Shown here: positions 1 through 64,000 of the stretch, one piece after another | Numbering within the stretch: position 1 is the first letter of the stretch | Layout: each line of letters starts with the position of its first letter | Assembly: GCA_019694805.1 (NCBI GenBank) | Contig: JAIBBG010000001.1 | Span: 310,001-374,000, forward strand | Length of the DNA stretch: 64,000 nt | Direction of reading: 5' to 3' | Source: Flavobacteriales bacterium | GTDB lineage: Bacteria; Bacteroidota; Bacteroidia; Flavobacteriales_D; Sanyastnellaceae | The notes under the pieces: generated by a model | Seen by the model: the letters and a program-made list of their open reading frames with translations, nothing else | The model's database searches: none | Told to the model about the DNA's origin: nothing | Translations under genes and position numbers: made by a program

Positions 1-811
1 ATGGACAGCTTCAGATGCGTGCGGTAACACGAATGAAGTAGCACAAATCATCACGGTTATTGATCAAACAGCACCAACATTTACCAACTTCAGTCCAACT
101 GTTCAGGTACAATGCGGACAATTGAGTGAGTATATGCCAACTGCTACTGACAACAGTGGGCAGCAACCAACGGTTACTCTTGTTTCAGTCACGAATACAT
201 CCGATGAATGTGGTGAATTGATTCAACGTGTCTTCAGTGCAACCGACCAATGCGGTAATGTAAACACGGTGACGCAAATGATAGAAGTGGTTGATACTGT
301 TCCTCCGCTCATTCACAATATACCGAATGAGTTGTTCATCCAGTGTGGACAAGCATTGCCGGAAATTCCAGATGATATCATCGCACTGGACGAGTGCTCT
401 GATGATGATGTAGACATCGACTTTTCACAGTCGCAAACCGGTAGCACATGTCCGTATAATGTGATCAGAACCTGGACTGCAACTGATGAATGTGGCAATT
501 CAGTTTCGCGAAGTCAGGTGATACATGTGATCAATCCAGTTGAATCATCTGCTTACTTCAGGGTTTATCCGAATCCGGGTACCAATTCGAATGTGCGTAT
601 TCAATTCAGTGTTGCATACGACACCAACGTAGAAGGTGCCATCTATGATGCTTCAGGCAGACGCGTAGTTGGATTGATCAATGGTGTTGCTGTGGGAGCT
701 TTGGTTTATGAATGGAAAGATGAGCTCAAAAACCTGGTACCGGGTTCATATGTGGTGAAAATGGTGGTAGGTAATAAAGTTTACAACAAGCAATTCAACA
801 TTGTAAGATAA
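1..811 (+). CDS. C-terminal part of a large T9SS-secreted surface protein (5' truncated by window edge)
   Basis: The reading frame is open from base 2, so about 269 C-terminal residues of a longer protein are visible. The visible part holds repeated beta-sandwich modules, each carrying a WTA(S/T)D(A/E)CGN-type motif (residues near 1-9 and again near 160), as in HYR/Ig-like repeats of Bacteroidota adhesins. Cysteines recur at regular places and could form disulphides outside the cell. The last ~85 residues start with YFRVYPNPG and end in YNKQFNIVR, the typical type A T9SS C-terminal sorting domain. The protein is therefore expected to cross the outer membrane through the SprA translocon and be attached to or released from the surface. 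The function is unknown; the missing N-terminal part could carry a catalytic domain. A strong terminator follows. Confidence 0.85.
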   Translation, partial: WTASDACGNTNEVAQIITVIDQTAPTFTNFSPTVQVQCGQLSEYMPTATDNSGQQPTVTLVSVTNTSDECGELIQRVFSATDQCGNVNTVTQMIEVVDTVPPLIHNIPNELFIQCGQALPEIPDDIIALDECSDDDVDIDFSQSQTGSTCPYNVIRTWTATDECGNSVSRSQVIHVINPVESSAYFRVYPNPGTNSNVRIQFSVAYDTNVEGAIYDASGRRVVGLINGVAVGALVYEWKDELKNLVPGSYVVKMVVGNKVYNKQFNIVR

Positions 812-837
812 TTGGACCAGAAACATTCCTGAATTTG

Positions 838-870
838 GGGTCGGAGCAATCCGGCCCTTTTTCATTTTTT
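838..870 (+). terminator. Rho-independent terminator of the upstream T9SS cargo gene
   Basis: A stem GGGTCGG / CCGGCCC (one T-G wobble) closes a 6-nt loop and is followed by TTTTTCATTTTTT. It lies 27 bases after the stop codon of the truncated cargo gene and insulates it from ruvA. Confidence 0.8.
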
Positions 871-1014
871 GAAATTCACATCACCATCGTAAAACTTCAG
901 TAGGAAATCCCTTTGCAAATCGACGTTTCATGACTACTGTTGCAACCGCTTTATAAAGACCCAATGAAATTTTTAACCAACTGCATTTCAGTCGGTTAGA
1001 TTTTTTGCTACACC

Positions 1015-1608
1015 ATGCTACACTATATTAAGGGAAATCTGGTTGAAAAAAGCCCGGTTCATGCCGTTGTTGAGACTGCATCCGGGGTGGCCTATTTCCT
1101 ACATATTTCTCTGGGCACTTTCGGAAAACTCGGTGATGATCAAAAGGTTACTATGTATACCCATTTGACCATCAATTCCAACGATTTCAGTATCAATCTT
1201 TTTGGCTTTGCTGAAGAGCAAGAGCGAGATCTCTTTCGAAAATTAATTTCAGTATCAGGGGTAGGGCCTAACACGGCCAGAATGGTATTGAGCGGCCTGA
1301 GTACCGATGAGGTCAAAAACATGATTTTGACCAAAGATGTGGCTGGTTTTAAGCGAATTAAGGGTATCGGCGAAAAAACAGCCGAGCGTATTATTATTGA
1401 TCTTCATGACAAACTTTCCAAGGGAAGTGATTTTATTCCGGAAAAAGTTTCTGTCTCGCACAATACCGTGCGGAATGAGGCGTTAGCGGCGCTGACCTCG
1501 CTGGGACTTGACAGATCCAAAACCGAAAAAATCCTAGAAAAGATCATGGTAATGCAACCTGGAATTGCATTGGAAGACCTGATCAAGCAAGTATTAAAAC
1601 AACTCTGA
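1015..1608 (+). CDS. ruvA: Holliday junction branch migration protein RuvA
   Basis: RuvA tetramers bind four-way DNA junctions and load the RuvB ATPase for branch migration during recombination repair. The 197-residue length is normal. Visible are the N-terminal OB-fold domain (MLHYIKGNLVEK...), two helix-hairpin-helix motifs (VSGVGPNTARMVLSGL near residue 80 and IKGIGEKTAERIIIDL near 115), and the small C-terminal domain III (NEALAALTSLGL to KQVLKQL) that contacts RuvB. The ATG at 1015 is the only good start and gives the canonical N-terminus. sprA starts 8 bases after the stop, so the two are probably co-transcribed; ruvA next to sprA is a recurrent Bacteroidota arrangement. No ruvB or ruvC is present nearby. 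Confidence 0.97.
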   Translation: MLHYIKGNLVEKSPVHAVVETASGVAYFLHISLGTFGKLGDDQKVTMYTHLTINSNDFSINLFGFAEEQERDLFRKLISVSGVGPNTARMVLSGLSTDEVKNMILTKDVAGFKRIKGIGEKTAERIIIDLHDKLSKGSDFIPEKVSVSHNTVRNEALAALTSLGLDRSKTEKILEKIMVMQPGIALEDLIKQVLKQL

Positions 1609-1616
1609 CCCGACTA

Positions 1617-4600
1617 GTGAATAACGTGAATTGGATGTCCTTTGCTGCCCGGCTATGTTTCTTCCTGGTATTGAGCGCCGTTGTGTGGCTTGGCTTTGCT
1701 AATACACACTTCAATTACATCGATCCAACCAAATACTCACGCCCTACCGAAGCTGGGGTAGAACCCGATACCACCAAACCTGCTTTGATTTGGCCGGTAG
1801 AAGACAATCCCAACCCAAGTGAAGATCCCGGAGGCATCAATATTCCGCTTCCTGATAATATTGAGTATCATGTCGAATACAATCCGGTAACCGGGGAATA
1901 CGAAGTTGTTCAAACCATCGGCGACAATATTGATTATCGACCACGGACCAGTATGACGCTTGAGGAATACATGAATTCCCAGCAAACAGAAAACATCAGC
2001 AAATACTGGAAAGAAATTCAGGAAGAAGAAGATGAGGCAAATCGAGAATACTCCAAAGTCATCAAAATCGGAAGCGAAGGTTTTGAAAGCATTTTTGGAT
2101 CAAACGAAATTGAGATACGTCCACAAGGTTCTGCCGAACTCACCTTTGGTGTGAATTCCTCCAAAACCAATAACCCCCGTATTCCCGAAAGACAAAGGAG
2201 AATTACCACCTTCAATTTTGATCAGAAAATTCAGCTCAATGTGGTTGGTAATATCGGCACGAGGATGAAATTGAATGTGAACTACAACACAGAAAGCACA
2301 TTTGATTTTGAAAACCAGATGAAGCTGCAATACACCGGTGATGAAGATCAAATCATTCAAGGTATTGAACTCGGTAATGTCAGTCTGCCACTTACTGGCT
2401 CTTTGATTCAGGGAAGCAGCAGTTTGTTTGGTGCGAAAATTTCCACCAAGTGGGGCCATTTGAGAAACACTACTGTATTCTCACAACAAAAAGGAGAAAG
2501 AAAAGAGATTACCGTTCAGGGCGGAGCTCAAACACAAAATTTCGATATCACTGCCGATAGCTACGAAGCAAACAGACACTACTTCTTGTCGTCATGGTTC
2601 CGCGAAGAATACGATAAAGCTCTTGCATCATTGCCTGTGGTAAACAGCGGTGTGAATATTACACGTATTGAAGTTTGGCTTGTTAACCTGCAATCCAATA
2701 CCCAGGATGTTCGAAATGTTGTAGCATTCACCGACCTTGGTGAAGCTCCACAGTATATCTCTGGTGACCTCACTGATGTAGGCGGTGTGACTCAACTCGA
2801 CAATACCTTTTATAACAATGGCAATATTGCCGTTACGCAAAGAGGAAACCCTTCCAACCTAAACAATGACATTTACATTGAAACTACCGGAACGGATCCT
2901 TCAAACCTGAATTCGGCATTCTCACAACAGATCCTCAGTGGTAGTCAGGCCATTTCAGCACTTTCAAGCAATACTACGGATGGATATTCCAACATGGTGA
3001 ACGGAACACACTTTGAACGTGTGAACAACATGAGGAAACTCACAACTTCTGAATTTACATATAACAACAGACTTGGTTTTATCTCACTCAAACAATCATT
3101 GAATAATGCAGAGGTTCTTGCTGTTGCTTATGAATATACTTTGAATGGTCAAACATATCAGGTGGGTACTATTTCACAAGATGGTTTTGCAGCTCCGCAA
3201 TCACTTGTACTGAAGCTCCTCAAACCATCCATCACCCGCGTTAAACTCGCTGATAAATATCCTGCTCCACTTTGGGACAACATGATGAAAAACGTCTATA
3301 GTCTCGGAGCTTTTGGCATTGCACCAGAAAATTTCAGATTGGATGTTTGGTACAACAACCCTTCCACGGGTATCTATCAAAACTACATTCCTAGAGAACC
3401 CCTTGACGGAAAAATTCTGTTGCAAGTCTTGAATCTCGACCGTATTGACGCACAGCAAATGCCATATCCAGATGGCTTTTTTGATTTCATTCCGAATGCC
3501 TCAACCAGCGGCGGTTTGATCGATGCACAAAGTGGTCGAGTCTATTTCCCAGTCGTTGAACCATTCGGCAGTCATCTCGCGAAAAAGATCAGAGATGGAC
3601 TTCCTGGTCAAGATGAATTGGCGGATCAGATCATATCACAAGTAGCATATCAACCACTTTATGATTCGACCAAAACAGCGGCTCAAATTCTTTTTCCAAA
3701 TCTCAATCGATTCAGAATTCGTGGTCAATATCAATCAGCTTCAGGTTCAGAAATTTCTTTGAACGCGCTGAATATTCCACAAGGATCGGTCATTGTGACG
3801 GCAGGTGGAATTAAATTACAGGAAGGTGTAGACTATACCGTAGACTATAACCTCGGAAGAGTGCGAATACTCAATGATGGTATCATGAGCAGCGGTCAAC
3901 CCATTAAGGTTTCTGTTGAAAGTAACTCGTTGTTTAATCTGCAATTCAAAACGATGATTGGAAGCAGGTTCGACTATACCTTCAATGATAATCTTTCAGT
4001 TGGTGCTACTTTCTTGAACCTCCGCGAAAGACCAGTCACTCAAAAAGTAAATATCGGAGATGAGCCGGTGAATAACACTGTGGTTGGTGCGGACATCAAT
4101 TTCCAAAAAGAAACCCCATTCCTGACTTCGCTTGTTGATCGCATTCCACTCATTGACACCAAGGCGAAATCAACAGTGACATTTTCTGCAGAAGCCGCTA
4201 AACTTTTCCCAGGTCACAGCAGAGCGATCTCAAAAGATGGTAACTCATACCTCGACGACTTTGAAGGTAGTCAAAGTGTGATTGACTTAAGAAGTTTGAA
4301 CCAGTGGTTTATGGCGAGTACGCCAAAACAACAACTCAACCTTTTCCCGGAAGGTAATTTCGAGGATAGCTTGATCTACAATTATAACCGTGCGAGATTA
4401 AGTTGGTACGTGATTGATCCATTGTTCTACCGCGCTACTTCGAACCTCACACCGCAGAACATCATTGATGATAATTGGTATAGTGATCACCGCATGCGTG
4501 AAGTATTGGAAGGCGAAGTATTTCCTAACAAACAATTGCCAAGTGGAACACCAAGTAATATTGCCACACTCGACCTTACGTTCGATCCATCTGAACGCGG

Positions 4601-7600
4601 TCAATACAACTTTGAATTGCCCAATGGAACCAATGAGTCCGCAGGTCTTACTGCTGAAGGTAAACTGATAGACCCAGCGTCTCGTTGGGGAGGTATTCAA
4701 AGATCATTGACCACTACTGACTTCGAAGCCAGCAACGTTCAATTCATCCAATTCTGGTTGATGGATCCTTTCAATGATGATAGTGAAAACATCAACGGTG
4801 GTGAGCTTTATTTCAATCTTGGAAACGTTTCCGAAGACGTACTCAATGACAACAATTGGTCATATGAAAATGGTTATCCAAGTGCCAACTCTGCTTTGGA
4901 TGTTGATACTGCGACATGGGGACTTTATCCTTCACCAAACAACTTCAACGTTGTCAATGCATTTGACAATTCAACCGGAAGCTATGCACAACAGGACATT
5001 GGATTAGATGGATTGACAAGTGCAGGCGAGCAATCCTTCTTTTCAGCCTGGCTGAATCAGGTTCAACCGTTCCTTACCGACTCAGCTTACACCAAATATT
5101 TGGCAGATCCATCCAATGATGATTACCGCTATTTCCGCAGTGCGCAAAATGACAACGAAAATCTGAATACGGTTCAACGTTATAAATTCTACAACAACAA
5201 CGAAGGCAATTCGAATACGGAAACACCTGATGGTTACCCCATAACTGCTACTACCATTCCGAATAGTGAAGACATAAACCAGGACATTACACTCAACACC
5301 ATTGAGAGTTATTTCCAATATAAAGTGAGTCTGAAACCTGGTGATTTAGGACCCAATAATATTGGTAGCAATTACATCACAGATAGTTTCGAAACAACAA
5401 AGGTTGTTGCTGATGGAACTGAAAGAACTATCCGCTGGTATCAATTTAAAATTCCAATCAAAGAATTTGATGAAAGAGTTGGAGGCATCTCTGATTTTCG
5501 TTCAATCCGCTATATGAGGATGTTCCTCAAAGGTTGGAAAGAACCAATTACACTTCGTTTTGCAAGGTTGGAATTGATTCGTGGTGAGTGGAGAAAGTTT
5601 GCAGGCAAACTGAGCGCGCCAGATGAAATTGAAATGGGAGACCCACCACCAACCATCTTCAATATCGCAGCTGTTAATATTGAAGAAAATGGTGACCGTG
5701 ATCCTGTGAATTACGTGGTACCTCCAGGCATCATTCGTGAGCAAGACGTAGCAAGTGCAAACCTTCGTAGTCTGAACGAACAGTCTCTGTCTTATCAAAT
5801 TTGCAATTTATCCGATGGTGATGCACGCGCAGCTTATCGCAATGTCAATTTCGACCTTCGTCAGTATAAACGCATTCGCATGTTTGCTCACGCTGAAGCA
5901 TTGGGTGTGGAAGGTGAATTGGCAGATAATGACCTCACAGTCTTTATCCGATTAGGATCTGATTTCAACGACAATTATTATGAGTACGAAGTACCGATGA
6001 AAGTCACTCCTTGGTACAGCACCGATGATGAAGCAATATGGCCGGAAGCCAATAATTTCGATATTCTTTTAAAAGACCTACAGAACCTCAAAGCGAACAG
6101 ACCTCCCGGAACTGCATCGACTGCAATCACCACAGTGAAATCGGGCAATGCTTTGATTTCAGTTCGTGGTAATCCAAACCTTGCGAACGTAACTGTGCTC
6201 ATGATAGGTGTTCGCAATCCAGCGAAAGACAAGAATCAATTCGAAACCAATGATGATGGCCGATCTGAATGTGCCATTGTTTGGGTAAATGAATTGAGGC
6301 TTTCCGAATTCGATGAAAAAGGTGGATGGGCAGCCGTTGCCAGAATGAATGCTCAACTTGCAGATTTTGCTACCGTTGCCGTTGCGGGTAACATCTCCAC
6401 TCCTGGTTGGGGCACACTCGAACAAACAGTAATGGAGCGTCAGCAAAAAACTGTCATGGGTTTTGATGCCAATTCCACTTTACAATTGGGCAAATTCTTC
6501 CCTGAAAAATGGGGTGTTACATTGCCGATGTACGTGGGTTATTCAGAAACGGTAAATACTCCGAGATACAGTCCGCTCCAACCCGACTTGGAAATGAATG
6601 ATCTTCCGAATGTCAATAAGACCTTAAAGAAAAAATCACAGGATTACGTCAAACGCCGAAGTATCAATTTCACCAATGTAAAAATAGCTCCGAAAAAAGA
6701 TGGTGGCGGAGGTGGAGGTAAAGACGAGAAAGGAGCACCACCTGAAGCTGGTGTTCCCGCTGCTCCTGGCGGTGGCGGCGGCGGTGGTAATAAAAAAGAG
6801 CGATTCTACAATCTTCAGAATTTCTCCGTGACATACGCCTACAATGAAGAGTACAAACGCGACATCAACATCGATTGGCGTTTACACAAAACATACCTTG
6901 GAGCTTTTGATTATAATTTCCAGAATAAACCGAAAGAAATCAAACCTTTCGATAAAATACCTGTGATCAAAGATTCCAAGTATTTACGCTGGCTGAAAGA
7001 ATTCAATTTCTATCCAAGCTATAAACAACTCGGTTTCCATACTGAAATGAATCGCAGTTATGAAACGAGCAGAATCAGAAACAATACACTTGAACTTACG
7101 GGTGTTTATTCTGATTTGATTCTCACTACACAGGTGCAGAAAACCTGGAACTGGAGTCGTCAATACACCTTTAAATACGATCTCACGAAAAGTTTGAAAT
7201 TCGATTTCCAGGCGAGCAATGTTGCGTTAGTGGGTGAACCTCGCGGTGTAATTGATAAAGAAAATACTGATTGGTATAATGCTTACAAAGACACAGTGTG
7301 GACCAATATTCAGAATGGTGGTACCACAACCATGTACAACCACAATGCAAGTGTGAGTTACAAGTTGCCATTTGATAAATTTCCTTTGATCGACTTCATC
7401 AGCAGTGATGCAAGATATGCAGCAACCTATCGATGGGATCGAGCTCCCTTCACACAAGACTCATTGGGCAATACCATTCAAAACTCCAGAAATATTCAAT
7501 TGAATGCTCAAGCGAACCTTGAAACTTTGTATAATAAGGTTCCATTGCTCAAGGCCATCAATACCGGCAAAAAACCTAAAGACGATAAGAAGGATAAAGA

Positions 7601-9137
7601 CAAAGGGAAGACCAAGGATGATCCAACTAAAAAAGATGGATTCGGAAAAGATGAAAAAGATAAAGATGAAAAAACAGAACCGATCAATCCACTGCACGCA
7701 GGTTTGAGGTTCCTGATGATGGTACGAAATGTTTCCGGTACATACTCCAGAACAGAGGGTATGTTGCTACCTGGTTATGCCAGAAAAACACAGATCATTG
7801 GTATGGATCCTAACTTCGAAGCACCGGGTTATCCATTCATCTTTGGACAACAAAACACAGATATCTGGGGCAATGATACCGGTGACAACTTTGCTGTGAA
7901 TGCCGCACAGAATAATTGGCTGGTGCATCTTCCTACATTGAACACCCAGTACAACGAAACTTATACTGAAACCTGGAATTACAAGATCAATCTCGAACCT
8001 ATTAAGAGTTTCAAAGTTGAGATTACTGCAAATAGAACAGAAGGACGAAATCTCACCAGTTTCTTTAGACAAGATGACCTGACTGATGCTTATGTCTTCG
8101 ACTCTCCAATGGAAACAGGAAACTTCAGCGCATCTGTTATCACATGGGCATCAGCATTCATGAAGGATGACAAAGACAACGGCTGGAATAATCAGGCATT
8201 CCTCGACTTTCTTGGAAACAGAACCACTTACTCCGAAGTGTTGAATACGGAAAACTACAATGAATCCGGTCCACAAACCAATGGCTATTACACCGGATGG
8301 GGACCAACGAGTCAGAATGTTGTTATTCCTGCATTCATTGCTGCATATACTGGTAGAGATCCGAAAGATGTTTCTACGAATCCATTCAAAACTAAGGTTC
8401 AGCCTAACTGGAGTGTGACATATGACGGTTTGTCAAAACTGCCTTCGATCAAAAAGTACTTCAAGCAGTTCAATGTCAAACATTCTTATAAATCAACCAT
8501 CACTACCAATTACGTGAGCAACCTCAATTTTGTGGGTAGTGAAGCAGGACTACCTACAACGTTGGATCAAAGCGACTTCCCGAATTATATCACACAAAGG
8601 CAAATCAACAATGTGGCCATTGCAGAGCAATTCACACCATTCAGTCTTGATATGACTTTGAAAACTAAAAAGTCGAAGAACCCTGAGAAGTCAAATGAAC
8701 CTCAAGTAAAATTTGAGTACAAGAAAGACAGAACAGTGGGTCTTGGACTTACCAACTATCAGATTACTGAAACGAAGAGCAATTCCATCACGATCGGACT
8801 GGGTTACAAAATCATGGAAGTGCCGAATCCGTTTGGCAGAAAAAAAGGAAGTAAACTTCCTATCAAGATCATGAAGAATACGAATATCAACTTCAGGGCT
8901 GACCTTACGGTGCGGGATAATGTGACTATTATTCGCAAAATGGTGGAGGAAACTTCACAACCTACGGCTGGTCAAAGATTGTATAGTCTGAAGACAAGCG
9001 CTGATATGGCGGTGAACGACAAGCTCACTATCCGTTTCTTCTACGATCATCAGTTAAATAGACCAAAAATTTCAACTTCATTCCCGACTTCAAATATTTC
9101 AACTGGTATTTCTCTCCGCTTTAGTCTGAACAATTAA
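1617..9137 (+). CDS. sprA: T9SS outer-membrane translocon protein SprA
   Basis: SprA (Sov in Porphyromonas) forms the very large outer-membrane beta-barrel through which T9SS cargo leaves the cell and is needed for gliding. This 2506-residue protein is slightly longer than the roughly 2400 residues usual for the family. It starts with a GTG (in-frame GTG 1626 and ATG 1635 are alternatives) and has a hydrophobic signal segment at residues ~7-28. The rest is almost all beta-strand-like repeats rich in aromatic and Asn residues, ending in TGISLRFSLNN, a typical barrel C-terminus. Two low-complexity inserts are seen: a Gly-rich linker around residues 1696-1727 and a Lys/Asp-rich tract around 1985-2022. 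These probably are loops and account for the extra length. It overlaps no neighbour and sits 8 bases after ruvA. Confidence 0.95.
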   Translation: MNNVNWMSFAARLCFFLVLSAVVWLGFANTHFNYIDPTKYSRPTEAGVEPDTTKPALIWPVEDNPNPSEDPGGINIPLPDNIEYHVEYNPVTGEYEVVQTIGDNIDYRPRTSMTLEEYMNSQQTENISKYWKEIQEEEDEANREYSKVIKIGSEGFESIFGSNEIEIRPQGSAELTFGVNSSKTNNPRIPERQRRITTFNFDQKIQLNVVGNIGTRMKLNVNYNTESTFDFENQMKLQYTGDEDQIIQGIELGNVSLPLTGSLIQGSSSLFGAKISTKWGHLRNTTVFSQQKGERKEITVQGGAQTQNFDITADSYEANRHYFLSSWFREEYDKALASLPVVNSGVNITRIEVWLVNLQSNTQDVRNVVAFTDLGEAPQYISGDLTDVGGVTQLDNTFYNNGNIAVTQRGNPSNLNNDIYIETTGTDPSNLNSAFSQQILSGSQAISALSSNTTDGYSNMVNGTHFERVNNMRKLTTSEFTYNNRLGFISLKQSLNNAEVLAVAYEYTLNGQTYQVGTISQDGFAAPQSLVLKLLKPSITRVKLADKYPAPLWDNMMKNVYSLGAFGIAPENFRLDVWYNNPSTGIYQNYIPREPLDGKILLQVLNLDRIDAQQMPYPDGFFDFIPNASTSGGLIDAQSGRVYFPVVEPFGSHLAKKIRDGLPGQDELADQIISQVAYQPLYDSTKTAAQILFPNLNRFRIRGQYQSASGSEISLNALNIPQGSVIVTAGGIKLQEGVDYTVDYNLGRVRILNDGIMSSGQPIKVSVESNSLFNLQFKTMIGSRFDYTFNDNLSVGATFLNLRERPVTQKVNIGDEPVNNTVVGADINFQKETPFLTSLVDRIPLIDTKAKSTVTFSAEAAKLFPGHSRAISKDGNSYLDDFEGSQSVIDLRSLNQWFMASTPKQQLNLFPEGNFEDSLIYNYNRARLSWYVIDPLFYRATSNLTPQNIIDDNWYSDHRMREVLEGEVFPNKQLPSGTPSNIATLDLTFDPSERGQYNFELPNGTNESAGLTAEGKLIDPASRWGGIQRSLTTTDFEASNVQFIQFWLMDPFNDDSENINGGELYFNLGNVSEDVLNDNNWSYENGYPSANSALDVDTATWGLYPSPNNFNVVNAFDNSTGSYAQQDIGLDGLTSAGEQSFFSAWLNQVQPFLTDSAYTKYLADPSNDDYRYFRSAQNDNENLNTVQRYKFYNNNEGNSNTETPDGYPITATTIPNSEDINQDITLNTIESYFQYKVSLKPGDLGPNNIGSNYITDSFETTKVVADGTERTIRWYQFKIPIKEFDERVGGISDFRSIRYMRMFLKGWKEPITLRFARLELIRGEWRKFAGKLSAPDEIEMGDPPPTIFNIAAVNIEENGDRDPVNYVVPPGIIREQDVASANLRSLNEQSLSYQICNLSDGDARAAYRNVNFDLRQYKRIRMFAHAEALGVEGELADNDLTVFIRLGSDFNDNYYEYEVPMKVTPWYSTDDEAIWPEANNFDILLKDLQNLKANRPPGTASTAITTVKSGNALISVRGNPNLANVTVLMIGVRNPAKDKNQFETNDDGRSECAIVWVNELRLSEFDEKGGWAAVARMNAQLADFATVAVAGNISTPGWGTLEQTVMERQQKTVMGFDANSTLQLGKFFPEKWGVTLPMYVGYSETVNTPRYSPLQPDLEMNDLPNVNKTLKKKSQDYVKRRSINFTNVKIAPKKDGGGGGGKDEKGAPPEAGVPAAPGGGGGGGNKKERFYNLQNFSVTYAYNEEYKRDINIDWRLHKTYLGAFDYNFQNKPKEIKPFDKIPVIKDSKYLRWLKEFNFYPSYKQLGFHTEMNRSYETSRIRNNTLELTGVYSDLILTTQVQKTWNWSRQYTFKYDLTKSLKFDFQASNVALVGEPRGVIDKENTDWYNAYKDTVWTNIQNGGTTTMYNHNASVSYKLPFDKFPLIDFISSDARYAATYRWDRAPFTQDSLGNTIQNSRNIQLNAQANLETLYNKVPLLKAINTGKKPKDDKKDKDKGKTKDDPTKKDGFGKDEKDKDEKTEPINPLHAGLRFLMMVRNVSGTYSRTEGMLLPGYARKTQIIGMDPNFEAPGYPFIFGQQNTDIWGNDTGDNFAVNAAQNNWLVHLPTLNTQYNETYTETWNYKINLEPIKSFKVEITANRTEGRNLTSFFRQDDLTDAYVFDSPMETGNFSASVITWASAFMKDDKDNGWNNQAFLDFLGNRTTYSEVLNTENYNESGPQTNGYYTGWGPTSQNVVIPAFIAAYTGRDPKDVSTNPFKTKVQPNWSVTYDGLSKLPSIKKYFKQFNVKHSYKSTITTNYVSNLNFVGSEAGLPTTLDQSDFPNYITQRQINNVAIAEQFTPFSLDMTLKTKKSKNPEKSNEPQVKFEYKKDRTVGLGLTNYQITETKSNSITIGLGYKIMEVPNPFGRKKGSKLPIKIMKNTNINFRADLTVRDNVTIIRKMVEETSQPTAGQRLYSLKTSADMAVNDKLTIRFFYDHQLNRPKISTSFPTSNISTGISLRFSLNN

Positions 9138-9158
9138 TATTCAAACTGAATCTTTCTG

Positions 9159-9183
9159 AATGCGCAGGATGGACCAGCGCATT
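9159..9183. other. Small hairpin between sprA and the flippase gene
   Basis: AATGCGC and GCGCATT form a perfect 7-bp stem around an 11-nt loop. No T-run follows on either strand, so it is not a standard terminator. It could stabilise the sprA 3' end or partly separate the two genes. Confidence 0.35.
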
Positions 9184-9200
9184 GAGTAGATGACAGGAGC

Positions 9201-10658
9201 ATGAAAAAGACATTCATCTCGAATCTCATTGTACTCGTAGGTTTAAATCTGCTTGTAAAACCACTGTACTTATTGGTGGTCGAAGCAGAAATACAAAACC
9301 GCACTGGTGCAGATGAATTTGGAATGTACTTCGCACTTTTGAACATCACTTTCATTCTCAACATCCTCACAGATTTAGGACTGACCAATCACAATACGCG
9401 GTTTATTGCAAGTGAGGCCAGCATACAGTCGAAGCAACTTCGACACATGATGAAGCTGAGAGCCATTCTTGCGCTCATATTTCTATTCACCACTTTTATA
9501 GCTGGGTGGATATTGCAATACGAATCTGGTCAAATCACTCTCTTACTTTGGCTGGCAATCGGACAGATCTTATCAGCTACCATTCTTTTCCTCAGGTCCT
9601 ATTTAACCGGAATGCATCTATTTCGACATGATAGTTTGATTTCCATTCTTGATAAATTGATTCTGATCGTACTCATGTCAGGTCTCCTCCTGTCCCATTC
9701 CGGCACATTCCAGATTGAATGGTTGGTTTACGGTCAAGTCATTGCATATGGCCTCACCTGTTTTGTTGCTTGGTTGCTGATCTCCAAAAATTTCAACAAG
9801 CCACATGATGGTGACTTACCATCATGGGTACAACTCCTCAAAGAATCATCACCGTATGCAACATTGATCATTATTTCCATGTTCGCCTATCGAACTGATA
9901 CCATCATGTTAGAACGCATACGTGGTTCGGAAGATGCGGGGATCTATGCGATGGGGTTTCGTTTCTTCGAAGCCGTGAACATGATTTCATATTTGTTTGC
10001 TGTGCTTCTTCTACCCATGTTCACCAGGTTACTTTCAACGAAACAAGATGTCACTCCACTTATTCACTCCGGCCTAAAACTCATGTTCACCGGAACTTGG
10101 GTGGCCGTGTTGATTGCTCTATTTTTTGGCGAGGACCTACTTGCAATGATTTACGATCACCATATTCAAGAAGCGAATGAGCCTTTTTTCTGGCTAATGA
10201 TAAGCGCACTGTTTTTCTCTCTGCAATACATTACAGGAACGTTGATCACAGCGTCGGGCAAATTGAAAGTCCTCATCTATATAGCCATTGCGGGTCTCAT
10301 TTTCAATTTTAGCATGAACCTCATCGTCATTCCAACCATGGGTGCCCAAGGTTGTGCCATTTCCAGTGCGATTACACAAGGCCTTATGTTTTTCAGTCAG
10401 GTGCTTTACATCAATATTCATTTCAATAAAAAGCCTTTGATCCCCTTGTTCTTGAGGGCATTTATTTTTACACTTCTGACTACATCTCCGTGGATGTACA
10501 CTGATTTCAAGGAATGGTTTGATGGCAGACCCATACTTGCGCTGCTCGCCATAGGCTCAATGAGTCTGGCTATTGCGTACATCACCGGAATGCTGGAATA
10601 TCAATCGCTCATCACATTGCTCAAAACCAGATTTCAAAAGGAAGAAACTGCCGTCTGA
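9201..10658 (+). CDS. Polysaccharide flippase (Wzx/MOP superfamily membrane protein)
   Basis: A 485-residue integral membrane protein with about 12-14 hydrophobic segments spread over the whole length, matching Wzx-type flippases that move lipid-linked oligosaccharides across the inner membrane. Characteristic features are the amphipathic start MKKTFISNLIVLVGLNLLVKPLYLLVVE, the family-typical phrase ADEFGMYFALLNITFILN in the first third, and the cytoplasmic-loop-like YRTDTIMLERI in the middle. The ATG at 9201 is preceded by a purine stretch AGGAGC, better than most starts in this window. It heads a block with a Wzz-like and a Wzy/WaaL-like gene, so it probably exports units of an exopolysaccharide, capsule or O-antigen. 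No glycosyltransferases lie next to it. Substrate unknown. Confidence 0.85.
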   Translation: MKKTFISNLIVLVGLNLLVKPLYLLVVEAEIQNRTGADEFGMYFALLNITFILNILTDLGLTNHNTRFIASEASIQSKQLRHMMKLRAILALIFLFTTFIAGWILQYESGQITLLLWLAIGQILSATILFLRSYLTGMHLFRHDSLISILDKLILIVLMSGLLLSHSGTFQIEWLVYGQVIAYGLTCFVAWLLISKNFNKPHDGDLPSWVQLLKESSPYATLIIISMFAYRTDTIMLERIRGSEDAGIYAMGFRFFEAVNMISYLFAVLLLPMFTRLLSTKQDVTPLIHSGLKLMFTGTWVAVLIALFFGEDLLAMIYDHHIQEANEPFFWLMISALFFSLQYITGTLITASGKLKVLIYIAIAGLIFNFSMNLIVIPTMGAQGCAISSAITQGLMFFSQVLYINIHFNKKPLIPLFLRAFIFTLLTTSPWMYTDFKEWFDGRPILALLAIGSMSLAIAYITGMLEYQSLITLLKTRFQKEETAV

Positions 10659-10672
10659 TGGCCTATAAAACC

Positions 10673-10680
10673 TAAATTTG
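10673..10680 (+). promoter_or_regulatory. Bacteroidota -7 promoter element TAAATTTG before the Wzz-like gene
   Basis: TAAATTTG matches TAnnTTTG exactly and lies 12 bases before the ATG at 10693. A clear -33 TTG is not visible. It overlaps an alternative TTG start at 10678, which is why that start was rejected. Confidence 0.5.
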
Positions 10681-10692
10681 CAAACAACGATT

Positions 10693-11727
10693 ATGAATGA
10701 ACATATGAGTGAATCAAAAGAAAAAATGGCAGACTCTTTAGAGTCTACTAACCTGATCGTATTGCTTTACAGATGGAGAAAGCCCATCATCGTTGTTTGT
10801 GCAGCGGCAGCCATAGTTTCGGCAGTGGTGAGCCTAGTGATGAAAGAACGATATAAAAGTACCGTGGTGCTTTACGCCGAACAACAGCACTCTTTCGGTG
10901 CGCAACTTCTTGAAGATGTGCAGAAAGAAGACATTCTCACTTTCGGTGAAGAAGAAGATGCTGAACGATTATTACAAGTGATCAATTCCGATCAGGTCAG
11001 AAATCGAATCATTGAAAAGTATCAACTCTGGGATGTCTACAATATCAAGAAAGATCAAAGAGGTGCGAACACTCTTATCGCTCGTGAATACCAAGATAAC
11101 GTTTCAGCCAAACTTACCAAATTCGGTTCAGTAGAAGTAGCAGTGCTTGATGAGAGCCCAGATCGCGCAAGAGATATGGCCAATGATATCGCACTCTTCA
11201 CCGATTCTGTATCCAACAAAATGAGAAGTGCCCGCGCAACTGAAGCCTTTCGTTACGCTGAGAACTCCTTGATCAACCTTCAAACAGAAGTGAGGATCAT
11301 GGAAGACTCCATGAGGGTTTTACGTGAAATGGGCGTGTATAGCTATACTGATCAGGTAGCCGCGCTCACTGAAATGTACGGAACAGCCATTGCTGCAGGA
11401 CATCCTGATCGAGCTCAACAAATCAAGGTTCAATTGGATTTTCTTTCAAGATATGGTACCACATTTAACCGACTTGAAACTGGATTACAGGAATCTTACG
11501 AAAAACTTGCTGTACTTCGTAAACGTTATGACCTGATGAAAATTGACGTTGAAAGCAATATTCCAGTCATGCGAATAGTAGACTATGCCAGCGCCGCTGA
11601 TAAAAAATCATTTCCCATTCGCTGGCTCATTGTAACGATGAGTACCGCATCTGCTTTTGTATTCACTGTTATCTTTCTGTTGTTTTGGGACAACATAAAA
11701 AAACTCCGCAGCGAAGGAAGAATTTAA
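10693..11727 (+). CDS. Wzz-like polysaccharide chain-length/export protein
   Basis: A 344-residue protein with the two-membrane-segment layout of Wzz/PCP proteins: a short cytoplasmic start, a first transmembrane helix at ~31-50, a large mostly helical periplasmic domain with coiled-coil-like stretches (~180-290), then a Pro-containing region (KKSFPIRW) leading into a second helix at ~308-330 and a short basic tail. Such proteins set the length of the polymer made by the Wzy pathway. No tyrosine-kinase domain is fused. The ATG at 10693 (or the in-frame ATG at 10705) is preferred over TTG 10678, because a promoter -7 element overlaps the latter. It lies between the flippase and the polymerase/ligase, 7 bases before the latter, and should be co-transcribed with it. 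Confidence 0.8.
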   Translation: MNEHMSESKEKMADSLESTNLIVLLYRWRKPIIVVCAAAAIVSAVVSLVMKERYKSTVVLYAEQQHSFGAQLLEDVQKEDILTFGEEEDAERLLQVINSDQVRNRIIEKYQLWDVYNIKKDQRGANTLIAREYQDNVSAKLTKFGSVEVAVLDESPDRARDMANDIALFTDSVSNKMRSARATEAFRYAENSLINLQTEVRIMEDSMRVLREMGVYSYTDQVAALTEMYGTAIAAGHPDRAQQIKVQLDFLSRYGTTFNRLETGLQESYEKLAVLRKRYDLMKIDVESNIPVMRIVDYASAADKKSFPIRWLIVTMSTASAFVFTVIFLLFWDNIKKLRSEGRI

Positions 11728-11734
11728 TGACGCT

Positions 11735-13192
11735 ATGACTAACGCGATTACACTTCGTTGGTTATATATCGCATCCGGTGCATTCATTGCGCTGTTTGCG
11801 ACAGGACTCTATTTTGACATTCCGTATTTTCTGCTCATTCCGGCGGCCCTGGTGGTCTTATGGACAGCATTCTTCAAACTTGAGCATTTGCTCATGTTCA
11901 TCGTTTTTTTCACACCACTTTCCATCAATTTGGAAGAAATGGAAGTTGCGGGAGTTGGCATGTATTTGCCAACAGAACCGCTTCTCTTTGGTATCCTTTT
12001 GCTCTTTATTTTTAAACTACTCACAGGAAAGAGTATCGATAAGAAGATCTTCCGACATCCTGTGAGTTATGTCATATATGCTTATCTGGCATGGATGACG
12101 CTCACATGCATCACCAGTGAATTGCCTATAGTGAGTTTAAAATTTCTACTCACCAGAATGTGGTTTATTGCGTCGTTTTATTTCATTGCCACTCACGTTT
12201 TCAGTAATCCCGGTAAGATTAGAACATACTTCCTTTGTTATATCCTACCATTGATGGCTGTGATCATTTACACTGTCACCAGGCATGCGCAATATGGTTT
12301 TGATAAAGACTCATCGCACTGGGTCATGGAACCACTTTTTAAGGATCATACCAGCTATGGTGCTGTATTGGCTATGTTTTTTCCTGTGCTCATTGGCATG
12401 TTGATGACCAGAAAAATGAATCTCCTCCTTCGTGTGATTTTGGCCATTTGTTTTATCATCCTCACCACAGGACTCGTTTTATCCTATACACGTGCAGCAT
12501 GGATTTCGATTCTGGGCGCGGCAGGTATTCTCTCTATGTTATTGCTCAAAGTAAAGCTCAGAACATTACTTGCAGCCATAGTCATGATAGCGGCGTTCCT
12601 GGCTATTGGGTGGGAAGACATCAGTATTTCACTTCAACAAAACAAACAAGAAAGTAGCGACAAACTTGATGAACACGTTTCATCCATTTCAAATGTATCG
12701 TCTGATGCCAGTAATCTTGAAAGATTGAACAGGTGGAATTGTGCATACGAAATGTTCAAAGAAAGGCCTGTTGTTGGATGGGGACCAGGTACCTATCAAT
12801 TTGTTTATGCTCCATTCCAACGAAGTAAAGACCGCACCATCATCAGCACCAATCAAGGTGACGGTGGCAATGCACACAGTGAATATCTCGGCCCCTTAAG
12901 TGAACAAGGATTCCCCGGAACCATTCTCGTTTTGGTTTTGTTGTACACCATTTCGTCCTTGTCATTTCGTTTGTTTTATCAACTAGATGATTTTCATCTT
13001 AAAACCATCGTTGCATCGGTATATCTCGGATTGATGACCTATTTCATACATGGTGTGCTCAACAATTACCTGGATACGGATAAGGCTTCTATTCCCTTCT
13101 GGGGATTCATGGCCATTCTTGTTGCCATAGATATTTATCACACCAAAAAACCAGAACAGAAAGAACAGCACGCCGAGCATATTTCGTCATGA
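11735..13192 (+). CDS. O-antigen polymerase/ligase family membrane protein (Wzy_C)
   Basis: This 485-residue protein has about ten to twelve hydrophobic helices and one larger periplasmic loop between residues ~295 and 390. The loop region carries the Wzy_C/WaaL signatures SYTRAAWISILGA (RAxW type) just before it and VGWGPGTYQ...NAHSEYLGPLSEQGFPG after it, the latter with the conserved His of the family. It would either polymerise repeat units or ligate a glycan to lipid A core or protein; the sequence alone does not separate these. It ends the polysaccharide block, and its last 6 bases overlap the end of pabB on the other strand. The tail KKPEQKEQHAEHISS is hydrophilic and cytoplasmic. Confidence 0.83.
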   Translation: MTNAITLRWLYIASGAFIALFATGLYFDIPYFLLIPAALVVLWTAFFKLEHLLMFIVFFTPLSINLEEMEVAGVGMYLPTEPLLFGILLLFIFKLLTGKSIDKKIFRHPVSYVIYAYLAWMTLTCITSELPIVSLKFLLTRMWFIASFYFIATHVFSNPGKIRTYFLCYILPLMAVIIYTVTRHAQYGFDKDSSHWVMEPLFKDHTSYGAVLAMFFPVLIGMLMTRKMNLLLRVILAICFIILTTGLVLSYTRAAWISILGAAGILSMLLLKVKLRTLLAAIVMIAAFLAIGWEDISISLQQNKQESSDKLDEHVSSISNVSSDASNLERLNRWNCAYEMFKERPVVGWGPGTYQFVYAPFQRSKDRTIISTNQGDGGNAHSEYLGPLSEQGFPGTILVLVLLYTISSLSFRLFYQLDDFHLKTIVASVYLGLMTYFIHGVLNNYLDTDKASIPFWGFMAILVAIDIYHTKKPEQKEQHAEHISS

Positions 13193-14386
13193 CAAGGCCT
13201 TCAGAAGCGCCTCAGCCTTCAATAAACACTCGTCGTATTCTGCTTCCGGATTGCATCCTGCCGTGATGGCTCCTCCCACACTAAAAATGAGTTTTGATTG
13301 GTTTTTATCATAAATCAAACTTCTGATCACCACATTAAAATCAAAATCGCCTTCCGGCGTGATAAAACCTACCGTGCCTGAATACAGTCCACGTGCTGAA
13401 TACTCATACTGATCTATCAGTTCCATCGCACGCACTTTTGGCGCTCCTGTCATACTCCCCATTGGAAAAGTATCACAAATCAATCGTCCGAATGAAACAT
13501 CAGGTTCCATTTCTGCAGTAACTGTTGACACAAGATGGTGCACCGTTTTGAAACTCTGCACTTCGAGCAGCTTTTCCACCACAACACTTCCCTTCTTAGC
13601 CGACCTTGATAAATCGTTTCTCACCAGATCAACAATCATGATATTCTCAGCCTTTTCCTTCGGGCTATTGCTCAACTCTTGTTTTAGCCGCGCGTCCTCT
13701 TCTTCAGTCTTTCCACGTCTAATTGTTCCTTTGATGGGTTGAGAAATAACTACATTTCCCTTTCTTGCAAGATACCTCTCAGGTGATCCACACATCAGGT
13801 GTAAATCGCCAATTCTTAGATACGTCGAATGAGGGGCATTCGTAATGCTGTGAAGCCTCTTAAAAAGATTCAATGGAGCATGTAGCTCGAAATCCGCCAA
13901 AAACTGCTGACAATAATTGACTTCATAAATATCACCAAGATGAATATGATGTAGGAGAGCTTTGACTGCACTGAGGTACTCGGCCTTGGATTGAACAGGT
14001 TTTGGTTGAATACGCAATGCATCGTCGACGATCAAATCTTCAAACAATCCTTGATATTCTGCATTCCAATCACCATGCAACACTTCCGTTTTACCTTCTC
14101 GATACTTGATAACGCATTCGGGAACAAACAAATGAATATCCGGTACACGAATGGCAGCCTCATGTCGGGTTGAGAGTTTTTCAATGGCATTTTTAGCATC
14201 ATAAGAAATAAACCCAAAAATCCACGATGACTGGCTTTTGATCCACGCATCCAATTCAAGCCATGAATTCGGAACAGCCATTTGAACCAAGAATTCCGAC
14301 CTCATTCCCAAGGCAGCAAGGAAATAATCCCGACCATCGCCAGGAGGCATAAGGACAATATGTTCAGGCAATTCCGATTGAGACAT
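13187..14386 (-). CDS. pabB: Aminodeoxychorismate synthase component I (PabB)
   Basis: PabB converts chorismate plus ammonia into 4-amino-4-deoxychorismate, the precursor of p-aminobenzoate and folate. The 399-residue protein has the chorismate-binding fold in its C-terminal two thirds. The key discriminator from anthranilate synthase is PIKGT at residues 217-221: the Lys at 219 is the catalytic nucleophile of PabB, whereas TrpE has PIAGT. Other signatures are SPERYLARK (~201), ENIMIVDLVRNDLSR (~244) and FPMGSMTGAPKVRAMELI (~300). No glutamine amidotransferase (pabA) or aminodeoxychorismate lyase (pabC) is fused or adjacent. The start ATG lies only 4 bases after a TAGATTTG promoter element, so the mRNA may be nearly leaderless. 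Transcription diverges from mfd. Confidence 0.93.
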   Translation of the reverse strand: MSQSELPEHIVLMPPGDGRDYFLAALGMRSEFLVQMAVPNSWLELDAWIKSQSSWIFGFISYDAKNAIEKLSTRHEAAIRVPDIHLFVPECVIKYREGKTEVLHGDWNAEYQGLFEDLIVDDALRIQPKPVQSKAEYLSAVKALLHHIHLGDIYEVNYCQQFLADFELHAPLNLFKRLHSITNAPHSTYLRIGDLHLMCGSPERYLARKGNVVISQPIKGTIRRGKTEEEDARLKQELSNSPKEKAENIMIVDLVRNDLSRSAKKGSVVVEKLLEVQSFKTVHHLVSTVTAEMEPDVSFGRLICDTFPMGSMTGAPKVRAMELIDQYEYSARGLYSGTVGFITPEGDFDFNVVIRSLIYDKNQSKLIFSVGGAITAGCNPEAEYDECLLKAEALLKALS

Positions 14387-14416
14387 TGGGCAAATCTAAT
14401 CAACGCCTTAATTTTG
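14386..14416 (+). promoter_or_regulatory. mfd promoter TTG-N20-TAATTTTG
   Basis: TTG at 14386-14388 and TAATTTTG at 14409-14416 are separated by 20 bases, matching the Bacteroidota TTG-N17-23-TAnnTTTG promoter. The -33 element starts on the first base of the pabB start codon read on the other strand. Confidence 0.7.
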
Positions 14417-14419
14417 CAA
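14391..14419 (-). promoter_or_regulatory. pabB promoter TTG-N18-TAGATTTG
   Basis: On the minus strand TTG (14419-14417) and TAGATTTG (14398-14391) are spaced by 18 bases. The pabB ATG begins at 14386. This promoter interleaves with the opposing mfd promoter, so the two polymerases would compete for the same 30 bp. Confidence 0.65.
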
Positions 14420-14425
14420 ACAAAA

Positions 14426-14448
14426 CCCCCTTTCCGCTCGAATGGGGG
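14426..14448 (+). other. Hairpin in the mfd 5' leader
   Basis: CCCCC and GGGGG pair, followed after a T-T mismatch by two A-T pairs, around the loop CCGCTCG. It sits between the mfd -7 element and the ATG at 14471, ending 22 bases before the start. It is too far from the start and lacks a T-run, so it is not a terminator; it could protect or pace the mRNA. Confidence 0.4.
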
Positions 14449-14470
14449 CTAAACGTTTTGATGTACATCC

Positions 14471-17400
14471 ATGTTTATTTCCGATCTCCGCAAAATATTT
14501 TCTATTGACCCAACGTGTCAACACCTCGCTAATCAACTGATGAATCCTGCTGTAAAAATTCATCTGAGAGGAACAGTTGGATCCGCCAGAAGTTTTATAG
14601 CTGATGGTGTAATCACAAAAAATGGAGGATTTCATTTGTTCCTACTGAATGATAAAGAGGAGGCTGCGTATTTCCTGAATGATTTGGAGTACATCAGTGG
14701 AGTAAACAAAGATGAAAAAACCGCACATGAACTTCCGTACCGACTACTCTTCTTTCCTCGTAGCGCGAGGGTAGCATACGAACCAGAGCAAACAGACAAT
14801 GCCAATGTTGCCATGAGGGCAGAAGTATTGAATGATCTTGCCAAGCTCCGCATTGAAGAAGTAGAAAAAAGCAAACCTGTGATTGTGATTTCTTATCCCG
14901 AAGCCGTTTCGGAAAAAGTGATCACCAGACGTGAATTGGAAAGTGCGACTTTCGAAATTCAACAAGGAAACACTCTGGATTTAGAATTTGTAGACGAATG
15001 GATGCATACTTATGGCTTCCATAAAGTGGATTATGTTTATGAACCAGGTCAATACGCTGTAAGAGGCGGAATCATTGATATTTTTTCTTTTAGTTTTGAT
15101 CATCCATACCGCATCGAGTTGTTTGGCAATGAGGTAGAGAGTATTCGAAAATTCGAACCCGATACACAACTGAGTGTTGCGAAAATGACAAGGGCTACAA
15201 TTGTTCCGGATGTGAGCAATCGAGTATCTGAAGAAGCAAGGGTTTCATTGATGGAGTTTATGCCTGGAGAAACAGTCGTCTGGATTAAAGACACTGAAGG
15301 CGCATTGGCTATGATGGATACCATGCTGGAAAAAGCAAGGGTACAATATGAAAAAATCAAAAGCATGTTTGATCATCCTGAGCCTGAGCTGCTGTATCTC
15401 GACAAGAACGCACTTTGGAAAGAATTAGGGGTCAGACGTATTATCGAATTCGGCTCACAACGCAAGTTTTCGGAAGGTGAAGTCATACAGTTTGAACAAG
15501 ATCCTCAACCCGCATTCAACAAAAACTTCGACATGCTTGGAACCAATCTCGCCAATCATGACAAACAGGGATATCAAAATGTGATTGCCGCCGGCCAACC
15601 AAAACAAATCGAAAGGCTATATCAGATTTTTCAAGACAAAGACCACGAGGTTCACTTCACACCACTCTCCATAGAATTATCTGAAGGATTCATTGACAGA
15701 AGGAATAAACTTCTGGTTTACACAGATCATCAGATTTTCGAAAGATATCATCGATTCCGACTAAAAGAAGGTTTTAAGAAAAACAAGGAAGCGATTACAC
15801 TAAAAGAAATTATGGCCCTTCAGCCAGGAGATTATGTCGTTCACATCGACCATGGTGTTGGACAGTTTTCAGGTCTCCAAAAAATAGATGTGAATGGTAA
15901 AGAACAAGAAGCGATTAGACTAACCTATAAAGGTGGCGATATTCTATATGTGAGTATTCATTCTCTTCACAGAATATCGAAATATGTCGGCAAAGAAGGT
16001 TCCACACCGTCCATGGATAAACTTGGAAGTAATGCCTGGCAAAACCTCAAGAGAAAAACCAAAACGAAGGTTAAAGAAATTGCCTTTGACCTGATAAAAC
16101 TATACGCGAAAAGAAAAGCCACTAAAGGTCATGCTTACCAACCTGATTCGTATCTGCAAACAGAATTGGAAGCGTCGTTTATGTATGAAGATACCCCGGA
16201 CCAATTGAAGGCGACCATCGCAGTGAAGGAAGACATGGAAAGTGAAGCACCGATGGATAGACTCGTGTGCGGAGATGTTGGTTTTGGTAAAACTGAAGTG
16301 GCAATGAGAGCAGCGTTCAAAGCAGCAACCGATGGTAAGCAAGTGGCCATGCTTGTGCCGACAACTATTCTTTCTCTTCAGCATTACAAAAGTTTTGCTT
16401 CAAGATTCAGAGACTTTCCCGTGACTGTTGACTACATCAATCGCTTTAAAAGTGCAAAACAACAAACTGAAACCTTAAAGAAACTCGAGAAGGGTGATAT
16501 AGACATCATTATTGGTACGCATGGCTTAGTTGCACCTAAGGTGAAATTTAAAAACCTAGGTTTGCTCATCATTGATGAAGAACAGAAATTTGGCGTGGCA
16601 GTAAAGGACAAACTCAAAACATTGCGCGCCAACATAGACACGCTTACCCTCACTGCAACTCCCATTCCGCGAACATTACAATTTTCGATGATGGGCGCGC
16701 GAGATCTAAGCATCATTCAAACTCCACCACCAAATCGCCATCCCATACAAACAGAATTGCGGCCATTCAACGAAGAAGTGATTCGAGATGCGATTAGTTA
16801 TGAAATACAACGAGGTGGACAAATATTTTTTGTGCACAATCGGGTCCAAAATCTTCGTGAAATCGCCGGCATGATTCAAAGGTTATGTCCAGACGCTCGC
16901 GTGGGAATTGCTCATGGACAAATGGCCGGTCATGAATTAGAAGATGTAATGAGCAATTTCATTGAAGGTGTATACGACGTATTGGTAAGTACCGCCATCG
17001 TTGAAAGCGGTATCGACATAGCGAATGCGAATACCATCATCATCAATGAAGCACATCACTTTGGCATGAGTGATCTCCATCAATTACGAGGTCGTGTAGG
17101 TCGAAATAACAAACACGCATTTTGTTATTTGTTATGTCCTCCGCTTCACCTCCTCACTGAAGATGCGCGCAAGAGACTACAGGCCATTGAGCAATTTAGC
17201 GATCTGGGGTCCGGATTGCATATTGCCATGAGAGACTTGGATATTCGTGGAGCAGGCAATTTGTTGGGCGGCGAACAAAGCGGTTTCATCAATGATATCG
17301 GATTTGAAACGTATCAGAAAATTCTCAACGAAGCCATCGATGAACTTAAGCAAGAACATTTCAAGGATTTGTACGAAGAAGAGATTCGAAGAACCGAGAA

Positions 17401-17872
17401 TTGGGTCAAAGAAACAACACTCGAAACCGATTTCGAAATACTCATTCCAGATGAGTATGTAAGCAGCATTACTGAACGAATTGCGCTTTATAAGGAACTG
17501 GATGAAATCAATTCGGAAAAAGGTATGGAAGATTTTTCTAAGAACCTTGTTGACCGTTTTGGAGAGATCCCCGCACCTACTCTTGCGTTGATTGACACCA
17601 TGCGTCTGCGCTGGATGGCACGTGAAATAGGCTTTGAGAAATTGGTTTTAAAAAGTGGAAAAATGATTGGCTATTTCATCAATAAAGAAGATTCGCCATT
17701 CTTCCAAAGTGAAAAATTCTCGCATGTTCTGGAGTTCATCAAACAAAACCCCACGGCAGGAAAAATGTACGAAAAAGACAATAGCCTGAGGATGTCCTTT
17801 GATCACGTCACTGAGTTGAAAAAGGCAGTGAGAATACTGAACTCCATGTTAGCTGGAGGGAAAGTCCAATAG
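14471..17872 (+). CDS. mfd: Transcription-repair coupling factor Mfd
   Basis: Mfd removes RNA polymerase stalled at lesions and recruits UvrA for transcription-coupled nucleotide excision repair. The 1133-residue length is typical. The N-terminal third is the UvrB-like UvrA-recruiting region. The RNA-polymerase-interacting domain starts at PGDYVVHIDHGVGQFSGL (~455). The RecG-like translocase follows, with Walker A GDVGFGKTE at ~600 and the DEEQ Walker B box at ~701, then SAT-like TATPIPRTL, helicase motif VESGIDIANANTIIINEAHHFG and QLRGRVGRN near 875. The C-terminal TRCF domain ends at AGGKVQ. The ATG at 14471 is 54 bases after a TAnnTTTG promoter. The gene ends 3 bases before the convergent DUF3592-like gene. 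Confidence 0.97.
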   Translation: MFISDLRKIFSIDPTCQHLANQLMNPAVKIHLRGTVGSARSFIADGVITKNGGFHLFLLNDKEEAAYFLNDLEYISGVNKDEKTAHELPYRLLFFPRSARVAYEPEQTDNANVAMRAEVLNDLAKLRIEEVEKSKPVIVISYPEAVSEKVITRRELESATFEIQQGNTLDLEFVDEWMHTYGFHKVDYVYEPGQYAVRGGIIDIFSFSFDHPYRIELFGNEVESIRKFEPDTQLSVAKMTRATIVPDVSNRVSEEARVSLMEFMPGETVVWIKDTEGALAMMDTMLEKARVQYEKIKSMFDHPEPELLYLDKNALWKELGVRRIIEFGSQRKFSEGEVIQFEQDPQPAFNKNFDMLGTNLANHDKQGYQNVIAAGQPKQIERLYQIFQDKDHEVHFTPLSIELSEGFIDRRNKLLVYTDHQIFERYHRFRLKEGFKKNKEAITLKEIMALQPGDYVVHIDHGVGQFSGLQKIDVNGKEQEAIRLTYKGGDILYVSIHSLHRISKYVGKEGSTPSMDKLGSNAWQNLKRKTKTKVKEIAFDLIKLYAKRKATKGHAYQPDSYLQTELEASFMYEDTPDQLKATIAVKEDMESEAPMDRLVCGDVGFGKTEVAMRAAFKAATDGKQVAMLVPTTILSLQHYKSFASRFRDFPVTVDYINRFKSAKQQTETLKKLEKGDIDIIIGTHGLVAPKVKFKNLGLLIIDEEQKFGVAVKDKLKTLRANIDTLTLTATPIPRTLQFSMMGARDLSIIQTPPPNRHPIQTELRPFNEEVIRDAISYEIQRGGQIFFVHNRVQNLREIAGMIQRLCPDARVGIAHGQMAGHELEDVMSNFIEGVYDVLVSTAIVESGIDIANANTIIINEAHHFGMSDLHQLRGRVGRNNKHAFCYLLCPPLHLLTEDARKRLQAIEQFSDLGSGLHIAMRDLDIRGAGNLLGGEQSGFINDIGFETYQKILNEAIDELKQEHFKDLYEEEIRRTENWVKETTLETDFEILIPDEYVSSITERIALYKELDEINSEKGMEDFSKNLVDRFGEIPAPTLALIDTMRLRWMAREIGFEKLVLKSGKMIGYFINKEDSPFFQSEKFSHVLEFIKQNPTAGKMYEKDNSLRMSFDHVTELKKAVRILNSMLAGGKVQ

Positions 17873-17875
17873 GCA

Positions 17876-18226
17876 TTATGATGGATAAATCACTTTCCGA
17901 AATTCTGGATCAGAAGGTAGGTATAAAATAGTAACAGTTGTTCCGGGTTCATATAGAGGCTGTCCTTCACATCTCTCATCTGCTCTAAAGGAAATTTTCT
18001 GTCCGCCTTCAGGGATAAAATCAATCAAAGGATAATAGTACCGCTTACCTCCTTCGGTGGCTGCCATCCAATTCATGATGATACCTTTAGCTGACTTTTT
18101 CCGCAACATGAATAATACATCTTTCCGATACCAATAGTAAATTCCAAAAAGCAGAACAACGATTAGCCCGGCATATACATATTGTTCATTGGTGAATCCT
18201 TCCATAGTTTTCGAATTGTGCTGCAA
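17876..18226 (-). CDS. Small membrane protein, DUF3592-like
   Basis: A 116-residue protein with one hydrophobic segment near residues 15-33 (YAGLIVVLLFGIYYWY) after a short start, then a soluble beta-rich domain. The pattern G-K-R-Y-Y-Y-P-L-I-D-F ... I-S-F-R-A-D ... G-T-T-V-T-I-L-Y-L-P-S-D-P resembles DUF3592 domains, in which a single barrel-like domain is attached to the membrane. ATG 18226 gives MQHNSKTMEGF; an internal ATG at 18205 would trim seven residues and is equally possible. Function unknown. It stands alone on the minus strand between mfd and the T9SS cargo gene, ending 3 bases from mfd. Confidence 0.65.
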   Translation of the reverse strand: MQHNSKTMEGFTNEQYVYAGLIVVLLFGIYYWYRKDVLFMLRKKSAKGIIMNWMAATEGGKRYYYPLIDFIPEGGQKISFRADERCEGQPLYEPGTTVTILYLPSDPEFRKVIYPS

Positions 18227-18280
18227 AAATGAAGATAAGCTTCGAATATTGTTTCAACTTCATAAATCTCATTTCAACAT

Positions 18281-18319
18281 ATCAAATAAAAACCCGGTGC
18301 CATTTTTCGGCACCGGGTT
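18281..18319 (-). terminator. Rho-independent terminator of the 1259-residue T9SS cargo gene
   Basis: AACCCGGTGCC and GGCACCGGGTT form a perfect 11-bp stem with a 7-nt loop. Read on the minus strand the stem is followed by TTTTATTTGAT. It lies 30 bases after the stop codon of the cargo gene. Confidence 0.9.
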
Positions 18320-18348
18320 CACAAATCACAATCGGGGAATGATGTAGT

Positions 18349-21300
18349 TTAAATTCCCATTCGGAGCAACGCTCTTTCACCGGTATTGATGTCGATGATT
18401 TCTATAAGAGCATTGGCTGCATATCTTCTTTCACTAAATGTTATGGTTTGTCTTTCATACTGACCTACAATAGGCTCAATCAACTGTTGACCAAGCACAT
18501 TGTAAGCTGTTATGCTGAGCGTTCTTTCATGATCAAAGTAGAACATCATTTGAACACCCTGATCTGTTAACGTGCCGATCAACTCGGAACCCAACCCAGA
18601 GCCATCGTCCTTCGGATTGGCTATGTGAATAGTTTTGGTAAAAACAGATTCGCAATCATCGTCAGCAACTTTGAGTGTCACTTCGTAAACTCCTTTGTTG
18701 TTATAAAGATGCGACGGATTTTCATCTGTGTTAATTTGTGTGGCATCACCAAAATTCCAGAGGTAAGTGTGTCCACCTTCACTGGTATTGAAGAAATTGA
18801 CTTCCGCGGCACCATTCATCAATTCGAAATGGTCGTTCAAGGTTTCAAATCCTACATTGAGTTTGCTATTTACTGGTACATGCACGCTGAATTGTGACTG
18901 ACATCCTTTAGCATCAGTAACAAAAGCAACATATTCTCCCGTTTGCAATGCATCCAGTGTAACTCCGACTTCACCATTGCTCCAAAGGATTTGATATGGA
19001 GCAGTACCACCCGCAATGTTCATGGCTATGCCACCATCGTCGTCGTTGAGACAACTTACAGGCTTTACAATAGAGCTTGCGTAAATGGCTTCATCTTCTT
19101 CGATAAATACTTCTGCCGTGGTTGTGCCACAAACAGTACCCTGATCAATATTCACATAATACGTGCCGGGTGCAAGACCTGAAATTTCATCGCTACCGAT
19201 TAAATCTGGAGTTGTAAGTATGGTTTCACCTTCAGCGTTCATCCAGATAAAATCTGCCGGATTCTCTGTGTTGTTGGTCACAACCACACTGCCATTCTCC
19301 ATGCCAGGACAACCAGCGCTAGTTACTGCTGATACTGAAGCGCCACTGATATGCAATTGGAATCTTAATTCTTCCTGACCTGCTTCGAGAGTAATTTCGA
19401 TATTATCCTGAAGGTTCAACGGATAAACATTACCAGTGAGGAGGTCTTCAAGAACTACACAAGCTCCATTGGCAAACGACGCCAGACCCTTGTGTGAAAT
19501 AGTATAAGTACCAGTCGTACCCACTTCCATGCGCACAGGAATGATCATTTCATGTGTCAATTCACTCAATACATTGATCGAAAGATCCTCACCGCTTTCG
19601 CAAATGGTGGCGATGTATGGTGCTTCCGTGAGTGGGCTTCTTAGTTTGTATGCGTCGAATTCTGTTTCAAACATCACACTTGCTTGTGGATTTCGTGCGA
19701 TCGTTGTTTCATCAGAGTATTGCTCACCTGCAATCGATAATGTAAACATGCCTTCAGTGAGCTCCGTGGATTTGAAAGTGCTTTGTTGTGCAGCCTTGCA
19801 ATTTTCGGTTATGGTTAGTACCGGTGCGGCGGCGTTAGCAACAACAAAGAATGATTGTGATGGTGCGATATATCGTGATCCACCATTCGATGAGACACCT
19901 CCGACATAACTCGCATATTGACCAGTGGCCGCATTCCAAACATAAACCGCATTGTTGATATTGGTCTTTGTCCATGAAGCCGAATTCCAATCTATGGTAC
20001 ATGGGTAAGGATTGCCTACAAGATTCCATCCATCCGCAGCGGCATTGCCGTTATTGGTATAAGTTACAGGAAGTGAAATATCACCCGAGTGAATGGTGCC
20101 ATCTACATCTAGATTCAAAACACCTGCATTCATGAATACAAAATAGCCTTTACCACTTTGAATAACATTGGTAATGTTGGTAGCACCTGTGTATCCGGCA
20201 TTGATATCACCGGCGGTACTTTCAGTGTAGCTCTGAATACTATTGAATGAATACAATGGATAATCTGATCCAGTAAATCCTGTGGTGACAAGATCATCAT
20301 TCCAATCCTGAAGCGTTTTACTCATCACAGGTGATGATAAATTGACCCAGCCTTGAGCACTGGCGGCATGGTACCGCTGCACTGTCACATTGCCATGAAC
20401 ACTTCCAGTCGCCAATGAAGTAATCATACCTGTTGAAGCAACATCTGAAATCAATGTAAACCTTCCATTGGTTGTGAGTGTTCCAGAAGTAACGTTGACC
20501 ATATTTCGGGCTCTCACACCACCAGCACCAACTCCGACTACAACGCCTTGGGCGTTATTGATAGTAAGATCGTAAACGTTGGTAATGCTCAATCCATCGA
20601 TATTCTGTTCTACATCTCCACTCATTTCAATGGATGATGTTTGCGCGTTGAAAGTACCATTGATCGTGAGATCACCTTCCACTGTGATGTCACCAGTTGA
20701 TGCATTAAAAATACCACCAAGGTTGATTGTAAAATCTCTGGTTCCAAATGACGCCCAATCATTGTTCACTGTAACACCAGTGTTGATTACTACATCAGTA
20801 CCAGAACAAATTGATGCTACAGTGTGTGGAACTCCTGCTGGCGTGGTTGACCAAATAGCATCAGAAGTGTTTCCACTTGCTACAGCGTAAAGCGTTTTAT
20901 AACCATCAGCGATGGTAACAATTGCTCCATCCGGAATCGTAACATTGGTGATATCAAAATACGGCGCAGCAAAACTTCCCTGAATTGGGGTTTCATCATC
21001 AAAGCCGTCTCCTTCATCATCAATCAGTAATAACAATTGATCACTATTGTAGCCAGCAATGCCGGTCATATCAAATCGCAGCGTCACACTCCCAGGATCG
21101 CCTGTAGACTGAAACTTCCACTTTCTTCCTAAAATTTGTGTGAGTGAGCAGTTCGATCCGCCATATGCTCCAAAGCCGACGGTTCCATTATCATTTCCGC
21201 AAATCAGGTATTCGCCATCATCGATTGAAGATGGGCTTCTCACTTCAAGGATGTCATCACCGTTCACACTGGAACTTGACAATTGATTCAAACCTGAAGT

Positions 21301-22128
21301 AGCCATATCACGACCAACACCAAAAATATCATTGACATAAGTTGGATCATCATAATACAAGTGTTCAGACAATGGCACTGACATGCCATACTTAACAGCG
21401 AGGTAAGTATGCACTTGTCTTTTTTCAACATCCGAAAGCGATCTATTGTATACGATCACTTCTGCAACTTGTCCATTGAATCCATAGTTATCATTACCTC
21501 GGCCAATTCTTCCTTGACCAATCATGGAGTAATGTGATTTGTTGGTACCATTTCTGGAATTCATCACCCCATCTCTGATGTGCCATACCTTTTTTCCTGC
21601 TGCCGCAGTAAACTGCGCTGCCAGAATGGTCGGTACTTCTGTAGATGCAGAATAGGCTGTACAACCAAGACTCGCAATGTTACCATATTGAAAATACCGG
21701 ATCAATGATGATCCCGAATATCCCAAACATAGGCCGACATAACTTCCTCCTTGTTGCACACCAATGATGTGCTGGAAGTTATTACCGCTTTGTCTTTTCG
21801 TTACAGTAAAAATGGTGTAATCAATATTGTCGATCCCTGAAAGGTCAACATTAAAATATCTCGGTCCGGTTGTTTTCACGACCGGATTACCATTGATTTG
21901 ATTGGCTTGATATTGTGGTTTTGCACTTACCGTTGCTTGCGTGGCATTGTTGCCATTTGAACTTTGGTCTGCCCAAGAGTCGAGGTATGCATTGTCAACA
22001 GTTGATGAAGTTCCGGCATCTGCTTTGAGCCAGATTTCGAGACCGGCAGATACGCCACCGGGAGATTGTGCTGTACTTGCCAGTGCTGCCGAAAATAAAG
22101 TCCAAATAAAAAGTACCTTTTTTTTCAT
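18349..22128 (-). CDS. T9SS-secreted surface protein with LamG-like, SprB-repeat and PKD modules
   Basis: The start at 22128 gives a clear signal peptide (MKKKVLFIWTLFSAALAS, cut before TAQ) and a 1259-residue protein; the longer start 12 codons upstream would bury it. After the signal comes a concanavalin/LamG-like domain beginning GLEIWLKADAG...SWADQSSNGNN (~25-220). Then there is a long beta-rich middle with an autotransporter-like IN-GGIFNASTGDITVEG stretch (~440). Two SprB-type repeats follow (cores GCPGMENGSVVV and CLNDDDGGIAMNIAGGTAPYQILWSNG, ~925-1075), then one PKD domain (TYLWNFGDATQ, ~1100) and a C-terminal domain resembling a T9SS sorting signal (ITAYNVLGQQL). The modules suggest an adhesin or matrix protein; no catalytic motif was recognised. 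Confidence 0.85.
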   Translation of the reverse strand: MKKKVLFIWTLFSAALASTAQSPGGVSAGLEIWLKADAGTSSTVDNAYLDSWADQSSNGNNATQATVSAKPQYQANQINGNPVVKTTGPRYFNVDLSGIDNIDYTIFTVTKRQSGNNFQHIIGVQQGGSYVGLCLGYSGSSLIRYFQYGNIASLGCTAYSASTEVPTILAAQFTAAAGKKVWHIRDGVMNSRNGTNKSHYSMIGQGRIGRGNDNYGFNGQVAEVIVYNRSLSDVEKRQVHTYLAVKYGMSVPLSEHLYYDDPTYVNDIFGVGRDMATSGLNQLSSSSVNGDDILEVRSPSSIDDGEYLICGNDNGTVGFGAYGGSNCSLTQILGRKWKFQSTGDPGSVTLRFDMTGIAGYNSDQLLLLIDDEGDGFDDETPIQGSFAAPYFDITNVTIPDGAIVTIADGYKTLYAVASGNTSDAIWSTTPAGVPHTVASICSGTDVVINTGVTVNNDWASFGTRDFTINLGGIFNASTGDITVEGDLTINGTFNAQTSSIEMSGDVEQNIDGLSITNVYDLTINNAQGVVVGVGAGGVRARNMVNVTSGTLTTNGRFTLISDVASTGMITSLATGSVHGNVTVQRYHAASAQGWVNLSSPVMSKTLQDWNDDLVTTGFTGSDYPLYSFNSIQSYTESTAGDINAGYTGATNITNVIQSGKGYFVFMNAGVLNLDVDGTIHSGDISLPVTYTNNGNAAADGWNLVGNPYPCTIDWNSASWTKTNINNAVYVWNAATGQYASYVGGVSSNGGSRYIAPSQSFFVVANAAAPVLTITENCKAAQQSTFKSTELTEGMFTLSIAGEQYSDETTIARNPQASVMFETEFDAYKLRSPLTEAPYIATICESGEDLSINVLSELTHEMIIPVRMEVGTTGTYTISHKGLASFANGACVVLEDLLTGNVYPLNLQDNIEITLEAGQEELRFQLHISGASVSAVTSAGCPGMENGSVVVTNNTENPADFIWMNAEGETILTTPDLIGSDEISGLAPGTYYVNIDQGTVCGTTTAEVFIEEDEAIYASSIVKPVSCLNDDDGGIAMNIAGGTAPYQILWSNGEVGVTLDALQTGEYVAFVTDAKGCQSQFSVHVPVNSKLNVGFETLNDHFELMNGAAEVNFFNTSEGGHTYLWNFGDATQINTDENPSHLYNNKGVYEVTLKVADDDCESVFTKTIHIANPKDDGSGLGSELIGTLTDQGVQMMFYFDHERTLSITAYNVLGQQLIEPIVGQYERQTITFSERRYAANALIEIIDINTGERALLRMGI

Positions 22129-22240
22129 GTGTAAACTGGCCTTAATTTGAAATAGGGTCAACATTTCAATAGGGATTTGTTTAGGTTATTAGTCGCCTAT
22201 ACGCCCACGGTCTGTGAAATGTTTCGGAAGGAGGAGTAAA

Positions 22241-22330
22241 ATGCTAGGTGGACACCGCAATTCGCTTGTGATCAGGATCATAAAATGTCCCAAAAAGCAA
22301 CAGGGCAACCACATGGATTGCCCTGCCTAA
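22241..22330 (+). CDS. Candidate 29-residue small protein (uncertain)
   Basis: ATG 22241 to TAA 22330 encodes MLGGHRNSLVIRIIKCPKK followed by a polar tail ending CPA. A GGAAGGAGGAG stretch at 22226-22236 is the best Shine-Dalgarno match in the window, with 4 bases between it and the ATG. The peptide has two cysteines and is basic in the first half. It resembles nothing I recognise. Because most genes here have no Shine-Dalgarno site, the match may be chance. The ORF also runs through the terminator-like hairpin at 22301-22325 that reads on the other strand. Confidence 0.2.
   Translation: MLGGHRNSLVIRIIKCPKKQQGNHMDCPA
22288..22325 (-). terminator. Terminator-like hairpin upstream of the T9SS cargo gene
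   Basis: CAGGGCAA (22301-22308) and TTGCCCTG (22318-22325) form a perfect 8-bp stem, extended inwards by CC/GG. Read on the minus strand it is followed by TTGCTTTTTGGG. It lies about 160 bases upstream of the cargo start codon with no annotated gene before it. It would end a short RNA or act as an attenuator in the leader. Confidence 0.5.
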
Positions 22331-22346
22331 CCTAACTTTAAACAAA

Positions 22347-22366
22347 CATCACCAGCACGGGTGATG
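22347..22366 (-). other. Hairpin containing a 7-codon ORF
   Basis: CATCACC and GGTGATG form a perfect 7-bp stem with a 6-nt loop. On the minus strand it contains most of the ORF M-K-H-H-P-C-W-stop (22372-22349). It is the first of two stem-loops before the T-run at 22288-22299. Confidence 0.4.
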
Positions 22367-22589
22367 CTTCATCTTCAATTTTGTGACTTCGCTGGTCTTC
22401 AATCTAGTTTCGACTCTTGACCTAACGCGAAGTGTATAGGGTGGATATACATTTACAACGTTTATAATTCAGATCAGGAATGGGTCAAAAGTGAGTAAGA
22501 TTCGTTGATGTCTCAAAAGTGTTCAGCACGAGATGTTAACGAAAGTGTGTGAATTCCAGAAAATTCAGATTGGCAGAGGGTTTCAAGTT

Positions 22590-23309
22590 ATGCAACAGGT
22601 CATACAGGGCATCATTTTGCACAGTATTCGGTACTCCGATAGCCGGTTTATCGTTCGGATATTTTGCCGATCCTATGGATTAAAACCATTTATGGTGAAT
22701 GCTGGATCTAAAAACAATTCAGGACAGTTGCACATGCTCCAACCAATGAATGTGGTGGAGTTTGAGTCTTCCATTCGGGAAAATCAGCAGATACAAACGT
22801 TGCGCAATATGAGGATGGCTCATCCCCTGCATCACGTTTATATCGATCCAGTGAAAAGCGCCATGGTCATGTTTCTGAACGAGGTGCTGTACAAAACCAT
22901 GGCAGACGAATACGTCAATGACAGGTTTTACCAATTCCTGAGCAATGCCATGATCTTACTCGATGATGCCATCGACCCCAGAAATTTTCATTTGTGGTGC
23001 CTGCTCGAAATCTGCAGGCATTATGGCTTTTACCCTCAAGTCGATACCCATGGATCAACTGCATTCTTTGATCTCAGTCAAAGTGCATTTTGTGATAAGA
23101 TTCCACCTCATCCATTCTATATAGAAAAAGAAGAGTCGACTCATCTCTTTCAGATCCTTGAACTCGAATGGCCTCAGATGCAAGAAATGCCATTGCACGG
23201 AACCTTGCGCAAAAACTTACTGAATGCGCTGGTCAGATACATCCAGCTTCATCTTGAAAACCAGCGTGAAATCAAATCATTGGACATCCTCCACGAGGTG
23301 TTTCACTAA
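22590..23309 (+). CDS. recO: DNA repair protein RecO
   Basis: RecO works with RecR and RecF to load RecA onto SSB-coated single-stranded DNA. The start at 22590 gives MQQVIQGIILHSIRYSDSRFIVRIFCRSYG, the normal N-terminal OB fold beginning; the upstream in-frame ATG at 22533 adds 19 residues not seen in the family. The 239-residue length is normal for Bacteroidota. The C-terminal half is helical (ILLDDAIDPRNFHLWCLLEICRHYGFYPQVD) as in the RecO helical domain. The Cys4 zinc motif found in some RecO proteins is not evident, which is common in this phylum. It is followed after 75 bases by holB on the same strand. Confidence 0.88.
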   Translation: MQQVIQGIILHSIRYSDSRFIVRIFCRSYGLKPFMVNAGSKNNSGQLHMLQPMNVVEFESSIRENQQIQTLRNMRMAHPLHHVYIDPVKSAMVMFLNEVLYKTMADEYVNDRFYQFLSNAMILLDDAIDPRNFHLWCLLEICRHYGFYPQVDTHGSTAFFDLSQSAFCDKIPPHPFYIEKEESTHLFQILELEWPQMQEMPLHGTLRKNLLNALVRYIQLHLENQREIKSLDILHEVFH

Positions 23310-23369
23310 GCGTGCTCGCGCAAATGATGCCGTGAAGAAATTTCATCCTACAATTTTCGTCCGTACTAC

Positions 23370-23377
23370 TATTTTCG
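23370..23377 (+). promoter_or_regulatory. -7 element TATTTTCG just before holB
   Basis: TATTTTCG differs from TAnnTTTG by one base and ends 7 bases before the holB ATG, which would make the transcript almost leaderless. No -33 TTG is visible at the right distance. Confidence 0.4.
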
Positions 23378-23384
23378 CCATCCG

Positions 23385-24506
23385 ATGAGATTTGCAGAAA
23401 TCATAGGTCAGGATGACGTCAAACACAGGCTTCGCATGGCTTTTCGTGAAGGACGGATCGCACATGCGCTGATGTTTCTCGGTCCTGAAGGAAGTGGTAA
23501 TCTGGCGCTTGCTCTTGCATTTGCCCAATACGTTTCGTGTGAAAACAGAAGTGACGATGATTCCTGTGGCACTTGTACCAATTGTCGCGCGCATGCCAAT
23601 CATCAATTCCCGGATTTGTACTACACCTTTCCATTTTTTAATGTGGGTGACAAGGCCACTACATGTCAGGAATGGATGAAAGATTGGCGCGAATTTCTTC
23701 AACACTCACATTACGGCGGTCTTGATGAATGGCGAGATCATATCACCAAAGACAATAAACAACTTCACATTTCAGTATATGAAGCTGCCAACATCATTCA
23801 TCAACTTTCGCTTAAGAGCTTCCGGGGTGGATATAAGTTTCAGATCATTTGGATGGCAGAATTTCTGAAACCTGACACAGCAAACAAATTGCTGAAAATT
23901 GTGGAAGAACCACCGGAGAATACCATTTTCCTCTTCATTGCATCGAGTATGGAGAATCTCCTGCAGACCATCATATCCAGGGTCCAGGTGATTTACGTCC
24001 CACGAATCACCGACGAAGAAGTAAAAAGTCGATTGCTTCAACTCGGTGCACCGGAAAAGCGTGCAGGAGAAATCGCTCATTTCGCTCATGGTGACTGGAA
24101 TAAAGCCATGAGGCTGCTCGCCACAGAAAATCCGGATGAAAATTATGCCATGCAATTTCAAACCTGGATGCGAAGCTGTTACAAGAAAGATGTCGTGGCC
24201 TTGGTGAAATGGTCGGACATGATGCATGCCCAAACCAGAGAAGATCAAAAACACTTCATCCAGTATGCCATGGATCAAATCAGGCAAAACCTGATCCTCA
24301 ACTATACCGGTGATGCTATCGTGCGCATGAATCAGGGAGAAAAGGCTTTTGCGGACAAGTTCGCACCCTTCATCAATGATCTGAACGCCGAAGATCTGAT
24401 GGATGAGCTCAATGCAGCATACAGGGATATCAGTCAGAACGTGTATTCCAAGCTTGTGTTCACTGACCTTTCCATGAAAGTGCACTACATGTTGATCCGA
24501 AAATAA
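23385..24506 (+). CDS. holB: DNA polymerase III delta-prime subunit
   Basis: Delta-prime is the rigid stator of the clamp loader that places the beta clamp on DNA. The 373-residue protein begins MRFAEIIGQDDVKHRLRMAF, then AHALMFLGPEGSGNLALALAFA around residues 25-47. This P-loop is degenerate (the Lys is replaced by Asn), as expected for a delta-prime that does not hydrolyse ATP. A four-cysteine zinc module follows (cysteines in CENRSDDDSCGTCTNC, ~52-68), then the sensor region KLLKIVEEPPENTIFLFIASSMENLLQTIISRVQ near 165-200. The C-terminal collar domain is helical. It lies upstream of ricT and gldH, a conserved order in Flavobacteriia. A long minus-strand ORF across it is a shadow. Confidence 0.9.
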   Translation: MRFAEIIGQDDVKHRLRMAFREGRIAHALMFLGPEGSGNLALALAFAQYVSCENRSDDDSCGTCTNCRAHANHQFPDLYYTFPFFNVGDKATTCQEWMKDWREFLQHSHYGGLDEWRDHITKDNKQLHISVYEAANIIHQLSLKSFRGGYKFQIIWMAEFLKPDTANKLLKIVEEPPENTIFLFIASSMENLLQTIISRVQVIYVPRITDEEVKSRLLQLGAPEKRAGEIAHFAHGDWNKAMRLLATENPDENYAMQFQTWMRSCYKKDVVALVKWSDMMHAQTREDQKHFIQYAMDQIRQNLILNYTGDAIVRMNQGEKAFADKFAPFINDLNAEDLMDELNAAYRDISQNVYSKLVFTDLSMKVHYMLIRK

Positions 24507-24545
24507 TCACCATTCACGGTGCATTGGGGATACATTCCCCGACTT

Positions 24546-24578
24546 CAGCAAATTGCTGCGCAATTCCTCGTAAATTTG
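24546..24578 (+). promoter_or_regulatory. ricT promoter element with an adjacent palindrome
   Basis: TAAATTTG at 24571-24578 is an exact -7 element about 100 bases before the ricT ATG. A perfect palindrome CAGCAA-A-TTGCTG lies at 24546-24558, where a regulator could bind. The TTG inside the palindrome is 15 bases from the -7 element, slightly shorter than the usual spacing. Confidence 0.5.
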
Positions 24579-24642
24579 AACCATCATCACGAACCGGATA
24601 TTGACCGGTAAGTGTCTATCATATATAAACTTAAAAACAATC

Positions 24643-24662
24643 CTGCTCCATCACAGGAGCAG
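24643..24662 (+). other. Hairpin in the ricT 5' leader
   Basis: CTGCTCC and GGAGCAG form a perfect 7-bp stem with loop ATCACA, ending 16 bases before the ATG at 24679. It may influence ribosome access; there is no T-run. Confidence 0.4.
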
Positions 24663-24678
24663 CGCGGGAGATATAAAA

Positions 24679-26124
24679 ATGGGATGTTCAGGTTGTTCCT
24701 CAGGCAGCGATGGCCTGCCAAAAGGCTGTAAAAACAATGGTGCATGCGGCACCTATGGCTGCAATAAATTAGAAGTGTTCGATTGGCTTGCAGGCATGGA
24801 TTTGCCTGATGGTCAGAAACCTTTTGATATTGTAGAAGTCAGATTTAAAAACAGCAGAAAAGGATTTTACAGAAATTCCAGCAATCTGGAACTTTATCCG
24901 GGAGACATTGTGGCTGTTGAAGTTTCACCTGGACACGACATCGGAGTTGTGAGCCTAACCGGTGAATTGGTGAGGATTCAGATGAAAAGGAAAGACATCA
25001 AAGACAACTACGAGATCAAGAAAATATACCGAAAAGCGAAGGAAGAGGATATTGTGAAGTGGCAAGAAGGACGCAAAATCGAACAACAAACGATGATGCG
25101 CGCCCGTGAAATCGCTCGAAGTCTCAAACTGGAAATGAAACTGAGCGATGTAGAGTATCAGGGAGACAAAAGCAAAGCAACATTCTATTATACCGCTGAT
25201 GACAGGGTTGACTTTCGTGAACTCATTAAAAAATATGCGGAAGAGTTTAGGGTGAGAATTGATATGCGCCAGATAGGCTATCGATTCGAAGCCGGAAGAC
25301 TCGGTGGCATAGGCAGTTGTGGTCGCGAATTGTGTTGTTCATCCTGGCTTACAGATTTCAGAGCTGTGAGTACAAGCGCAGCACGTTACCAACAACTTTC
25401 CCTCAATCCAGCCAAACTCGCCGGCCAATGTGGCAAACTTAAGTGCTGTCTGAATTATGAGCTCGACCAATATGTAGAGGCCATGAAGGATTTCCCTTCT
25501 GTGAATGTGAAACTGCATTTGCCCAAAGGCACTGCAGTTCATTTCAAGACAGATATTTTTCAGCGCGTGATGTATTTCATTTATGAAGGGCAACCTGGAG
25601 AAGCACCATTTCCTTTGGGGGTTCAGGCTGTACATGAAATCATCGAACGCAATCGAAAGGGCATTGCTGTTGAAGCCATCGAAGATTTTATCGAAGATGA
25701 AATCGCAGAAAAAGAAACAGATTTCGCTGAAGTGGTCGGACAAGATAGTCTCACACGTTTCGACCGTAAAAAAGGCAAAGGCCGTGGTAATCAGAACAGG
25801 CGTGATCGTGATCGTCGACCGGAAGGCTCAAGATCAGGCGAACAGCGCGATCAACAAAAACAAGGTCAGTCTCGTCCTGCACCCCATAAAGAATTAAAGG
25901 GTCCTGGACAACCAGGCTCAAAACCTGAAGGTCAGGCACCACAACAAGGCAATAAACAGGAAAACCGCAATAGGCCCAACAGACCTCCGGGAAACAAGCG
26001 CCCAGAACGAAATGATCAAGGCAAAAAAGAAGGCAAACCGCAAAGCAATCGCCCTCCTCAAAACAGACCGCCGAAAAAAGACAATCCACAAAACCCTAAA
26101 CCCAACAATCCACCACAAACGTGA
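24679..26124 (+). CDS. ricT: PSP1-domain protein, RicT/YaaT family
   Basis: The PSP1 domain is found in RicT (YaaT), which in Bacillus forms an iron-sulphur complex affecting RNA maturation; the role in Bacteroidota is not established. The 481-residue start at ATG 24679 exposes the Cys-rich N-terminus (MGCSGCSSGSDGLPKGCKNN, five more cysteines soon after). The longer TTG start at 24601 would put 26 unrelated residues before it. The core includes VFDWLAGMDLPDGQKPFDIVEVRFKN and the cysteine signatures CGRELCCSSW and CGKLKCCLNYE (~215-265). The last ~120 residues form a basic tail rich in Pro, Asn, Gln and Arg, probably disordered and RNA-binding. Its stop overlaps the gldH start by one base, so the two are translationally coupled. 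Confidence 0.9.
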   Translation: MGCSGCSSGSDGLPKGCKNNGACGTYGCNKLEVFDWLAGMDLPDGQKPFDIVEVRFKNSRKGFYRNSSNLELYPGDIVAVEVSPGHDIGVVSLTGELVRIQMKRKDIKDNYEIKKIYRKAKEEDIVKWQEGRKIEQQTMMRAREIARSLKLEMKLSDVEYQGDKSKATFYYTADDRVDFRELIKKYAEEFRVRIDMRQIGYRFEAGRLGGIGSCGRELCCSSWLTDFRAVSTSAARYQQLSLNPAKLAGQCGKLKCCLNYELDQYVEAMKDFPSVNVKLHLPKGTAVHFKTDIFQRVMYFIYEGQPGEAPFPLGVQAVHEIIERNRKGIAVEAIEDFIEDEIAEKETDFAEVVGQDSLTRFDRKKGKGRGNQNRRDRDRRPEGSRSGEQRDQQKQGQSRPAPHKELKGPGQPGSKPEGQAPQQGNKQENRNRPNRPPGNKRPERNDQGKKEGKPQSNRPPQNRPPKKDNPQNPKPNNPPQT

Positions 26125-26624
26125 TGATGAAAACGGATAGTCCATCATACTCAGGTAGATTCATGCTGTTTGTTGTCTGCATGCTGATATTAGGTATGAC
26201 TTTGGTTTCTTGCGATTCAACGGTAATCTTTGAAGAAAACAGACCAATTCAAGGCGCTGTTTGGAAAACCGTCGAACCTGCTCACTTTGAGTTTGAGATT
26301 TCTGATACAATTACATTACACAATTTCTACGTCAACTTGCGCAACGGGGAAAATTATCCTTACAGCAATATCTATTTTTTCATCGATATGGAATTTCCCA
26401 ATGGTAAAAAATCCATAGATACTGTAGAGTGTTTTCTCGCAGATAAAACCGGCAAGTGGTTAGGAACAGGTGTTGGCGACATCCACGACAATAGATTTCT
26501 CTATCAACATGGTAAACAATTTCCGATGGCTGGCTTGTATAAAATTGACATCCGCCAAGGCATGCGCACTGATGAACTACAAGGCATTTATGATGTAGGT
26601 TTCAGGCTATCGCGCACCAAGTAA
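26124..26624 (+). CDS. gldH: Gliding motility lipoprotein GldH
   Basis: GldH is a lipoprotein required for gliding and normal T9SS function in Flavobacterium; its exact activity is not known. The 166-residue product (start ATG 26124, or 26127) has a hydrophobic signal ending in the lipobox TLVSC, so it is anchored in the membrane by its N-terminal cysteine. The rest matches the family layout: STVIFEENRPI, then WKTVEPAHFEFEISDTITLHNFYVNLRNGENYPYSNIYFF and a closing YDVGFRLSRTK. The overlap with ricT (TGATG) and the conserved holB-ricT-gldH order support the call. Together with sprA it shows that this genome encodes T9SS/gliding components. Confidence 0.9.
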   Translation: MMKTDSPSYSGRFMLFVVCMLILGMTLVSCDSTVIFEENRPIQGAVWKTVEPAHFEFEISDTITLHNFYVNLRNGENYPYSNIYFFIDMEFPNGKKSIDTVECFLADKTGKWLGTGVGDIHDNRFLYQHGKQFPMAGLYKIDIRQGMRTDELQGIYDVGFRLSRTK

Positions 26625-26636
26625 AGATTCCGGTTT

Positions 26637-27926
26637 TCAAGATTTGCCGATTCTTTTCTTCAATATTTGAGTGAACTTCACGCCGAACTGGTAAACATCT
26701 TCATAGGAGTTGTACATCGGTACAGGTGCCATTCTGATCACATTGGGTTCACGCCAATCAACGATGACTCCCTGTCGAAACAACTCTGCCACCAGTGACT
26801 TGTCGCTTCCTTCAACCACAATAGACAATTGACAGCCTCTGCTATCGGCCTCTTTCGGTGTCAGTATCTGCATTTTCTGACCTGTTTCTTTCTGTACCTC
26901 TGCAAGTATGAATTCCAGATAGCCTGTAAGCTGTACTGATTTGTTGCGCAATTCATACATACCCACTTCAGCGAAAAGGACCAATGCAGCGCGATGCACA
27001 GCCATACTGAACACAGGAGCGTTGCTCATGCTCCAAGCTTCCGCAGTGATCATCGGGTCAAAATCAGGCTTCATCTCGAAGCGTGTTTTCTTGTTGTTTC
27101 CCCACCAACCAGCTAGTCTGAGCAATTCCTTGTTTCTGACATGGCTGTCGTGGATATACACACCACCAACACTTCCCGGACCACTATTCAAATATTTGTA
27201 AGTGCACCAGCATGCAAAATCGACTTCCCAATCATGAAGTCTTAGTGGAACATTACCTGCAGCATGCGCAAGGTCAAATCCCGCCAATGCACCAACCTGA
27301 TGTGCCTTTTCAGTAATGCTTTTCAAATCAAAAAACTGACCAGTGAAATAGTTAACCGCACCGAAACACACCAGTGCAAGTTCATCTCCCAGCTCTTCAA
27401 TTTTCGCAAGAATATCTTCGTTGCGCAATGTGACTTCTCCATTCCGTGGTTGCATTTCCACCAGAACATCATCCGGATTCAACCCATGCAATTTAGCATG
27501 TGATGCAAATGCATATTGATCAGAAGGAAATGGTTTCGTTTCAAATAATATCTTCCTGCGCTTACCCTGAGGTTGATAAAACGAAATCAAGAGTAGATTC
27601 AAATTCACTGTGAGTTGGTTCATCACCACCACTTCATGAATCAATGCACCGACAATACGTGCTGATGGCTCTGCAAGGTCTTCATGATAACTGTACCATG
27701 GATGTTTCGCCAAAAAATGCCCCTCTACTCCATATTTGGCCCAATCGTCACACTCCTGTATGAGTGCCTCACGAACCCCAACCGGCTGGAGACCAAGAGA
27801 GTTCCCCGTAAAATACAACATGTCCAGGTTTTCATGCTTCGGGAAAAGATATTGCGACCTGTAGGCTCTCAGAATGTCGCGTTCATCCTGAACAAGCGCA
27901 AAATCAAGGTTATTTTCATATTTCAT
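26637..27926 (-). CDS. kynU: Kynureninase
   Basis: Kynureninase is a pyridoxal-phosphate enzyme that cleaves kynurenine to anthranilate and alanine, or 3-hydroxykynurenine to 3-hydroxyanthranilate. The 429-residue length fits. Visible motifs are YFTGNSLGLQP (~38), MNQLTVNLNLLL (~102), the cofactor region FDLAHAAGNVPLRLHDWEVDFACWCTYKYLNSGPGSVGG with the Schiff-base Lys at 244, and WREPNVIRMAPVPMYNSYEDV near the C-terminus. No other tryptophan-degradation gene adjoins it. nadC at the end of the window would use quinolinate, which can come from this pathway, but it is 35 kb away. Transcription diverges from hemL; the gene ends 13 bases from gldH. Confidence 0.93.
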   Translation of the reverse strand: MKYENNLDFALVQDERDILRAYRSQYLFPKHENLDMLYFTGNSLGLQPVGVREALIQECDDWAKYGVEGHFLAKHPWYSYHEDLAEPSARIVGALIHEVVVMNQLTVNLNLLLISFYQPQGKRRKILFETKPFPSDQYAFASHAKLHGLNPDDVLVEMQPRNGEVTLRNEDILAKIEELGDELALVCFGAVNYFTGQFFDLKSITEKAHQVGALAGFDLAHAAGNVPLRLHDWEVDFACWCTYKYLNSGPGSVGGVYIHDSHVRNKELLRLAGWWGNNKKTRFEMKPDFDPMITAEAWSMSNAPVFSMAVHRAALVLFAEVGMYELRNKSVQLTGYLEFILAEVQKETGQKMQILTPKEADSRGCQLSIVVEGSDKSLVAELFRQGVIVDWREPNVIRMAPVPMYNSYEDVYQFGVKFTQILKKRIGKS

Positions 27927-28023
27927 GACAATCGTGCAATTTATAGAGAACTATCTTGCGCTCCGTCGGCAAGATGAATTCTGAAATCGCCGGCAAGGAA
28001 AGAAATAATTTTTCATCAAAGCC

Positions 28024-29319
28024 ATGAATACGATTTTATCGAATAAACTTTTTGAAAAAGCCCGTACATTTTTTCCCGGCGGGGTGAATTCCCCTGTAAG
28101 GGCATTCAAATCTGTCGGCGGAAATCCATTATTTATGGCGAAGGGTGAAGGTGCACTTCTCACCGATGAAGATGGCAATACTTTTATTGACTACTGCTGT
28201 TCCTGGGGGCCACTCATTCTCGGTCACGCCAATCACCATGTGGTAAAGGCTATTGCCGATACCGCTGCCAATGGAACAAGCTTTGGCGCTCCAACAAAAC
28301 TTGAAAACCAACTTGCAGAACTCATCCTGTCCAATCATAGCCGTATTGAAAAAATGCGTTTCGTGAGTAGCGGAACGGAAGCTGTCATGAGTGCCATCAG
28401 ACTCGCCAGAGGTTTTACAGGAAAAGACAAGGTGATCAAGTTCGAAGGTTGCTATCATGGACATGTAGATAGCTTGCTGGTGAAAGCCGGAAGCGGTCTC
28501 GCTACATTGGGCACTTCTTCATCAGCTGGAATACCTGAAGCTTATGCCAAAGAAACCATCGTACTTCCTCTCCACGACAAAGCTGCATTAGACGAAGCTC
28601 TGTCGACCTATAAAAACCAAATCGCAGTGATCATCATTGAGCCTATTCCGGCTAACAATGGCTTGCTGCTGCAGGAAGGTGAATTCCTGAGATACCTGCG
28701 CGAAGTATGCACGAAAGAAGGTATTCTGCTGATGTTCGATGAAGTCATCAGTGGTTTCAGGGTAGGATTTGAAGGTGCTGCCGGATATTATGACATCACA
28801 CCCGATCTTTTTTCATTCGGTAAAATAATTGGCGGTGGTATGCCGGTTGGTGCCTATGCCGCCAGAGCTGAAATCATGAATCATGTTGCTCCTGAAGGAC
28901 CTGTTTATCAAGCGGGCACACTTTCAGGAAACCCTGTTGCTATGGCCGCCGGATTTGCTCAACTGACCGAATGTCTTCGTCCCGGATTTTATGAAGAGCT
29001 CAAGGAAAAGACTGATTATTTGGTGAACAATGTGATGACGCGATTGCAATCGAAGAATCTTCCTTTCCACATGTTCAGTGTTGGAAGTATTTTTTGGGTT
29101 TCATTCAGTGATAAAAAATCGATTCACCGTAGTGATGAAATTGATGCCGTGGGAATGTCGAAATTCTCACCCTTTCACAAACATCTTCTTGAACGCGGCA
29201 TTTATTTAGGGCCAAGTGGATATGAAGTTGGATTTGTATCAGCAGCTCATACGACACAACATCTGGATGCCACGATAGACGCAATGGTAAGCGGTGTTTG
29301 CGAAATATATGGGGCGTAA
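28024..29319 (+). CDS. hemL: Glutamate-1-semialdehyde 2,1-aminomutase
   Basis: HemL converts glutamate-1-semialdehyde to 5-aminolevulinate in the C5 route to haem. The 431-residue protein shows all expected features: FFPGGVNSPVRAFKSVGGNPLFMAKGEGA, the SSGTEAVMSAIRLARG substrate loop (~117), YHGHVDSLLVKAGSG, LLMFDEVISGFRVG (~237) and the PLP Lys at 267 in FGKIIGGGMPVGAYA. ATG 28024 gives the canonical start. The gene ends flush against the convergent hypothetical gene. Haem supply is relevant to the cytochromes nearby, but no direct link is shown. Confidence 0.96.
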   Translation: MNTILSNKLFEKARTFFPGGVNSPVRAFKSVGGNPLFMAKGEGALLTDEDGNTFIDYCCSWGPLILGHANHHVVKAIADTAANGTSFGAPTKLENQLAELILSNHSRIEKMRFVSSGTEAVMSAIRLARGFTGKDKVIKFEGCYHGHVDSLLVKAGSGLATLGTSSSAGIPEAYAKETIVLPLHDKAALDEALSTYKNQIAVIIIEPIPANNGLLLQEGEFLRYLREVCTKEGILLMFDEVISGFRVGFEGAAGYYDITPDLFSFGKIIGGGMPVGAYAARAEIMNHVAPEGPVYQAGTLSGNPVAMAAGFAQLTECLRPGFYEELKEKTDYLVNNVMTRLQSKNLPFHMFSVGSIFWVSFSDKKSIHRSDEIDAVGMSKFSPFHKHLLERGIYLGPSGYEVGFVSAAHTTQHLDATIDAMVSGVCEIYGA

Positions 29320-29949
29320 TTACTTTTTCGTAAGTACCCACAATAGTATTCCCGTTGCAGAACCTGCAAAAGATCCTTCCATAGCCCTGAACAACTTTCT
29401 GGACCTTGCCGGTGGCTCATATCCATCGGCATAGAAATCGTTGTATTTGTAATCAGGATTGCTCATGGTGCTCTCTTTGATCTTGATCTTCGGTAAAAGC
29501 TGAACAAGGGTGTAGACCAGCGGAGGTCCCAATGCAGTTATCAATCCATCCTGACCAATAAAACCGGTAACACCGCAGATTGCAAAACCAACAAGGAATG
29601 TTGGCCAGGCGGTGAAATTATTTCTCGCATCGCGTTCTCCTGCCAAATAAAAATGCATTTCATCTACCGTGTAGATATTGCCCAGAGGTTCATCCTGAGC
29701 ATAAAGAATCACCTCTTCCTCCCCGCTTTTCGTCACACTGAATACTTCATTCTTGTGTATCTCTCGCACTTTCACCCTACCATTTTTTTTCACCAATTCA
29801 AAAACGAATACAGTGCCACTATCTCCCACAATACGACAATGAAGTTCTTGACCATTCATCAGTAAAAGCGTATCCTGTGCCTGAGCGGACTCACAGGCGC
29901 CAATCAAACACATCAACCCGATAAATGAATGAATGATAATTTTACTCAT
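29320..29949 (-). CDS. Hypothetical exported protein with a C-terminal membrane region
   Basis: ATG 29949 gives MSKIIIHSFIGLMCLIGACESAQAQD, a signal peptide, and a 209-residue protein; the ORF extends 24 codons further upstream but that part does not look like a signal. The mature N-terminal half (LLLMNGQELHCRIVGDSG ... KVREIHKNEVFSVTKSGEE) resembles the small beta domains in Bacteroidota exported proteins that start with MNGQ. Two hydrophobic stretches follow near residues 115-150, and the end carries YADGYEPPARSRKLFRAMEGSFAGSATGILLWVL, a possible membrane-inserting tail. I do not recognise a function. It converges with hemL without a gap and precedes comF by 85 bases on the same strand. Confidence 0.65.
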   Translation of the reverse strand: MSKIIIHSFIGLMCLIGACESAQAQDTLLLMNGQELHCRIVGDSGTVFVFELVKKNGRVKVREIHKNEVFSVTKSGEEEVILYAQDEPLGNIYTVDEMHFYLAGERDARNNFTAWPTFLVGFAICGVTGFIGQDGLITALGPPLVYTLVQLLPKIKIKESTMSNPDYKYNDFYADGYEPPARSRKLFRAMEGSFAGSATGILLWVLTKK

Positions 29950-30034
29950 ATGAAAATGGTCTTCGGCAAAGATGAGATATTCAAACGACTTTTCGTCAAA
30001 TGAAAATGAAGATGACAACAATCTGCTGTCAGGA

Positions 30035-30730
30035 TTATACAGGCATCGCCAGCGAAGCCACCGATAATTTCAAACCTTTGATTTGATTCAATACAAGTGA
30101 ACAGGCCTCAATCGTGCTGCCGGTGGTGATCACATCGTCAATCAACAAGATTCTTTTTCCTTCCAACATGTCCGGTTGACTCAAGCCAAATATGGTCTCA
30201 ACATTTTTCCATCGGTCATATCTCGACTTTCTGGTTTGACTTTGTGTAAAAACAATGCGTCGCAAGTTGTTTGTCATTAACTCACCACCTAATGTCAAGG
30301 CCATACCTTCTCCAATACAATCACATTGGTTATATCCCCGCATATAAAGTTTCTTAGGATGAAGTGGTACCGGTATGATGTAGTCATATTGGTTCATCCT
30401 CTTCGATGCACCGAGTTCAGTGCCGAACAACTTTCCCAAACGAATTCCCACGTTTTTGTTTTCCTTGTACTTCAATTCATGGATCAAACGATGAACAGTT
30501 CCTTCTCTTGGCATTTTCAAAAATGCTGTTGCAGCTTCTATATCCGTTCTACCCCAAAAAAGCCTTTCTAATTTATTACCACTTTCATCGTGCATCGAAG
30601 TTCTTGGCAGTCGCGACTGACAGTACAAACAAATACTTTCTTCGCCTTTGACTAAAGAACGATGACAACCGGCACAGTATGCCGGAAAGAAAAGTGAAAA
30701 AAAATCAGATGCATAAATGGCCGCCTTCAT
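30035..30730 (-). CDS. comF: ComF-family phosphoribosyltransferase-like protein
   Basis: ComF/GntX proteins have a phosphoribosyltransferase fold and in competent bacteria help DNA uptake or processing of incoming strands. The 231-residue protein has an N-terminal zinc-finger-like group (CAGCHRSLVKGEESICLYC), a central helical part (LIHELKYKENKNVGIRLGKLFG) and the PRPP-binding signature RILLIDDVITTGSTIEAC (~185-202). ATG 30730 gives MKAAIYASDFFSLFFP, matching the usual family start; ATG 30739 adds three residues. No other competence gene lies nearby. It is on the same strand as the mbnP operon but 66 or more bases after ykgJ. Confidence 0.85.
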   Translation of the reverse strand: MKAAIYASDFFSLFFPAYCAGCHRSLVKGEESICLYCQSRLPRTSMHDESGNKLERLFWGRTDIEAATAFLKMPREGTVHRLIHELKYKENKNVGIRLGKLFGTELGASKRMNQYDYIIPVPLHPKKLYMRGYNQCDCIGEGMALTLGGELMTNNLRRIVFTQSQTRKSRYDRWKNVETIFGLSQPDMLEGKRILLIDDVITTGSTIEACSLVLNQIKGLKLSVASLAMPV

Positions 30731-30804
30731 GAAGGTCAAAATAAATCCTCATCAAGCGATGCATAAAATATGTGTTATGTGGAATAAAATTTTCGAATTA
30801 TGAA

Positions 30805-31299
30805 TCACTTCGTTTTCTCTTTGATCTTCTCTACCATATCTGCGACAGCTGGGCATACCATGGTGTTGCGAAATGTCAATTCAAGAATCTGCGACATGTT
30901 TTTGCGATCGGTATGCGGATATTCACGACACGCTTTTGGCCTTACATCATAAATACTACAATAATTGTCATCACCCAAAAAAGGACAAGGAGCTACATTC
31001 AACACCCAATCCTGATCTTCATCGATATGCAAATATTTTTCGGTGAACATGGAAGGGCGAATTCCAAGATGCTTGGAAATTCTATCAATATCAACATCGC
31101 GAAAAATAGGTGAGGTCGTCTTGCAACAATTTGCACAAGTAAGACAATCTACCCGAGCAAAAACCTCATCATGCAAATCATGAAAAAGCGGATCGAGGTC
31201 CTTTCTGCGCGCAAGTCCCAGAATGAATTTTTTATTTTCCTTTCTGTATTGTTTTGCCTTCGCAAGCAAAGTGGCAAAAGGAGCAGGTAATGGCGACAT
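30805..31299 (-). CDS. YkgJ-type cysteine-cluster protein
   Basis: This 164-residue cytoplasmic protein belongs to the YkgJ/CxxCxxCC family, thought to bind zinc or iron through clustered cysteines. Visible are CLTCANCCKTTSP (~58-70) and CPFLGDDNYCSIYDVRPKACREYP (~103-126). No signal peptide is present. Its ATG overlaps the stop of the upstream di-haem peroxidase gene by one base, so it is the fourth gene of a coupled operon with mbnP and two di-haem proteins. A metal-related or Cys-oxidation role next to a copper-site system would be reasonable, but this is inference; YkgJ genes also occur in unrelated contexts. Confidence 0.8.
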   Translation of the reverse strand: MSPLPAPFATLLAKAKQYRKENKKFILGLARRKDLDPLFHDLHDEVFARVDCLTCANCCKTTSPIFRDVDIDRISKHLGIRPSMFTEKYLHIDEDQDWVLNVAPCPFLGDDNYCSIYDVRPKACREYPHTDRKNMSQILELTFRNTMVCPAVADMVEKIKEKTK

Positions 31300-32405
31300 C
31301 AGTTGAATGGATCGCTGAATGCTGGGTTGTGAATAAAACTGGTATCTGTGAGTGTTTTCAAAAACTCAATCAACGCGAGTTCATCGAGCTCATCAAGATA
31401 AAGTCCGCCACCGGCAGCTTCCATAAATGGATCTATGGTTGTCGAAACATTTCCTCCCGAATTGTAATGTAAGAATACACCGTGAAGATCTGGAAAACGG
31501 CCATCATGCATATATGGAGCGGTCAATTCAATATTTCGTAATGATGGAGTTTTGAAACGACCACTATCCAATGGATTACCTGTGATGGCGGCCAAGCCGG
31601 GATCTTGATCAAAATGAGAATCGAGGCCATTGTTATGCATCAAGTAATCGCCCATTTGCATACCAGCATGTCCGTGACAATGAAAACAATCTGCTCCACC
31701 CCATGGTTGACCAGTATTTGCATTGATTCCACCTTCCGTGATGAATAAATTGAATCCGGCATCCTCAAGAGGTGTAAAGGTGTATTCACCAATTCTTTCA
31801 CGGTCAAACTTGGAATCTGCGCTGATAAGTGTTCTAAGAAAAGAAGCCATGGCTTTAGCAGCACGTTCTTGGGTGACTTCCGGTGTACCAAATGCATCTT
31901 CAAACAAAGGTGGATACAAAGGATCGTTTTGCAATTCGACAATGGCATTCTCCCACGTTTCGTTCATTTCAATGGGATTTTCTACAGGCATTTGTACTTG
32001 ATCCTCTAAAGTCTCAGCGCGTCCATCCCAGAAATAGTTGTATGCCCATCCGAGATTGACAAGCGCCATAGCCTGCCTATTGCCTACCTCACCTGTAATC
32101 CCTACACTGAATTGACTGGGATCAGAAAAACCATGTTCAGGTAAATGACATGTACCACAACTTTGGGTGTTGTTGCCACTGAGTTTTTTTTCCCAGAAAA
32201 GATATCTTCCTAAGGTAATGCCCTCGACAGTTAAGGGATTGTCGGCAGGAATATCCATAGGTGGAAAAAACGGTGGAATCACGAGGTCATAAGGCGTGGT
32301 AGTAAACGGAATGTCCGGCGTTTCATCCTCGCGATCGTTACGACAAGCCGAAAGCATGATCACAGCCATCAAAACGACAATGCTATTTCTCTTCCATGTT
32401 ATCAT
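31299..32405 (-). CDS. Di-haem MauG/cytochrome-c-peroxidase-like lipoprotein (second of two)
   Basis: A 368-residue protein with a signal peptide ending in a lipobox-like LSAC (Cys 21) and two c-type haem motifs, CGTCH (83-87) and CFHCH (240-244). The family core RNIELTAPYMHDGRFPDLHGVFLHYNSGG is present (~295-325). Members reduce peroxide (CcpA) or use hypervalent haems to oxidise side chains of partner proteins (MauG, MbnH). Placement directly after another di-haem gene and an MbnP-like gene favours the MbnH type. Its ATG overlaps the stop of the upstream di-haem gene by 4 bases. It differs from the first copy in length and in the spacing between haems (157 versus 146 residues), so the two are not a recent duplication. 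Confidence 0.85.
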   Translation of the reverse strand: MITWKRNSIVVLMAVIMLSACRNDREDETPDIPFTTTPYDLVIPPFFPPMDIPADNPLTVEGITLGRYLFWEKKLSGNNTQSCGTCHLPEHGFSDPSQFSVGITGEVGNRQAMALVNLGWAYNYFWDGRAETLEDQVQMPVENPIEMNETWENAIVELQNDPLYPPLFEDAFGTPEVTQERAAKAMASFLRTLISADSKFDRERIGEYTFTPLEDAGFNLFITEGGINANTGQPWGGADCFHCHGHAGMQMGDYLMHNNGLDSHFDQDPGLAAITGNPLDSGRFKTPSLRNIELTAPYMHDGRFPDLHGVFLHYNSGGNVSTTIDPFMEAAGGGLYLDELDELALIEFLKTLTDTSFIHNPAFSDPFN

Positions 32406-33421
32406 TTCACCAAAGGTAATAAATCAGCATTTTGAACAAAGTTCCAATCTGTGAGTGTTTTGAGAAAAGCTACCAACTGCCTCTGCTCTTCATCCGTGAG
32501 ATTCATTGGCGCAATGCGCTCGTCTTTATTGACATGATTTCTGCCACCTTCATTAAAAAAGGCAACCACTTCTTCAAGTGTATTCATTCTACCATCGTGC
32601 ATATAAGGACCGGTAAGCTCAATGTTTCTCAATGTGGGTGTTTTGAATTTCCCAATGTCGCCTGCCAAATGGGTTGCTCTTTCCTTTCCGTGATCCGTGT
32701 ACTCTTCTTCTAAACCGATGTTGTAATATTCGAAGTCAGTAAAAAACGGCATACTGTGACATTCGCCACATTTCGTTCTGTCTGAATAAAACAATCTCAT
32801 TCCTTCGAATTCATCGTGAGTCAATTCATCCTTATACCCAGTTCTGTAACGGTCAAAACGTGAATCGCCAGAAATGAATGTTCGCTGAAAAGCTGCAAGT
32901 GACCTGGTGACAACATATGGATCGATAGAATCGCGACCGTAAGCGGCTTTCGCAATGGCTCGAAGCTCTTCATCTTCGTTGAGTTCATCTACATAAGCCA
33001 TCATATTGAACCCCATTTCAAGTGAATCATGCAATGGGGCTAAAGCCTGCGCTTCCAATGTTGGCACACCGCCTTCCATCATCAATCGTGGCATCCAGGC
33101 GATATTGGCAAGTGTTGGTGCGTTACGTCTTCCCTCATGACCCATTCGACCTGTACTGACCATTTTGCCATCTGTGAACGCAGAACTCAACACGTGACAT
33201 GATCCACAATTCATATCATGGTTGGTCGAAAGACGATTATCATAGAATAAAATCCTACCCAAACCAATGCGAAGTTTGGTAGGCTCATTGCCTTCAGGAA
33301 AACGAATTTCAGGAAATTTGTAAGGGATGCGCAGTCTTACGGGTTCATCCTGATAACTCGCGGATTTGTTGCAGGCGATCAGAGAAGCTGCAACCAGAAC
33401 CAATAAGTATTTCCGATTCAA
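32402..33421 (-). CDS. Di-haem MauG/cytochrome-c-peroxidase-like lipoprotein (first of two)
   Basis: A 339-residue lipoprotein (lipobox LIAC, Cys 17) with haem motifs CGSCH (72-76) and CGECH (218-222). The sequence TPTLRNIELTGPYMHDGRMNTLEEVVAFFNEGG near 270-300 is the conserved C-terminal core of di-haem peroxidases. It begins 2 bases after the mbnP-like stop and overlaps the next di-haem gene by 4 bases, so it is certainly part of the same transcript. The likely job, by analogy with MbnH, is to oxidise a tryptophan on the MbnP partner; a plain cytochrome c peroxidase role cannot be excluded from sequence. Confidence 0.87.
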   Translation of the reverse strand: MNRKYLLVLVAASLIACNKSASYQDEPVRLRIPYKFPEIRFPEGNEPTKLRIGLGRILFYDNRLSTNHDMNCGSCHVLSSAFTDGKMVSTGRMGHEGRRNAPTLANIAWMPRLMMEGGVPTLEAQALAPLHDSLEMGFNMMAYVDELNEDEELRAIAKAAYGRDSIDPYVVTRSLAAFQRTFISGDSRFDRYRTGYKDELTHDEFEGMRLFYSDRTKCGECHSMPFFTDFEYYNIGLEEEYTDHGKERATHLAGDIGKFKTPTLRNIELTGPYMHDGRMNTLEEVVAFFNEGGRNHVNKDERIAPMNLTDEEQRQLVAFLKTLTDWNFVQNADLLPLVK

Positions 33422-33423
33422 AA

Positions 33424-34197
33424 CTATTCTACCGTTATGGCGTAGGTATAATTCTCCATGAACTGATTTGCGAGATCAAGATTATTGCTGGTATGTGTGA
33501 TGGCATCTGTAGCTAAATCGATATCATTCGCAGCGCCTGTGGCAAAAATTTGATCGACGTGGATCAATACATTGATTTCTCTGGTGTCTCCAGCAGCAAG
33601 CTGAATATCCATTAATGGAGAAGAATAACGGGTAAACATAGGATCATCACCAATATGTATGGCGACAGGTTCCAGCAGCTCCGCGCCATCGGTTCCAGTG
33701 GTGTCAGCTTTTCCTTCAAACTTCAAAAAGATATATCCCGTGTTCCATGTCCAGAACATACCCTGCGAGCCAGCTACACTCAAAGGATGGTCATTGGCAT
33801 ACTGTGCAGGGTCTTGATCTTTGTTGTAATCTTCAGGAATACCAATATCAAAGTTGAATCGATTGTAGCTTCCCGGTGGCACGTCAAATTCAAAATCTAT
33901 GTTGTTGTAAAAATCTGCCAGGTAAAAATCCTTCATGATAACATCTTCACCAGCCGTATTCCGCAATCTGATTCCGGAGTAGTACTGCATGAATTTATCC
34001 GAACGAATTCTGTTCCCAAAATCATCATGATAAACTTGTTGCATAACGAATGGTTGATCACCCCACATTGGTTTGAAGTGAACCAACACTTTCGCTGTGG
34101 TTGGCGTAGGTTGATTTTCTTCTTCTTTGTTCTTATCCTTACAAGAGAATAAAACAAATACAGCAGAAAAGAGAACGATAAACTGAATATTACGCAT
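33424..34197 (-). CDS. MbnP-like copper-binding lipoprotein
   Basis: A 257-residue lipoprotein (signal ending VLFSC, Cys 19) of the MbnP family. MbnP/CorA of methanotrophs binds copper through a site that includes a kynurenine made from tryptophan by the di-haem enzyme MbnH. Here the conserved segment GMFWTWNTGYIFLKFEG (residues 146-162) supplies Trp 149 and Trp 151. DFYLADF (~90) and HVDQIF (~220) are other conserved parts. Charged, Pro-rich residues 21-35 form a linker after the lipid anchor. It heads the operon mbnP, two di-haem genes and ykgJ, with a perfect promoter and a palindrome before its ATG. Copper acquisition or handling is the favoured role; which Trp is modified was not determined. 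Confidence 0.82.
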   Translation of the reverse strand: MRNIQFIVLFSAVFVLFSCKDKNKEEENQPTPTTAKVLVHFKPMWGDQPFVMQQVYHDDFGNRIRSDKFMQYYSGIRLRNTAGEDVIMKDFYLADFYNNIDFEFDVPPGSYNRFNFDIGIPEDYNKDQDPAQYANDHPLSVAGSQGMFWTWNTGYIFLKFEGKADTTGTDGAELLEPVAIHIGDDPMFTRYSSPLMDIQLAAGDTREINVLIHVDQIFATGAANDIDLATDAITHTSNNLDLANQFMENYTYAITVE

Positions 34198-34200
34198 GGT

Positions 34201-34213
34201 TTCAACGGTTGAA
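34201..34213. promoter_or_regulatory. Palindrome in the mbnP leader (possible operator)
   Basis: TTCAAC-G-GTTGAA is a perfect 6-bp-arm palindrome located between the -7 element and the mbnP ATG at 34197, near the expected transcription start. That position suits a repressor, for example one sensing metal; no regulator gene is nearby. Confidence 0.4.
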
Positions 34214-34219
34214 CTGATA

Positions 34220-34251
34220 CAAATTTAGACGTTATACAGGAAATACCCAAA
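34220..34251 (-). promoter_or_regulatory. mbnP operon promoter TTTG-N20-TAAATTTG
   Basis: On the minus strand TTTG (34251-34248) and TAAATTTG (34227-34220) are separated by 20 bases, an exact match to the Bacteroidota consensus. The start codon is 22 bases downstream. Confidence 0.8.
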
Positions 34252-34579
34252 ACTACCCTCAAGGGAATTCTCGTGGGATATACCTTCATCCATCGCTAAG
34301 ACGGATTACTTTCGTCCCTTATTGCTTGAACTCAGATCTGCAGACGAAAACTATTGCACCTCTGAAAGCCAAAAAAGACGCGCGCTCCCCGTCTATGTTG
34401 GGATAAGCTTGCAAGATATTTATTTGAAAGCCGATCATTCATACGGTGAAAATAAAATCGAAGAAAGCTTGCCCCATGTGGTTACGACATGGGGTGCACG
34501 TCATTGCTGACTTCCAGAGTTTCATCACGATCCCGACTGCAGGATTTGGGTTCAATCATGTGATAATAATCACCCATTC
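34252..34579. other. Intergenic region upstream of the AddA-like gene
   Basis: The region between the mbnP promoter and the AddA-like gene contains three items. A -7-like TACTTTCG lies at 34307-34314. A perfect 8-bp hairpin CCCCATGT / ACATGGGG lies at 34472-34494. One arm of a repeat (34521-34555) is also found at 61362-61396. A TTG-started 62-codon ORF (34322-34510) was judged unlikely to be real. Confidence 0.5.
34521..34555. repeat. Dispersed repeat arm, copy 1
   Basis: A 35-base stretch starting TTCATCACGATCC and ending GATTTGGGTTCAA. It matches the segment starting at 61364 at 30 of 35 positions. It ends 24 bases before the AddA-like start codon. The opposite arm seen in the other copies is not visible here. 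Confidence 0.5.
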
Positions 34580-37500
34580 ATGACCACTAAAAACTTCAAA
34601 GTCATCAGGGCCAGTGCCGGTACAGGGAAAACCTATACCCTGGTGAAGGAATACCTGCAATTGGCTTTAAAAAATGGCACAAATTGGTATTATAAGCACA
34701 TATTGGCTATCACTTTTACCAACGCGGCAGCCGCTGAAATGAAAGAAAGAATCCTCAAAAACCTGAGGCTCTTTTCCCAGAATGACCATCAATGTGCATT
34801 GCTCACAGAAGTAGCCAAAAATCTTGACCTGACAGAAGTCGAAGTAAGAGACCGGGCAAGGCGCACTTTTCACCACATGCTGCACAATTATGGTCAACTG
34901 AGCATTCTTACCATCGACAGTTTTACTTCCAAACTCATTAGAAGTTTTTCCAAAGATCTTCATCTGAAATACGATTTCAATATTGAAATTGATTCGACAA
35001 CTTTTCTTGAAAAAGTTGTTGATGAATGCATCAGTCTGATCGGTGAAGATGAAGCACTCACTAACTGGCTCGTAGACTACGCCAAAAGAAACGCAGAAGA
35101 TGAGGCAGATTGGAATTTTAAGGAAAAAGTACTCAAGACATCCAAGGAAATGATTCGTGAATCTGCATGGCCATCCCTGGATAAATTGAGTGCATTCAGT
35201 GATGAAGATTTTCGAAGGGTAGCGAATGAAGTCAACAAAGCGATTTCACAATTTGAGCACAAAGCAATTTCAATCGCCCAAAAAGGACTTGATGTGATAG
35301 CGGAGGCACAACTTTCATTGTTTGATTTTGCATACGGCAAATCAGGCGGGTTGATGTATTTGAAAAAAATAGGCGTAGATCAGAATTATGTCACTGCTTC
35401 ACACAGAACCCTTGAATTGCTCGTTGATGATGACAAGTGGTACAACCAAAAAACAGAGCGGGATTTGGTGGCAAGGATCAAACAAATTCAACCACCGGTT
35501 CGAGAATGTCTTCAAGAGCTCATCAACTTTCTGAATGAAGAGGCTATTTTGAAATATCGTATTCGAAAGGCCATCGCTAAAAATATATACTCGATTGGAC
35601 TCATCAATAAACTCAGCAGTATCGCTGCGGAAATCCGCATCGATGAAAACATCATCCTGATTGCGGATTTTCATCGCATGGTGAATGATATTGTGCGAAG
35701 TAATCAAGCTCCATTTATCTTCGAAAGGATTGGTGTTCGATATCGCCATATCATGATTGATGAGTTTCAAGACACATCTATTTTGCAGTGGGAAAATGCG
35801 TTGCCATTGATCGATAATGCCCTTGCAGAAAATCATTTGAACCTTATCGTTGGAGATGCCAAACAAGCTATCTACCGGTGGCGCGGAGGTGATGCAAGAC
35901 AATTTGTAGAACTTCCAGTATTGCGCTCCGAAAGTTCCCAACAAATCACTTCACTTCCTTATCATTTTCATCGTGAAAATCTCAGCACCAGTTATCGCAG
36001 TGCAGAAGCCATAGTCGAATTCAATAATATGCTTTACAAGCGACTTACTGAGTCGCAACCACATCTGCATGCCGTTTATGATGGCTTTGAACAAACCACG
36101 AGTGCGTCCAGAAAAGGGATGGTCAGTGTTCACTATGCTCAAGGCAGTAAAAGAGCAGAATATCGGCCAGTAACGATGGAGATCATTTTAAAGTGCATCG
36201 CAGAATCCTTGGCAGATGGTTATCCACCTGGAGATATTGCCGTCCTTACCAGAATAGGAAAAGGTGAAGCAGATGAAGTAGCCTCTGCATTGCTCAACGC
36301 AGGATATCAGGTGGTAACCAAAGAGAGTTTACTCGCTGATCACTCACCTGCAGTCAATGTCGTCATTTCCTATTTGAACATGATGTTCAACCTGTCAGAC
36401 AAATTTGCTCCGACGTTGCTTCTTCAGTCATTGTGCAAACTTCATCCTCAAATTTCACTCACAGAATTTCATGAAAAATATGCCGTTGGATCCGGTAAAA
36501 AACTGAGTTTCGATCATTGGCGATTCCTGAATGATTATTTCGGTGATATGGGAAAAATCACACTCACCACACCGCCATTAGAAGCAGTCATTTCTGTGAT
36601 TCGCATGTTTAAGATAGAACCCGACAGCGGACTCGAGCTTCTTCTGGAAAAAGTGAGGACACATTGCGTTGAAGATCATCGCACCATCACTGAATTTTTA
36701 ACGTGGTGGAAAGATCAAAGCGAAAAGACGTATACCTCATCGGTTGGATCTTCAGGTGCCATACAAATCATGACTGTACATAAATCCAAAGGACTTGAAT
36801 TTCCTGTTGTCATCTACGCTCGTATGACAAGAAGAAAAACGCCTGATGAAATTTGGATCAATCTCGATGAGAAGGAATATGGATTGCCTGCAACGTTGAT
36901 TTCAAGTTCGATGAAAAGTGCCGAAGATTCTGAGCAAACTGAATTCAACAATGAATCAGAACAACAAGCAATTGATGAAATGAATGTTTGTTATGTCGCA
37001 ACAACCAGACCGAAGGACAGACTATACATGATTCTTGAAGGTGGAAGTCAAAGCGCATTGACAAAACAAATCCAATCGACCATTCAAAAGATTTCACCAA
37101 ATTTTCCTGAAACACCATATGTGTTTGGTGTAAAAGAAAAAAACAACAGAGAACCTGAAGACGACAATACGATGCTGATACCATTTGAAAATGCCCCTGC
37201 AAGAACATGGCAAATCAGATCGAAAACCGGACCTCAAAACAAAGCTGCTCTTTACGGCGATCTTCTTCATCGTTGTTTGCAACTCATCATTACTGCAAGA
37301 GATATTCCTGCAGCCATTGCAAACGTGATTAAGAATTCCATGCATCAACATCTTGAATCGCAAATCAAAACAGACATCGAAAAGATCATTCTCCACCCAA
37401 TGGCCTCAACATGGTTTCAGGGAATTGGAAGATTATTGCAAGAAAGAGAGTTGGTGACATCATCAGGAAAAATTCTGCGCCCAGATCGGGTTCTCATTTT

Positions 37501-37663
37501 TGAAGGTTATGTTGATGTGATTGACTACAAAACAGGCCAACCATCTGAACAACATTTTGCTCAACTCAAATCATACATGCATGAAATATCCCAAATTGAA
37601 AAAATACCAGCCAGAGGATATGTTGTGTATACCAGTTCTGGTGAAATTGTCAAAGTGGAATAG
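34580..37663 (+). CDS. UvrD-family helicase-nuclease, AddA-like
   Basis: A 1027-residue superfamily 1A helicase. Walker A ASAGTGKTYT is at residues 11-20, ITFTNAAAAEMKERI (~46) is motif Ia, MIDEFQDTS (~390) is the Walker B box, then GDAKQAIYRWRGGD (~425), VHKSKGLEFPVVIY (~732) and CYVATTRPKDRLYMI (~800). The C-terminus contains DRVLIFEGYVDVIDYKTGQ (~970-987), a PD-(D/E)XK nuclease core as in RecB and AddA. Such enzymes resect double-strand breaks for recombination and degrade foreign linear DNA. In Bacteroidota this gene normally adjoins addB, but here neither side has an addB-like gene. An AddB encoded elsewhere is the simplest explanation. It ends 93 bases before a T9SS cargo gene. Confidence 0.88.
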   Translation: MTTKNFKVIRASAGTGKTYTLVKEYLQLALKNGTNWYYKHILAITFTNAAAAEMKERILKNLRLFSQNDHQCALLTEVAKNLDLTEVEVRDRARRTFHHMLHNYGQLSILTIDSFTSKLIRSFSKDLHLKYDFNIEIDSTTFLEKVVDECISLIGEDEALTNWLVDYAKRNAEDEADWNFKEKVLKTSKEMIRESAWPSLDKLSAFSDEDFRRVANEVNKAISQFEHKAISIAQKGLDVIAEAQLSLFDFAYGKSGGLMYLKKIGVDQNYVTASHRTLELLVDDDKWYNQKTERDLVARIKQIQPPVRECLQELINFLNEEAILKYRIRKAIAKNIYSIGLINKLSSIAAEIRIDENIILIADFHRMVNDIVRSNQAPFIFERIGVRYRHIMIDEFQDTSILQWENALPLIDNALAENHLNLIVGDAKQAIYRWRGGDARQFVELPVLRSESSQQITSLPYHFHRENLSTSYRSAEAIVEFNNMLYKRLTESQPHLHAVYDGFEQTTSASRKGMVSVHYAQGSKRAEYRPVTMEIILKCIAESLADGYPPGDIAVLTRIGKGEADEVASALLNAGYQVVTKESLLADHSPAVNVVISYLNMMFNLSDKFAPTLLLQSLCKLHPQISLTEFHEKYAVGSGKKLSFDHWRFLNDYFGDMGKITLTTPPLEAVISVIRMFKIEPDSGLELLLEKVRTHCVEDHRTITEFLTWWKDQSEKTYTSSVGSSGAIQIMTVHKSKGLEFPVVIYARMTRRKTPDEIWINLDEKEYGLPATLISSSMKSAEDSEQTEFNNESEQQAIDEMNVCYVATTRPKDRLYMILEGGSQSALTKQIQSTIQKISPNFPETPYVFGVKEKNNREPEDDNTMLIPFENAPARTWQIRSKTGPQNKAALYGDLLHRCLQLIITARDIPAAIANVIKNSMHQHLESQIKTDIEKIILHPMASTWFQGIGRLLQERELVTSSGKILRPDRVLIFEGYVDVIDYKTGQPSEQHFAQLKSYMHEISQIEKIPARGYVVYTSSGEIVKVE

Positions 37664-37756
37664 CATCGCAGACTTGAAATTATTGTAAGAACCTACAAGG
37701 AAATTAGAAGTCTTACTTCTCAATAATTCTTTTATTTGTGGTACTACTTGTGAAAA

Positions 37757-40700
37757 GTGAGTCATCGCTTTTCATTTTATAGACCTAAATCATCGCCTGT
37801 GAAAAGTAAACTACCACTCTTGCTCGCACTCGTCATTGTAAGTTTAAGCAACAACGTAACAGCACAGGATGCCGCATTTCTTCAAAGCGGTAAACTTGAA
37901 CACATGGCTGGCGTTACATTGCCCACAACACGACCGAAAGCAGCATCGTGCGCTCCCGCCACGGCATTGCGCGATCTGGAATGGAACAACATTGATGCGC
38001 TGATAGAAACGGGGGGTTCACTATGGCAAGATCGAGCCAATGGACGATCACATTACTATGCACCAAAATCCGGTGTCAACTCCGTTCTCTTCGCAGGATC
38101 ACTCTGGCTTGGAGGTGTTTCTCCAGACCAACAGCTGAAACTCGCAGCACTCCAATATCGCTATTCAGGTAGTGATTATTGGCCAGGGCCACTCACAACA
38201 GATGGGACAGCAGAGACGACTTCGTCATCTTGTTTATCATGGGACAAATTCAGTGTATCACTTAGAACCGACGCAGCAATGCATCGCGCCTATTTTGAAT
38301 GTCAGAATGATCCTAACTGTGATTTATCAGATTTACTTCCAAATGGCTACGTGATTCCTTCTTATTTCATGGATTATCCTGCACATGGCAACCTGGCCGC
38401 CGGACAGGATTTTTATATCGCACCATTCTATGACTTCGACGACAATGGAATCTACGACCCAACCAAAGGAGATTATCCATGGTACGACATCGATAAATCT
38501 GTCAATTGTCGTAAAAGAAAAAGTGATGACCCCGTGCCTTTGTATGGAGATCAAACACTCTTTTGGGTATTCAACGATAAAGGAAATATTCATACCGAAT
38601 CCGGAGGACAAGCCATCGGCATGGAAATACGTGCACAAGCTTTCGCCTTTAGTACGAATGACGAAGTCAACAACATGACATTTTACAATTATGTCCTCAT
38701 CAACCAAGGCACACAAAAACTTCAGGACACCTATTTCGGAACTTGGATTGATTGCGATATCGGTGGGCACGTAGATGATTATGTTGGCTGTGATGTTCAA
38801 CGCGGACTCGGATATGGATACAACGGTAACTCATACGATGGCCCATCAGCTTTATCTTTTGGCTATGGAGAAAATCCTCCCGCTGTAGGGGTCGATTTTT
38901 TCGAAGGTCCATATCAGGATAAAGACAGCATGGACAATCCACTGACGGATGACATCAATATTGCATTTGAACAAAAAGGTATTCCATACAAAGGAATTGG
39001 TATTGGATATGGCGATGGCATTGTGGACAATGAAAGATTTGGTATGAGAAAGTTTCTTTACCATATCTCAGGAACCGGAACAAATGGACCACCAACCCAA
39101 GCATCACACTATTACAACTATCTCCGTGGGTATTGGAAAAACAACCAACGAATGACCTATGGCGGAAATGCACTCACCGTCGGCACAGGAACCGATCCCA
39201 GTATACCCGCGGATTATATGTTTCCGGGAGATACCGATCCGTTGAGATTCGGAACCTATGGCATTGATGTGGCTCCTTGGACTGAAGTGAGTAGTGATAA
39301 CCTTCCGGGCGACAGAAGATTTATGCAAAGTGCAGGACCATTTACACTTGAACCTGGTGATTACAACAATATCACTGTAGGTGTGGTATATGCACGCGCA
39401 ACCTCCGGTGATCCTTTTGCATCCGTAGAATTATTGAGGCAAGCTGATGATAAAGCACAGGCTTTATTTGACAACTGTTTCGAACTCATCTCTGGACCCG
39501 ATGCGCCTGATGTAGAAATATGTGAGCTCGAAAACGAACTTATCCTGATGTGGACGAATGAAAATTCATTCAATTCGAATTATCATGAATTGTATAGCAC
39601 GATTGATCCCACCATTCCCGAAGTTGACGCCGATGGCAATACCTATTCCATAGAGGAAAGGAGTTACCATTTTCAGGGTTACATGATATACCAACTTGCG
39701 GATGAAAACGTATCCATTACCGAATTGGCAGATGTCAACCTTGCAAGATTGATTGGTCAATGTGATGTGGAAGATGAAGTGGGTACAATCATCAATTACG
39801 AGCGTGATGATGATACCGGCATCATTGCGGGTGCACTAAAAGTGGATGGTGCCAATGAAGGCATCTACCACTCACTTCGTATTACAGAAGATGCTTTCGC
39901 TTTAGGAGACAAAACCCTTATCAACCATAAAACTTACTACTTTATGGTCATTGCATATGGATATAACAACTACCGAGATTATGACATCTCTACCAATTCC
40001 GGACAAGACGAAGCCTTCCTTGCATCCAGAAAAGGAAGTTTTGGAACCATCAGACCGGTGAGTGGTATTCCTCACAAAGTACTACCGCAAGCAGATGGAA
40101 CCTATACGCATTCATCCTATGGTCAGGAATTAGCACTTAAACAATATGAAGGCATTGGCAATGGTGATCATTGGATTGCAATGGATGAGACCAGCGAACT
40201 AGAAATTGTTGCTCAAAACACCATTGAAGATATTCAATACAACGCCGGGGCAAGTCCAGTTAAAGTAAAAGTGGTTGATCCTCTCAGGGTTCCTGCAGCC
40301 GATTTCGAATTAAAACTGGCGCCGGATAATCAAGGATTAGTTAGCGATTCTGCCTTCTGGCAGCTTCATAATTTGACAACTGATGAATACTACAATTCAT
40401 ATCATGCCATTCTCACGCCATATGAGGAATTGATGATTGATTGGGGTTTATCGGTATATTGGAAACAGGTGATGTCGAAAGATAGTACTGATGAACATTT
40501 TACTGATTTCATCGGAGCAGCAATCATCTATGAAGATCCATCGCTCGCATGGCTCACAGGTTTTCCTGATGATGATTCATACGGTGATTACAACTGGATT
40601 CGCAGTGGAAGCAATTATAAAGATCCTGCGACGGGTGATCCTATTGAAGTGAGCTACAACGATTATACCGACGGACACCTTCTTGACAGCGCAGCAACTC

Positions 40701-41980
40701 CTAATGTTTTCACTGATGGCAAACAGAAATATGAAAGTGTGCTGAATGGAACCTGGTCTCCTTATTGTCTTGTCAGTGGTACTGAATTCGATACGGAAAT
40801 GAATCTTTGGAGGGATCGAATTGCTCCGACCATCAAAGCATACACTGGCGATATCACCAACGTGTTCATGCCGAAATACACCAACAATATCATAGGATTG
40901 AACAATGTGGATATTGTACTCACAGATGACAAATCCAAATGGACCAGATGTCCTGTTTTCGAAATGCAGATAGAAACAGAACTATCAGAAGGTCATGTAG
41001 AAAAAATGCAAATGCGCAAACATGCTTCATTGGATAAAAATGGATTGGCAAGTGGACAATCCGGCTGCAATGAAAATGAAGCAACACAAAACGGAACTCA
41101 ACCTGAGGGTATGTCATGGTTTCCTGGTTATGCTATCGATGTAAATACTGGTGAACGATTGAACATGGCTTTTGGTGAAGATTCATGGCAAATCAGCGAA
41201 AATGGTGGTGACATGATTTGGAATCCATCGGAAAATATGGTGAGCCAGAATGGAGCACCCATTGCAGCAGGACAACATTGGATCTATGTTTTCAAAAACA
41301 TGACTCATCTCAATAATGGTGAAGACTTCATGCCTACCTATGATGCCGGAAACTATGTGTATAGTCTGCGGTCAAACAATGGAAGCATGAACACGGCTAA
41401 CTTGAAGAAACTGTTCAGCGCGTGCACATGGGTGGGTTCAGCGATAAGAATTCCTGGCACATCGTGGAAATCTGTTGCCGATGGTCTCATTCCAACGAAA
41501 ACAAGAATTTCATTGCGTGTGAGTAAAACCTATCAGAAATACGATGTTACCAATCCTGTGCTGAATGATTATACCAATGCACTCAATTATTGGAACCCGG
41601 TATATCGCTTTTCTACTGGTGACCTGTTCGTTCAAACAGATCAGATAACAGCTCTCGAAGAGTCGTTGCCCTATTTCAATGTTGTTCCGAATCCATATTA
41701 TGCATTTTCATCTTATGAAAAGAATAAACTCGACAACGTTGTTAAAATCACCAACGTACCAGAGAGATGTGTGATCAGTATTTATGACCTAAAAGGTACC
41801 CTCATCCGGCAATACAATAAATCAGATCCACTTACTTCGCTGAATTGGGATTTGAAAAATCACAAAGGCATTCCGATATCAAGTGGCACATATATCATCC
41901 ACATCAAAGTACCGGATGTTGGTGAAAGGATATTGAAATGGTTTGGAGTGATGCGGCCTATTGACCTCGAAAATTTTTAA
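37757..41980 (+). CDS. Large T9SS-secreted protein of unknown function
   Basis: A 1407-residue exported protein. GTG 37757 is used; GTG 37799 (14 codons later) puts a signal peptide (KLPLLLALVIVSLSNNVTAQ) directly at the start and is a serious alternative. TGTGAAAAGT occurs before both candidates. The first half carries WQDRANGRSHYYAPKSGVNSVLFAGSLWLGGV (~85-115), a phrase seen in a family of very large Bacteroidota surface proteins. The middle is beta-rich and full of Asp/Asn/Tyr, with possible fibronectin-like modules near 620-760. The end has a T9SS type A sorting domain (YFNVVPNPYYAFSSYEKN ... ISIYDLKGTLIRQY ... SSGTYIIHIKVP) and then ERILKWFGVMRPIDLENF. No catalytic motif was recognised. 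It follows the AddA-like gene but is probably unrelated to it. Confidence 0.8.
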   Translation: MSHRFSFYRPKSSPVKSKLPLLLALVIVSLSNNVTAQDAAFLQSGKLEHMAGVTLPTTRPKAASCAPATALRDLEWNNIDALIETGGSLWQDRANGRSHYYAPKSGVNSVLFAGSLWLGGVSPDQQLKLAALQYRYSGSDYWPGPLTTDGTAETTSSSCLSWDKFSVSLRTDAAMHRAYFECQNDPNCDLSDLLPNGYVIPSYFMDYPAHGNLAAGQDFYIAPFYDFDDNGIYDPTKGDYPWYDIDKSVNCRKRKSDDPVPLYGDQTLFWVFNDKGNIHTESGGQAIGMEIRAQAFAFSTNDEVNNMTFYNYVLINQGTQKLQDTYFGTWIDCDIGGHVDDYVGCDVQRGLGYGYNGNSYDGPSALSFGYGENPPAVGVDFFEGPYQDKDSMDNPLTDDINIAFEQKGIPYKGIGIGYGDGIVDNERFGMRKFLYHISGTGTNGPPTQASHYYNYLRGYWKNNQRMTYGGNALTVGTGTDPSIPADYMFPGDTDPLRFGTYGIDVAPWTEVSSDNLPGDRRFMQSAGPFTLEPGDYNNITVGVVYARATSGDPFASVELLRQADDKAQALFDNCFELISGPDAPDVEICELENELILMWTNENSFNSNYHELYSTIDPTIPEVDADGNTYSIEERSYHFQGYMIYQLADENVSITELADVNLARLIGQCDVEDEVGTIINYERDDDTGIIAGALKVDGANEGIYHSLRITEDAFALGDKTLINHKTYYFMVIAYGYNNYRDYDISTNSGQDEAFLASRKGSFGTIRPVSGIPHKVLPQADGTYTHSSYGQELALKQYEGIGNGDHWIAMDETSELEIVAQNTIEDIQYNAGASPVKVKVVDPLRVPAADFELKLAPDNQGLVSDSAFWQLHNLTTDEYYNSYHAILTPYEELMIDWGLSVYWKQVMSKDSTDEHFTDFIGAAIIYEDPSLAWLTGFPDDDSYGDYNWIRSGSNYKDPATGDPIEVSYNDYTDGHLLDSAATPNVFTDGKQKYESVLNGTWSPYCLVSGTEFDTEMNLWRDRIAPTIKAYTGDITNVFMPKYTNNIIGLNNVDIVLTDDKSKWTRCPVFEMQIETELSEGHVEKMQMRKHASLDKNGLASGQSGCNENEATQNGTQPEGMSWFPGYAIDVNTGERLNMAFGEDSWQISENGGDMIWNPSENMVSQNGAPIAAGQHWIYVFKNMTHLNNGEDFMPTYDAGNYVYSLRSNNGSMNTANLKKLFSACTWVGSAIRIPGTSWKSVADGLIPTKTRISLRVSKTYQKYDVTNPVLNDYTNALNYWNPVYRFSTGDLFVQTDQITALEESLPYFNVVPNPYYAFSSYEKNKLDNVVKITNVPERCVISIYDLKGTLIRQYNKSDPLTSLNWDLKNHKGIPISSGTYIIHIKVPDVGERILKWFGVMRPIDLENF

Positions 41981-42344
41981 CATCTACAGCGTACTATCCA
42001 GTCATGAAAAAAAGCCCACGTATCATAGAAAATCTCATGAAGCTTGTATTGAAGAATGCTCAGCCATGTCATAGATTCTTGGCGCGCAGTAGCTTTATAA
42101 AGCCATTCATGGACTTGTGATTTTTGATGTTCTTTCCAGAAAATAGATGGTAGGGTAAGACAACATGTGAAGGTATATTTACGTCAAAGATGCAGAACAC
42201 ATCAAACCCATGATAAAGATCTGCAGCGGGCGAAGGAAGTAACCCGGCTGCTTAGCGAGTGCAAGAACAGAGGTGCCGGAAGGCACCTTTGTTATTTTAT
42301 GACTTCAATTTCTCAAAGCTTTTCTATGATGGGTTCGTAGTCAT
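41981..42344. other. Intergenic region with a structured transcript end
   Basis: This 364-base gap lies between the 1407-residue T9SS gene and the convergent flippase. It holds a 38-codon ORF (ATG 42004, TGA 42120) with no Shine-Dalgarno match. It also has a paired segment GCAGC-GGG / CCC-G-GCTGC near 42222-42251 and a plus-strand terminator at 42271-42300. Either the upstream mRNA has a 300-base 3' UTR or a small RNA is encoded here. Confidence 0.55.
42271..42300 (+). terminator. Rho-independent terminator
   Basis: AGGTGCC and GGCACCT form a perfect 7-bp stem with a GGAA loop, then TTGTTATTTTAT. It reads on the plus strand about 290 bases after the T9SS gene stop, so it ends either that transcript or a small RNA. 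Confidence 0.75.
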
Positions 42345-43685
42345 TTACTTCACCCACATTTTAATCAACCATCCCAACACAAAAACTGGAATGGTGGTAC
42401 CCAAGGTGAAGACGGTGACTTTCCAAATTGAAAAATGAATCAACCTGAATATCCAAAGGCAGAAAATAAAATAGGCCAGTGCGTTGGTTATGGTGTAAAC
42501 CCACATGAGCATAACGAAATCATCAGTCCACCATGCGCCGATGACCAACGAAGCATAACGAAGTATGGTGAGAAAAAGCTGAAAGGCAAAAAACTGTTTT
42601 TCCTTTCTCAATGTCGTAAACAAGGACGACAATGGCGAAGAGATCATCCTGAAGAAATAGAAGATGACCAGTACTTCTGCAACCTGTCCGGCAACTTGCC
42701 ATTTTTCTTCCAGCAAAAGGAGATATAATTTTTCGCCAAATGAAAAAACAACCAGAGAAAAGAACAACGACACCAAGACTATCCCTTGATACAATTTCCA
42801 CGTATGGTTAGCCAACTCATGCATTCGATCTCTCGCTAACTCTGCTGCTTTTTGAGAAAAGACAGAGTAAATTCCGGCGCCCAACATGCGAATAGGTAAA
42901 TCAAGCACTATGAGTGAATATGAGTAAAACCCAATGCTATCCAAACCAAACCCCAACGACAATAACATTGCCGCTGGAAGATTATTGGAAAAAATATTGA
43001 TGACGTTGCCCCAATAAATGTAAAGAGGAAACTCTTTGTAATCTCTGGCAATCTGAAGCAATTCCCTACGCGTGAATCGCAATTTCATTTGATATCCAAA
43101 ATCATGAATGACAGATCCAGCATAGGTAATTGCTCTCATGCCATGTTGAATCATCGTGGTAAAAACAAGACCGCCTACAGTTGCTGATATGAATGCTCCA
43201 TAACAAGCATTAAATATTTTCGAAATCAACATGGTGGTAGTGGACCATAGTGTTTGTTTTTTGAATTCTTTATTCCTGATCGCCCAATCAGCAGTAATCC
43301 TATCCAATGCCAGCAGAAATACGGTTGGACCAATCCAATACACCCAGTTACCTAATTTCTCATGTTGAAACCAAACCAACATTTGCGGACCAGCTATGAA
43401 TGTAAATAAGGTAACACCTAGAGAAAAAAACAAAGCAATCCAAAGGGTTAGTCGAAGCAAAGCGGAAAACTCCCGTTCCTCTCTGGGAATCACGAAGGCT
43501 TGATGATATCCAAAAGTTGAAGCATTGCCCAGTGTATTGACATAAAGGTTGAAAATCCCATAAATACCATACACTTCAGGGGAATAAATGCGCGCCAAAA
43601 TGGTAAAAAAGATGAATTGAATCAGAATAGAAATGCCTGAAGACGTGAACATCCAGGCGGAGTTCCGCACGAATGAACCCTCCAT
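42345..43685 (-). CDS. Oligosaccharide flippase (Wzx-like), second copy
   Basis: A 446-residue inner-membrane protein with 12 or more hydrophobic segments. It starts MEGSFVRNSAWMFTSSGISILIQFIFF and carries ARIYSPEVYGIYGIFNLYVNTLG, typical of polysaccharide transporters of the MOP superfamily. The ATG at 43685 is used because the longest ORF starts at a TTG (43745) inside a TATCTTTG promoter element. It is only distantly similar to the flippase at 9201, and glycosyltransferases are not adjacent, so its lipid-linked substrate is unknown. It converges with the 1407-residue gene and diverges from the PKD-repeat gene. Confidence 0.82.
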   Translation of the reverse strand: MEGSFVRNSAWMFTSSGISILIQFIFFTILARIYSPEVYGIYGIFNLYVNTLGNASTFGYHQAFVIPREEREFSALLRLTLWIALFFSLGVTLFTFIAGPQMLVWFQHEKLGNWVYWIGPTVFLLALDRITADWAIRNKEFKKQTLWSTTTMLISKIFNACYGAFISATVGGLVFTTMIQHGMRAITYAGSVIHDFGYQMKLRFTRRELLQIARDYKEFPLYIYWGNVINIFSNNLPAAMLLSLGFGLDSIGFYSYSLIVLDLPIRMLGAGIYSVFSQKAAELARDRMHELANHTWKLYQGIVLVSLFFSLVVFSFGEKLYLLLLEEKWQVAGQVAEVLVIFYFFRMISSPLSSLFTTLRKEKQFFAFQLFLTILRYASLVIGAWWTDDFVMLMWVYTITNALAYFIFCLWIFRLIHFSIWKVTVFTLGTTIPVFVLGWLIKMWVK

Positions 43686-43742
43686 CCTGAGAGATGTCCT
43701 GATCTTTTGATATAGGTCCCGTATGGTTTCCAATTCAATCTT

Positions 43743-43750
43743 CAAAGATA
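43743..43750 (-). promoter_or_regulatory. -7 element TATCTTTG upstream of the second flippase gene
   Basis: On the minus strand TATCTTTG matches TAnnTTTG. It covers the TTG that starts the longest ORF, which is why a later ATG (43685) was chosen. Confidence 0.5.
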
Positions 43751-43799
43751 GTTGTTGATAAAGCCGGAACTTCCTGCTTTATCTTTCCTTGGGTAATTC

Positions 43800-43807
43800 T
43801 ACTTTCG
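43800..43807 (+). promoter_or_regulatory. -7 element TACTTTCG upstream of the PKD-repeat gene
   Basis: One-base variant of TAnnTTTG ending 9 bases before the ATG at 43817. The transcript would have a very short leader. Confidence 0.45.
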
Positions 43808-43816
43808 AACAACCTC

Positions 43817-46800
43817 ATGCGAGCACTTTTTCATCGATATCTTGTTCCTTTTTTGACCATGATATTCTTCATAATAATGAAGAATATGGGTGGACAGTTC
43901 AGCCCCGATGATCTGTCCGGACTTGAGGCATGGTTTATTGCCGATGAGGGCATTACGCTTACGGGTGATTCCGTTTCTCAATGGGACGATCAAAGTTCAC
44001 ATGCAAGACACGCTACAAGTTGGGCAAATTCTATCAGACCTTCTGTGCTTCCCAATGCACTGAATGGGCATCAGGTCATTGCTTTTGACGGTCAATATGA
44101 CTTCATGGCTTTTCCACAAATTGATGCATGCCGGACCATTTTTTGGGTCATGCGCGAAAATCCGAATGTTGATCCCGCCTGGAAAAGACCATTGCTCGGA
44201 TATACCGGAGGTGTCTATTTCTTGCGTGGCAACGATAGAAAATTCTGGTCTGGTGAATCCGCACACCCAGGTGTGATGGGAGGTACAACAAGACTCAATG
44301 GCACAGAAGTCAATGGCATCGAAACCGTTGTCCCATGGGGATACTTTATGGCTTGTTTACAAACTTCTCAAGATGTTCCAGCTACACATATCACAATGGA
44401 AGCTGAAGCTTACGGAAGAACCTGGTGGGGTGAAATTGCTGAAATCATTATTTATAGCGAAGTACTCAACGTCGAAGAAATGGAAAGTGTAGAAAACTAT
44501 CTGGCAGAAAAGTACGGTCCTGCTTATACAGCAATACCAGATGTCCATATCAGCTCAGGACTTTGCCCAGTTGAACTATGCGCCATGACCGGATTCTCAA
44601 GTTATCAGTGGTCCACAGGTGAAACTTCGCCATGCATAAGTGTCCAAAATCCTGGTAATTATTTTCTCACCCTAACAGATCCTTTCGGCAGAATCATTCA
44701 TGACACCGTGAACGTGTCGTATCCCGGTAACTTATTGCTCCCCGATTCTGTGCAAATATGTTTAGGCGAAACTTTTGATTGGAATACCGGACTCGATGCG
44801 GTGGATGGATATACAACTACACTGAATGGAAATCAGATTACATCCAATTTCAGCATCAGCAATGTTGGAGATTATGAACTGAATATCACCGACGCATCAG
44901 CATGCTCCATCTCACATCATTTGACTGTTGAAGTGGATTCATTGTCAGAATTCATATCACTCGGGCCAGATCTTACACTTTGCGCCGGAAATCAAATTAC
45001 CATTTTACCAACGTCTTTTCAATCATTGGATTTTGAATGGAATACCGGAGACACGACAAATGATATCACTGTAAATACTACCGGCGACTATAGTGTGATC
45101 GTGACTGATGAGAACAATTGCATGGCCATGGATACCGTGCACATTTTTGTTCCAGGAATTGCACCACAAATATCTTTTGAAACCACAGGATTTTGCGAAG
45201 ACGCTGTTACATCATTCGTAGGCAATGCAACAGATCTCATTTCTACATGGACGTGGAACTTTGGTGATGGACAACAGGCCAATGGGGCATCTGTAAGCCA
45301 CACCTATGAAGAAGGTGGAGATTTTCTTGTTGAGTTGGAGGTTGTAGCCGCGACAGGTTGTACTGCTTCTCTCATGCAAACAGTGCATATTTTCAACAAG
45401 CCCTCTCCTGCTTATGTCACTGGACAAGCTTGCAATAATGCTCCAATTACTTTCACAGATATTTCTTCTACACCCGAAAACATCATCACGGAATGGTCAT
45501 GGCTCATTGATGGTAACTTCTATAACGAATCGGTGATCAACGTCAATATCAGTCAGTCAGGTTTTACAAATGTCATTTTATCTGTGACCGATCAGAATGG
45601 ATGCTCTGCAGAGGTTTCAGGATTTACTGAAGTATTGGCAGCGCCGATGGTTGATTTTACCGCTGCAGGTACATGTGAAGGAAGCCTCACTGCTTTTACA
45701 TCTCAAGTAGATGCGACCCAAAGCGGAAACATCATCACCTATTTATGGAATTTCGATGATAATTTCGGATCATCATTGGCCAATCCAGGGCATTTCTTCG
45801 CTTCACCCGGCACTTATGATGTATGGTTCTATGCGGCAACTTCCAACGGCTGTAATAACGCAATCACAAAACCTGTAACCATATATCACACTCCTTTTGC
45901 AGACTTTGAAATCAGCAACGCGTGCGTTGGTACTGAATTTAATCTACTCGATGAATCACATTCTGATACTGGCGACCCCGTGGTGATGTGGCATTGGATT
46001 GTGGATGAAGAATATTCGTTCGAAACAAACACACCATCCATTGTTTTTTCTCAGGATGGACTTCACCCAATCTCTTTGCAAATCACAACTGAACACGGTT
46101 GCACAGATCTCATTCTTCAACAAATACCCGCCTGGAATCCGCCGGTAGCAAGCTTCACACATGAACCCGAAATTGGCGAAGCACCTTTCGACGCACAATT
46201 CATCAACGAATCTACAGACCTCACCGCAGCGCATTGGTATTTTGGAGATACACACGAAAGCGATGAAATCAATCCATCGCATGTGTTCACGCTTAACGGG
46301 ACTTATCTCACGCAATTGATCGCCATCGCAGCAACAGGATGTCGTGATACTACATCACAAATTATTCATGTTGCACAGCCAGAATATGATTTGGCTTTGA
46401 CCGCCGCAGATTGGGGCAACACACAAAATGGATATCAAATCACAGCAAGGCTCGTTAATTCAGGAAATATCCGGATTGAAGAAATCATGTTGAGCTGGCA
46501 AGTAGGAAATGATGCCCCCATTACTGAAGTGTGGCATGGAGTAATGGAGCCTGGAACAACAATAGAATATTTGTTTCATGCTTTGGTGCGACTCGAAGGT
46601 CAACAATATCCATATATCTGTATAGAAGCCGAACCTTCACCCATCGAACACACTGAAGTCAATAAAACTGACAACACCATTTGCAAACCCATTGGCAATA
46701 GTGGTTTGGAATTGTTCCCTCCTTTTCCTAATCCAGGTGATGACCGGATGTTCATCCGATTTATCACACCAACTGAAGGCGATGTGGGTGTTGATATTTA

Positions 46801-46966
46801 TGATATCCGCGGCGCCAAAGTGATGCAGATTGCTGAACAAGAAGTGCCCAAAGGATTTCATCAATACTTCATCGACATCAGCGAACTTGCAGACGGCAAC
46901 TATCAACTTGTTCTTTATTCACAAGACAACAAAGCTGTCACTTCATTCATGAAGATCCATCAATAA
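43817..46966 (+). CDS. T9SS-secreted surface protein with LamG-like domain and PKD repeats
   Basis: A 1049-residue exported protein. The start MRALFHRYLVPFLTMIFFIIMKNMGGQ is an unusual but workable signal peptide. A LamG-like domain follows (DDLSGLEAWFIADEGITL...SQWDDQSSHARHATS, ~30-230), related in layout to the N-terminal domain of the 1259-residue cargo at 18349. Then come Ig-like modules (YQWSTGETSPCISVQNPGNYFLTLTD and a second near 400) and several PKD-type modules with WxFGD or WxFDD cores (TWNFGDGQQ ~480, YLWNFDDNFG ~640, HWYFGDTHE ~805). It closes with a type A T9SS sorting domain (LELFPPFPNPGDDRMFIRF ... VDIYDIRGAKVMQIAEQEV ... GNYQLVLYSQDN). It is likely a surface adhesin; no enzyme motif was seen. 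It is followed by the CARDB-like gene on the same strand. Confidence 0.87.
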   Translation: MRALFHRYLVPFLTMIFFIIMKNMGGQFSPDDLSGLEAWFIADEGITLTGDSVSQWDDQSSHARHATSWANSIRPSVLPNALNGHQVIAFDGQYDFMAFPQIDACRTIFWVMRENPNVDPAWKRPLLGYTGGVYFLRGNDRKFWSGESAHPGVMGGTTRLNGTEVNGIETVVPWGYFMACLQTSQDVPATHITMEAEAYGRTWWGEIAEIIIYSEVLNVEEMESVENYLAEKYGPAYTAIPDVHISSGLCPVELCAMTGFSSYQWSTGETSPCISVQNPGNYFLTLTDPFGRIIHDTVNVSYPGNLLLPDSVQICLGETFDWNTGLDAVDGYTTTLNGNQITSNFSISNVGDYELNITDASACSISHHLTVEVDSLSEFISLGPDLTLCAGNQITILPTSFQSLDFEWNTGDTTNDITVNTTGDYSVIVTDENNCMAMDTVHIFVPGIAPQISFETTGFCEDAVTSFVGNATDLISTWTWNFGDGQQANGASVSHTYEEGGDFLVELEVVAATGCTASLMQTVHIFNKPSPAYVTGQACNNAPITFTDISSTPENIITEWSWLIDGNFYNESVINVNISQSGFTNVILSVTDQNGCSAEVSGFTEVLAAPMVDFTAAGTCEGSLTAFTSQVDATQSGNIITYLWNFDDNFGSSLANPGHFFASPGTYDVWFYAATSNGCNNAITKPVTIYHTPFADFEISNACVGTEFNLLDESHSDTGDPVVMWHWIVDEEYSFETNTPSIVFSQDGLHPISLQITTEHGCTDLILQQIPAWNPPVASFTHEPEIGEAPFDAQFINESTDLTAAHWYFGDTHESDEINPSHVFTLNGTYLTQLIAIAATGCRDTTSQIIHVAQPEYDLALTAADWGNTQNGYQITARLVNSGNIRIEEIMLSWQVGNDAPITEVWHGVMEPGTTIEYLFHALVRLEGQQYPYICIEAEPSPIEHTEVNKTDNTICKPIGNSGLELFPPFPNPGDDRMFIRFITPTEGDVGVDIYDIRGAKVMQIAEQEVPKGFHQYFIDISELADGNYQLVLYSQDNKAVTSFMKIHQ

Positions 46967-47038
46967 TCGGTGACACGTCGTGATGTGGCCCAGAAGTTGT
47001 CTCTGAAATGACTAATTTCACGCATTCAAATCATCAGC

Positions 47039-48097
47039 ATGTTCAAGTCATCTCTTTTCCTTTTATTCATTTTTTTCTGCATCAATAGTTTTGCAGCCCA
47101 TACTCCCATTGCTGGAATATTATTTGCCAATGCCTATCAAGACGTGGCAGTGATCAAATCAGCGCTTGTAAAAAGAGGTAAAGAAGCTGAAGCCAAGGTG
47201 ATGCTTGCGCAAGAGCACCTCAAATTTCTGGATCAAAAAAATACTTCGCTCGATCAAAAAATTGCATTGGTTAATGCTTTGGGTTGGGGAGAACCAAAGA
47301 ACCTGGAAGTTTTTAGAAAACACCTTGAAACCAAATATGCTCTTAAACATGACATATTAGATTCAGTGCTCACAGATCCACTATATCCAGATGAAGAGTT
47401 TTGTTTTAGTGCTTTGAAAATTTCAGCCCATGATTTGTGTATTCTCGGTTACTTACAAGTATTGAGCAACTCCGAAAGACCCATTCTCGCCTATAAATCA
47501 GCCTATCGGTCAGCACTCCTTTTACCCCATAGCGAATGCGCTGCCGTCGTGCTTGGGCTTATCATGGCTCAAACTCAAGCAGAATACAACTGGTGTGATT
47601 GCTACAAACACATGATGTCCATTCGACAAGACGATAAACTCACTCAAGACAAATTCAGGCCCGATGCGATGAAATCCATTTATGCCTATTTCGAAGAAGG
47701 ATCTTCAAAATGCAATCTTGCTATTTCAAGTGGTCCTGATGCATATCTTTTGACAAAACAAAACGAATCAAAACTTTTTAATAGTGTTATCTTCTATGAT
47801 GATGAAAACAAAGGCACTCGTATTCATATATTGATCATGAATCCGGGATCAGAAAAAATGCCTGAAGTGGATATTGAGCTTGTATTTGACGATGAAGTGG
47901 AAGGTCTGGGACAAAAGATTTTTAGAGACAAATTGCCTATGATTCCTCCCGGTGAGACCATTGAACAAGACATTTTTATTCCTGATTATAGGGCTTATAA
48001 TCCGAATGTCAATCTGAAAATCACCATCGACCCGGATCATCTGATCCCGGAAATGGACGAGGAAAACAACACCCAATCATTTTTTGAAGAAGGCTGA
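47039..48097 (+). CDS. Exported hypothetical protein with a CARDB-like C-terminal domain
   Basis: A 352-residue protein with a signal peptide (MFKSSLFLLFIFFCINSFA, cut before AHTPI). Residues ~30-230 form a mostly helical domain that includes a Cys-containing core (HDLCILGYLQVL, HSECAAVVLGLIM, WCDCYKHM). The last ~110 residues (IHILIMNPGSEKMPEVDIELVFDDE ... MIPPGETIEQDIFIP ... LKITIDPDHLIPEMDEENNTQ) resemble CARDB-type beta modules that often sit on exported proteins. No sorting domain follows, so it may stay in the periplasm. It starts 72 bases after the PKD-repeat gene and could be co-transcribed. Function unknown. Confidence 0.7.
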   Translation: MFKSSLFLLFIFFCINSFAAHTPIAGILFANAYQDVAVIKSALVKRGKEAEAKVMLAQEHLKFLDQKNTSLDQKIALVNALGWGEPKNLEVFRKHLETKYALKHDILDSVLTDPLYPDEEFCFSALKISAHDLCILGYLQVLSNSERPILAYKSAYRSALLLPHSECAAVVLGLIMAQTQAEYNWCDCYKHMMSIRQDDKLTQDKFRPDAMKSIYAYFEEGSSKCNLAISSGPDAYLLTKQNESKLFNSVIFYDDENKGTRIHILIMNPGSEKMPEVDIELVFDDEVEGLGQKIFRDKLPMIPPGETIEQDIFIPDYRAYNPNVNLKITIDPDHLIPEMDEENNTQSFFEEG

Positions 48098-48125
48098 AAA
48101 TTTCCTTGCCGGCCTCGAGAATTCA

Positions 48126-48470
48126 TCAATTCGGATAAACATCAGCAAAAGGCGCTTTCGACTCGTGAAGAATTTCGAGCACCGTTCTGAAAGCTGAAAC
48201 TTTCATGCCGTATTTGTCGAGGTGTGACTTCTGCAATGCAGGTGCATAATCGCGCTGGTAGCGATCCAAGTCGTTTTTGCTCTTGCAGATGTATTGTATG
48301 GCATATGTAACTCCGTTCTCTTCAAATTCATGAATTCTGCAAATGCGATACTCCAGAAAAAGTCCTGTATGCATGACTTCAGGTATGTGTTTAAACATCA
48401 TCCAGTCCAGCCATTCCTCATGAATATCAGGATCGACACTGCAAGTTACGTTATAGAGAACACGATTCAT
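48126..48470 (-). CDS. DUF4286 family protein
   Basis: A 114-residue small cytoplasmic protein matching DUF4286: MNRVLYNVTCSVDPDIHEEWLDWMMFKHIPEVMHTGLFLEYRICRI with the ferredoxin-like fold pattern (beta-alpha-beta-beta-alpha-beta). These proteins are widespread in Bacteroidota and have no known function; the fold is often a dimeric scaffold. ATG 48470 is used because the family starts at M-N-R-V-L-Y; ATG 48479 would add three residues. It converges with the CARDB-like gene (28 bases between) and sits alone on the minus strand. Confidence 0.8.
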   Translation of the reverse strand: MNRVLYNVTCSVDPDIHEEWLDWMMFKHIPEVMHTGLFLEYRICRIHEFEENGVTYAIQYICKSKNDLDRYQRDYAPALQKSHLDKYGMKVSAFRTVLEILHESKAPFADVYPN

Positions 48471-48506
48471 ACATTGCAAAGGTGCATCAAATCAGGCCTT
48501 CAGACA

Positions 48507-48594
48507 AATCCAAATCTTAAAACCAGATCACACAGATGAAATCAATGACTGCTTTGAATGGTTTCATGATGATTCACAGAGTATAATTCGGGTT
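48507..48594. repeat. Degenerate dispersed inverted repeat, copy 2
   Basis: The left end AATCCAAATC (48507-48516) and the right end AATTCGGGTT (48585-48594) correspond to the arms of the element at 61321. The right part (TTCATGATGATTC ... GGGTT) matches the segment at 34521 at roughly two thirds of positions. It fills most of the gap between the DUF4286 gene and the cytochrome b-like gene. Confidence 0.3.
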
Positions 48595-48681
48595 AAAGAC
48601 CAGACAAATTCAGGATTTTGACAGATTCATGAGGAGATAAAGGTGAGTCATCTTAGATTTGGCACTCAAACTTCCTGAAAT

Positions 48682-49131
48682 ATGTACAACGGTTTACTTC
48701 ATGCTCATTCCGGGTTGCGTTGGATCGCACTCATTCTTCTTGTCATTACAATTATCGATAGTCTCGTCAGAATGTATCGACCATTCAAGGAGAATGAAAA
48801 AAAACTGGCACTATTCACACTTATTTCTTTACACACCCAATTGCTGATTGGAGTGATACTCTATTTTGTTAGCCCAGTCATTGCGACATATATGGAGAGA
48901 GGACTGATCATGAAAAATGCGGATAGCCGATTCTTCATGGTAGAGCATGCTGCTTTGATGCTTCTGGCTATTATTCTTGTCACCGTGGGTTACTCTAAAG
49001 CGAAAAGACAAAGTGAACATTGGTCAAAGCACCGCATCATCTTTTTCTTTTACCTCTCAGCGCTTATCATTATACTCATCAGTATTCCATGGCCATTCAG
49101 AGAAATCGCAGCAGGAAGAGGTTGGTTCTGA
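48682..49131 (+). CDS. Small four-helix membrane protein, cytochrome b-like
   Basis: A 149-residue membrane protein with four hydrophobic segments (near 10-28, 43-68, 85-105 and 122-140). Several His residues lie at their ends (H8 and H10 in LLHAHSGLRW, then SLHTQL, VEHAALML and KHR). Proteins of this shape in Bacteroidota are often annotated as cytochrome B. The His positions could hold haem, but that is inference. The gene overlaps the following cytochrome c lipoprotein gene by 43 bases, which implies a common transcript and a shared redox role. A TAGATTTG element lies at 48654-48661, 20 bases before the ATG. Confidence 0.65.
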   Translation: MYNGLLHAHSGLRWIALILLVITIIDSLVRMYRPFKENEKKLALFTLISLHTQLLIGVILYFVSPVIATYMERGLIMKNADSRFFMVEHAALMLLAIILVTVGYSKAKRQSEHWSKHRIIFFFYLSALIIILISIPWPFREIAAGRGWF

Positions 49132-49460
49132 TCGCCGCTTCGATCATGTGCTTCGCACTTGTTCAGTGTCATCGAAAATCACCCAACGAAAAATATCCGG
49201 TATCCACCACGCCCGGAGGACCTGTTGATCCTCAACTCGTCAAAAAAATTTATGACATGAAATGCGCTATTTGTCATGGATTTGATGGGCGACAACAATA
49301 CGCAGGAGCTAAAGACCTTGGGGCTTCTACCATGACACGTGAACAAATCATCACGCAGATTGCAGAAGGAAAAGGCACCATGCCACCACAAAAAGACGTC
49401 CTCGGACCGGAACAAATTGCAGCTTTGGCTGATTTTGTCTTAACACTGCGTCCGAAATAA
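49089..49460 (+). CDS. Cytochrome c lipoprotein (class I, single haem)
   Basis: The start at 49089 gives MAIQRNRSRKRLVLIAASIMCFALVQC, a signal ending in a lipobox-like ALVQC (Cys 27), then a 123-residue product; the upstream start at 49020 would read through the membrane gene in another frame. CAICH (59-63) is the haem motif and GTMPPQKD (~96) contains the likely Met ligand. The sequence resembles small class I cytochromes used as electron shuttles. It overlaps the cytochrome b-like gene by 43 bases, so the two may form a membrane redox pair. Its stop codon overlaps the hflX promoter. Confidence 0.8.
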   Translation: MAIQRNRSRKRLVLIAASIMCFALVQCHRKSPNEKYPVSTTPGGPVDPQLVKKIYDMKCAICHGFDGRQQYAGAKDLGASTMTREQIITQIAEGKGTMPPQKDVLGPEQIAALADFVLTLRPK

Positions 49461-49465
49461 TTTTG
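49434..49465 (+). promoter_or_regulatory. hflX promoter TTTG-N20-TAATTTTG
   Basis: TTTG at 49434-49437 and TAATTTTG at 49458-49465 are spaced by 20 bases. The -7 element starts on the stop codon of the cytochrome c gene, so hflX can be transcribed separately. Confidence 0.75.
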
Positions 49466-49496
49466 CAGCCCGCCGGCATAATACGCGGACAATAGC

Positions 49497-50726
49497 TTGA
49501 TAGAAAAGAAAAAAAACTCGCATCAAACCACCAGTGAACAGGAAACCTGTATACTGATCGGTATCGTCACCAAAGATCAGTCGAAAGAACAACTCACTGA
49601 ATATCTTGATGAATTAGCATTCCTTGCAGAAACTGCCAATGCAAAGTGTTTAAAACGATTCACACAAAATTTGGATAAGCCGGATACTCGCACTTTCGTG
49701 GGTAGCGGAAAACTGAAGGAGATCAAAGATTTCGTGGCCGAACACAAACCATCGATGATCATTTTCGACGATGAACTCGCTCCTTCACAGTTGCGAAATA
49801 TCGAAAGTGAATTCAAAGAATCCGGAGTAAAAATTCTTGATCGCAACAACCTCATCCTCGACATATTCGCCAGTCGCGCAAGAACAGCCCATGCTAAAAA
49901 ACAAGTTGAACTCGCCCAGTATGAATACCTACTTCCCCGCCTCACCCGCATGTGGAGTCACCTTGAAAAACAACGTGGTGGTATTGGTATGCGCGGACCG
50001 GGAGAACAAGAAATCGAAACCGACCGACGTATCGTCAGGGATCGCATTGCATTGCTGAAAGATCAACTTCGTGACATCGACAGACAGATGGCCACACAAC
50101 GCGGCAACAGAGGTGCTCTTGTCCGAGTTGCGTTGGTAGGATACACGAATGTGGGCAAAAGCACTTTGATGAATTTGCTTTCTAAAAGTGATGTTTTCGC
50201 CGAAAACAAGTTGTTCGCTACACTGGATACAACCGTGAGAAAAGTGGTCATCCACAACCTTCCATTTCTGCTCACTGACACAGTTGGCTTCATCCGTAAA
50301 CTTCCACATCAACTCATTGAATCATTTAAGAGCACTTTGGATGAAACTCGTGAATCTGACCTTCTCGTGCATGTTGTAGACATTTCACATCCCCAATTTG
50401 AAGATCACTTTCGGGTGGTGAATGAAACTTTGCGAGAAATAGGGGTGGGCGACAAACCGATTATGGTTGTGTTCAACAAAATCGACGCTTATAAACATGT
50501 ACCCAAGGCAGAAGATGATCTCACGCCAAAAGAAAAAGAAAATATCACCCTGGAAGAATTACAGCAAACCTGGATGTCACGATTGAATGAACATGATGTC
50601 GTATTCATCTCTGCCCACAAAAAGGAAAACCTGGATAAACTCAAGGAAATGATGTACGAAAAGGTGCGCCAAATCCATATCCAACGGTTTCCATATAACG
50701 ATTTCCTCTTCGAAAAATACGATTAA
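49497..50726 (+). CDS. hflX: Ribosome-associated GTPase HflX
   Basis: HflX splits stalled ribosomes under stress. The 409-residue protein has an N-terminal HflX domain (KGRTFVGSGK-like segment seen here as DTRTFVGSGKLKEI at ~64, and ILDIFASRARTAHAKKQVELAQYEYLLPRL at ~120). It also has GIGMRGPGEQEIETDRR (~160) and a GTPase domain with G1 GYTNVGKST (216-224), G3 DTVGFIRKLPH (~260) and G4 NKID (~325). No ATG exists near the expected beginning, so the TTG at 49497 is used; it follows the promoter by 31 bases. It is a single-gene unit; the next gene lies 160 bases away. Confidence 0.93.
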   Translation: MIEKKKNSHQTTSEQETCILIGIVTKDQSKEQLTEYLDELAFLAETANAKCLKRFTQNLDKPDTRTFVGSGKLKEIKDFVAEHKPSMIIFDDELAPSQLRNIESEFKESGVKILDRNNLILDIFASRARTAHAKKQVELAQYEYLLPRLTRMWSHLEKQRGGIGMRGPGEQEIETDRRIVRDRIALLKDQLRDIDRQMATQRGNRGALVRVALVGYTNVGKSTLMNLLSKSDVFAENKLFATLDTTVRKVVIHNLPFLLTDTVGFIRKLPHQLIESFKSTLDETRESDLLVHVVDISHPQFEDHFRVVNETLREIGVGDKPIMVVFNKIDAYKHVPKAEDDLTPKEKENITLEELQQTWMSRLNEHDVVFISAHKKENLDKLKEMMYEKVRQIHIQRFPYNDFLFEKYD

Positions 50727-50839
50727 CCTATTATTGGAAAATTCGGATTCCAAGAACAAATAACCAATATGGATTTTTCTCAGACTGCGGAGTGTCATTT
50801 TCACAAAAAAACTCGGTAACGCAGTGTTCAAAATAGCCC

Positions 50840-50847
50840 TACCTTCG
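50840..50847 (+). promoter_or_regulatory. -7 element TACCTTCG upstream of the aminotransferase gene
   Basis: One-base variant of TAnnTTTG, 38 bases before the ATG at 50886. No clear -33 element. Confidence 0.35.
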
Positions 50848-50885
50848 CGGCCGAAATAAATTCTTAAAGAAATTAACCTGACAGT

Positions 50886-52175
50886 ATGAGCAATGCCACC
50901 TCAACTGCGACCATGGAACTCCGTGTTTCGAACATGGCCGAAAACCTGATCGGTTCAGAAATCATCAAGCTCGCTGGTGAAATCCGGCAACTGATGGCTC
51001 AAGGTGAAAAAATCTACAATTTTACCATTGGCGACTTTGATCCGAAGATCTTCCCCATTCCAACGAAACTCCGCGATGGAATTATTGAAGCTTATATCCA
51101 AAACGAAACCAATTATCCTGCTGCAGACGGCATCGCGGAGTTGCGAAAAGCTGTTGCTGCGCTCATTCAAAAATGGCAAAATCTGAACTATGGCGAGCAG
51201 GAAATCCTGATTGCCGGAGGAGCCAGACCACTGATCTACGCCATTTATCAAGCTATTCTTGATCCAGGTGATCGCGTGATATTCCCAGTGCCTTCTTGGA
51301 ACAATAACCATTATACACACTTATCACACGCGACACCAGTATTTGTAGAGACCACTCCTGAAAACAACTTTATGCCGGGGGCAGCGGAGATTGCACCGCA
51401 TTTATCTGGTGCCACCTTACTCGCTTTATGCTCACCTCTCAACCCTACCGGTACAGTTTTTACGAAAACTCAACTCGAAGAAATCTGCGATTTGGTGATT
51501 GCTGAAAATAATAGCCGCAACGCAAGTGAAAAACCTCTTTATGTGATGTATGATCAAATCTATTCTGCACTCACATTTGGAGATACTCAACACTTCGATC
51601 CGGTTAACCTTCGTCCTGAGATGAAACCATATGTGATTTATGTGGATGGCATTTCTAAATCGCTTGCGGCTACTGGTGTTCGTGTTGGTTGGTCTTTCGG
51701 TCCGAAAAAAGTGATCGATAAAATGAAGAGCATCCTCGGTCACGTCGGCGCATGGTCACCAAAAGCAGAACAAGTTGCCTCTGCCCATTTCCTTCAAGAT
51801 GAAGCCGCAGTAGAAGAATTCATGATGTCATTCAAACAAGAAGTCATTCAAAGACTCAATGGCTTCTATCAAGGAATACAATCTTTGAAGCAGGATGGTT
51901 TTGCTGTGGACGCTATTGCGCCGATGGCTGCCATTTATCTCACCGTAAAATTTGATTTGAAAGGCCTCACATCACCAACATTCGGTAAAATTGAAACCAC
52001 AGAACAAACCACTGCCTTCCTATTGAAAGAAGCCAAACTTGCTGTGGTGCCCTTTAGCGCTTTTGGCGCTTCCAAAGAAAGTCACTGGTACAGACTTTCT
52101 GTGGGAACCGCGACCGTTGCCGATGTGGAATCGGCCATTACCAGCCTCCGAAGAGCCTTATCCTCACTTTCATGA
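50886..52175 (+). CDS. PLP-dependent class I/II aminotransferase
   Basis: A 429-residue fold-type I aminotransferase. Visible are the substrate loop VSNMAENLIGSEIIKLAGEIRQL, NYPAADGIAELRKAV, IAGGARPLIYAIYQAILDPGDRV, the Asn motif LCSPLNPTGTVF, YDQIYSAL and the Schiff-base Lys 258 in GISKSLAATGVRVGW. This is the aspartate/aromatic aminotransferase subgroup; the exact amino donor cannot be told. ATG 50886 is used (ATG 50913 would begin at MELRVS). The gene stands alone with hflX upstream and manC downstream on the same strand. Confidence 0.85.
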   Translation: MSNATSTATMELRVSNMAENLIGSEIIKLAGEIRQLMAQGEKIYNFTIGDFDPKIFPIPTKLRDGIIEAYIQNETNYPAADGIAELRKAVAALIQKWQNLNYGEQEILIAGGARPLIYAIYQAILDPGDRVIFPVPSWNNNHYTHLSHATPVFVETTPENNFMPGAAEIAPHLSGATLLALCSPLNPTGTVFTKTQLEEICDLVIAENNSRNASEKPLYVMYDQIYSALTFGDTQHFDPVNLRPEMKPYVIYVDGISKSLAATGVRVGWSFGPKKVIDKMKSILGHVGAWSPKAEQVASAHFLQDEAAVEEFMMSFKQEVIQRLNGFYQGIQSLKQDGFAVDAIAPMAAIYLTVKFDLKGLTSPTFGKIETTEQTTAFLLKEAKLAVVPFSAFGASKESHWYRLSVGTATVADVESAITSLRRALSSLS

Positions 52176-52258
52176 GGATTTGACTTGAGTATCGGATATT
52201 TGCAGCCCCTAAAACCAAACCGATGTGCATGCACATGGGAATGACCTAAAGGAATTTC

Positions 52259-53347
52259 ATGAACAAGAAGAATTACTGTGTTATCATGGCCGGCGGTATT
52301 GGATCCCGCTTCTGGCCTATGAGCCGTACGGCTTTCCCCAAACAGTTCCACGATATTTTAGGTGTTGGACGCACGTTGCTCCAAATGACCTACGACCGCT
52401 TCCTGCCCGTTTGCCCAACGGAGAACATTTTGGTGGTCACCAATGAGCGCTACAAATCATTGGTATTAGAACAACTTCCCGGACTGAAGCCCGAACAGGT
52501 GCTCTGCGAACCCTACATGCGTAATACGGCACCTTGTGTAGCCTATGCAGCATTTTGGATTGCAGATCGGGAACCAGATGCCAACATCATTGTCGCGCCA
52601 AGTGATCACCTCATCCTCAAGGATGATGAATTCAGAAGCATCATTGATATCAGCATCAGACAGGCCAAAGCAAGCGGCAATCTGGTAACCCTGGGTATCA
52701 AACCAACCAGACCCGATACGGGTTATGGCTATATCCAATGGGCGGACGTGAAAAATGACATCGATGAAAAGGTCAAAAAGGTAAAAACCTTCACTGAAAA
52801 ACCGGATTTGGAGTTGGCCAAAGATTTTCTCGACAGTGGCGACTTTTACTGGAATTCAGGTATTTTTATCTGGACATTGAATTCTATCCTCAACGCTTTT
52901 GAACTGTATTTACCAGAAATGTTCCGATCATTTTCCGAAGGACAAGGAATCTATGGTACCAGTGAGGAAAAAGCTTTCATCAATAAAATCTATCCAGCCT
53001 GCGACAATATCTCCATCGACTATGGCATCATGGAAAAAGCCAAGAATGTCAATGTGGTTCTGAGCGATTTCGGGTGGAGCGACTTGGGAACTTGGGGGTC
53101 ATTACATACCCACCTCGCACACGACTCGCATCAGAATGGTATTGTTGGTAAAAACGTGGTGCTATACAACTGCGCAGACAATGTCGTCAATGTTCCGAAC
53201 AACAAGCTGGCAGTGCTTCATGGACTCAATGGCTATATCGTGGTAGATACAGACAATATATTACTGGTTTGTAAGAAGGAAGACGAACAAAAAATCAAGC
53301 AGTTCGTCAATGATGTGAAGATATCCAAAGGCGAATCCTGGACCTGA
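52259..53347 (+). CDS. manC: Mannose-1-phosphate guanylyltransferase
   Basis: The enzyme makes GDP-mannose from mannose 1-phosphate and GTP, for surface glycans. The 362-residue length means a guanylyltransferase domain without the fused phosphomannose isomerase domain of bifunctional ManC. The nucleotide-binding N-terminus is MAGGIGSRFWPMSRTAFPKQF (10-30), with the pyrophosphorylase signature GGxGSRxxP and K28 of PKQF. Other conserved parts are VAPSDHLI, DTGYGYIQW (~157), FTEKPDLELAKDFL (~178), WNSGIFIWTL and WSDLGTWGSL (~278). It fits the flippase/Wzz/Wzy genes as a sugar-nucleotide source, but it is not adjacent to them. It ends one base before the convergent hypothetical gene. Confidence 0.9.
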   Translation: MNKKNYCVIMAGGIGSRFWPMSRTAFPKQFHDILGVGRTLLQMTYDRFLPVCPTENILVVTNERYKSLVLEQLPGLKPEQVLCEPYMRNTAPCVAYAAFWIADREPDANIIVAPSDHLILKDDEFRSIIDISIRQAKASGNLVTLGIKPTRPDTGYGYIQWADVKNDIDEKVKKVKTFTEKPDLELAKDFLDSGDFYWNSGIFIWTLNSILNAFELYLPEMFRSFSEGQGIYGTSEEKAFINKIYPACDNISIDYGIMEKAKNVNVVLSDFGWSDLGTWGSLHTHLAHDSHQNGIVGKNVVLYNCADNVVNVPNNKLAVLHGLNGYIVVDTDNILLVCKKEDEQKIKQFVNDVKISKGESWT

Positions 53348-53851
53348 TTACTTGCCCGTTGTTTTCTGAATAGGCTCATAAAGCGAAATCACCAGCATGT
53401 TTTTGCCTTCGCGGGAGTCAGTGGTCAAGGTTACTTCAGGATTTTTCGCCCGAACTGACGCATCGGTGCTTTTGTGTATGTAGTGAATTTCCTTTTTTCC
53501 CGAATGGGAAAGATCCGAACGTTTAAATTGCTCTAATGGCATGGCTTCAGCCAATTGACCAGCCATACGATTCATGATCTGGGTGGCCGCCGATTCGGTT
53601 TCGGTAAAACGGATCAGATCAATCACATGCACGCCCTTTTCAAGGTCATATCTGATGGTACAACGGTCAAAATCACCAACTGCGGTCTCAAATTGCCATT
53701 TTCCACTTTGTGGATCGCGCAATTGGTCCAGACCGACATAGCTTTTAGAAAATGCCATCCTAAAAAAGTCTACAAATTCGTATTGGTTGTCGGGATCAAT
53801 TTGAGCCACAGTGAAGGCCGAAATCAGGAACGAAGTGATCAGTAGTTTCAT
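53348..53851 (-). CDS. Hypothetical exported protein
   Basis: A 167-residue protein with a signal peptide (MKLLITSFLISAFTVA, likely cut after AQ or A) and a mixed alpha/beta mature part. The start reads IDPDNQYEFVDFFRMAFSKSYVGLDQL; then comes a beta hairpin (KWQFETAVGDFDRCTIRYDLEKGVHVIDLIRFTE). The end is EVTLTTDSREGKNMLVISLYEPIQKTTGK. One cysteine, no lipobox. I do not recognise the family. It abuts the end of manC and lies upstream of clpX on the opposite strand. Confidence 0.6.
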   Translation of the reverse strand: MKLLITSFLISAFTVAQIDPDNQYEFVDFFRMAFSKSYVGLDQLRDPQSGKWQFETAVGDFDRCTIRYDLEKGVHVIDLIRFTETESAATQIMNRMAGQLAEAMPLEQFKRSDLSHSGKKEIHYIHKSTDASVRAKNPEVTLTTDSREGKNMLVISLYEPIQKTTGK

Positions 53852-53947
53852 TTTATCAGATTTGTTTTCGGATGCTCTTACGCCAAAACCTCCACTGGGT
53901 TTCAGTATTCATTATCCATGTCATAACTCTTAGAGTTCCCAATGACT

Positions 53948-53955
53948 TATATTTG
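53948..53955 (+). promoter_or_regulatory. clpX -7 element TATATTTG
   Basis: Exact TAnnTTTG match, 37 bases before the clpX ATG at 53993. It overlaps the start of a longer ORF (53942), which supports the later start. Confidence 0.55.
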
Positions 53956-53992
53956 CGATTCAACCCCCCTCGACTGGGTTATATCACTGTCC

Positions 53993-55222
53993 ATGAAAGA
54001 GATCTCTTGTTCATTCTGCGGAAGAAAGAAAAGTGAAGTTTCCATCCTTATTGCCGGTATAAGCGGTCATATTTGTGATGATTGTGCGTCTCAGGCGCAT
54101 CAAATCATCAGCGAAGAATCACGGGTATCTAAAAATGACCCAAAAGCTGACCTTCAGCTTCAGGTCATGAAACCAATAGAAATCAAGAGATTTCTGGACG
54201 ATTTCGTGATTGGTCAGGACGAGGCAAAAAAATTCCTGAGTGTTGCGGTGTACAATCACTACAAACGCATCACCCAATATGGCAAAAAAGACAACCTCGA
54301 TCAGGTAGAAATTGAAAAATCCAATGTCATTCTTGTTGGCGAAACAGGTACCGGCAAAACATTGTTGGCCAAAACCATCGCCAAGATGCTGAATGTACCC
54401 TTTGCCATTGCAGATGCAACGGTACTGACAGAAGCTGGTTATGTTGGTGAAGATGTTGAGAGCATCCTTTCCAGACTGCTTCAGGATGCTGACTTCGATG
54501 TGGCCAGAGCAGAACGTGGAATTGTTTTCATCGATGAAATTGATAAGATTGCACGTAAAAGCGACAACCCAAGCATTACACGTGATGTGAGCGGTGAAGG
54601 TGTTCAACAGGCTATGCTTAAACTTCTGGAAGGCTCTATCGTGAGTGTACCTCCACAAGGTGGCCGCAAACACCCTGAACAAAAGCTGATACAAGTGAAC
54701 ACCAAAAACATTTTGTTTATCTGTGGAGGTGCGTTTGATGGTATCGACCGATTAATCGATAGAAGAATAAACACGTCGGCAATTGGTTACAACAGCAGCA
54801 CTCATCACGATCAGCATGTGAATCTGTTGCATTATATCTCTCCAATTGACCTCAAAAAATTCGGATTGATTCCGGAACTGATCGGTCGTTTCCCGGTCAT
54901 CACCTACCTCGATCCATTGGATGAAGAAACTTTGCGAAGGATTCTGGCCGAACCGAAAAATGCTCTGATCAAACAATATGTTCGCTTGTTCGAATTGGAT
55001 GGAGTAAAACTATCCTTTGATAAAAAAGTACTGGACTTTATTGTGGAAAAAGCCATTGAATACAAACTTGGCGCTCGCGGACTTCGCTCTATTTGTGAAG
55101 CGATCATGACCGATGCCATGTTTGAACTGCCATCCAATGCGGAGAAGGAATTCAAAATCACACTTCCATACGCTAAAGAGAAATTCTCTAAGAGTAAATT
55201 GAGCCAATTGAAAGCTGCGTAG
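53993..55222 (+). CDS. clpX: ATP-dependent Clp protease ATP-binding subunit ClpX
   Basis: ClpX unfolds tagged proteins and passes them to ClpP. Start ATG 53993 gives [22 protein letters not shown], the zinc-binding domain with cysteines at 6 and 9 plus a second CDDC pair; the longer start at 53942 was rejected. The 409-residue AAA+ protein shows Walker [14 protein letters not shown] (~115), Walker [12 protein letters not shown] (~177), the [22 protein letters not shown] pore/sensor region and GFGLIPE-like [15 protein letters not shown] (~288). clpP is not adjacent. It is a single-gene transcript with its own promoter; the gap to mutS contains a palindrome and a terminator. Confidence 0.96.
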
Positions 55223-55269
55223 CACTCAATAACTGTTCATAATAATAGATTTTGAGTTAATAAACTCGT

Positions 55270-55292
55270 GGTTTTCTTCGCGAAGAACAACC
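55270..55292. promoter_or_regulatory. Palindrome between clpX and mutS
   Basis: GGTT-TTCTTCG / CGAAGAA-C-AACC is an 11-bp-arm palindrome with one unpaired C; its core TTCTTCGCGAAGAA is perfect. It lies 10 bases before the TACGTTTG -7 element, where a regulator could bind. No T-run follows, so it is not a terminator. Confidence 0.45.
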
Positions 55293-55302
55293 CGCAAATA
55301 AA

Positions 55303-55310
55303 TACGTTTG
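55303..55310 (+). promoter_or_regulatory. -7 element TACGTTTG
   Basis: Exact TAnnTTTG match, 30 bases before the terminator at 55340. Transcription from here would give either a ~65-base RNA or, by read-through, the mutS leader. Confidence 0.5.
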
Positions 55311-55339
55311 CCTCGAAACGATTTTTACATGATTGCAGG

Positions 55340-55378
55340 ACTGCCGTTCTCAGAAATGAAACGGCAGTTTTGCTTTTT
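55340..55378 (+). terminator. Rho-independent terminator between clpX and mutS
   Basis: ACTGCCGTT and AACGGCAGT form a perfect 9-bp stem with an 11-nt loop, followed by TTTGCTTTTT. It ends the clpX transcript or a short RNA from the promoter at 55303. Confidence 0.85.
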
Positions 55379-55445
55379 ATCCCAATAAAACTGGTCAGTT
55401 TTTTTTCGGTAAAAACAAGATTCAATTCGTAATTTCCCTCGCAGA

Positions 55446-58103
55446 ATGAGCAAATCCGGGGACATGATAGCAGAGAAAGAAAATACTGTGGTGGAAACCC
55501 CTTTGATGAAACAATACAATACCATCAAAGCAAAATATCCTGATGCCTTGTTGTTGTTTCGTGTTGGAGATTTTTACGAAACTTTCGGTGAAGATGCCAT
55601 CAAAGCATCGCAAGTTCTTGGCATCGTGCTTACCCGTAGGAAAAACGGTGCGGCTGCATACATCGAACTTGCCGGTTTTCCGCACCATTCGCTCGACACG
55701 TATTTGCCAAAATTGGTGAGAGCAGGAAACCGCGTCGCCATTTGTGACCAATTGGAAGATCCGAAGCTCACTAAAAAAATTGTAAAGCGTGGGATCACCG
55801 AATTGGTTACTCCAGGTGTTTCTTACAACGAGAAGACTATTGAATCGAGAAGCAATAATTTTCTAGCTTCAGTTTACATCACTTCACAAAAAATTGGAGT
55901 TTCCTTCTTGGATATCTCCACAGGTGAATTCCTCACTGCACAGGGCAACGCAGAGTACATTGATAAACTTCTTCAAGGTTTCAAACCCAATGAAGTTCTT
56001 TTTCAAAAAACTCAGGAGAAAGCTTTTAAAGAAATGTTCGGTGATCGTTTCTTCACCTTTCGGTTGGATGATTGGGTTTATAGTTCAGACTTCGGATACG
56101 AAATTCTCAATAAACACTTCGATACCAAAAACCTCAAAGGATTTGGTATCGATGAAATGGAACACGCTGTGATTGCGTCTGGTGCTGTTTTGCATTACCT
56201 CGCAGAAACACAACACGACAAGGTCGCTCACATTGCACAAATCTCACGTATCGAAGAAGATAGTCATGTCTGGCTCGATCGATTTACCATCCGAAATCTG
56301 GAATTGGTCACCAGCGCCCATGATCAAGGGAAAACGCTATTGCATATCCTAGATCATACTGTCACACCCATGGGTTCGCGCTTGCTCAGAAGATGGTTAC
56401 TCCTGCCACTTAAAGACATCAGACAAATTGAACGTCGCCATGAAGCTGTTGCATTTTTCAGTGCGCGAATTGATGACATGGAACGCAACTACGGCGAACT
56501 CAAACATGTTGGCGATCTTGAACGACTGATTTCTCGAGCTGCTGTAGGTCGCATTTCACCTCGTGAATTGCAACATATAAAACGTGCACTTGATGTTATC
56601 GGCCCTCTCAAATTGTATTGTGAAAACAGCGGGTGCGAAAGTCTTGCAGCTCTCGGCGCCCAATTGAATCCGTGCAACCAAGTTCGTGATCGCATTGCGC
56701 GTGAATTGCATCCCGATGCGCCTATCGCACTCAATAAGGGAAATGTCATTGCAGATGGTATTCATGCTGAACTCGATGAGTTGCGTCAACTTGCATTCCA
56801 TGGTAAAGATTACCTGCAACAAGTTCAAGAACGCGAAAGTGAACGTACAGGTATTCCATCGTTGAAGATTTCATTCAACAATGTGTTTGGATATTACCTG
56901 GAAGTCAGAAATACCCACAAAGACAAAGTGCCTGCGGATTGGATCAGAAAACAAACACTTACTCAGGCTGAACGATATATCACGGAAGAACTCAAAGTAT
57001 ACGAGCAAAAAATTCTTGGTGCAGAAGAAAAAATTGCGTCCATTGAGTTTAAGGTATTCAATGATCTCGTGCAAGCTGTGGCAGATTATACAGCGGCAAT
57101 TCAACTCAACGCACAAGTGCTCGCACAACTCGATGTGCTGATGAGTTTAGCCAAAGTTGCTGTGAAAAACAGCTATGTGCGTCCTACTGTAAATGATTCC
57201 AAAACACTAAAGATTTTGGAAGGCAGACACCCCGTCATAGAACAAGCATTGCCTCAAGGTGAAGAATATGTAAGCAATGATGTCTATCTCGACAACGACA
57301 CCCAACAAGTGATGATGATCACCGGTCCAAACATGTCCGGTAAGAGTGCAGTACTCAGACAAACGGCACTCATTGTGCTCATGGCACAAATGGGTAGTTT
57401 CGTTCCGGCTAAAGCGGCAGACATTGGCATTGTCGACAAAGTGTTTACTCGTGTTGGAGCCAGTGATAATATCAGCAGTGGCGAATCAACGTTCATGGTA
57501 GAGATGAATGAGACGGCCAGTATTCTCAACAATTTATCTGACCGTAGTCTTGTACTTCTTGATGAAATTGGTCGCGGCACTTCCACATACGATGGTGTAA
57601 GCATTGCTTGGGCAATAGCTGAGTACATTCATGAAAATCAGAAGGCTCGAGCCAAAACACTTTTTGCAACTCATTATCACGAGTTGAATGAAATGACTTC
57701 ACTCTTTCCGCGCATACATAATTTCAATGTGAGCGTCAAAGAAGTCGGTAACAAAGTGATTTTCTTGCGAAAACTATCACAAGGTGGTAGTAACCATAGT
57801 TTCGGAATTCATGTAGCCCGTATGGCGGGTATGCCCGTGAAAGTTATAGAAAGAGCAAAAGATATATTGCAGCAACTCGAAAAATCACATTCAAGAGAAA
57901 ATCTCTCCGGCGATAGTGTTTCACCTCAAGTTGCCAAAGCCGCCAAAGAAACACAAGTAGGACAACTCAGTATCTTCCAACTTGATGATCCTTCCCTCGC
58001 ACAAATCCGTGAAGAAATCATGAACCTCGATCTAAATACGATCACACCTATTGAGGCTTTGATGAAATTGAACGAGATTAGGAAAATTGTTACTGGGAAA
58101 TGA
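55446..58103 (+). CDS. mutS: DNA mismatch repair protein MutS
   Basis: MutS recognises mismatches and starts repair with MutL. The 885-residue protein has the mismatch-reading Phe-X-Glu at residues 43-45 (GDFYETFG), so it is a MutS1 type and not a MutS2. It has the conserved clamp and lever helices, [29 protein letters not shown] (~480), Walker [17 protein letters not shown] (~624-639), Walker [17 protein letters not shown] (~697) and a helix-turn-helix at [21 protein letters not shown] (~775). The last 70 residues contain a linker and the C-terminal dimerisation helix. ATG 55446 is used; MIAEKEN at codon 7 is an alternative. It converges with accC. Confidence 0.97.
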
Positions 58104-58120
58104 ACTACACAGAATTCAAG

Positions 58121-58197
58121 ATTTAAGATTTAAAATTTAATATTAGCCTTTACGCACTCACGAACCCCCGCGAATACAGCAATTTTAAATCTTAAAT
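58121..58197. terminator. AT-rich inverted repeat between convergent mutS and accC
   Basis: ATTTAAGATTTAAAATT (58121-58137) and AATTTTAAATCTTAAAT (58181-58197) are perfect inverted copies, 17 bp, separated by 43 bases. Such an AT-only stem could stop transcripts from both sides, though it is weak per base pair. No other terminator is seen between the two genes. Confidence 0.45.
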
Positions 58198-58210
58198 TAT
58201 AATTTCCCAA

Positions 58211-59545
58211 TCACATCTCAAACGTTTCCATAAACTTCGTCGTGAAATCGCCCTCTCTGAATTTGGCGTTTTTCATGAGTTTCTGATGGAAAGGAATGGT
58301 TGTTTTGATGCCTTCAATGATGTATTCGTCCAACGCACGCTCCATTTTGGTAATCGCTTCTTCTCGTGTTTGAGCAACAACGATAAGCTTCGAGATCATG
58401 GAATCATAATGAGGAGGAATAACGTATCCGGCATATGCATGTGTATCTAAACGCACACCATGGCCTCCCGGCGAGTGATATGAAGTGATCTTACCTGGAC
58501 TCGGTGCAAAATTCTTAAACGGATCTTCCGCGTTGATGCGGCACTGAATCGCATGCATTTTTGGATAGTAGTTACGACCTGAAATTGGATCGCCTGCAGC
58601 CAATTTGATTTGTTCTTTCACCAAATCATAATTGATCACCTCTTCCGTAATGGTATGCTCAACCTGAATCCTGGTGTTCATTTCCATGAAATAGAAATCA
58701 CGGTTCTTATCTACCAAAAACTCCACAGTTCCTACACCTTCATATTTAACGGCTTCCGCAGCCTTAATCGCTGCCTGACCCATTTTTTCACGTAATTCAT
58801 CGGTCATAAATGGTGAAGGCGTTTCTTCCACCAATTTTTGGTGACGACGTTGAATAGAGCAATCACGTTCACTCAAGTGACACGCTTTGCCGTATTGATC
58901 TCCTGCAATCTGGATTTCGATGTGACGAGGTTCTTCAACGAACTTCTCCATGTACATGCCATCATTACCAAAAGCAGCAGCCGCTTCGCGACGTGTTTTA
59001 TCCCATGCATCACGAACATCATCATCGTTTTTACATACCCTCATTCCTTTACCACCGCCTCCTGCTGTGGCTTTCATCATGATCGGGTATTTGATCTTGT
59101 TGGCAATTTCCAAAGCTTGCTCCAGACTCTCCAGCAAACCATCACTTCCTGGAATGGTAGGCACTCCAGCGTCCTTCATGGTTTGTTTGGCGCTGGATTT
59201 ATCGCCCATAGCCTCAATCATTTCTGGTGAAGCTCCGATGAACTTTATTCCGTTCTCTTTGCAAACTTTAGAGAAGGTGGCATTCTCCGAAAGAAACCCA
59301 TAACCCGGATGAATGGCATCCGCGTTGGTAATTTCTGCCGCTGCAATGATATTTGGAATTTTAAGGTAGGATTCTTTGCTTGGGGGAGGACCAATACAAA
59401 CGGCTTCATCGGCAAAACGCACATGAAGGCTGTCTCTGTCTGCCGTGGAATAAACGGCAACGGTAGCGATACCCATCTCCTTGCAGGTACGGATAACACG
59501 AAGTGCAATCTCTCCCCTGTTCGCTATCAATATCTTTTTAAACAT
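58211..59545 (-). CDS. accC: Acetyl-CoA carboxylase biotin carboxylase subunit
   Basis: AccC carboxylates the biotin on BCCP using bicarbonate and ATP, the first half of acetyl-CoA carboxylation for fatty-acid synthesis. The 444-residue protein shows [39 protein letters not shown] (~79), the ATP-grasp Gly loop [15 protein letters not shown] (~157) and [16 protein letters not shown] (~290). It is 65 bases downstream of accB on the same strand, in the order fabH-accB-accC. The accA/accD genes are not in the window. The 3' end faces mutS. Confidence 0.96.
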
Positions 59546-59610
59546 ATTGTTTCCGGATTGAATGAAATGGATCCTGACAATGCATCAAAAGATGCCATAT
59601 CAGGGTTTGA

Positions 59611-60108
59611 TCAGGCAGGTTCTACAAGGAAAAGCGGTTGATCGTATTCGATCGGCGTGCTGTCATTGACGAGAACCTTCACAATCTTTCCACTGACTTC
59701 TGATTCAATTTCATTGAACAGCTTCATGGCTTCGATGATACAAACTGTATCACCTTGTTTGATTGTGCTTCCCACTTCCACAAACGGTGGTTTATCCGGC
59801 GATGAGGACCTGTAAAAGGTACCAATCATCGGTGATTTTACTTCGACGAGATTTCCTTTGGGCTCCTCGGCTTTTGGTGCTGAAGCAGGTGCTGGTGCAG
59901 GCGCTGCTGCTACAGCTGGTGCGGCCGGAGTGGCAACCGGAGCAGCAACCTGTGGTACTGCTACTTGAATGACCTCCTGAACCCTGCTCTTTGCTTCCTG
60001 AGCTTTAATGGTGATGCGGAAGTCCTTCTGCTCGAGAGAAACTTCACTTACACCGCTTTTTGCAACGAACTTGATGAGTTCCTGAATTTGCGCTAAGTTC
60101 ATATCCAT
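59611..60108 (-). CDS. accB: Biotin carboxyl carrier protein (BCCP)
   Basis: BCCP carries the biotin between biotin carboxylase and carboxyltransferase. The start at ATG 60108 gives MDMNLAQIQELIKFVAKSGVSEVSLEQKDF and 165 residues. The longest ORF starts at a TTG (60189) lying inside a TACATTTG promoter element, so it was rejected. Residues ~50-85 are an Ala/Pro-rich linker. The C-terminal biotinyl domain has CIIEAMKLFNEIESEVSGK with the biotinylated Lys at 129. It lies 131 bases after fabH, with a promoter just upstream, and 65 bases before accC. Confidence 0.94.
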   Translation of the reverse strand: MDMNLAQIQELIKFVAKSGVSEVSLEQKDFRITIKAQEAKSRVQEVIQVAVPQVAAPVATPAAPAVAAAPAPAPASAPKAEEPKGNLVEVKSPMIGTFYRSSSPDKPPFVEVGSTIKQGDTVCIIEAMKLFNEIESEVSGKIVKVLVNDSTPIEYDQPLFLVEPA

Positions 60109-60186
60109 TTTTTCATTGAGTATATCTGCATTCTTATCGTTTGCAGCAACATCATTTGTTGATGTTTTGGGTTTCGATGGTTTTGC

Positions 60187-60194
60187 CAAATGTA
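60187..60194 (-). promoter_or_regulatory. accB -7 element TACATTTG
   Basis: Exact match to TAnnTTTG on the minus strand, 78 bases upstream of the accB ATG at 60108. It overlaps the alternative TTG start at 60189. A clear -33 element is not visible. Confidence 0.5.
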
Positions 60195-60239
60195 TAAGAA
60201 TTCAAATGTTAAACGCTCTTTACTTTAATATTTCCGATA

Positions 60240-61238
60240 TTAATTCGGGTTGTATGCCCATTTCAGGTAAACAGCACCCCAGGTAAAACCACCACCAAAG
60301 GCTGCAAGAATAATGTTATCTCCCTTTTTTAACTGATTTTCCCAATCCCACAGACACAAAGGAAGTGTACCGGCGGTTGTATTGCCATATCGCTGTATAT
60401 TGATCATGACCTTATCGCTGTCCAATCCCATGCGCTTAGCGGTTGCATCAATAATTCTCAAATTTGCCTGATGGGGAACAAGCCAAGCGACATCTTCTGA
60501 CTTCAAGTTGTTTCGCTCCATAATTTCTGCGGAAACATCCGACATCCCTTTGACAGCGGCCTTGAATACCGGTTGGCCATCTTGAAACACATAATGCTCC
60601 CTTTTGTCCACAGTTTCATGACTGGCCGGCTTCACCGAACCTCCTGCCTTTTGATGCAGATATTGTTTTCCACTGCCGTCTGACTTCAAAATGCTATCGA
60701 CAATACCCAATCCCTCTTGATTGGGTTCAAGAAGGACGGCACCAGCACCATCCCCAAAAATGATACAAGTAGAACGATCCGTGTAATCGATGATGCTGGA
60801 CATTTTATCTCCTCCCACCACGACCACCTTTTTGTATTTACCCGTTTCAATAAACTGAGCGCCTGTGGTTAAGGCGAAAATGAAGCCGGAACAAGCTGCA
60901 CCTATATCATAACTCCACGCATTCACTGCTCCAATTTTATCTGAAATGATATTGGCTGTCGCCGGGAATACATGGTCAGGGGTAACTGTCGCACAAATGA
61001 GCAAATCGATTTCAGAGGCATCGATGCCTCGTTTCTTGAGCAATCCTTTTACGGCTTCTGCCGCCATATCGCTTGTTCCCAATCCCTCACCTTTCAAGAT
61101 ATGACGGGTTTCTATACCCGTCCTAGTCCTGATCCATTCATCTGTCGTGTCGACCATTTTTTCAAGGTCGAAATTGGTCAGTAGATCTGGCGGAACATAT
61201 CCGTGAACTGCTGTAATCGCCGCTGTTGTGCGTGTCAT
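60240..61238 (-). CDS. fabH: 3-oxoacyl-ACP synthase III (FabH)
   Basis: FabH joins acetyl-CoA with malonyl-ACP to start type II fatty-acid synthesis. The 332-residue protein carries the catalytic Cys 116 in [18 protein letters not shown], the His in [12 protein letters not shown] (~260) and the Asn in [12 protein letters not shown] (~290), i.e. the complete Cys-His-Asn triad. FWEN-like [32 protein letters not shown] forms the N-terminal signature. It is between rpmF and accB, all on the minus strand; its own promoter-like TACATTAG lies around 61276-61283. It is typical of the Flavobacteriales fatty-acid cluster. Confidence 0.95.
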
Positions 61239-61320
61239 GAATTTCCTTCTGATTTAATCCTATCGAAAAAACGGGCGCTAATGTAACGCTATTCATTTTG
61301 GTGCCCGAAATAACTCTTAA

Positions 61321-61395
61321 AACCCAAATCATGCAGTCGAAATCTGCTACAGCGTTGAAAGCCTTCATCACGATCCTGACCACAAGATTTGGGTT
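61321..61395. repeat. Dispersed inverted repeat, copy 3
   Basis: AACCCAAATC (61321-61330) and GATTTGGGTT (61386-61395) are perfect 10-bp inverted ends of a 75-base element with further partial pairing inside. The right arm (TTCATCACGATCC ... GATTTGGGTT) matches the one at 34521 in about 30 of 35 bases. It lies between the rpmF terminator and fabH. Confidence 0.5.
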
Positions 61396-61431
61396 AAAAC
61401 GTAGCCAAGCACCACTTTTGCGGTTCCACAG

Positions 61432-61470
61432 GCATAAATAACAAAGCCGGTACACATAAGTGCACCGGCT
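61432..61470 (-). terminator. Rho-independent terminator of the yceD-rpmF transcript
   Basis: An 11-bp stem (AGCCGGTGCAC against GTGTACCGGCT, one G-T pair) with a TTAT loop, followed on the minus strand by TTTGTTATTTATG. It lies 26 bases after the rpmF stop codon. Confidence 0.88.
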
Positions 61471-61495
61471 GATATTTGATCAGTTGCTGGAGGAA

Positions 61496-61693
61496 TTAAT
61501 CTTCCTTAGCTGAATTCTTTTCCATCAACACTTTACCCTTGTAGTAAAGCTTGTCCTCGTGCCAATGAGCACGGTGGAACAGGTGAGGCTGACCCGTAGT
61601 TGGACATGTAGCAACGTTAGGTGCTTCAATTTTGTAGTGTGTTCTGCGTTTCGCCTGGCGGGTCTGCGAAATCCTGTGTTTGGGATGTGCCAT
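61496..61693 (-). CDS. rpmF: 50S ribosomal protein L32
   Basis: A 65-residue basic protein starting [44 protein letters not shown], the normal N-terminus and core of L32 in Bacteroidota. Only one Cys is present, so this is the zinc-free (C-minus) paralogue type that lacks the four-cysteine ribbon. It follows yceD by 25 bases, as in most Bacteroidota, and is followed by a strong terminator. The yceD-rpmF pair is linked to the fabH-acc genes in many bacteria. Confidence 0.95.
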
Positions 61694-61718
61694 TTCAGTA
61701 TGGTTTTAAAACAAATTT

Positions 61719-62261
61719 TTACTCTTCTTCTTCAAAAAACTCCCGTTCTTCCGGGTCATCAAAATTGAGATTCTTCAATGCCGCCCACTGTGAATCAGCG
61801 GTCTGATCAACCTGAAATTCCTTCAGGCGTTTCAGTGACTCTTGGTTGCAATCGGCCGTGTTCTCGTGAATGTGTCTGGCAGGTAATGCCAAATGAGCGT
61901 ATTCGTACAAATATTGGCTTATGTCAACTTCATGTTCCGAAGGACCAAGAACCAATATTTCGTCATCCGTGTTACCTGTGTGGTCGCCGAACTTTACGAT
62001 CAATCTGTGGGAGGCCACAATTGAAATTTTCAGATCATCACCACAATGATCACAAGTAGAATCCACGTTGCCTTCCAGCTGAAAAGTCAGAATGAGCATG
62101 GTGCTCTGTTTTTCCAACTCAACATCAGCTTTTATGCTGCTTCCGTGGATTTCAGAAGAATCAAAATTTTCAAAGAACCTATTGTCCAGCGTGTATTCAA
62201 ATTGGTGTTTACCCAACTTCAACCCGAGGTACGGAATCCTGTATTCCTTCAAGGTATTCAC
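61719..62261 (-). CDS. yceD: YceD family protein (DUF177)
   Basis: A 180-residue protein of the DUF177/YceD family, involved in 23S rRNA or large-subunit maturation in some bacteria and plastids. The start GTG 62261 gives VNTLKEYRIPYLGLKLGKHQFEYTLDNRFF, the usual beginning. The longer ORF from TTG 62288 is rejected because a promoter element TACTTTTG covers that codon. The core has a CDHCGDD motif near residue 80 and the acidic end NFDDPEEREFFEEEE is typical. It heads the transcript yceD-rpmF, with a -33/-7 promoter and an 18-base leader. Confidence 0.88.
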   Translation of the reverse strand: MNTLKEYRIPYLGLKLGKHQFEYTLDNRFFENFDSSEIHGSSIKADVELEKQSTMLILTFQLEGNVDSTCDHCGDDLKISIVASHRLIVKFGDHTGNTDDEILVLGPSEHEVDISQYLYEYAHLALPARHIHENTADCNQESLKRLKEFQVDQTADSQWAALKNLNFDDPEEREFFEEEE

Positions 62262-62285
62262 ACGGCGGCTGTTAAAAACGGACGG

Positions 62286-62315
62286 CAAAAGTAATCCCTT
62301 TTTTCAATTTGACAA
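62286..62315 (-). promoter_or_regulatory. yceD-rpmF promoter TTG-N19-TACTTTTG
   Basis: Minus-strand TTG at 62315-62313 and TACTTTTG at 62293-62286 are 19 bases apart, an exact match to the Bacteroidota consensus. The start codon GTG 62261 lies 25 bases downstream. Confidence 0.75.
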
Positions 62316-62346
62316 GCATATTTCCCGAAAAATCAACATCTGTGAC

Positions 62347-62379
62347 TTGTTATAAACACGCCAGCTTGTTGTAAATTTG
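62347..62379 (+). promoter_or_regulatory. Promoter TTG-N22-TAAATTTG upstream of the DUF4783 gene
   Basis: TTG at 62347-62349 and TAAATTTG at 62372-62379 are separated by 22 bases. The start codon at 62488 is about 105 bases further, so the transcript would have a long leader of roughly 100 bases; no function is seen in it. Confidence 0.6.
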
Positions 62380-62487
62380 AACAGTGCAACTTCCGCCGTA
62401 TGTTCGCTTGCCTCCAGAGAGGTAAGTTCTCATGTTTGGCGCGATGGTTGCTAACCAAGACCGGAATCTGATAAAGATATTTAACAC

Positions 62488-62874
62488 ATGAAATTCCTGA
62501 TATCGATACTTCTTGTTTTTGCTGCTGCTACTGGCTTCGCTCAAAATGACATCACCGGAGAAGTTGCCGCAGCACTCAAAAAAGGTGATGCTGCAAGTAT
62601 TGCCGCGCACATGATGCCACAAATCGAACTCACTTTAAATGATCAGGACAATAACCTCGGTAAAGCCGAAGCCCAAAAGGCTCTGGCAACTTTCTTTAAA
62701 GATCACCCAGTAACCGGTTTTAACATCAAACACCAAGGCACTTCTAAACTCGATGACCAATACCGAATTGGCGACCTCACCACACAAAAAGGCAACTTCC
62801 GGGTGACGTTTTTCATGAAAAAATCAGGAAATTCAATGCAGATCAGACAGTTAAAGATCGAACCTGCTGAATAA
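62488..62874 (+). CDS. DUF4783 exported protein
   Basis: A 128-residue protein with a signal peptide (MKFLISILLVFAAATGFAQ, cut before NDITGE). The mature part is a cystatin/NTF2-like alpha-beta unit: AALKKGDAASIAAHMMPQIELTLNDQDNNLGKAEAQKALATFF and then beta strands (FNIKHQGTSKLDDQYRIGDL, FRVTFFMKKSGN, IRQLKIEPAE). It matches DUF4783 of Bacteroidota, which is nearly always next to nadC or rlmH; its function is unknown. Its stop is 68 bases before the nadC start, same strand, and co-transcription is possible. Confidence 0.85.
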   Translation: MKFLISILLVFAAATGFAQNDITGEVAAALKKGDAASIAAHMMPQIELTLNDQDNNLGKAEAQKALATFFKDHPVTGFNIKHQGTSKLDDQYRIGDLTTQKGNFRVTFFMKKSGNSMQIRQLKIEPAE

Positions 62875-62942
62875 TCCCGAATTCCTGAAGTTTTTTATTC
62901 TTTTCATTGTTGCTATACCCACGGACAGATTTCCTTTGCTCC

Positions 62943-63794
62943 ATGGAAAACACTTTTGATCTGGACGATTTCATCAAACGTGCTCTTGCAGAAGATGTGG
63001 GCGACGGCGATCACACTACCCTATCTACAATTCCTGCAGATGCTCGCGGTAAGGCAAAACTACTGGTCAAAGAAGATGGCATTATTGCCGGCATCGACAT
63101 AGCAAAACGGGTTGCAGAACTGGTAGATGACAAACTGAATTTCGAACAAAAACTCAAAGACGGCGATCCCATCAAATATGGCGATATCGCCTTTTACCTC
63201 TCTGGCTCTTCCAGAAGCATTACCACAGCGGAACGCCTTCTGCTCAATATCATGCAACGCATGAGTGGAATTGCGACAAAAACCCACCGCATACAAGGAT
63301 TGATCGCTGCAACCTCTTGCAAATTGTTAGATACCAGAAAAACCACTCCAGGTTTCAGGTATTTCGAAAAACTCGCAGTAAAAATTGGCGGAGGTGTCAA
63401 TCATAGATTTGGACTTTATGATATGATTCTGGTGAAAGACAATCACGTAGACTTCTGTGGTGGAGTTATTCCTGCTTTGCAGCAGGTTAAAAAATACCTC
63501 CATCAAAGCGGTCGCAATTTGCGGGTAGAAGTTGAAGCCAGAAATCTAAAAGAAGTTGAAGAAATACTGAGTCAGGGAATTGCATTTCGCATCCTTTTAG
63601 ACAATTTTCAGCCGGACCAGCTTCGGGACGCCGTTCATTTCATTGATCATCGTGTGGAAACGGAAGCATCCGGTGGTATCAATGAGCTGAACGTGCTGAG
63701 CTATGCTCAGACCGGAGTTGATTACATTTCGATGGGAGCATTGACGCATCAGGTACAAAGTCTCGATTTGAGCCTGAAAGCAACAAATGACTGA
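62943..63794 (+). CDS. nadC: Nicotinate-nucleotide pyrophosphorylase (carboxylating)
   Basis: NadC turns quinolinate and PRPP into nicotinate mononucleotide in NAD synthesis. Start ATG 62943 gives MENTFDLDDFIKRALAEDVGDGDHTTLSTI (283 residues); the TTG upstream start was rejected. Typical motifs are LLVKEDGIIAGIDIAKRV, AERLLLNIMQRMSGIATKTHRI, LDTRKTTPGFRYFEKLAVKIGGGVNHRFGLYDMILVKDNHV (~140-180) and the barrel-end VEVEARNLKEVEE...LLDNFQPDQ. The complete catalytic set (Arg, Lys, Glu and Asp positions of the family) appears intact. Quinolinate could come from NadAB or from the kynurenine route, for which only kynU (26637) is seen here. Confidence 0.94.
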   Translation: MENTFDLDDFIKRALAEDVGDGDHTTLSTIPADARGKAKLLVKEDGIIAGIDIAKRVAELVDDKLNFEQKLKDGDPIKYGDIAFYLSGSSRSITTAERLLLNIMQRMSGIATKTHRIQGLIAATSCKLLDTRKTTPGFRYFEKLAVKIGGGVNHRFGLYDMILVKDNHVDFCGGVIPALQQVKKYLHQSGRNLRVEVEARNLKEVEEILSQGIAFRILLDNFQPDQLRDAVHFIDHRVETEASGGINELNVLSYAQTGVDYISMGALTHQVQSLDLSLKATND

Positions 63795-63905
63795 CCTGAT
63801 CCTGCAGAACAATCAAATTCATTGGTGCAGACCCGTGGTGACGATTCGGACAGCATGATCTTCGTTATTCCGATACAACATAGGTTTTGATCGATCAGTA
63901 AATTT

Positions 63906-63913
63906 TATCTTCG
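63906..63913 (+). promoter_or_regulatory. -7 element TATCTTCG before the YihY-like gene
   Basis: One-base variant of TAnnTTTG, ending 5 bases before the ATG at 63919, with TTTG at 63886-63889 (16-base spacing, slightly short). The transcript would be nearly leaderless. Confidence 0.45.
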
Positions 63914-63918
63914 CCGAC

Positions 63919-64000
63919 ATGGCAGGGAAACAAAAGAAATGGGTAGCTATTATTCTTCGCTGGTGGCCGGTGCGACGCAGCATTGCATTCCTTGACCGCA
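63919..64000 (+). CDS. Start of a YihY/BrkB-like membrane protein gene (3' truncated by window edge)
   Basis: ATG 63919 opens a frame of 27 complete codons (MAGKQKKWVAIILRWWPVRR then SIAFLDR) that runs off the window. The basic start and the RRSIAFLDR phrase fit YihY/virulence-factor BrkB membrane proteins, which follow nadC in many Bacteroidota; the rest of the gene is needed to confirm. A TATCTTCG -7 element lies 5 bases upstream of the ATG. Confidence 0.5.
   Translation, partial: MAGKQKKWVAIILRWWPVRRSIAFLDR

Follow-up and report, generated by a model that had tools for sequence, protein, structure and literature searches.

The mbnP-like gene of a Flavobacteriales genome is preceded by a promoter-like sequence and a perfect 13-nt palindrome, and this arrangement raises the question of whether the palindrome is an operator for a metal- or redox-responsive repressor or an accidental feature of an ordinary promoter. 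We analyzed a stretch of 64,000 nt around it (contig JAIBBG010000001.1 of assembly GCA_019694805.1), referred to here as the window, in which the region in question lies at 34201-34251. Our analysis suggests, with good confidence, that this region is an ordinary promoter of the primary sigma factor (sigma-ABfr type) for mbnP-mbnH1-mbnH2, and that the palindrome belongs to its leader by accident and not as a conserved operator. A sigma-ABfr-type promoter, P1, would drive the three genes on the minus strand; transcription would most likely start at about 34215, with a short leader about 18 nt long in which the palindrome would be incidental; and metal or redox control of the operon, if there is any, would not act through a conserved symmetric site at P1. 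We infer the start site, the activity of the promoter, and the absence of a repressor, whereas the sequence itself, the gene order, the conservation of the -7 box, the lack of the palindrome in the genus relatives, and the lack of a repeated site ahead of metal genes are shown directly. P1 looks like a textbook promoter for its phylum, and the lead that drew attention to it is most likely an ordinary one. The features discussed are listed in Table 1.

Table 1. Features of the mbnP locus, with positions in the window
Feature	Positions	Strand	Remarks
P1 -33 element, TTTG	34248..34251	-	Consensus of PMC6847099; N20 to the -7 box
P1 -7 element, TAAATTTG	34220..34227	-	TAnnTTTG 22-24 nt before the ATG in 8/8 genus genomes
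Predicted P1 +1	34215	-	From -7 box placement in Flavobacterium psychrophilum; 18-nt 5' UTR
13-nt palindrome, TTCAACCGTTGAA	34201..34213	-	Predicted +3 to +15; probably incidental
mbnP-like gene (PF20243)	33424..34197	-	Pfam 104.8 bits (cut-off 27); WxW stretch FWTWN
mbnH1, first MbnH/MauG-like di-heme gene	32402..33421	-	PF03150 165.4 bits; two CxxCH
P2, TTTG-N18-TACCTTTG	32411..32440	-	Inside the mbnH1 3' end, 5 nt before the mbnH2 ATG
mbnH2, second MbnH/MauG-like di-heme gene	31299..32405	-	PF03150 176.4 bits; two CxxCH
CxxCxxCC putative zinc- or iron-chelating protein	30805..31299	-	PF03692 53.3 bits; one base in common with mbnH2
RecB/AddA-like helicase-nuclease	34580-37663		Divergent neighbor

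Genes of the operon and their neighborhood

Four closely packed genes follow one another on the minus strand, namely mbnP, mbnH1, mbnH2, and the gene for the CxxCxxCC protein. The mbnP product has the PF20243 domain and the WxW stretch of the MbnP family, and scores 43.7 bits against the NCBI equivalog TIGR04052, under the cut-off of 140. On these features, it appears to be a divergent member of the MbnP family, and since it falls below the equivalog cut-off, copper binding can be suggested for it through its family only. The two di-heme proteins have TIGR04039 as their best NCBIfam match, at 250.2 bits for mbnH1 and 251.4 bits for mbnH2, under the cut-off of 362.85. As read from translations, mbnP is followed by two di-heme-like frames in all eight genomes of the genus; the reading took in 13 loci besides that of the window, each with two such frames after mbnP (L002-L012, L017, and L022; the mbnP frame of L011 had been dropped from the list by an overlap rule). 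A helicase-like frame is the divergent neighbor in 11 of these 13, with another frame in L009 and the end of the contig in L004.

The gap between mbnP and the RecB/AddA-like gene (34198-34579) is 382 nt long here; in the six other members of the genus for which it was measured, it is 107-110 nt. A search for inverted repeats in 34150-34620, which did not list the 13-nt palindrome itself, gave three pairs of 11-nt arms, none of them at the promoter. One of the inverted repeats with 11-nt arms, at 34472-34494 in the intergenic gap, has arms that are 91% complementary and 1 nt apart, and neither strand has a run of T immediately following it. Further along, at 26637-27926, there is a kynureninase-like gene (KYNU_C and aminotransferase class V), separated by about 2.9 kb from the CxxCxxCC gene and by 3.4 kb from mbnH2; it is probably unrelated to protein-bound kynurenine.

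The probable promoter ahead of mbnP

Read on the minus strand, the region consists of TTTG, 20 nt, TAAATTTG, 6 nt, the palindrome, ACC, and the mbnP ATG (34197-34195). The combination TTTG-N20-TAAATTTG (34251-34220) matches both elements of the consensus given for the primary sigma factor of Bacteroidota, TTTG and TAnnTTTG (PMC6847099). A preliminary description of this DNA had called it an exact promoter, with the right letters and coordinates though no strand. Its proposal that a promoter stands ahead of the mbnP operon is supported for one of the primary-sigma type and strengthened by conservation, as TAnnTTTG is found 22, 23, or 24 nt ahead of the mbnP ATG in all eight genus members (this genome and seven others). 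The exact -33 TTTG at N20 occurs in this genome alone among the eight, and the best -33 element in the relatives is GTTG-N18, in three of the other seven. Compared with the sigma-ABfr promoter of Bacteroidota, P1 shares the exact -33 and -7 elements, a short predicted leader, and a -7 box that is kept in the genus; we see no notable difference, the exact -33 element with N20 being limited to this one genome of the eight.

The full pattern TTTG-N18..21-TAnnTTTG occurs four times in the window where 1.82 are expected, and nine of 100 shuffles reach four, a count that is by itself unremarkable. What makes P1 more than a chance match is placement: each of the four matches has a predicted gene start no more than 100 nt downstream of it (4 of 38 genes), whereas the full pattern is present in 0.275% of 100-mers drawn at random from the window (4000 draws). 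The -7 box alone is present in 9 of the 38 upstream stretches, as against 2.3% of random stretches.

In Flavobacterium psychrophilum, the -7 box is reported at -12 to -5 of mapped starts (PMC9723704). The same spacing here would place +1 at 34215, so that the leader would measure 18 nt and the palindrome would span +3 to +15. The preliminary description had placed the palindrome between promoter and start codon, near the expected transcription start. The median leader reported for that species is 24 nt, and 5.5% of its messages are leaderless (PMC9723704). Bacteria of this phylum are described as being without Shine-Dalgarno sequences, with an A at -3 aiding initiation (PMC6847099), and position -3 of mbnP is an A. 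In three other loci of the family (L009, L014, and L022), the -7 box stands just 4-5 nt ahead of the chosen mbnP ATG, which predicts a leaderless or nearly leaderless mbnP mRNA in other genera of the family.

It is very unlikely, in our view, that the operon is driven mainly from somewhere other than P1, by an upstream start or by another sigma factor, with the palindrome lying in an untranslated leader of no regulatory role. An upstream start could make use of a second exact TAnnTTTG box, TAGTTTTG, 50 nt ahead of the mbnP ATG, but the best -33 element for this box has two mismatches, and the box whose position is conserved in all eight genomes is that of P1. Another sigma factor is suggested by the second mbnP-like gene of this genome, which sits behind a gene for an ECF sigma factor.

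The palindrome in the window and in the leader

On the minus strand, the palindrome reads TTCAAC-C-GTTGAA (34213-34201) and ends 3 nt before the mbnP ATG. Its inverted 6+1+6 symmetry at predicted +3 to +15 is of the kind looked for in the operator of a dimeric repressor, where it would overlap the promoter or the start. The window contains the exact 13-mer a single time, with 0.02 expected for that word, and perfect 6+1+6 palindromes as a class occur 12 times. Within the last 60 nt before the start, six of the 38 genes have a palindrome with 6-bp arms and a gap of 0-5, where the rate in random stretches (8.5%) would give about three, and two have a 6+1+6 palindrome. The palindrome does exist, yet palindromes of its class are not beyond chance. 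A literature search for its spelling or that of its core gave no match in the papers covered, and searches for copper repressors or CsoR in the phylum yielded nothing used here.

A role of the palindrome at the RNA level, as a 5' hairpin affecting mRNA stability or access to the start codon, seems to us extremely improbable. The palindrome does lie in the predicted leader, and leader structure is reported to tune initiation in Flavobacterium johnsoniae (PMC6847099), but the 13-mer folds at 0 kcal/mol, the arms pair at only -0.7 kcal/mol in a 31-nt leader piece, and in a 51-nt piece (-2.8 kcal/mol) the arms are not paired to each other; none of the three folds is better than those of shuffles. 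A hairpin was therefore dropped from consideration, its folding being negligible. Rfam models gave no match over 28000-40000.

The palindrome in orthologs and other lineages

The absence of the palindrome from relatives is what makes it seem accidental. Of 60 genomes searched, 56 have an mbnP match, this genome included. Over the 60 nt that precede the mbnP ATG, none of the seven other genus members has a palindrome with 6-bp arms, and in the alignment, the place of the left arm is taken in these by an ATTGAA-like sequence. The nearest ortholog among the genomes searched is just 54% identical, and these included no strain of the same species. At this distance, a fast-evolving operator could vanish unseen, which leaves some room for one restricted to this lineage.

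The 11-nt core of the palindrome, TCAACNGTTGA, is found in four of 63 distinct mbnP upstream stretches, namely that of the window and three near-identical copies from another genus (g4). The shuffle mean for these stretches is 0.027, and the maximum reached in 300 shuffles is one. The 63 stretches come from 75 loci after collapsing duplicates and dropping L049, in which no WxW was found. A further 58 family upstream stretches, which may overlap with the 63, contain no exact core, and one of them has a one-mismatch match inside its coding part; 60 had been fetched, and L156 and L176 were dropped as no start was found. Paralogs are included in both sets, and their start codons were chosen by rule, which is rough for some loci.

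In g4, a genus of seven of which six members were fetched, TATCAACTGTTGATA is found at the mbnP promoter of four members, which are near-identical to one another. The right arm, running into the -7 box, is present in all six, and the two divergent members are without the left arm. The core site sits before the -7 box in g4, and not in the leader as in the window. This match is the result that speaks most against an incidental palindrome. It would amount to one independent recurrence (two lineages in all), found post hoc, and we judged it to be weak support for an operator, given that g4 as a whole does not preserve the left arm.

Search for a regulon in the genome

The exact 13-mer has two copies in the 3.85-Mb genome, the other one inside a 336-aa reading frame. 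The core TCAACNGTTGA occurs nine times, as against three for a reversed control, with eight of the nine sites inside reading frames, and over the eight genus genomes, the counts are 27 and 16. With up to one mismatch to the 13-mer, the genome has 34 sites, and the reversed control has eight (a neighboring site at the edge of L137 was left out of the 34). Of these, 28 are inside frames of at least 60 aa and six are outside, the mbnP site among them; both here and for the core, placement rests on open frames and not on annotation. Three of the other five sites outside frames have a gene start within 200 nt, and these genes encode a bifunctional nuclease, a carbohydrate-binding protein, and a protein of no family. 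One of the 28 sites in frames falls in a frame of 64 aa, possibly not a real gene, and a MatE transporter gene begins 7 nt beyond it. Leaving the mbnP site aside, no gene found behind these near matches is a metal gene by family, and at up to one mismatch we see no shared operator of metal genes. The preliminary description had thought the palindrome an apt place for a repressor and proposed a search for the same sequence ahead of orthologous operons and other metal genes. This idea did not hold up, as the palindrome is absent from all seven genus relatives and was not found again before metal genes of the genome; lack of conservation in orthologs is one of the two observations that the description had named as speaking against its idea.

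An operator specific to this lineage, at which a dimeric repressor encoded elsewhere would block polymerase at +3 to +15 until the metal or redox state changes, is unlikely. It would account for a perfect symmetry placed just downstream of the predicted start and for the related core that adjoins the mbnP -7 box in four of six g4 genomes, and it has a precedent in the comparable CorA/CorB pair of a methanotroph, which is copper-repressible (PMC3912023). The excess of palindromic words over the reversed control also speaks against an incidental palindrome, though most of the sites behind it lie in reading frames. However, the palindrome is absent from all seven other genus members, the g4 site is placed differently and has lost its left arm in two of the six genomes, the 58 further stretches are without the exact core, and there is no sign of a site shared by metal genes. 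Most likely the palindrome arose by accident, though there is a small chance of its being a young operator. Being without good support as a metal-responsive operator, it should not serve to search for a copper regulon.

Regulators and comparison with known systems

The preliminary description saw no regulator gene in the window, and as far as our Pfam scan reaches, this is correct, with no transcription-regulator family among 36 of the 38 predicted proteins of at least 130 aa. The scan covered all proteins of this size except the 2506-aa frame at 1617-9137 and the frame at 28024-29319, and four of the scanned proteins have no family match. A ClpX-like protein was rejected as a candidate regulator, its match to a sigma-54 activator ATPase domain being read as a shared AAA fold.

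The CorA/CorB system of Methylomicrobium album is a copper-repressed pair, made up of a kynurenine-containing copper protein and a co-transcribed di-heme partner (PMC3912023). The operon studied here likewise has a gene for a putative copper protein directly followed by a MauG-like di-heme gene, but it belongs to another phylum and has two di-heme genes; the passages of PMC3912023 on corA-corB name no operator with which the palindrome could be compared. A survey of methanobactin operons reports no marked similarity of MbnP to CorA or MopE, and no data at that time that tied close MbnP homologs to copper (PMC3621798). In some of the mbnP-mbnH operons of that survey, an ECF sigma factor and its membrane partner (MbnI/MbnR) are encoded as well (PMC3621798). 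Our locus shares with these operons a PF20243 protein and an MbnH-like partner, whereas an MbnI/MbnR-like gene was not seen among the 36 window proteins scanned.

A trait resembling the methanobactin operons is found on another contig of this genome (C106 of G000), where an ECF sigma factor gene stands beside the second mbnP-like gene. This gene (L122, 1662-2333) is located behind the genes for the sigma factor and a Metal_resist-like protein (L122, 121-2333 for the group), the latter matching PF13801 at 28.2 bits, just under the cut-off of 29.2. The palindrome core was not found on this contig. Six further genus loci with an mbnP-like gene were read by eye: in one (L217, from G003), the order is again ECF-like frame, short frame, mbnP-like gene; another (L220, from G006) has an ECF-like frame and the mbnP-like gene; and the remaining four (L215, L216, L218, and L219) have other neighbors. 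The ECF sigma factor and Metal_resist-like genes by this other mbnP-like gene offer a better place to seek metal-responsive control.

An internal promoter-like site in mbnH1

Another of the four full promoter matches in the window, P2, lies inside the 3' end of mbnH1. It was picked by pattern search of one genome alone, before its conservation was examined. TTTG-N18-TACCTTTG is present in all eight genus genomes, 5 nt before the mbnH2 ATG in seven of them and 8 nt before it in the other. When mbnH1 from these genomes is aligned by codon, 151 columns are invariant in amino acid (Met and Trp aside), and just 11 of these use a single codon. The only such frozen column among 10 invariant Pro columns is the CCT of the P2 box, and the only one among 24 invariant Leu columns is the TTG of the same box; of nine invariant Phe columns, three are frozen, and these include the TTT of the P2 -33 element. 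The frozen codons, together with conservation across the genus, point to selection on the nucleotides. Across 29 mbnH2 upstream stretches, TACCTTTG is found in 14 (the eight genus members, L014, and five of g4) and is absent from 15, loci of g8, g17, and g21 among them. In g4, the box stands 5 or 11 nt ahead of the mbnH2 start codon, with no TTTG element at the right distance.

P2 is likely to be an internal promoter, conserved in the genus, whose transcript would have little or no leader. It is better conserved than P1, and the more interesting find. The two sites could be combined in a further reading, in which P1 and P2 are both conserved primary-sigma promoters, mbnH2 can be made apart from mbnP and mbnH1, and the palindrome, with its distant g4 match, is a recently acquired operator that shuts P1 alone. 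If so, the ratio of the di-heme enzymes to their substrate would change. We consider this combination distinctly unlikely, and return to P1 as an ordinary promoter with an incidental palindrome. P2 in its own right gives rise to a testable claim, that the second di-heme enzyme is separately expressed.
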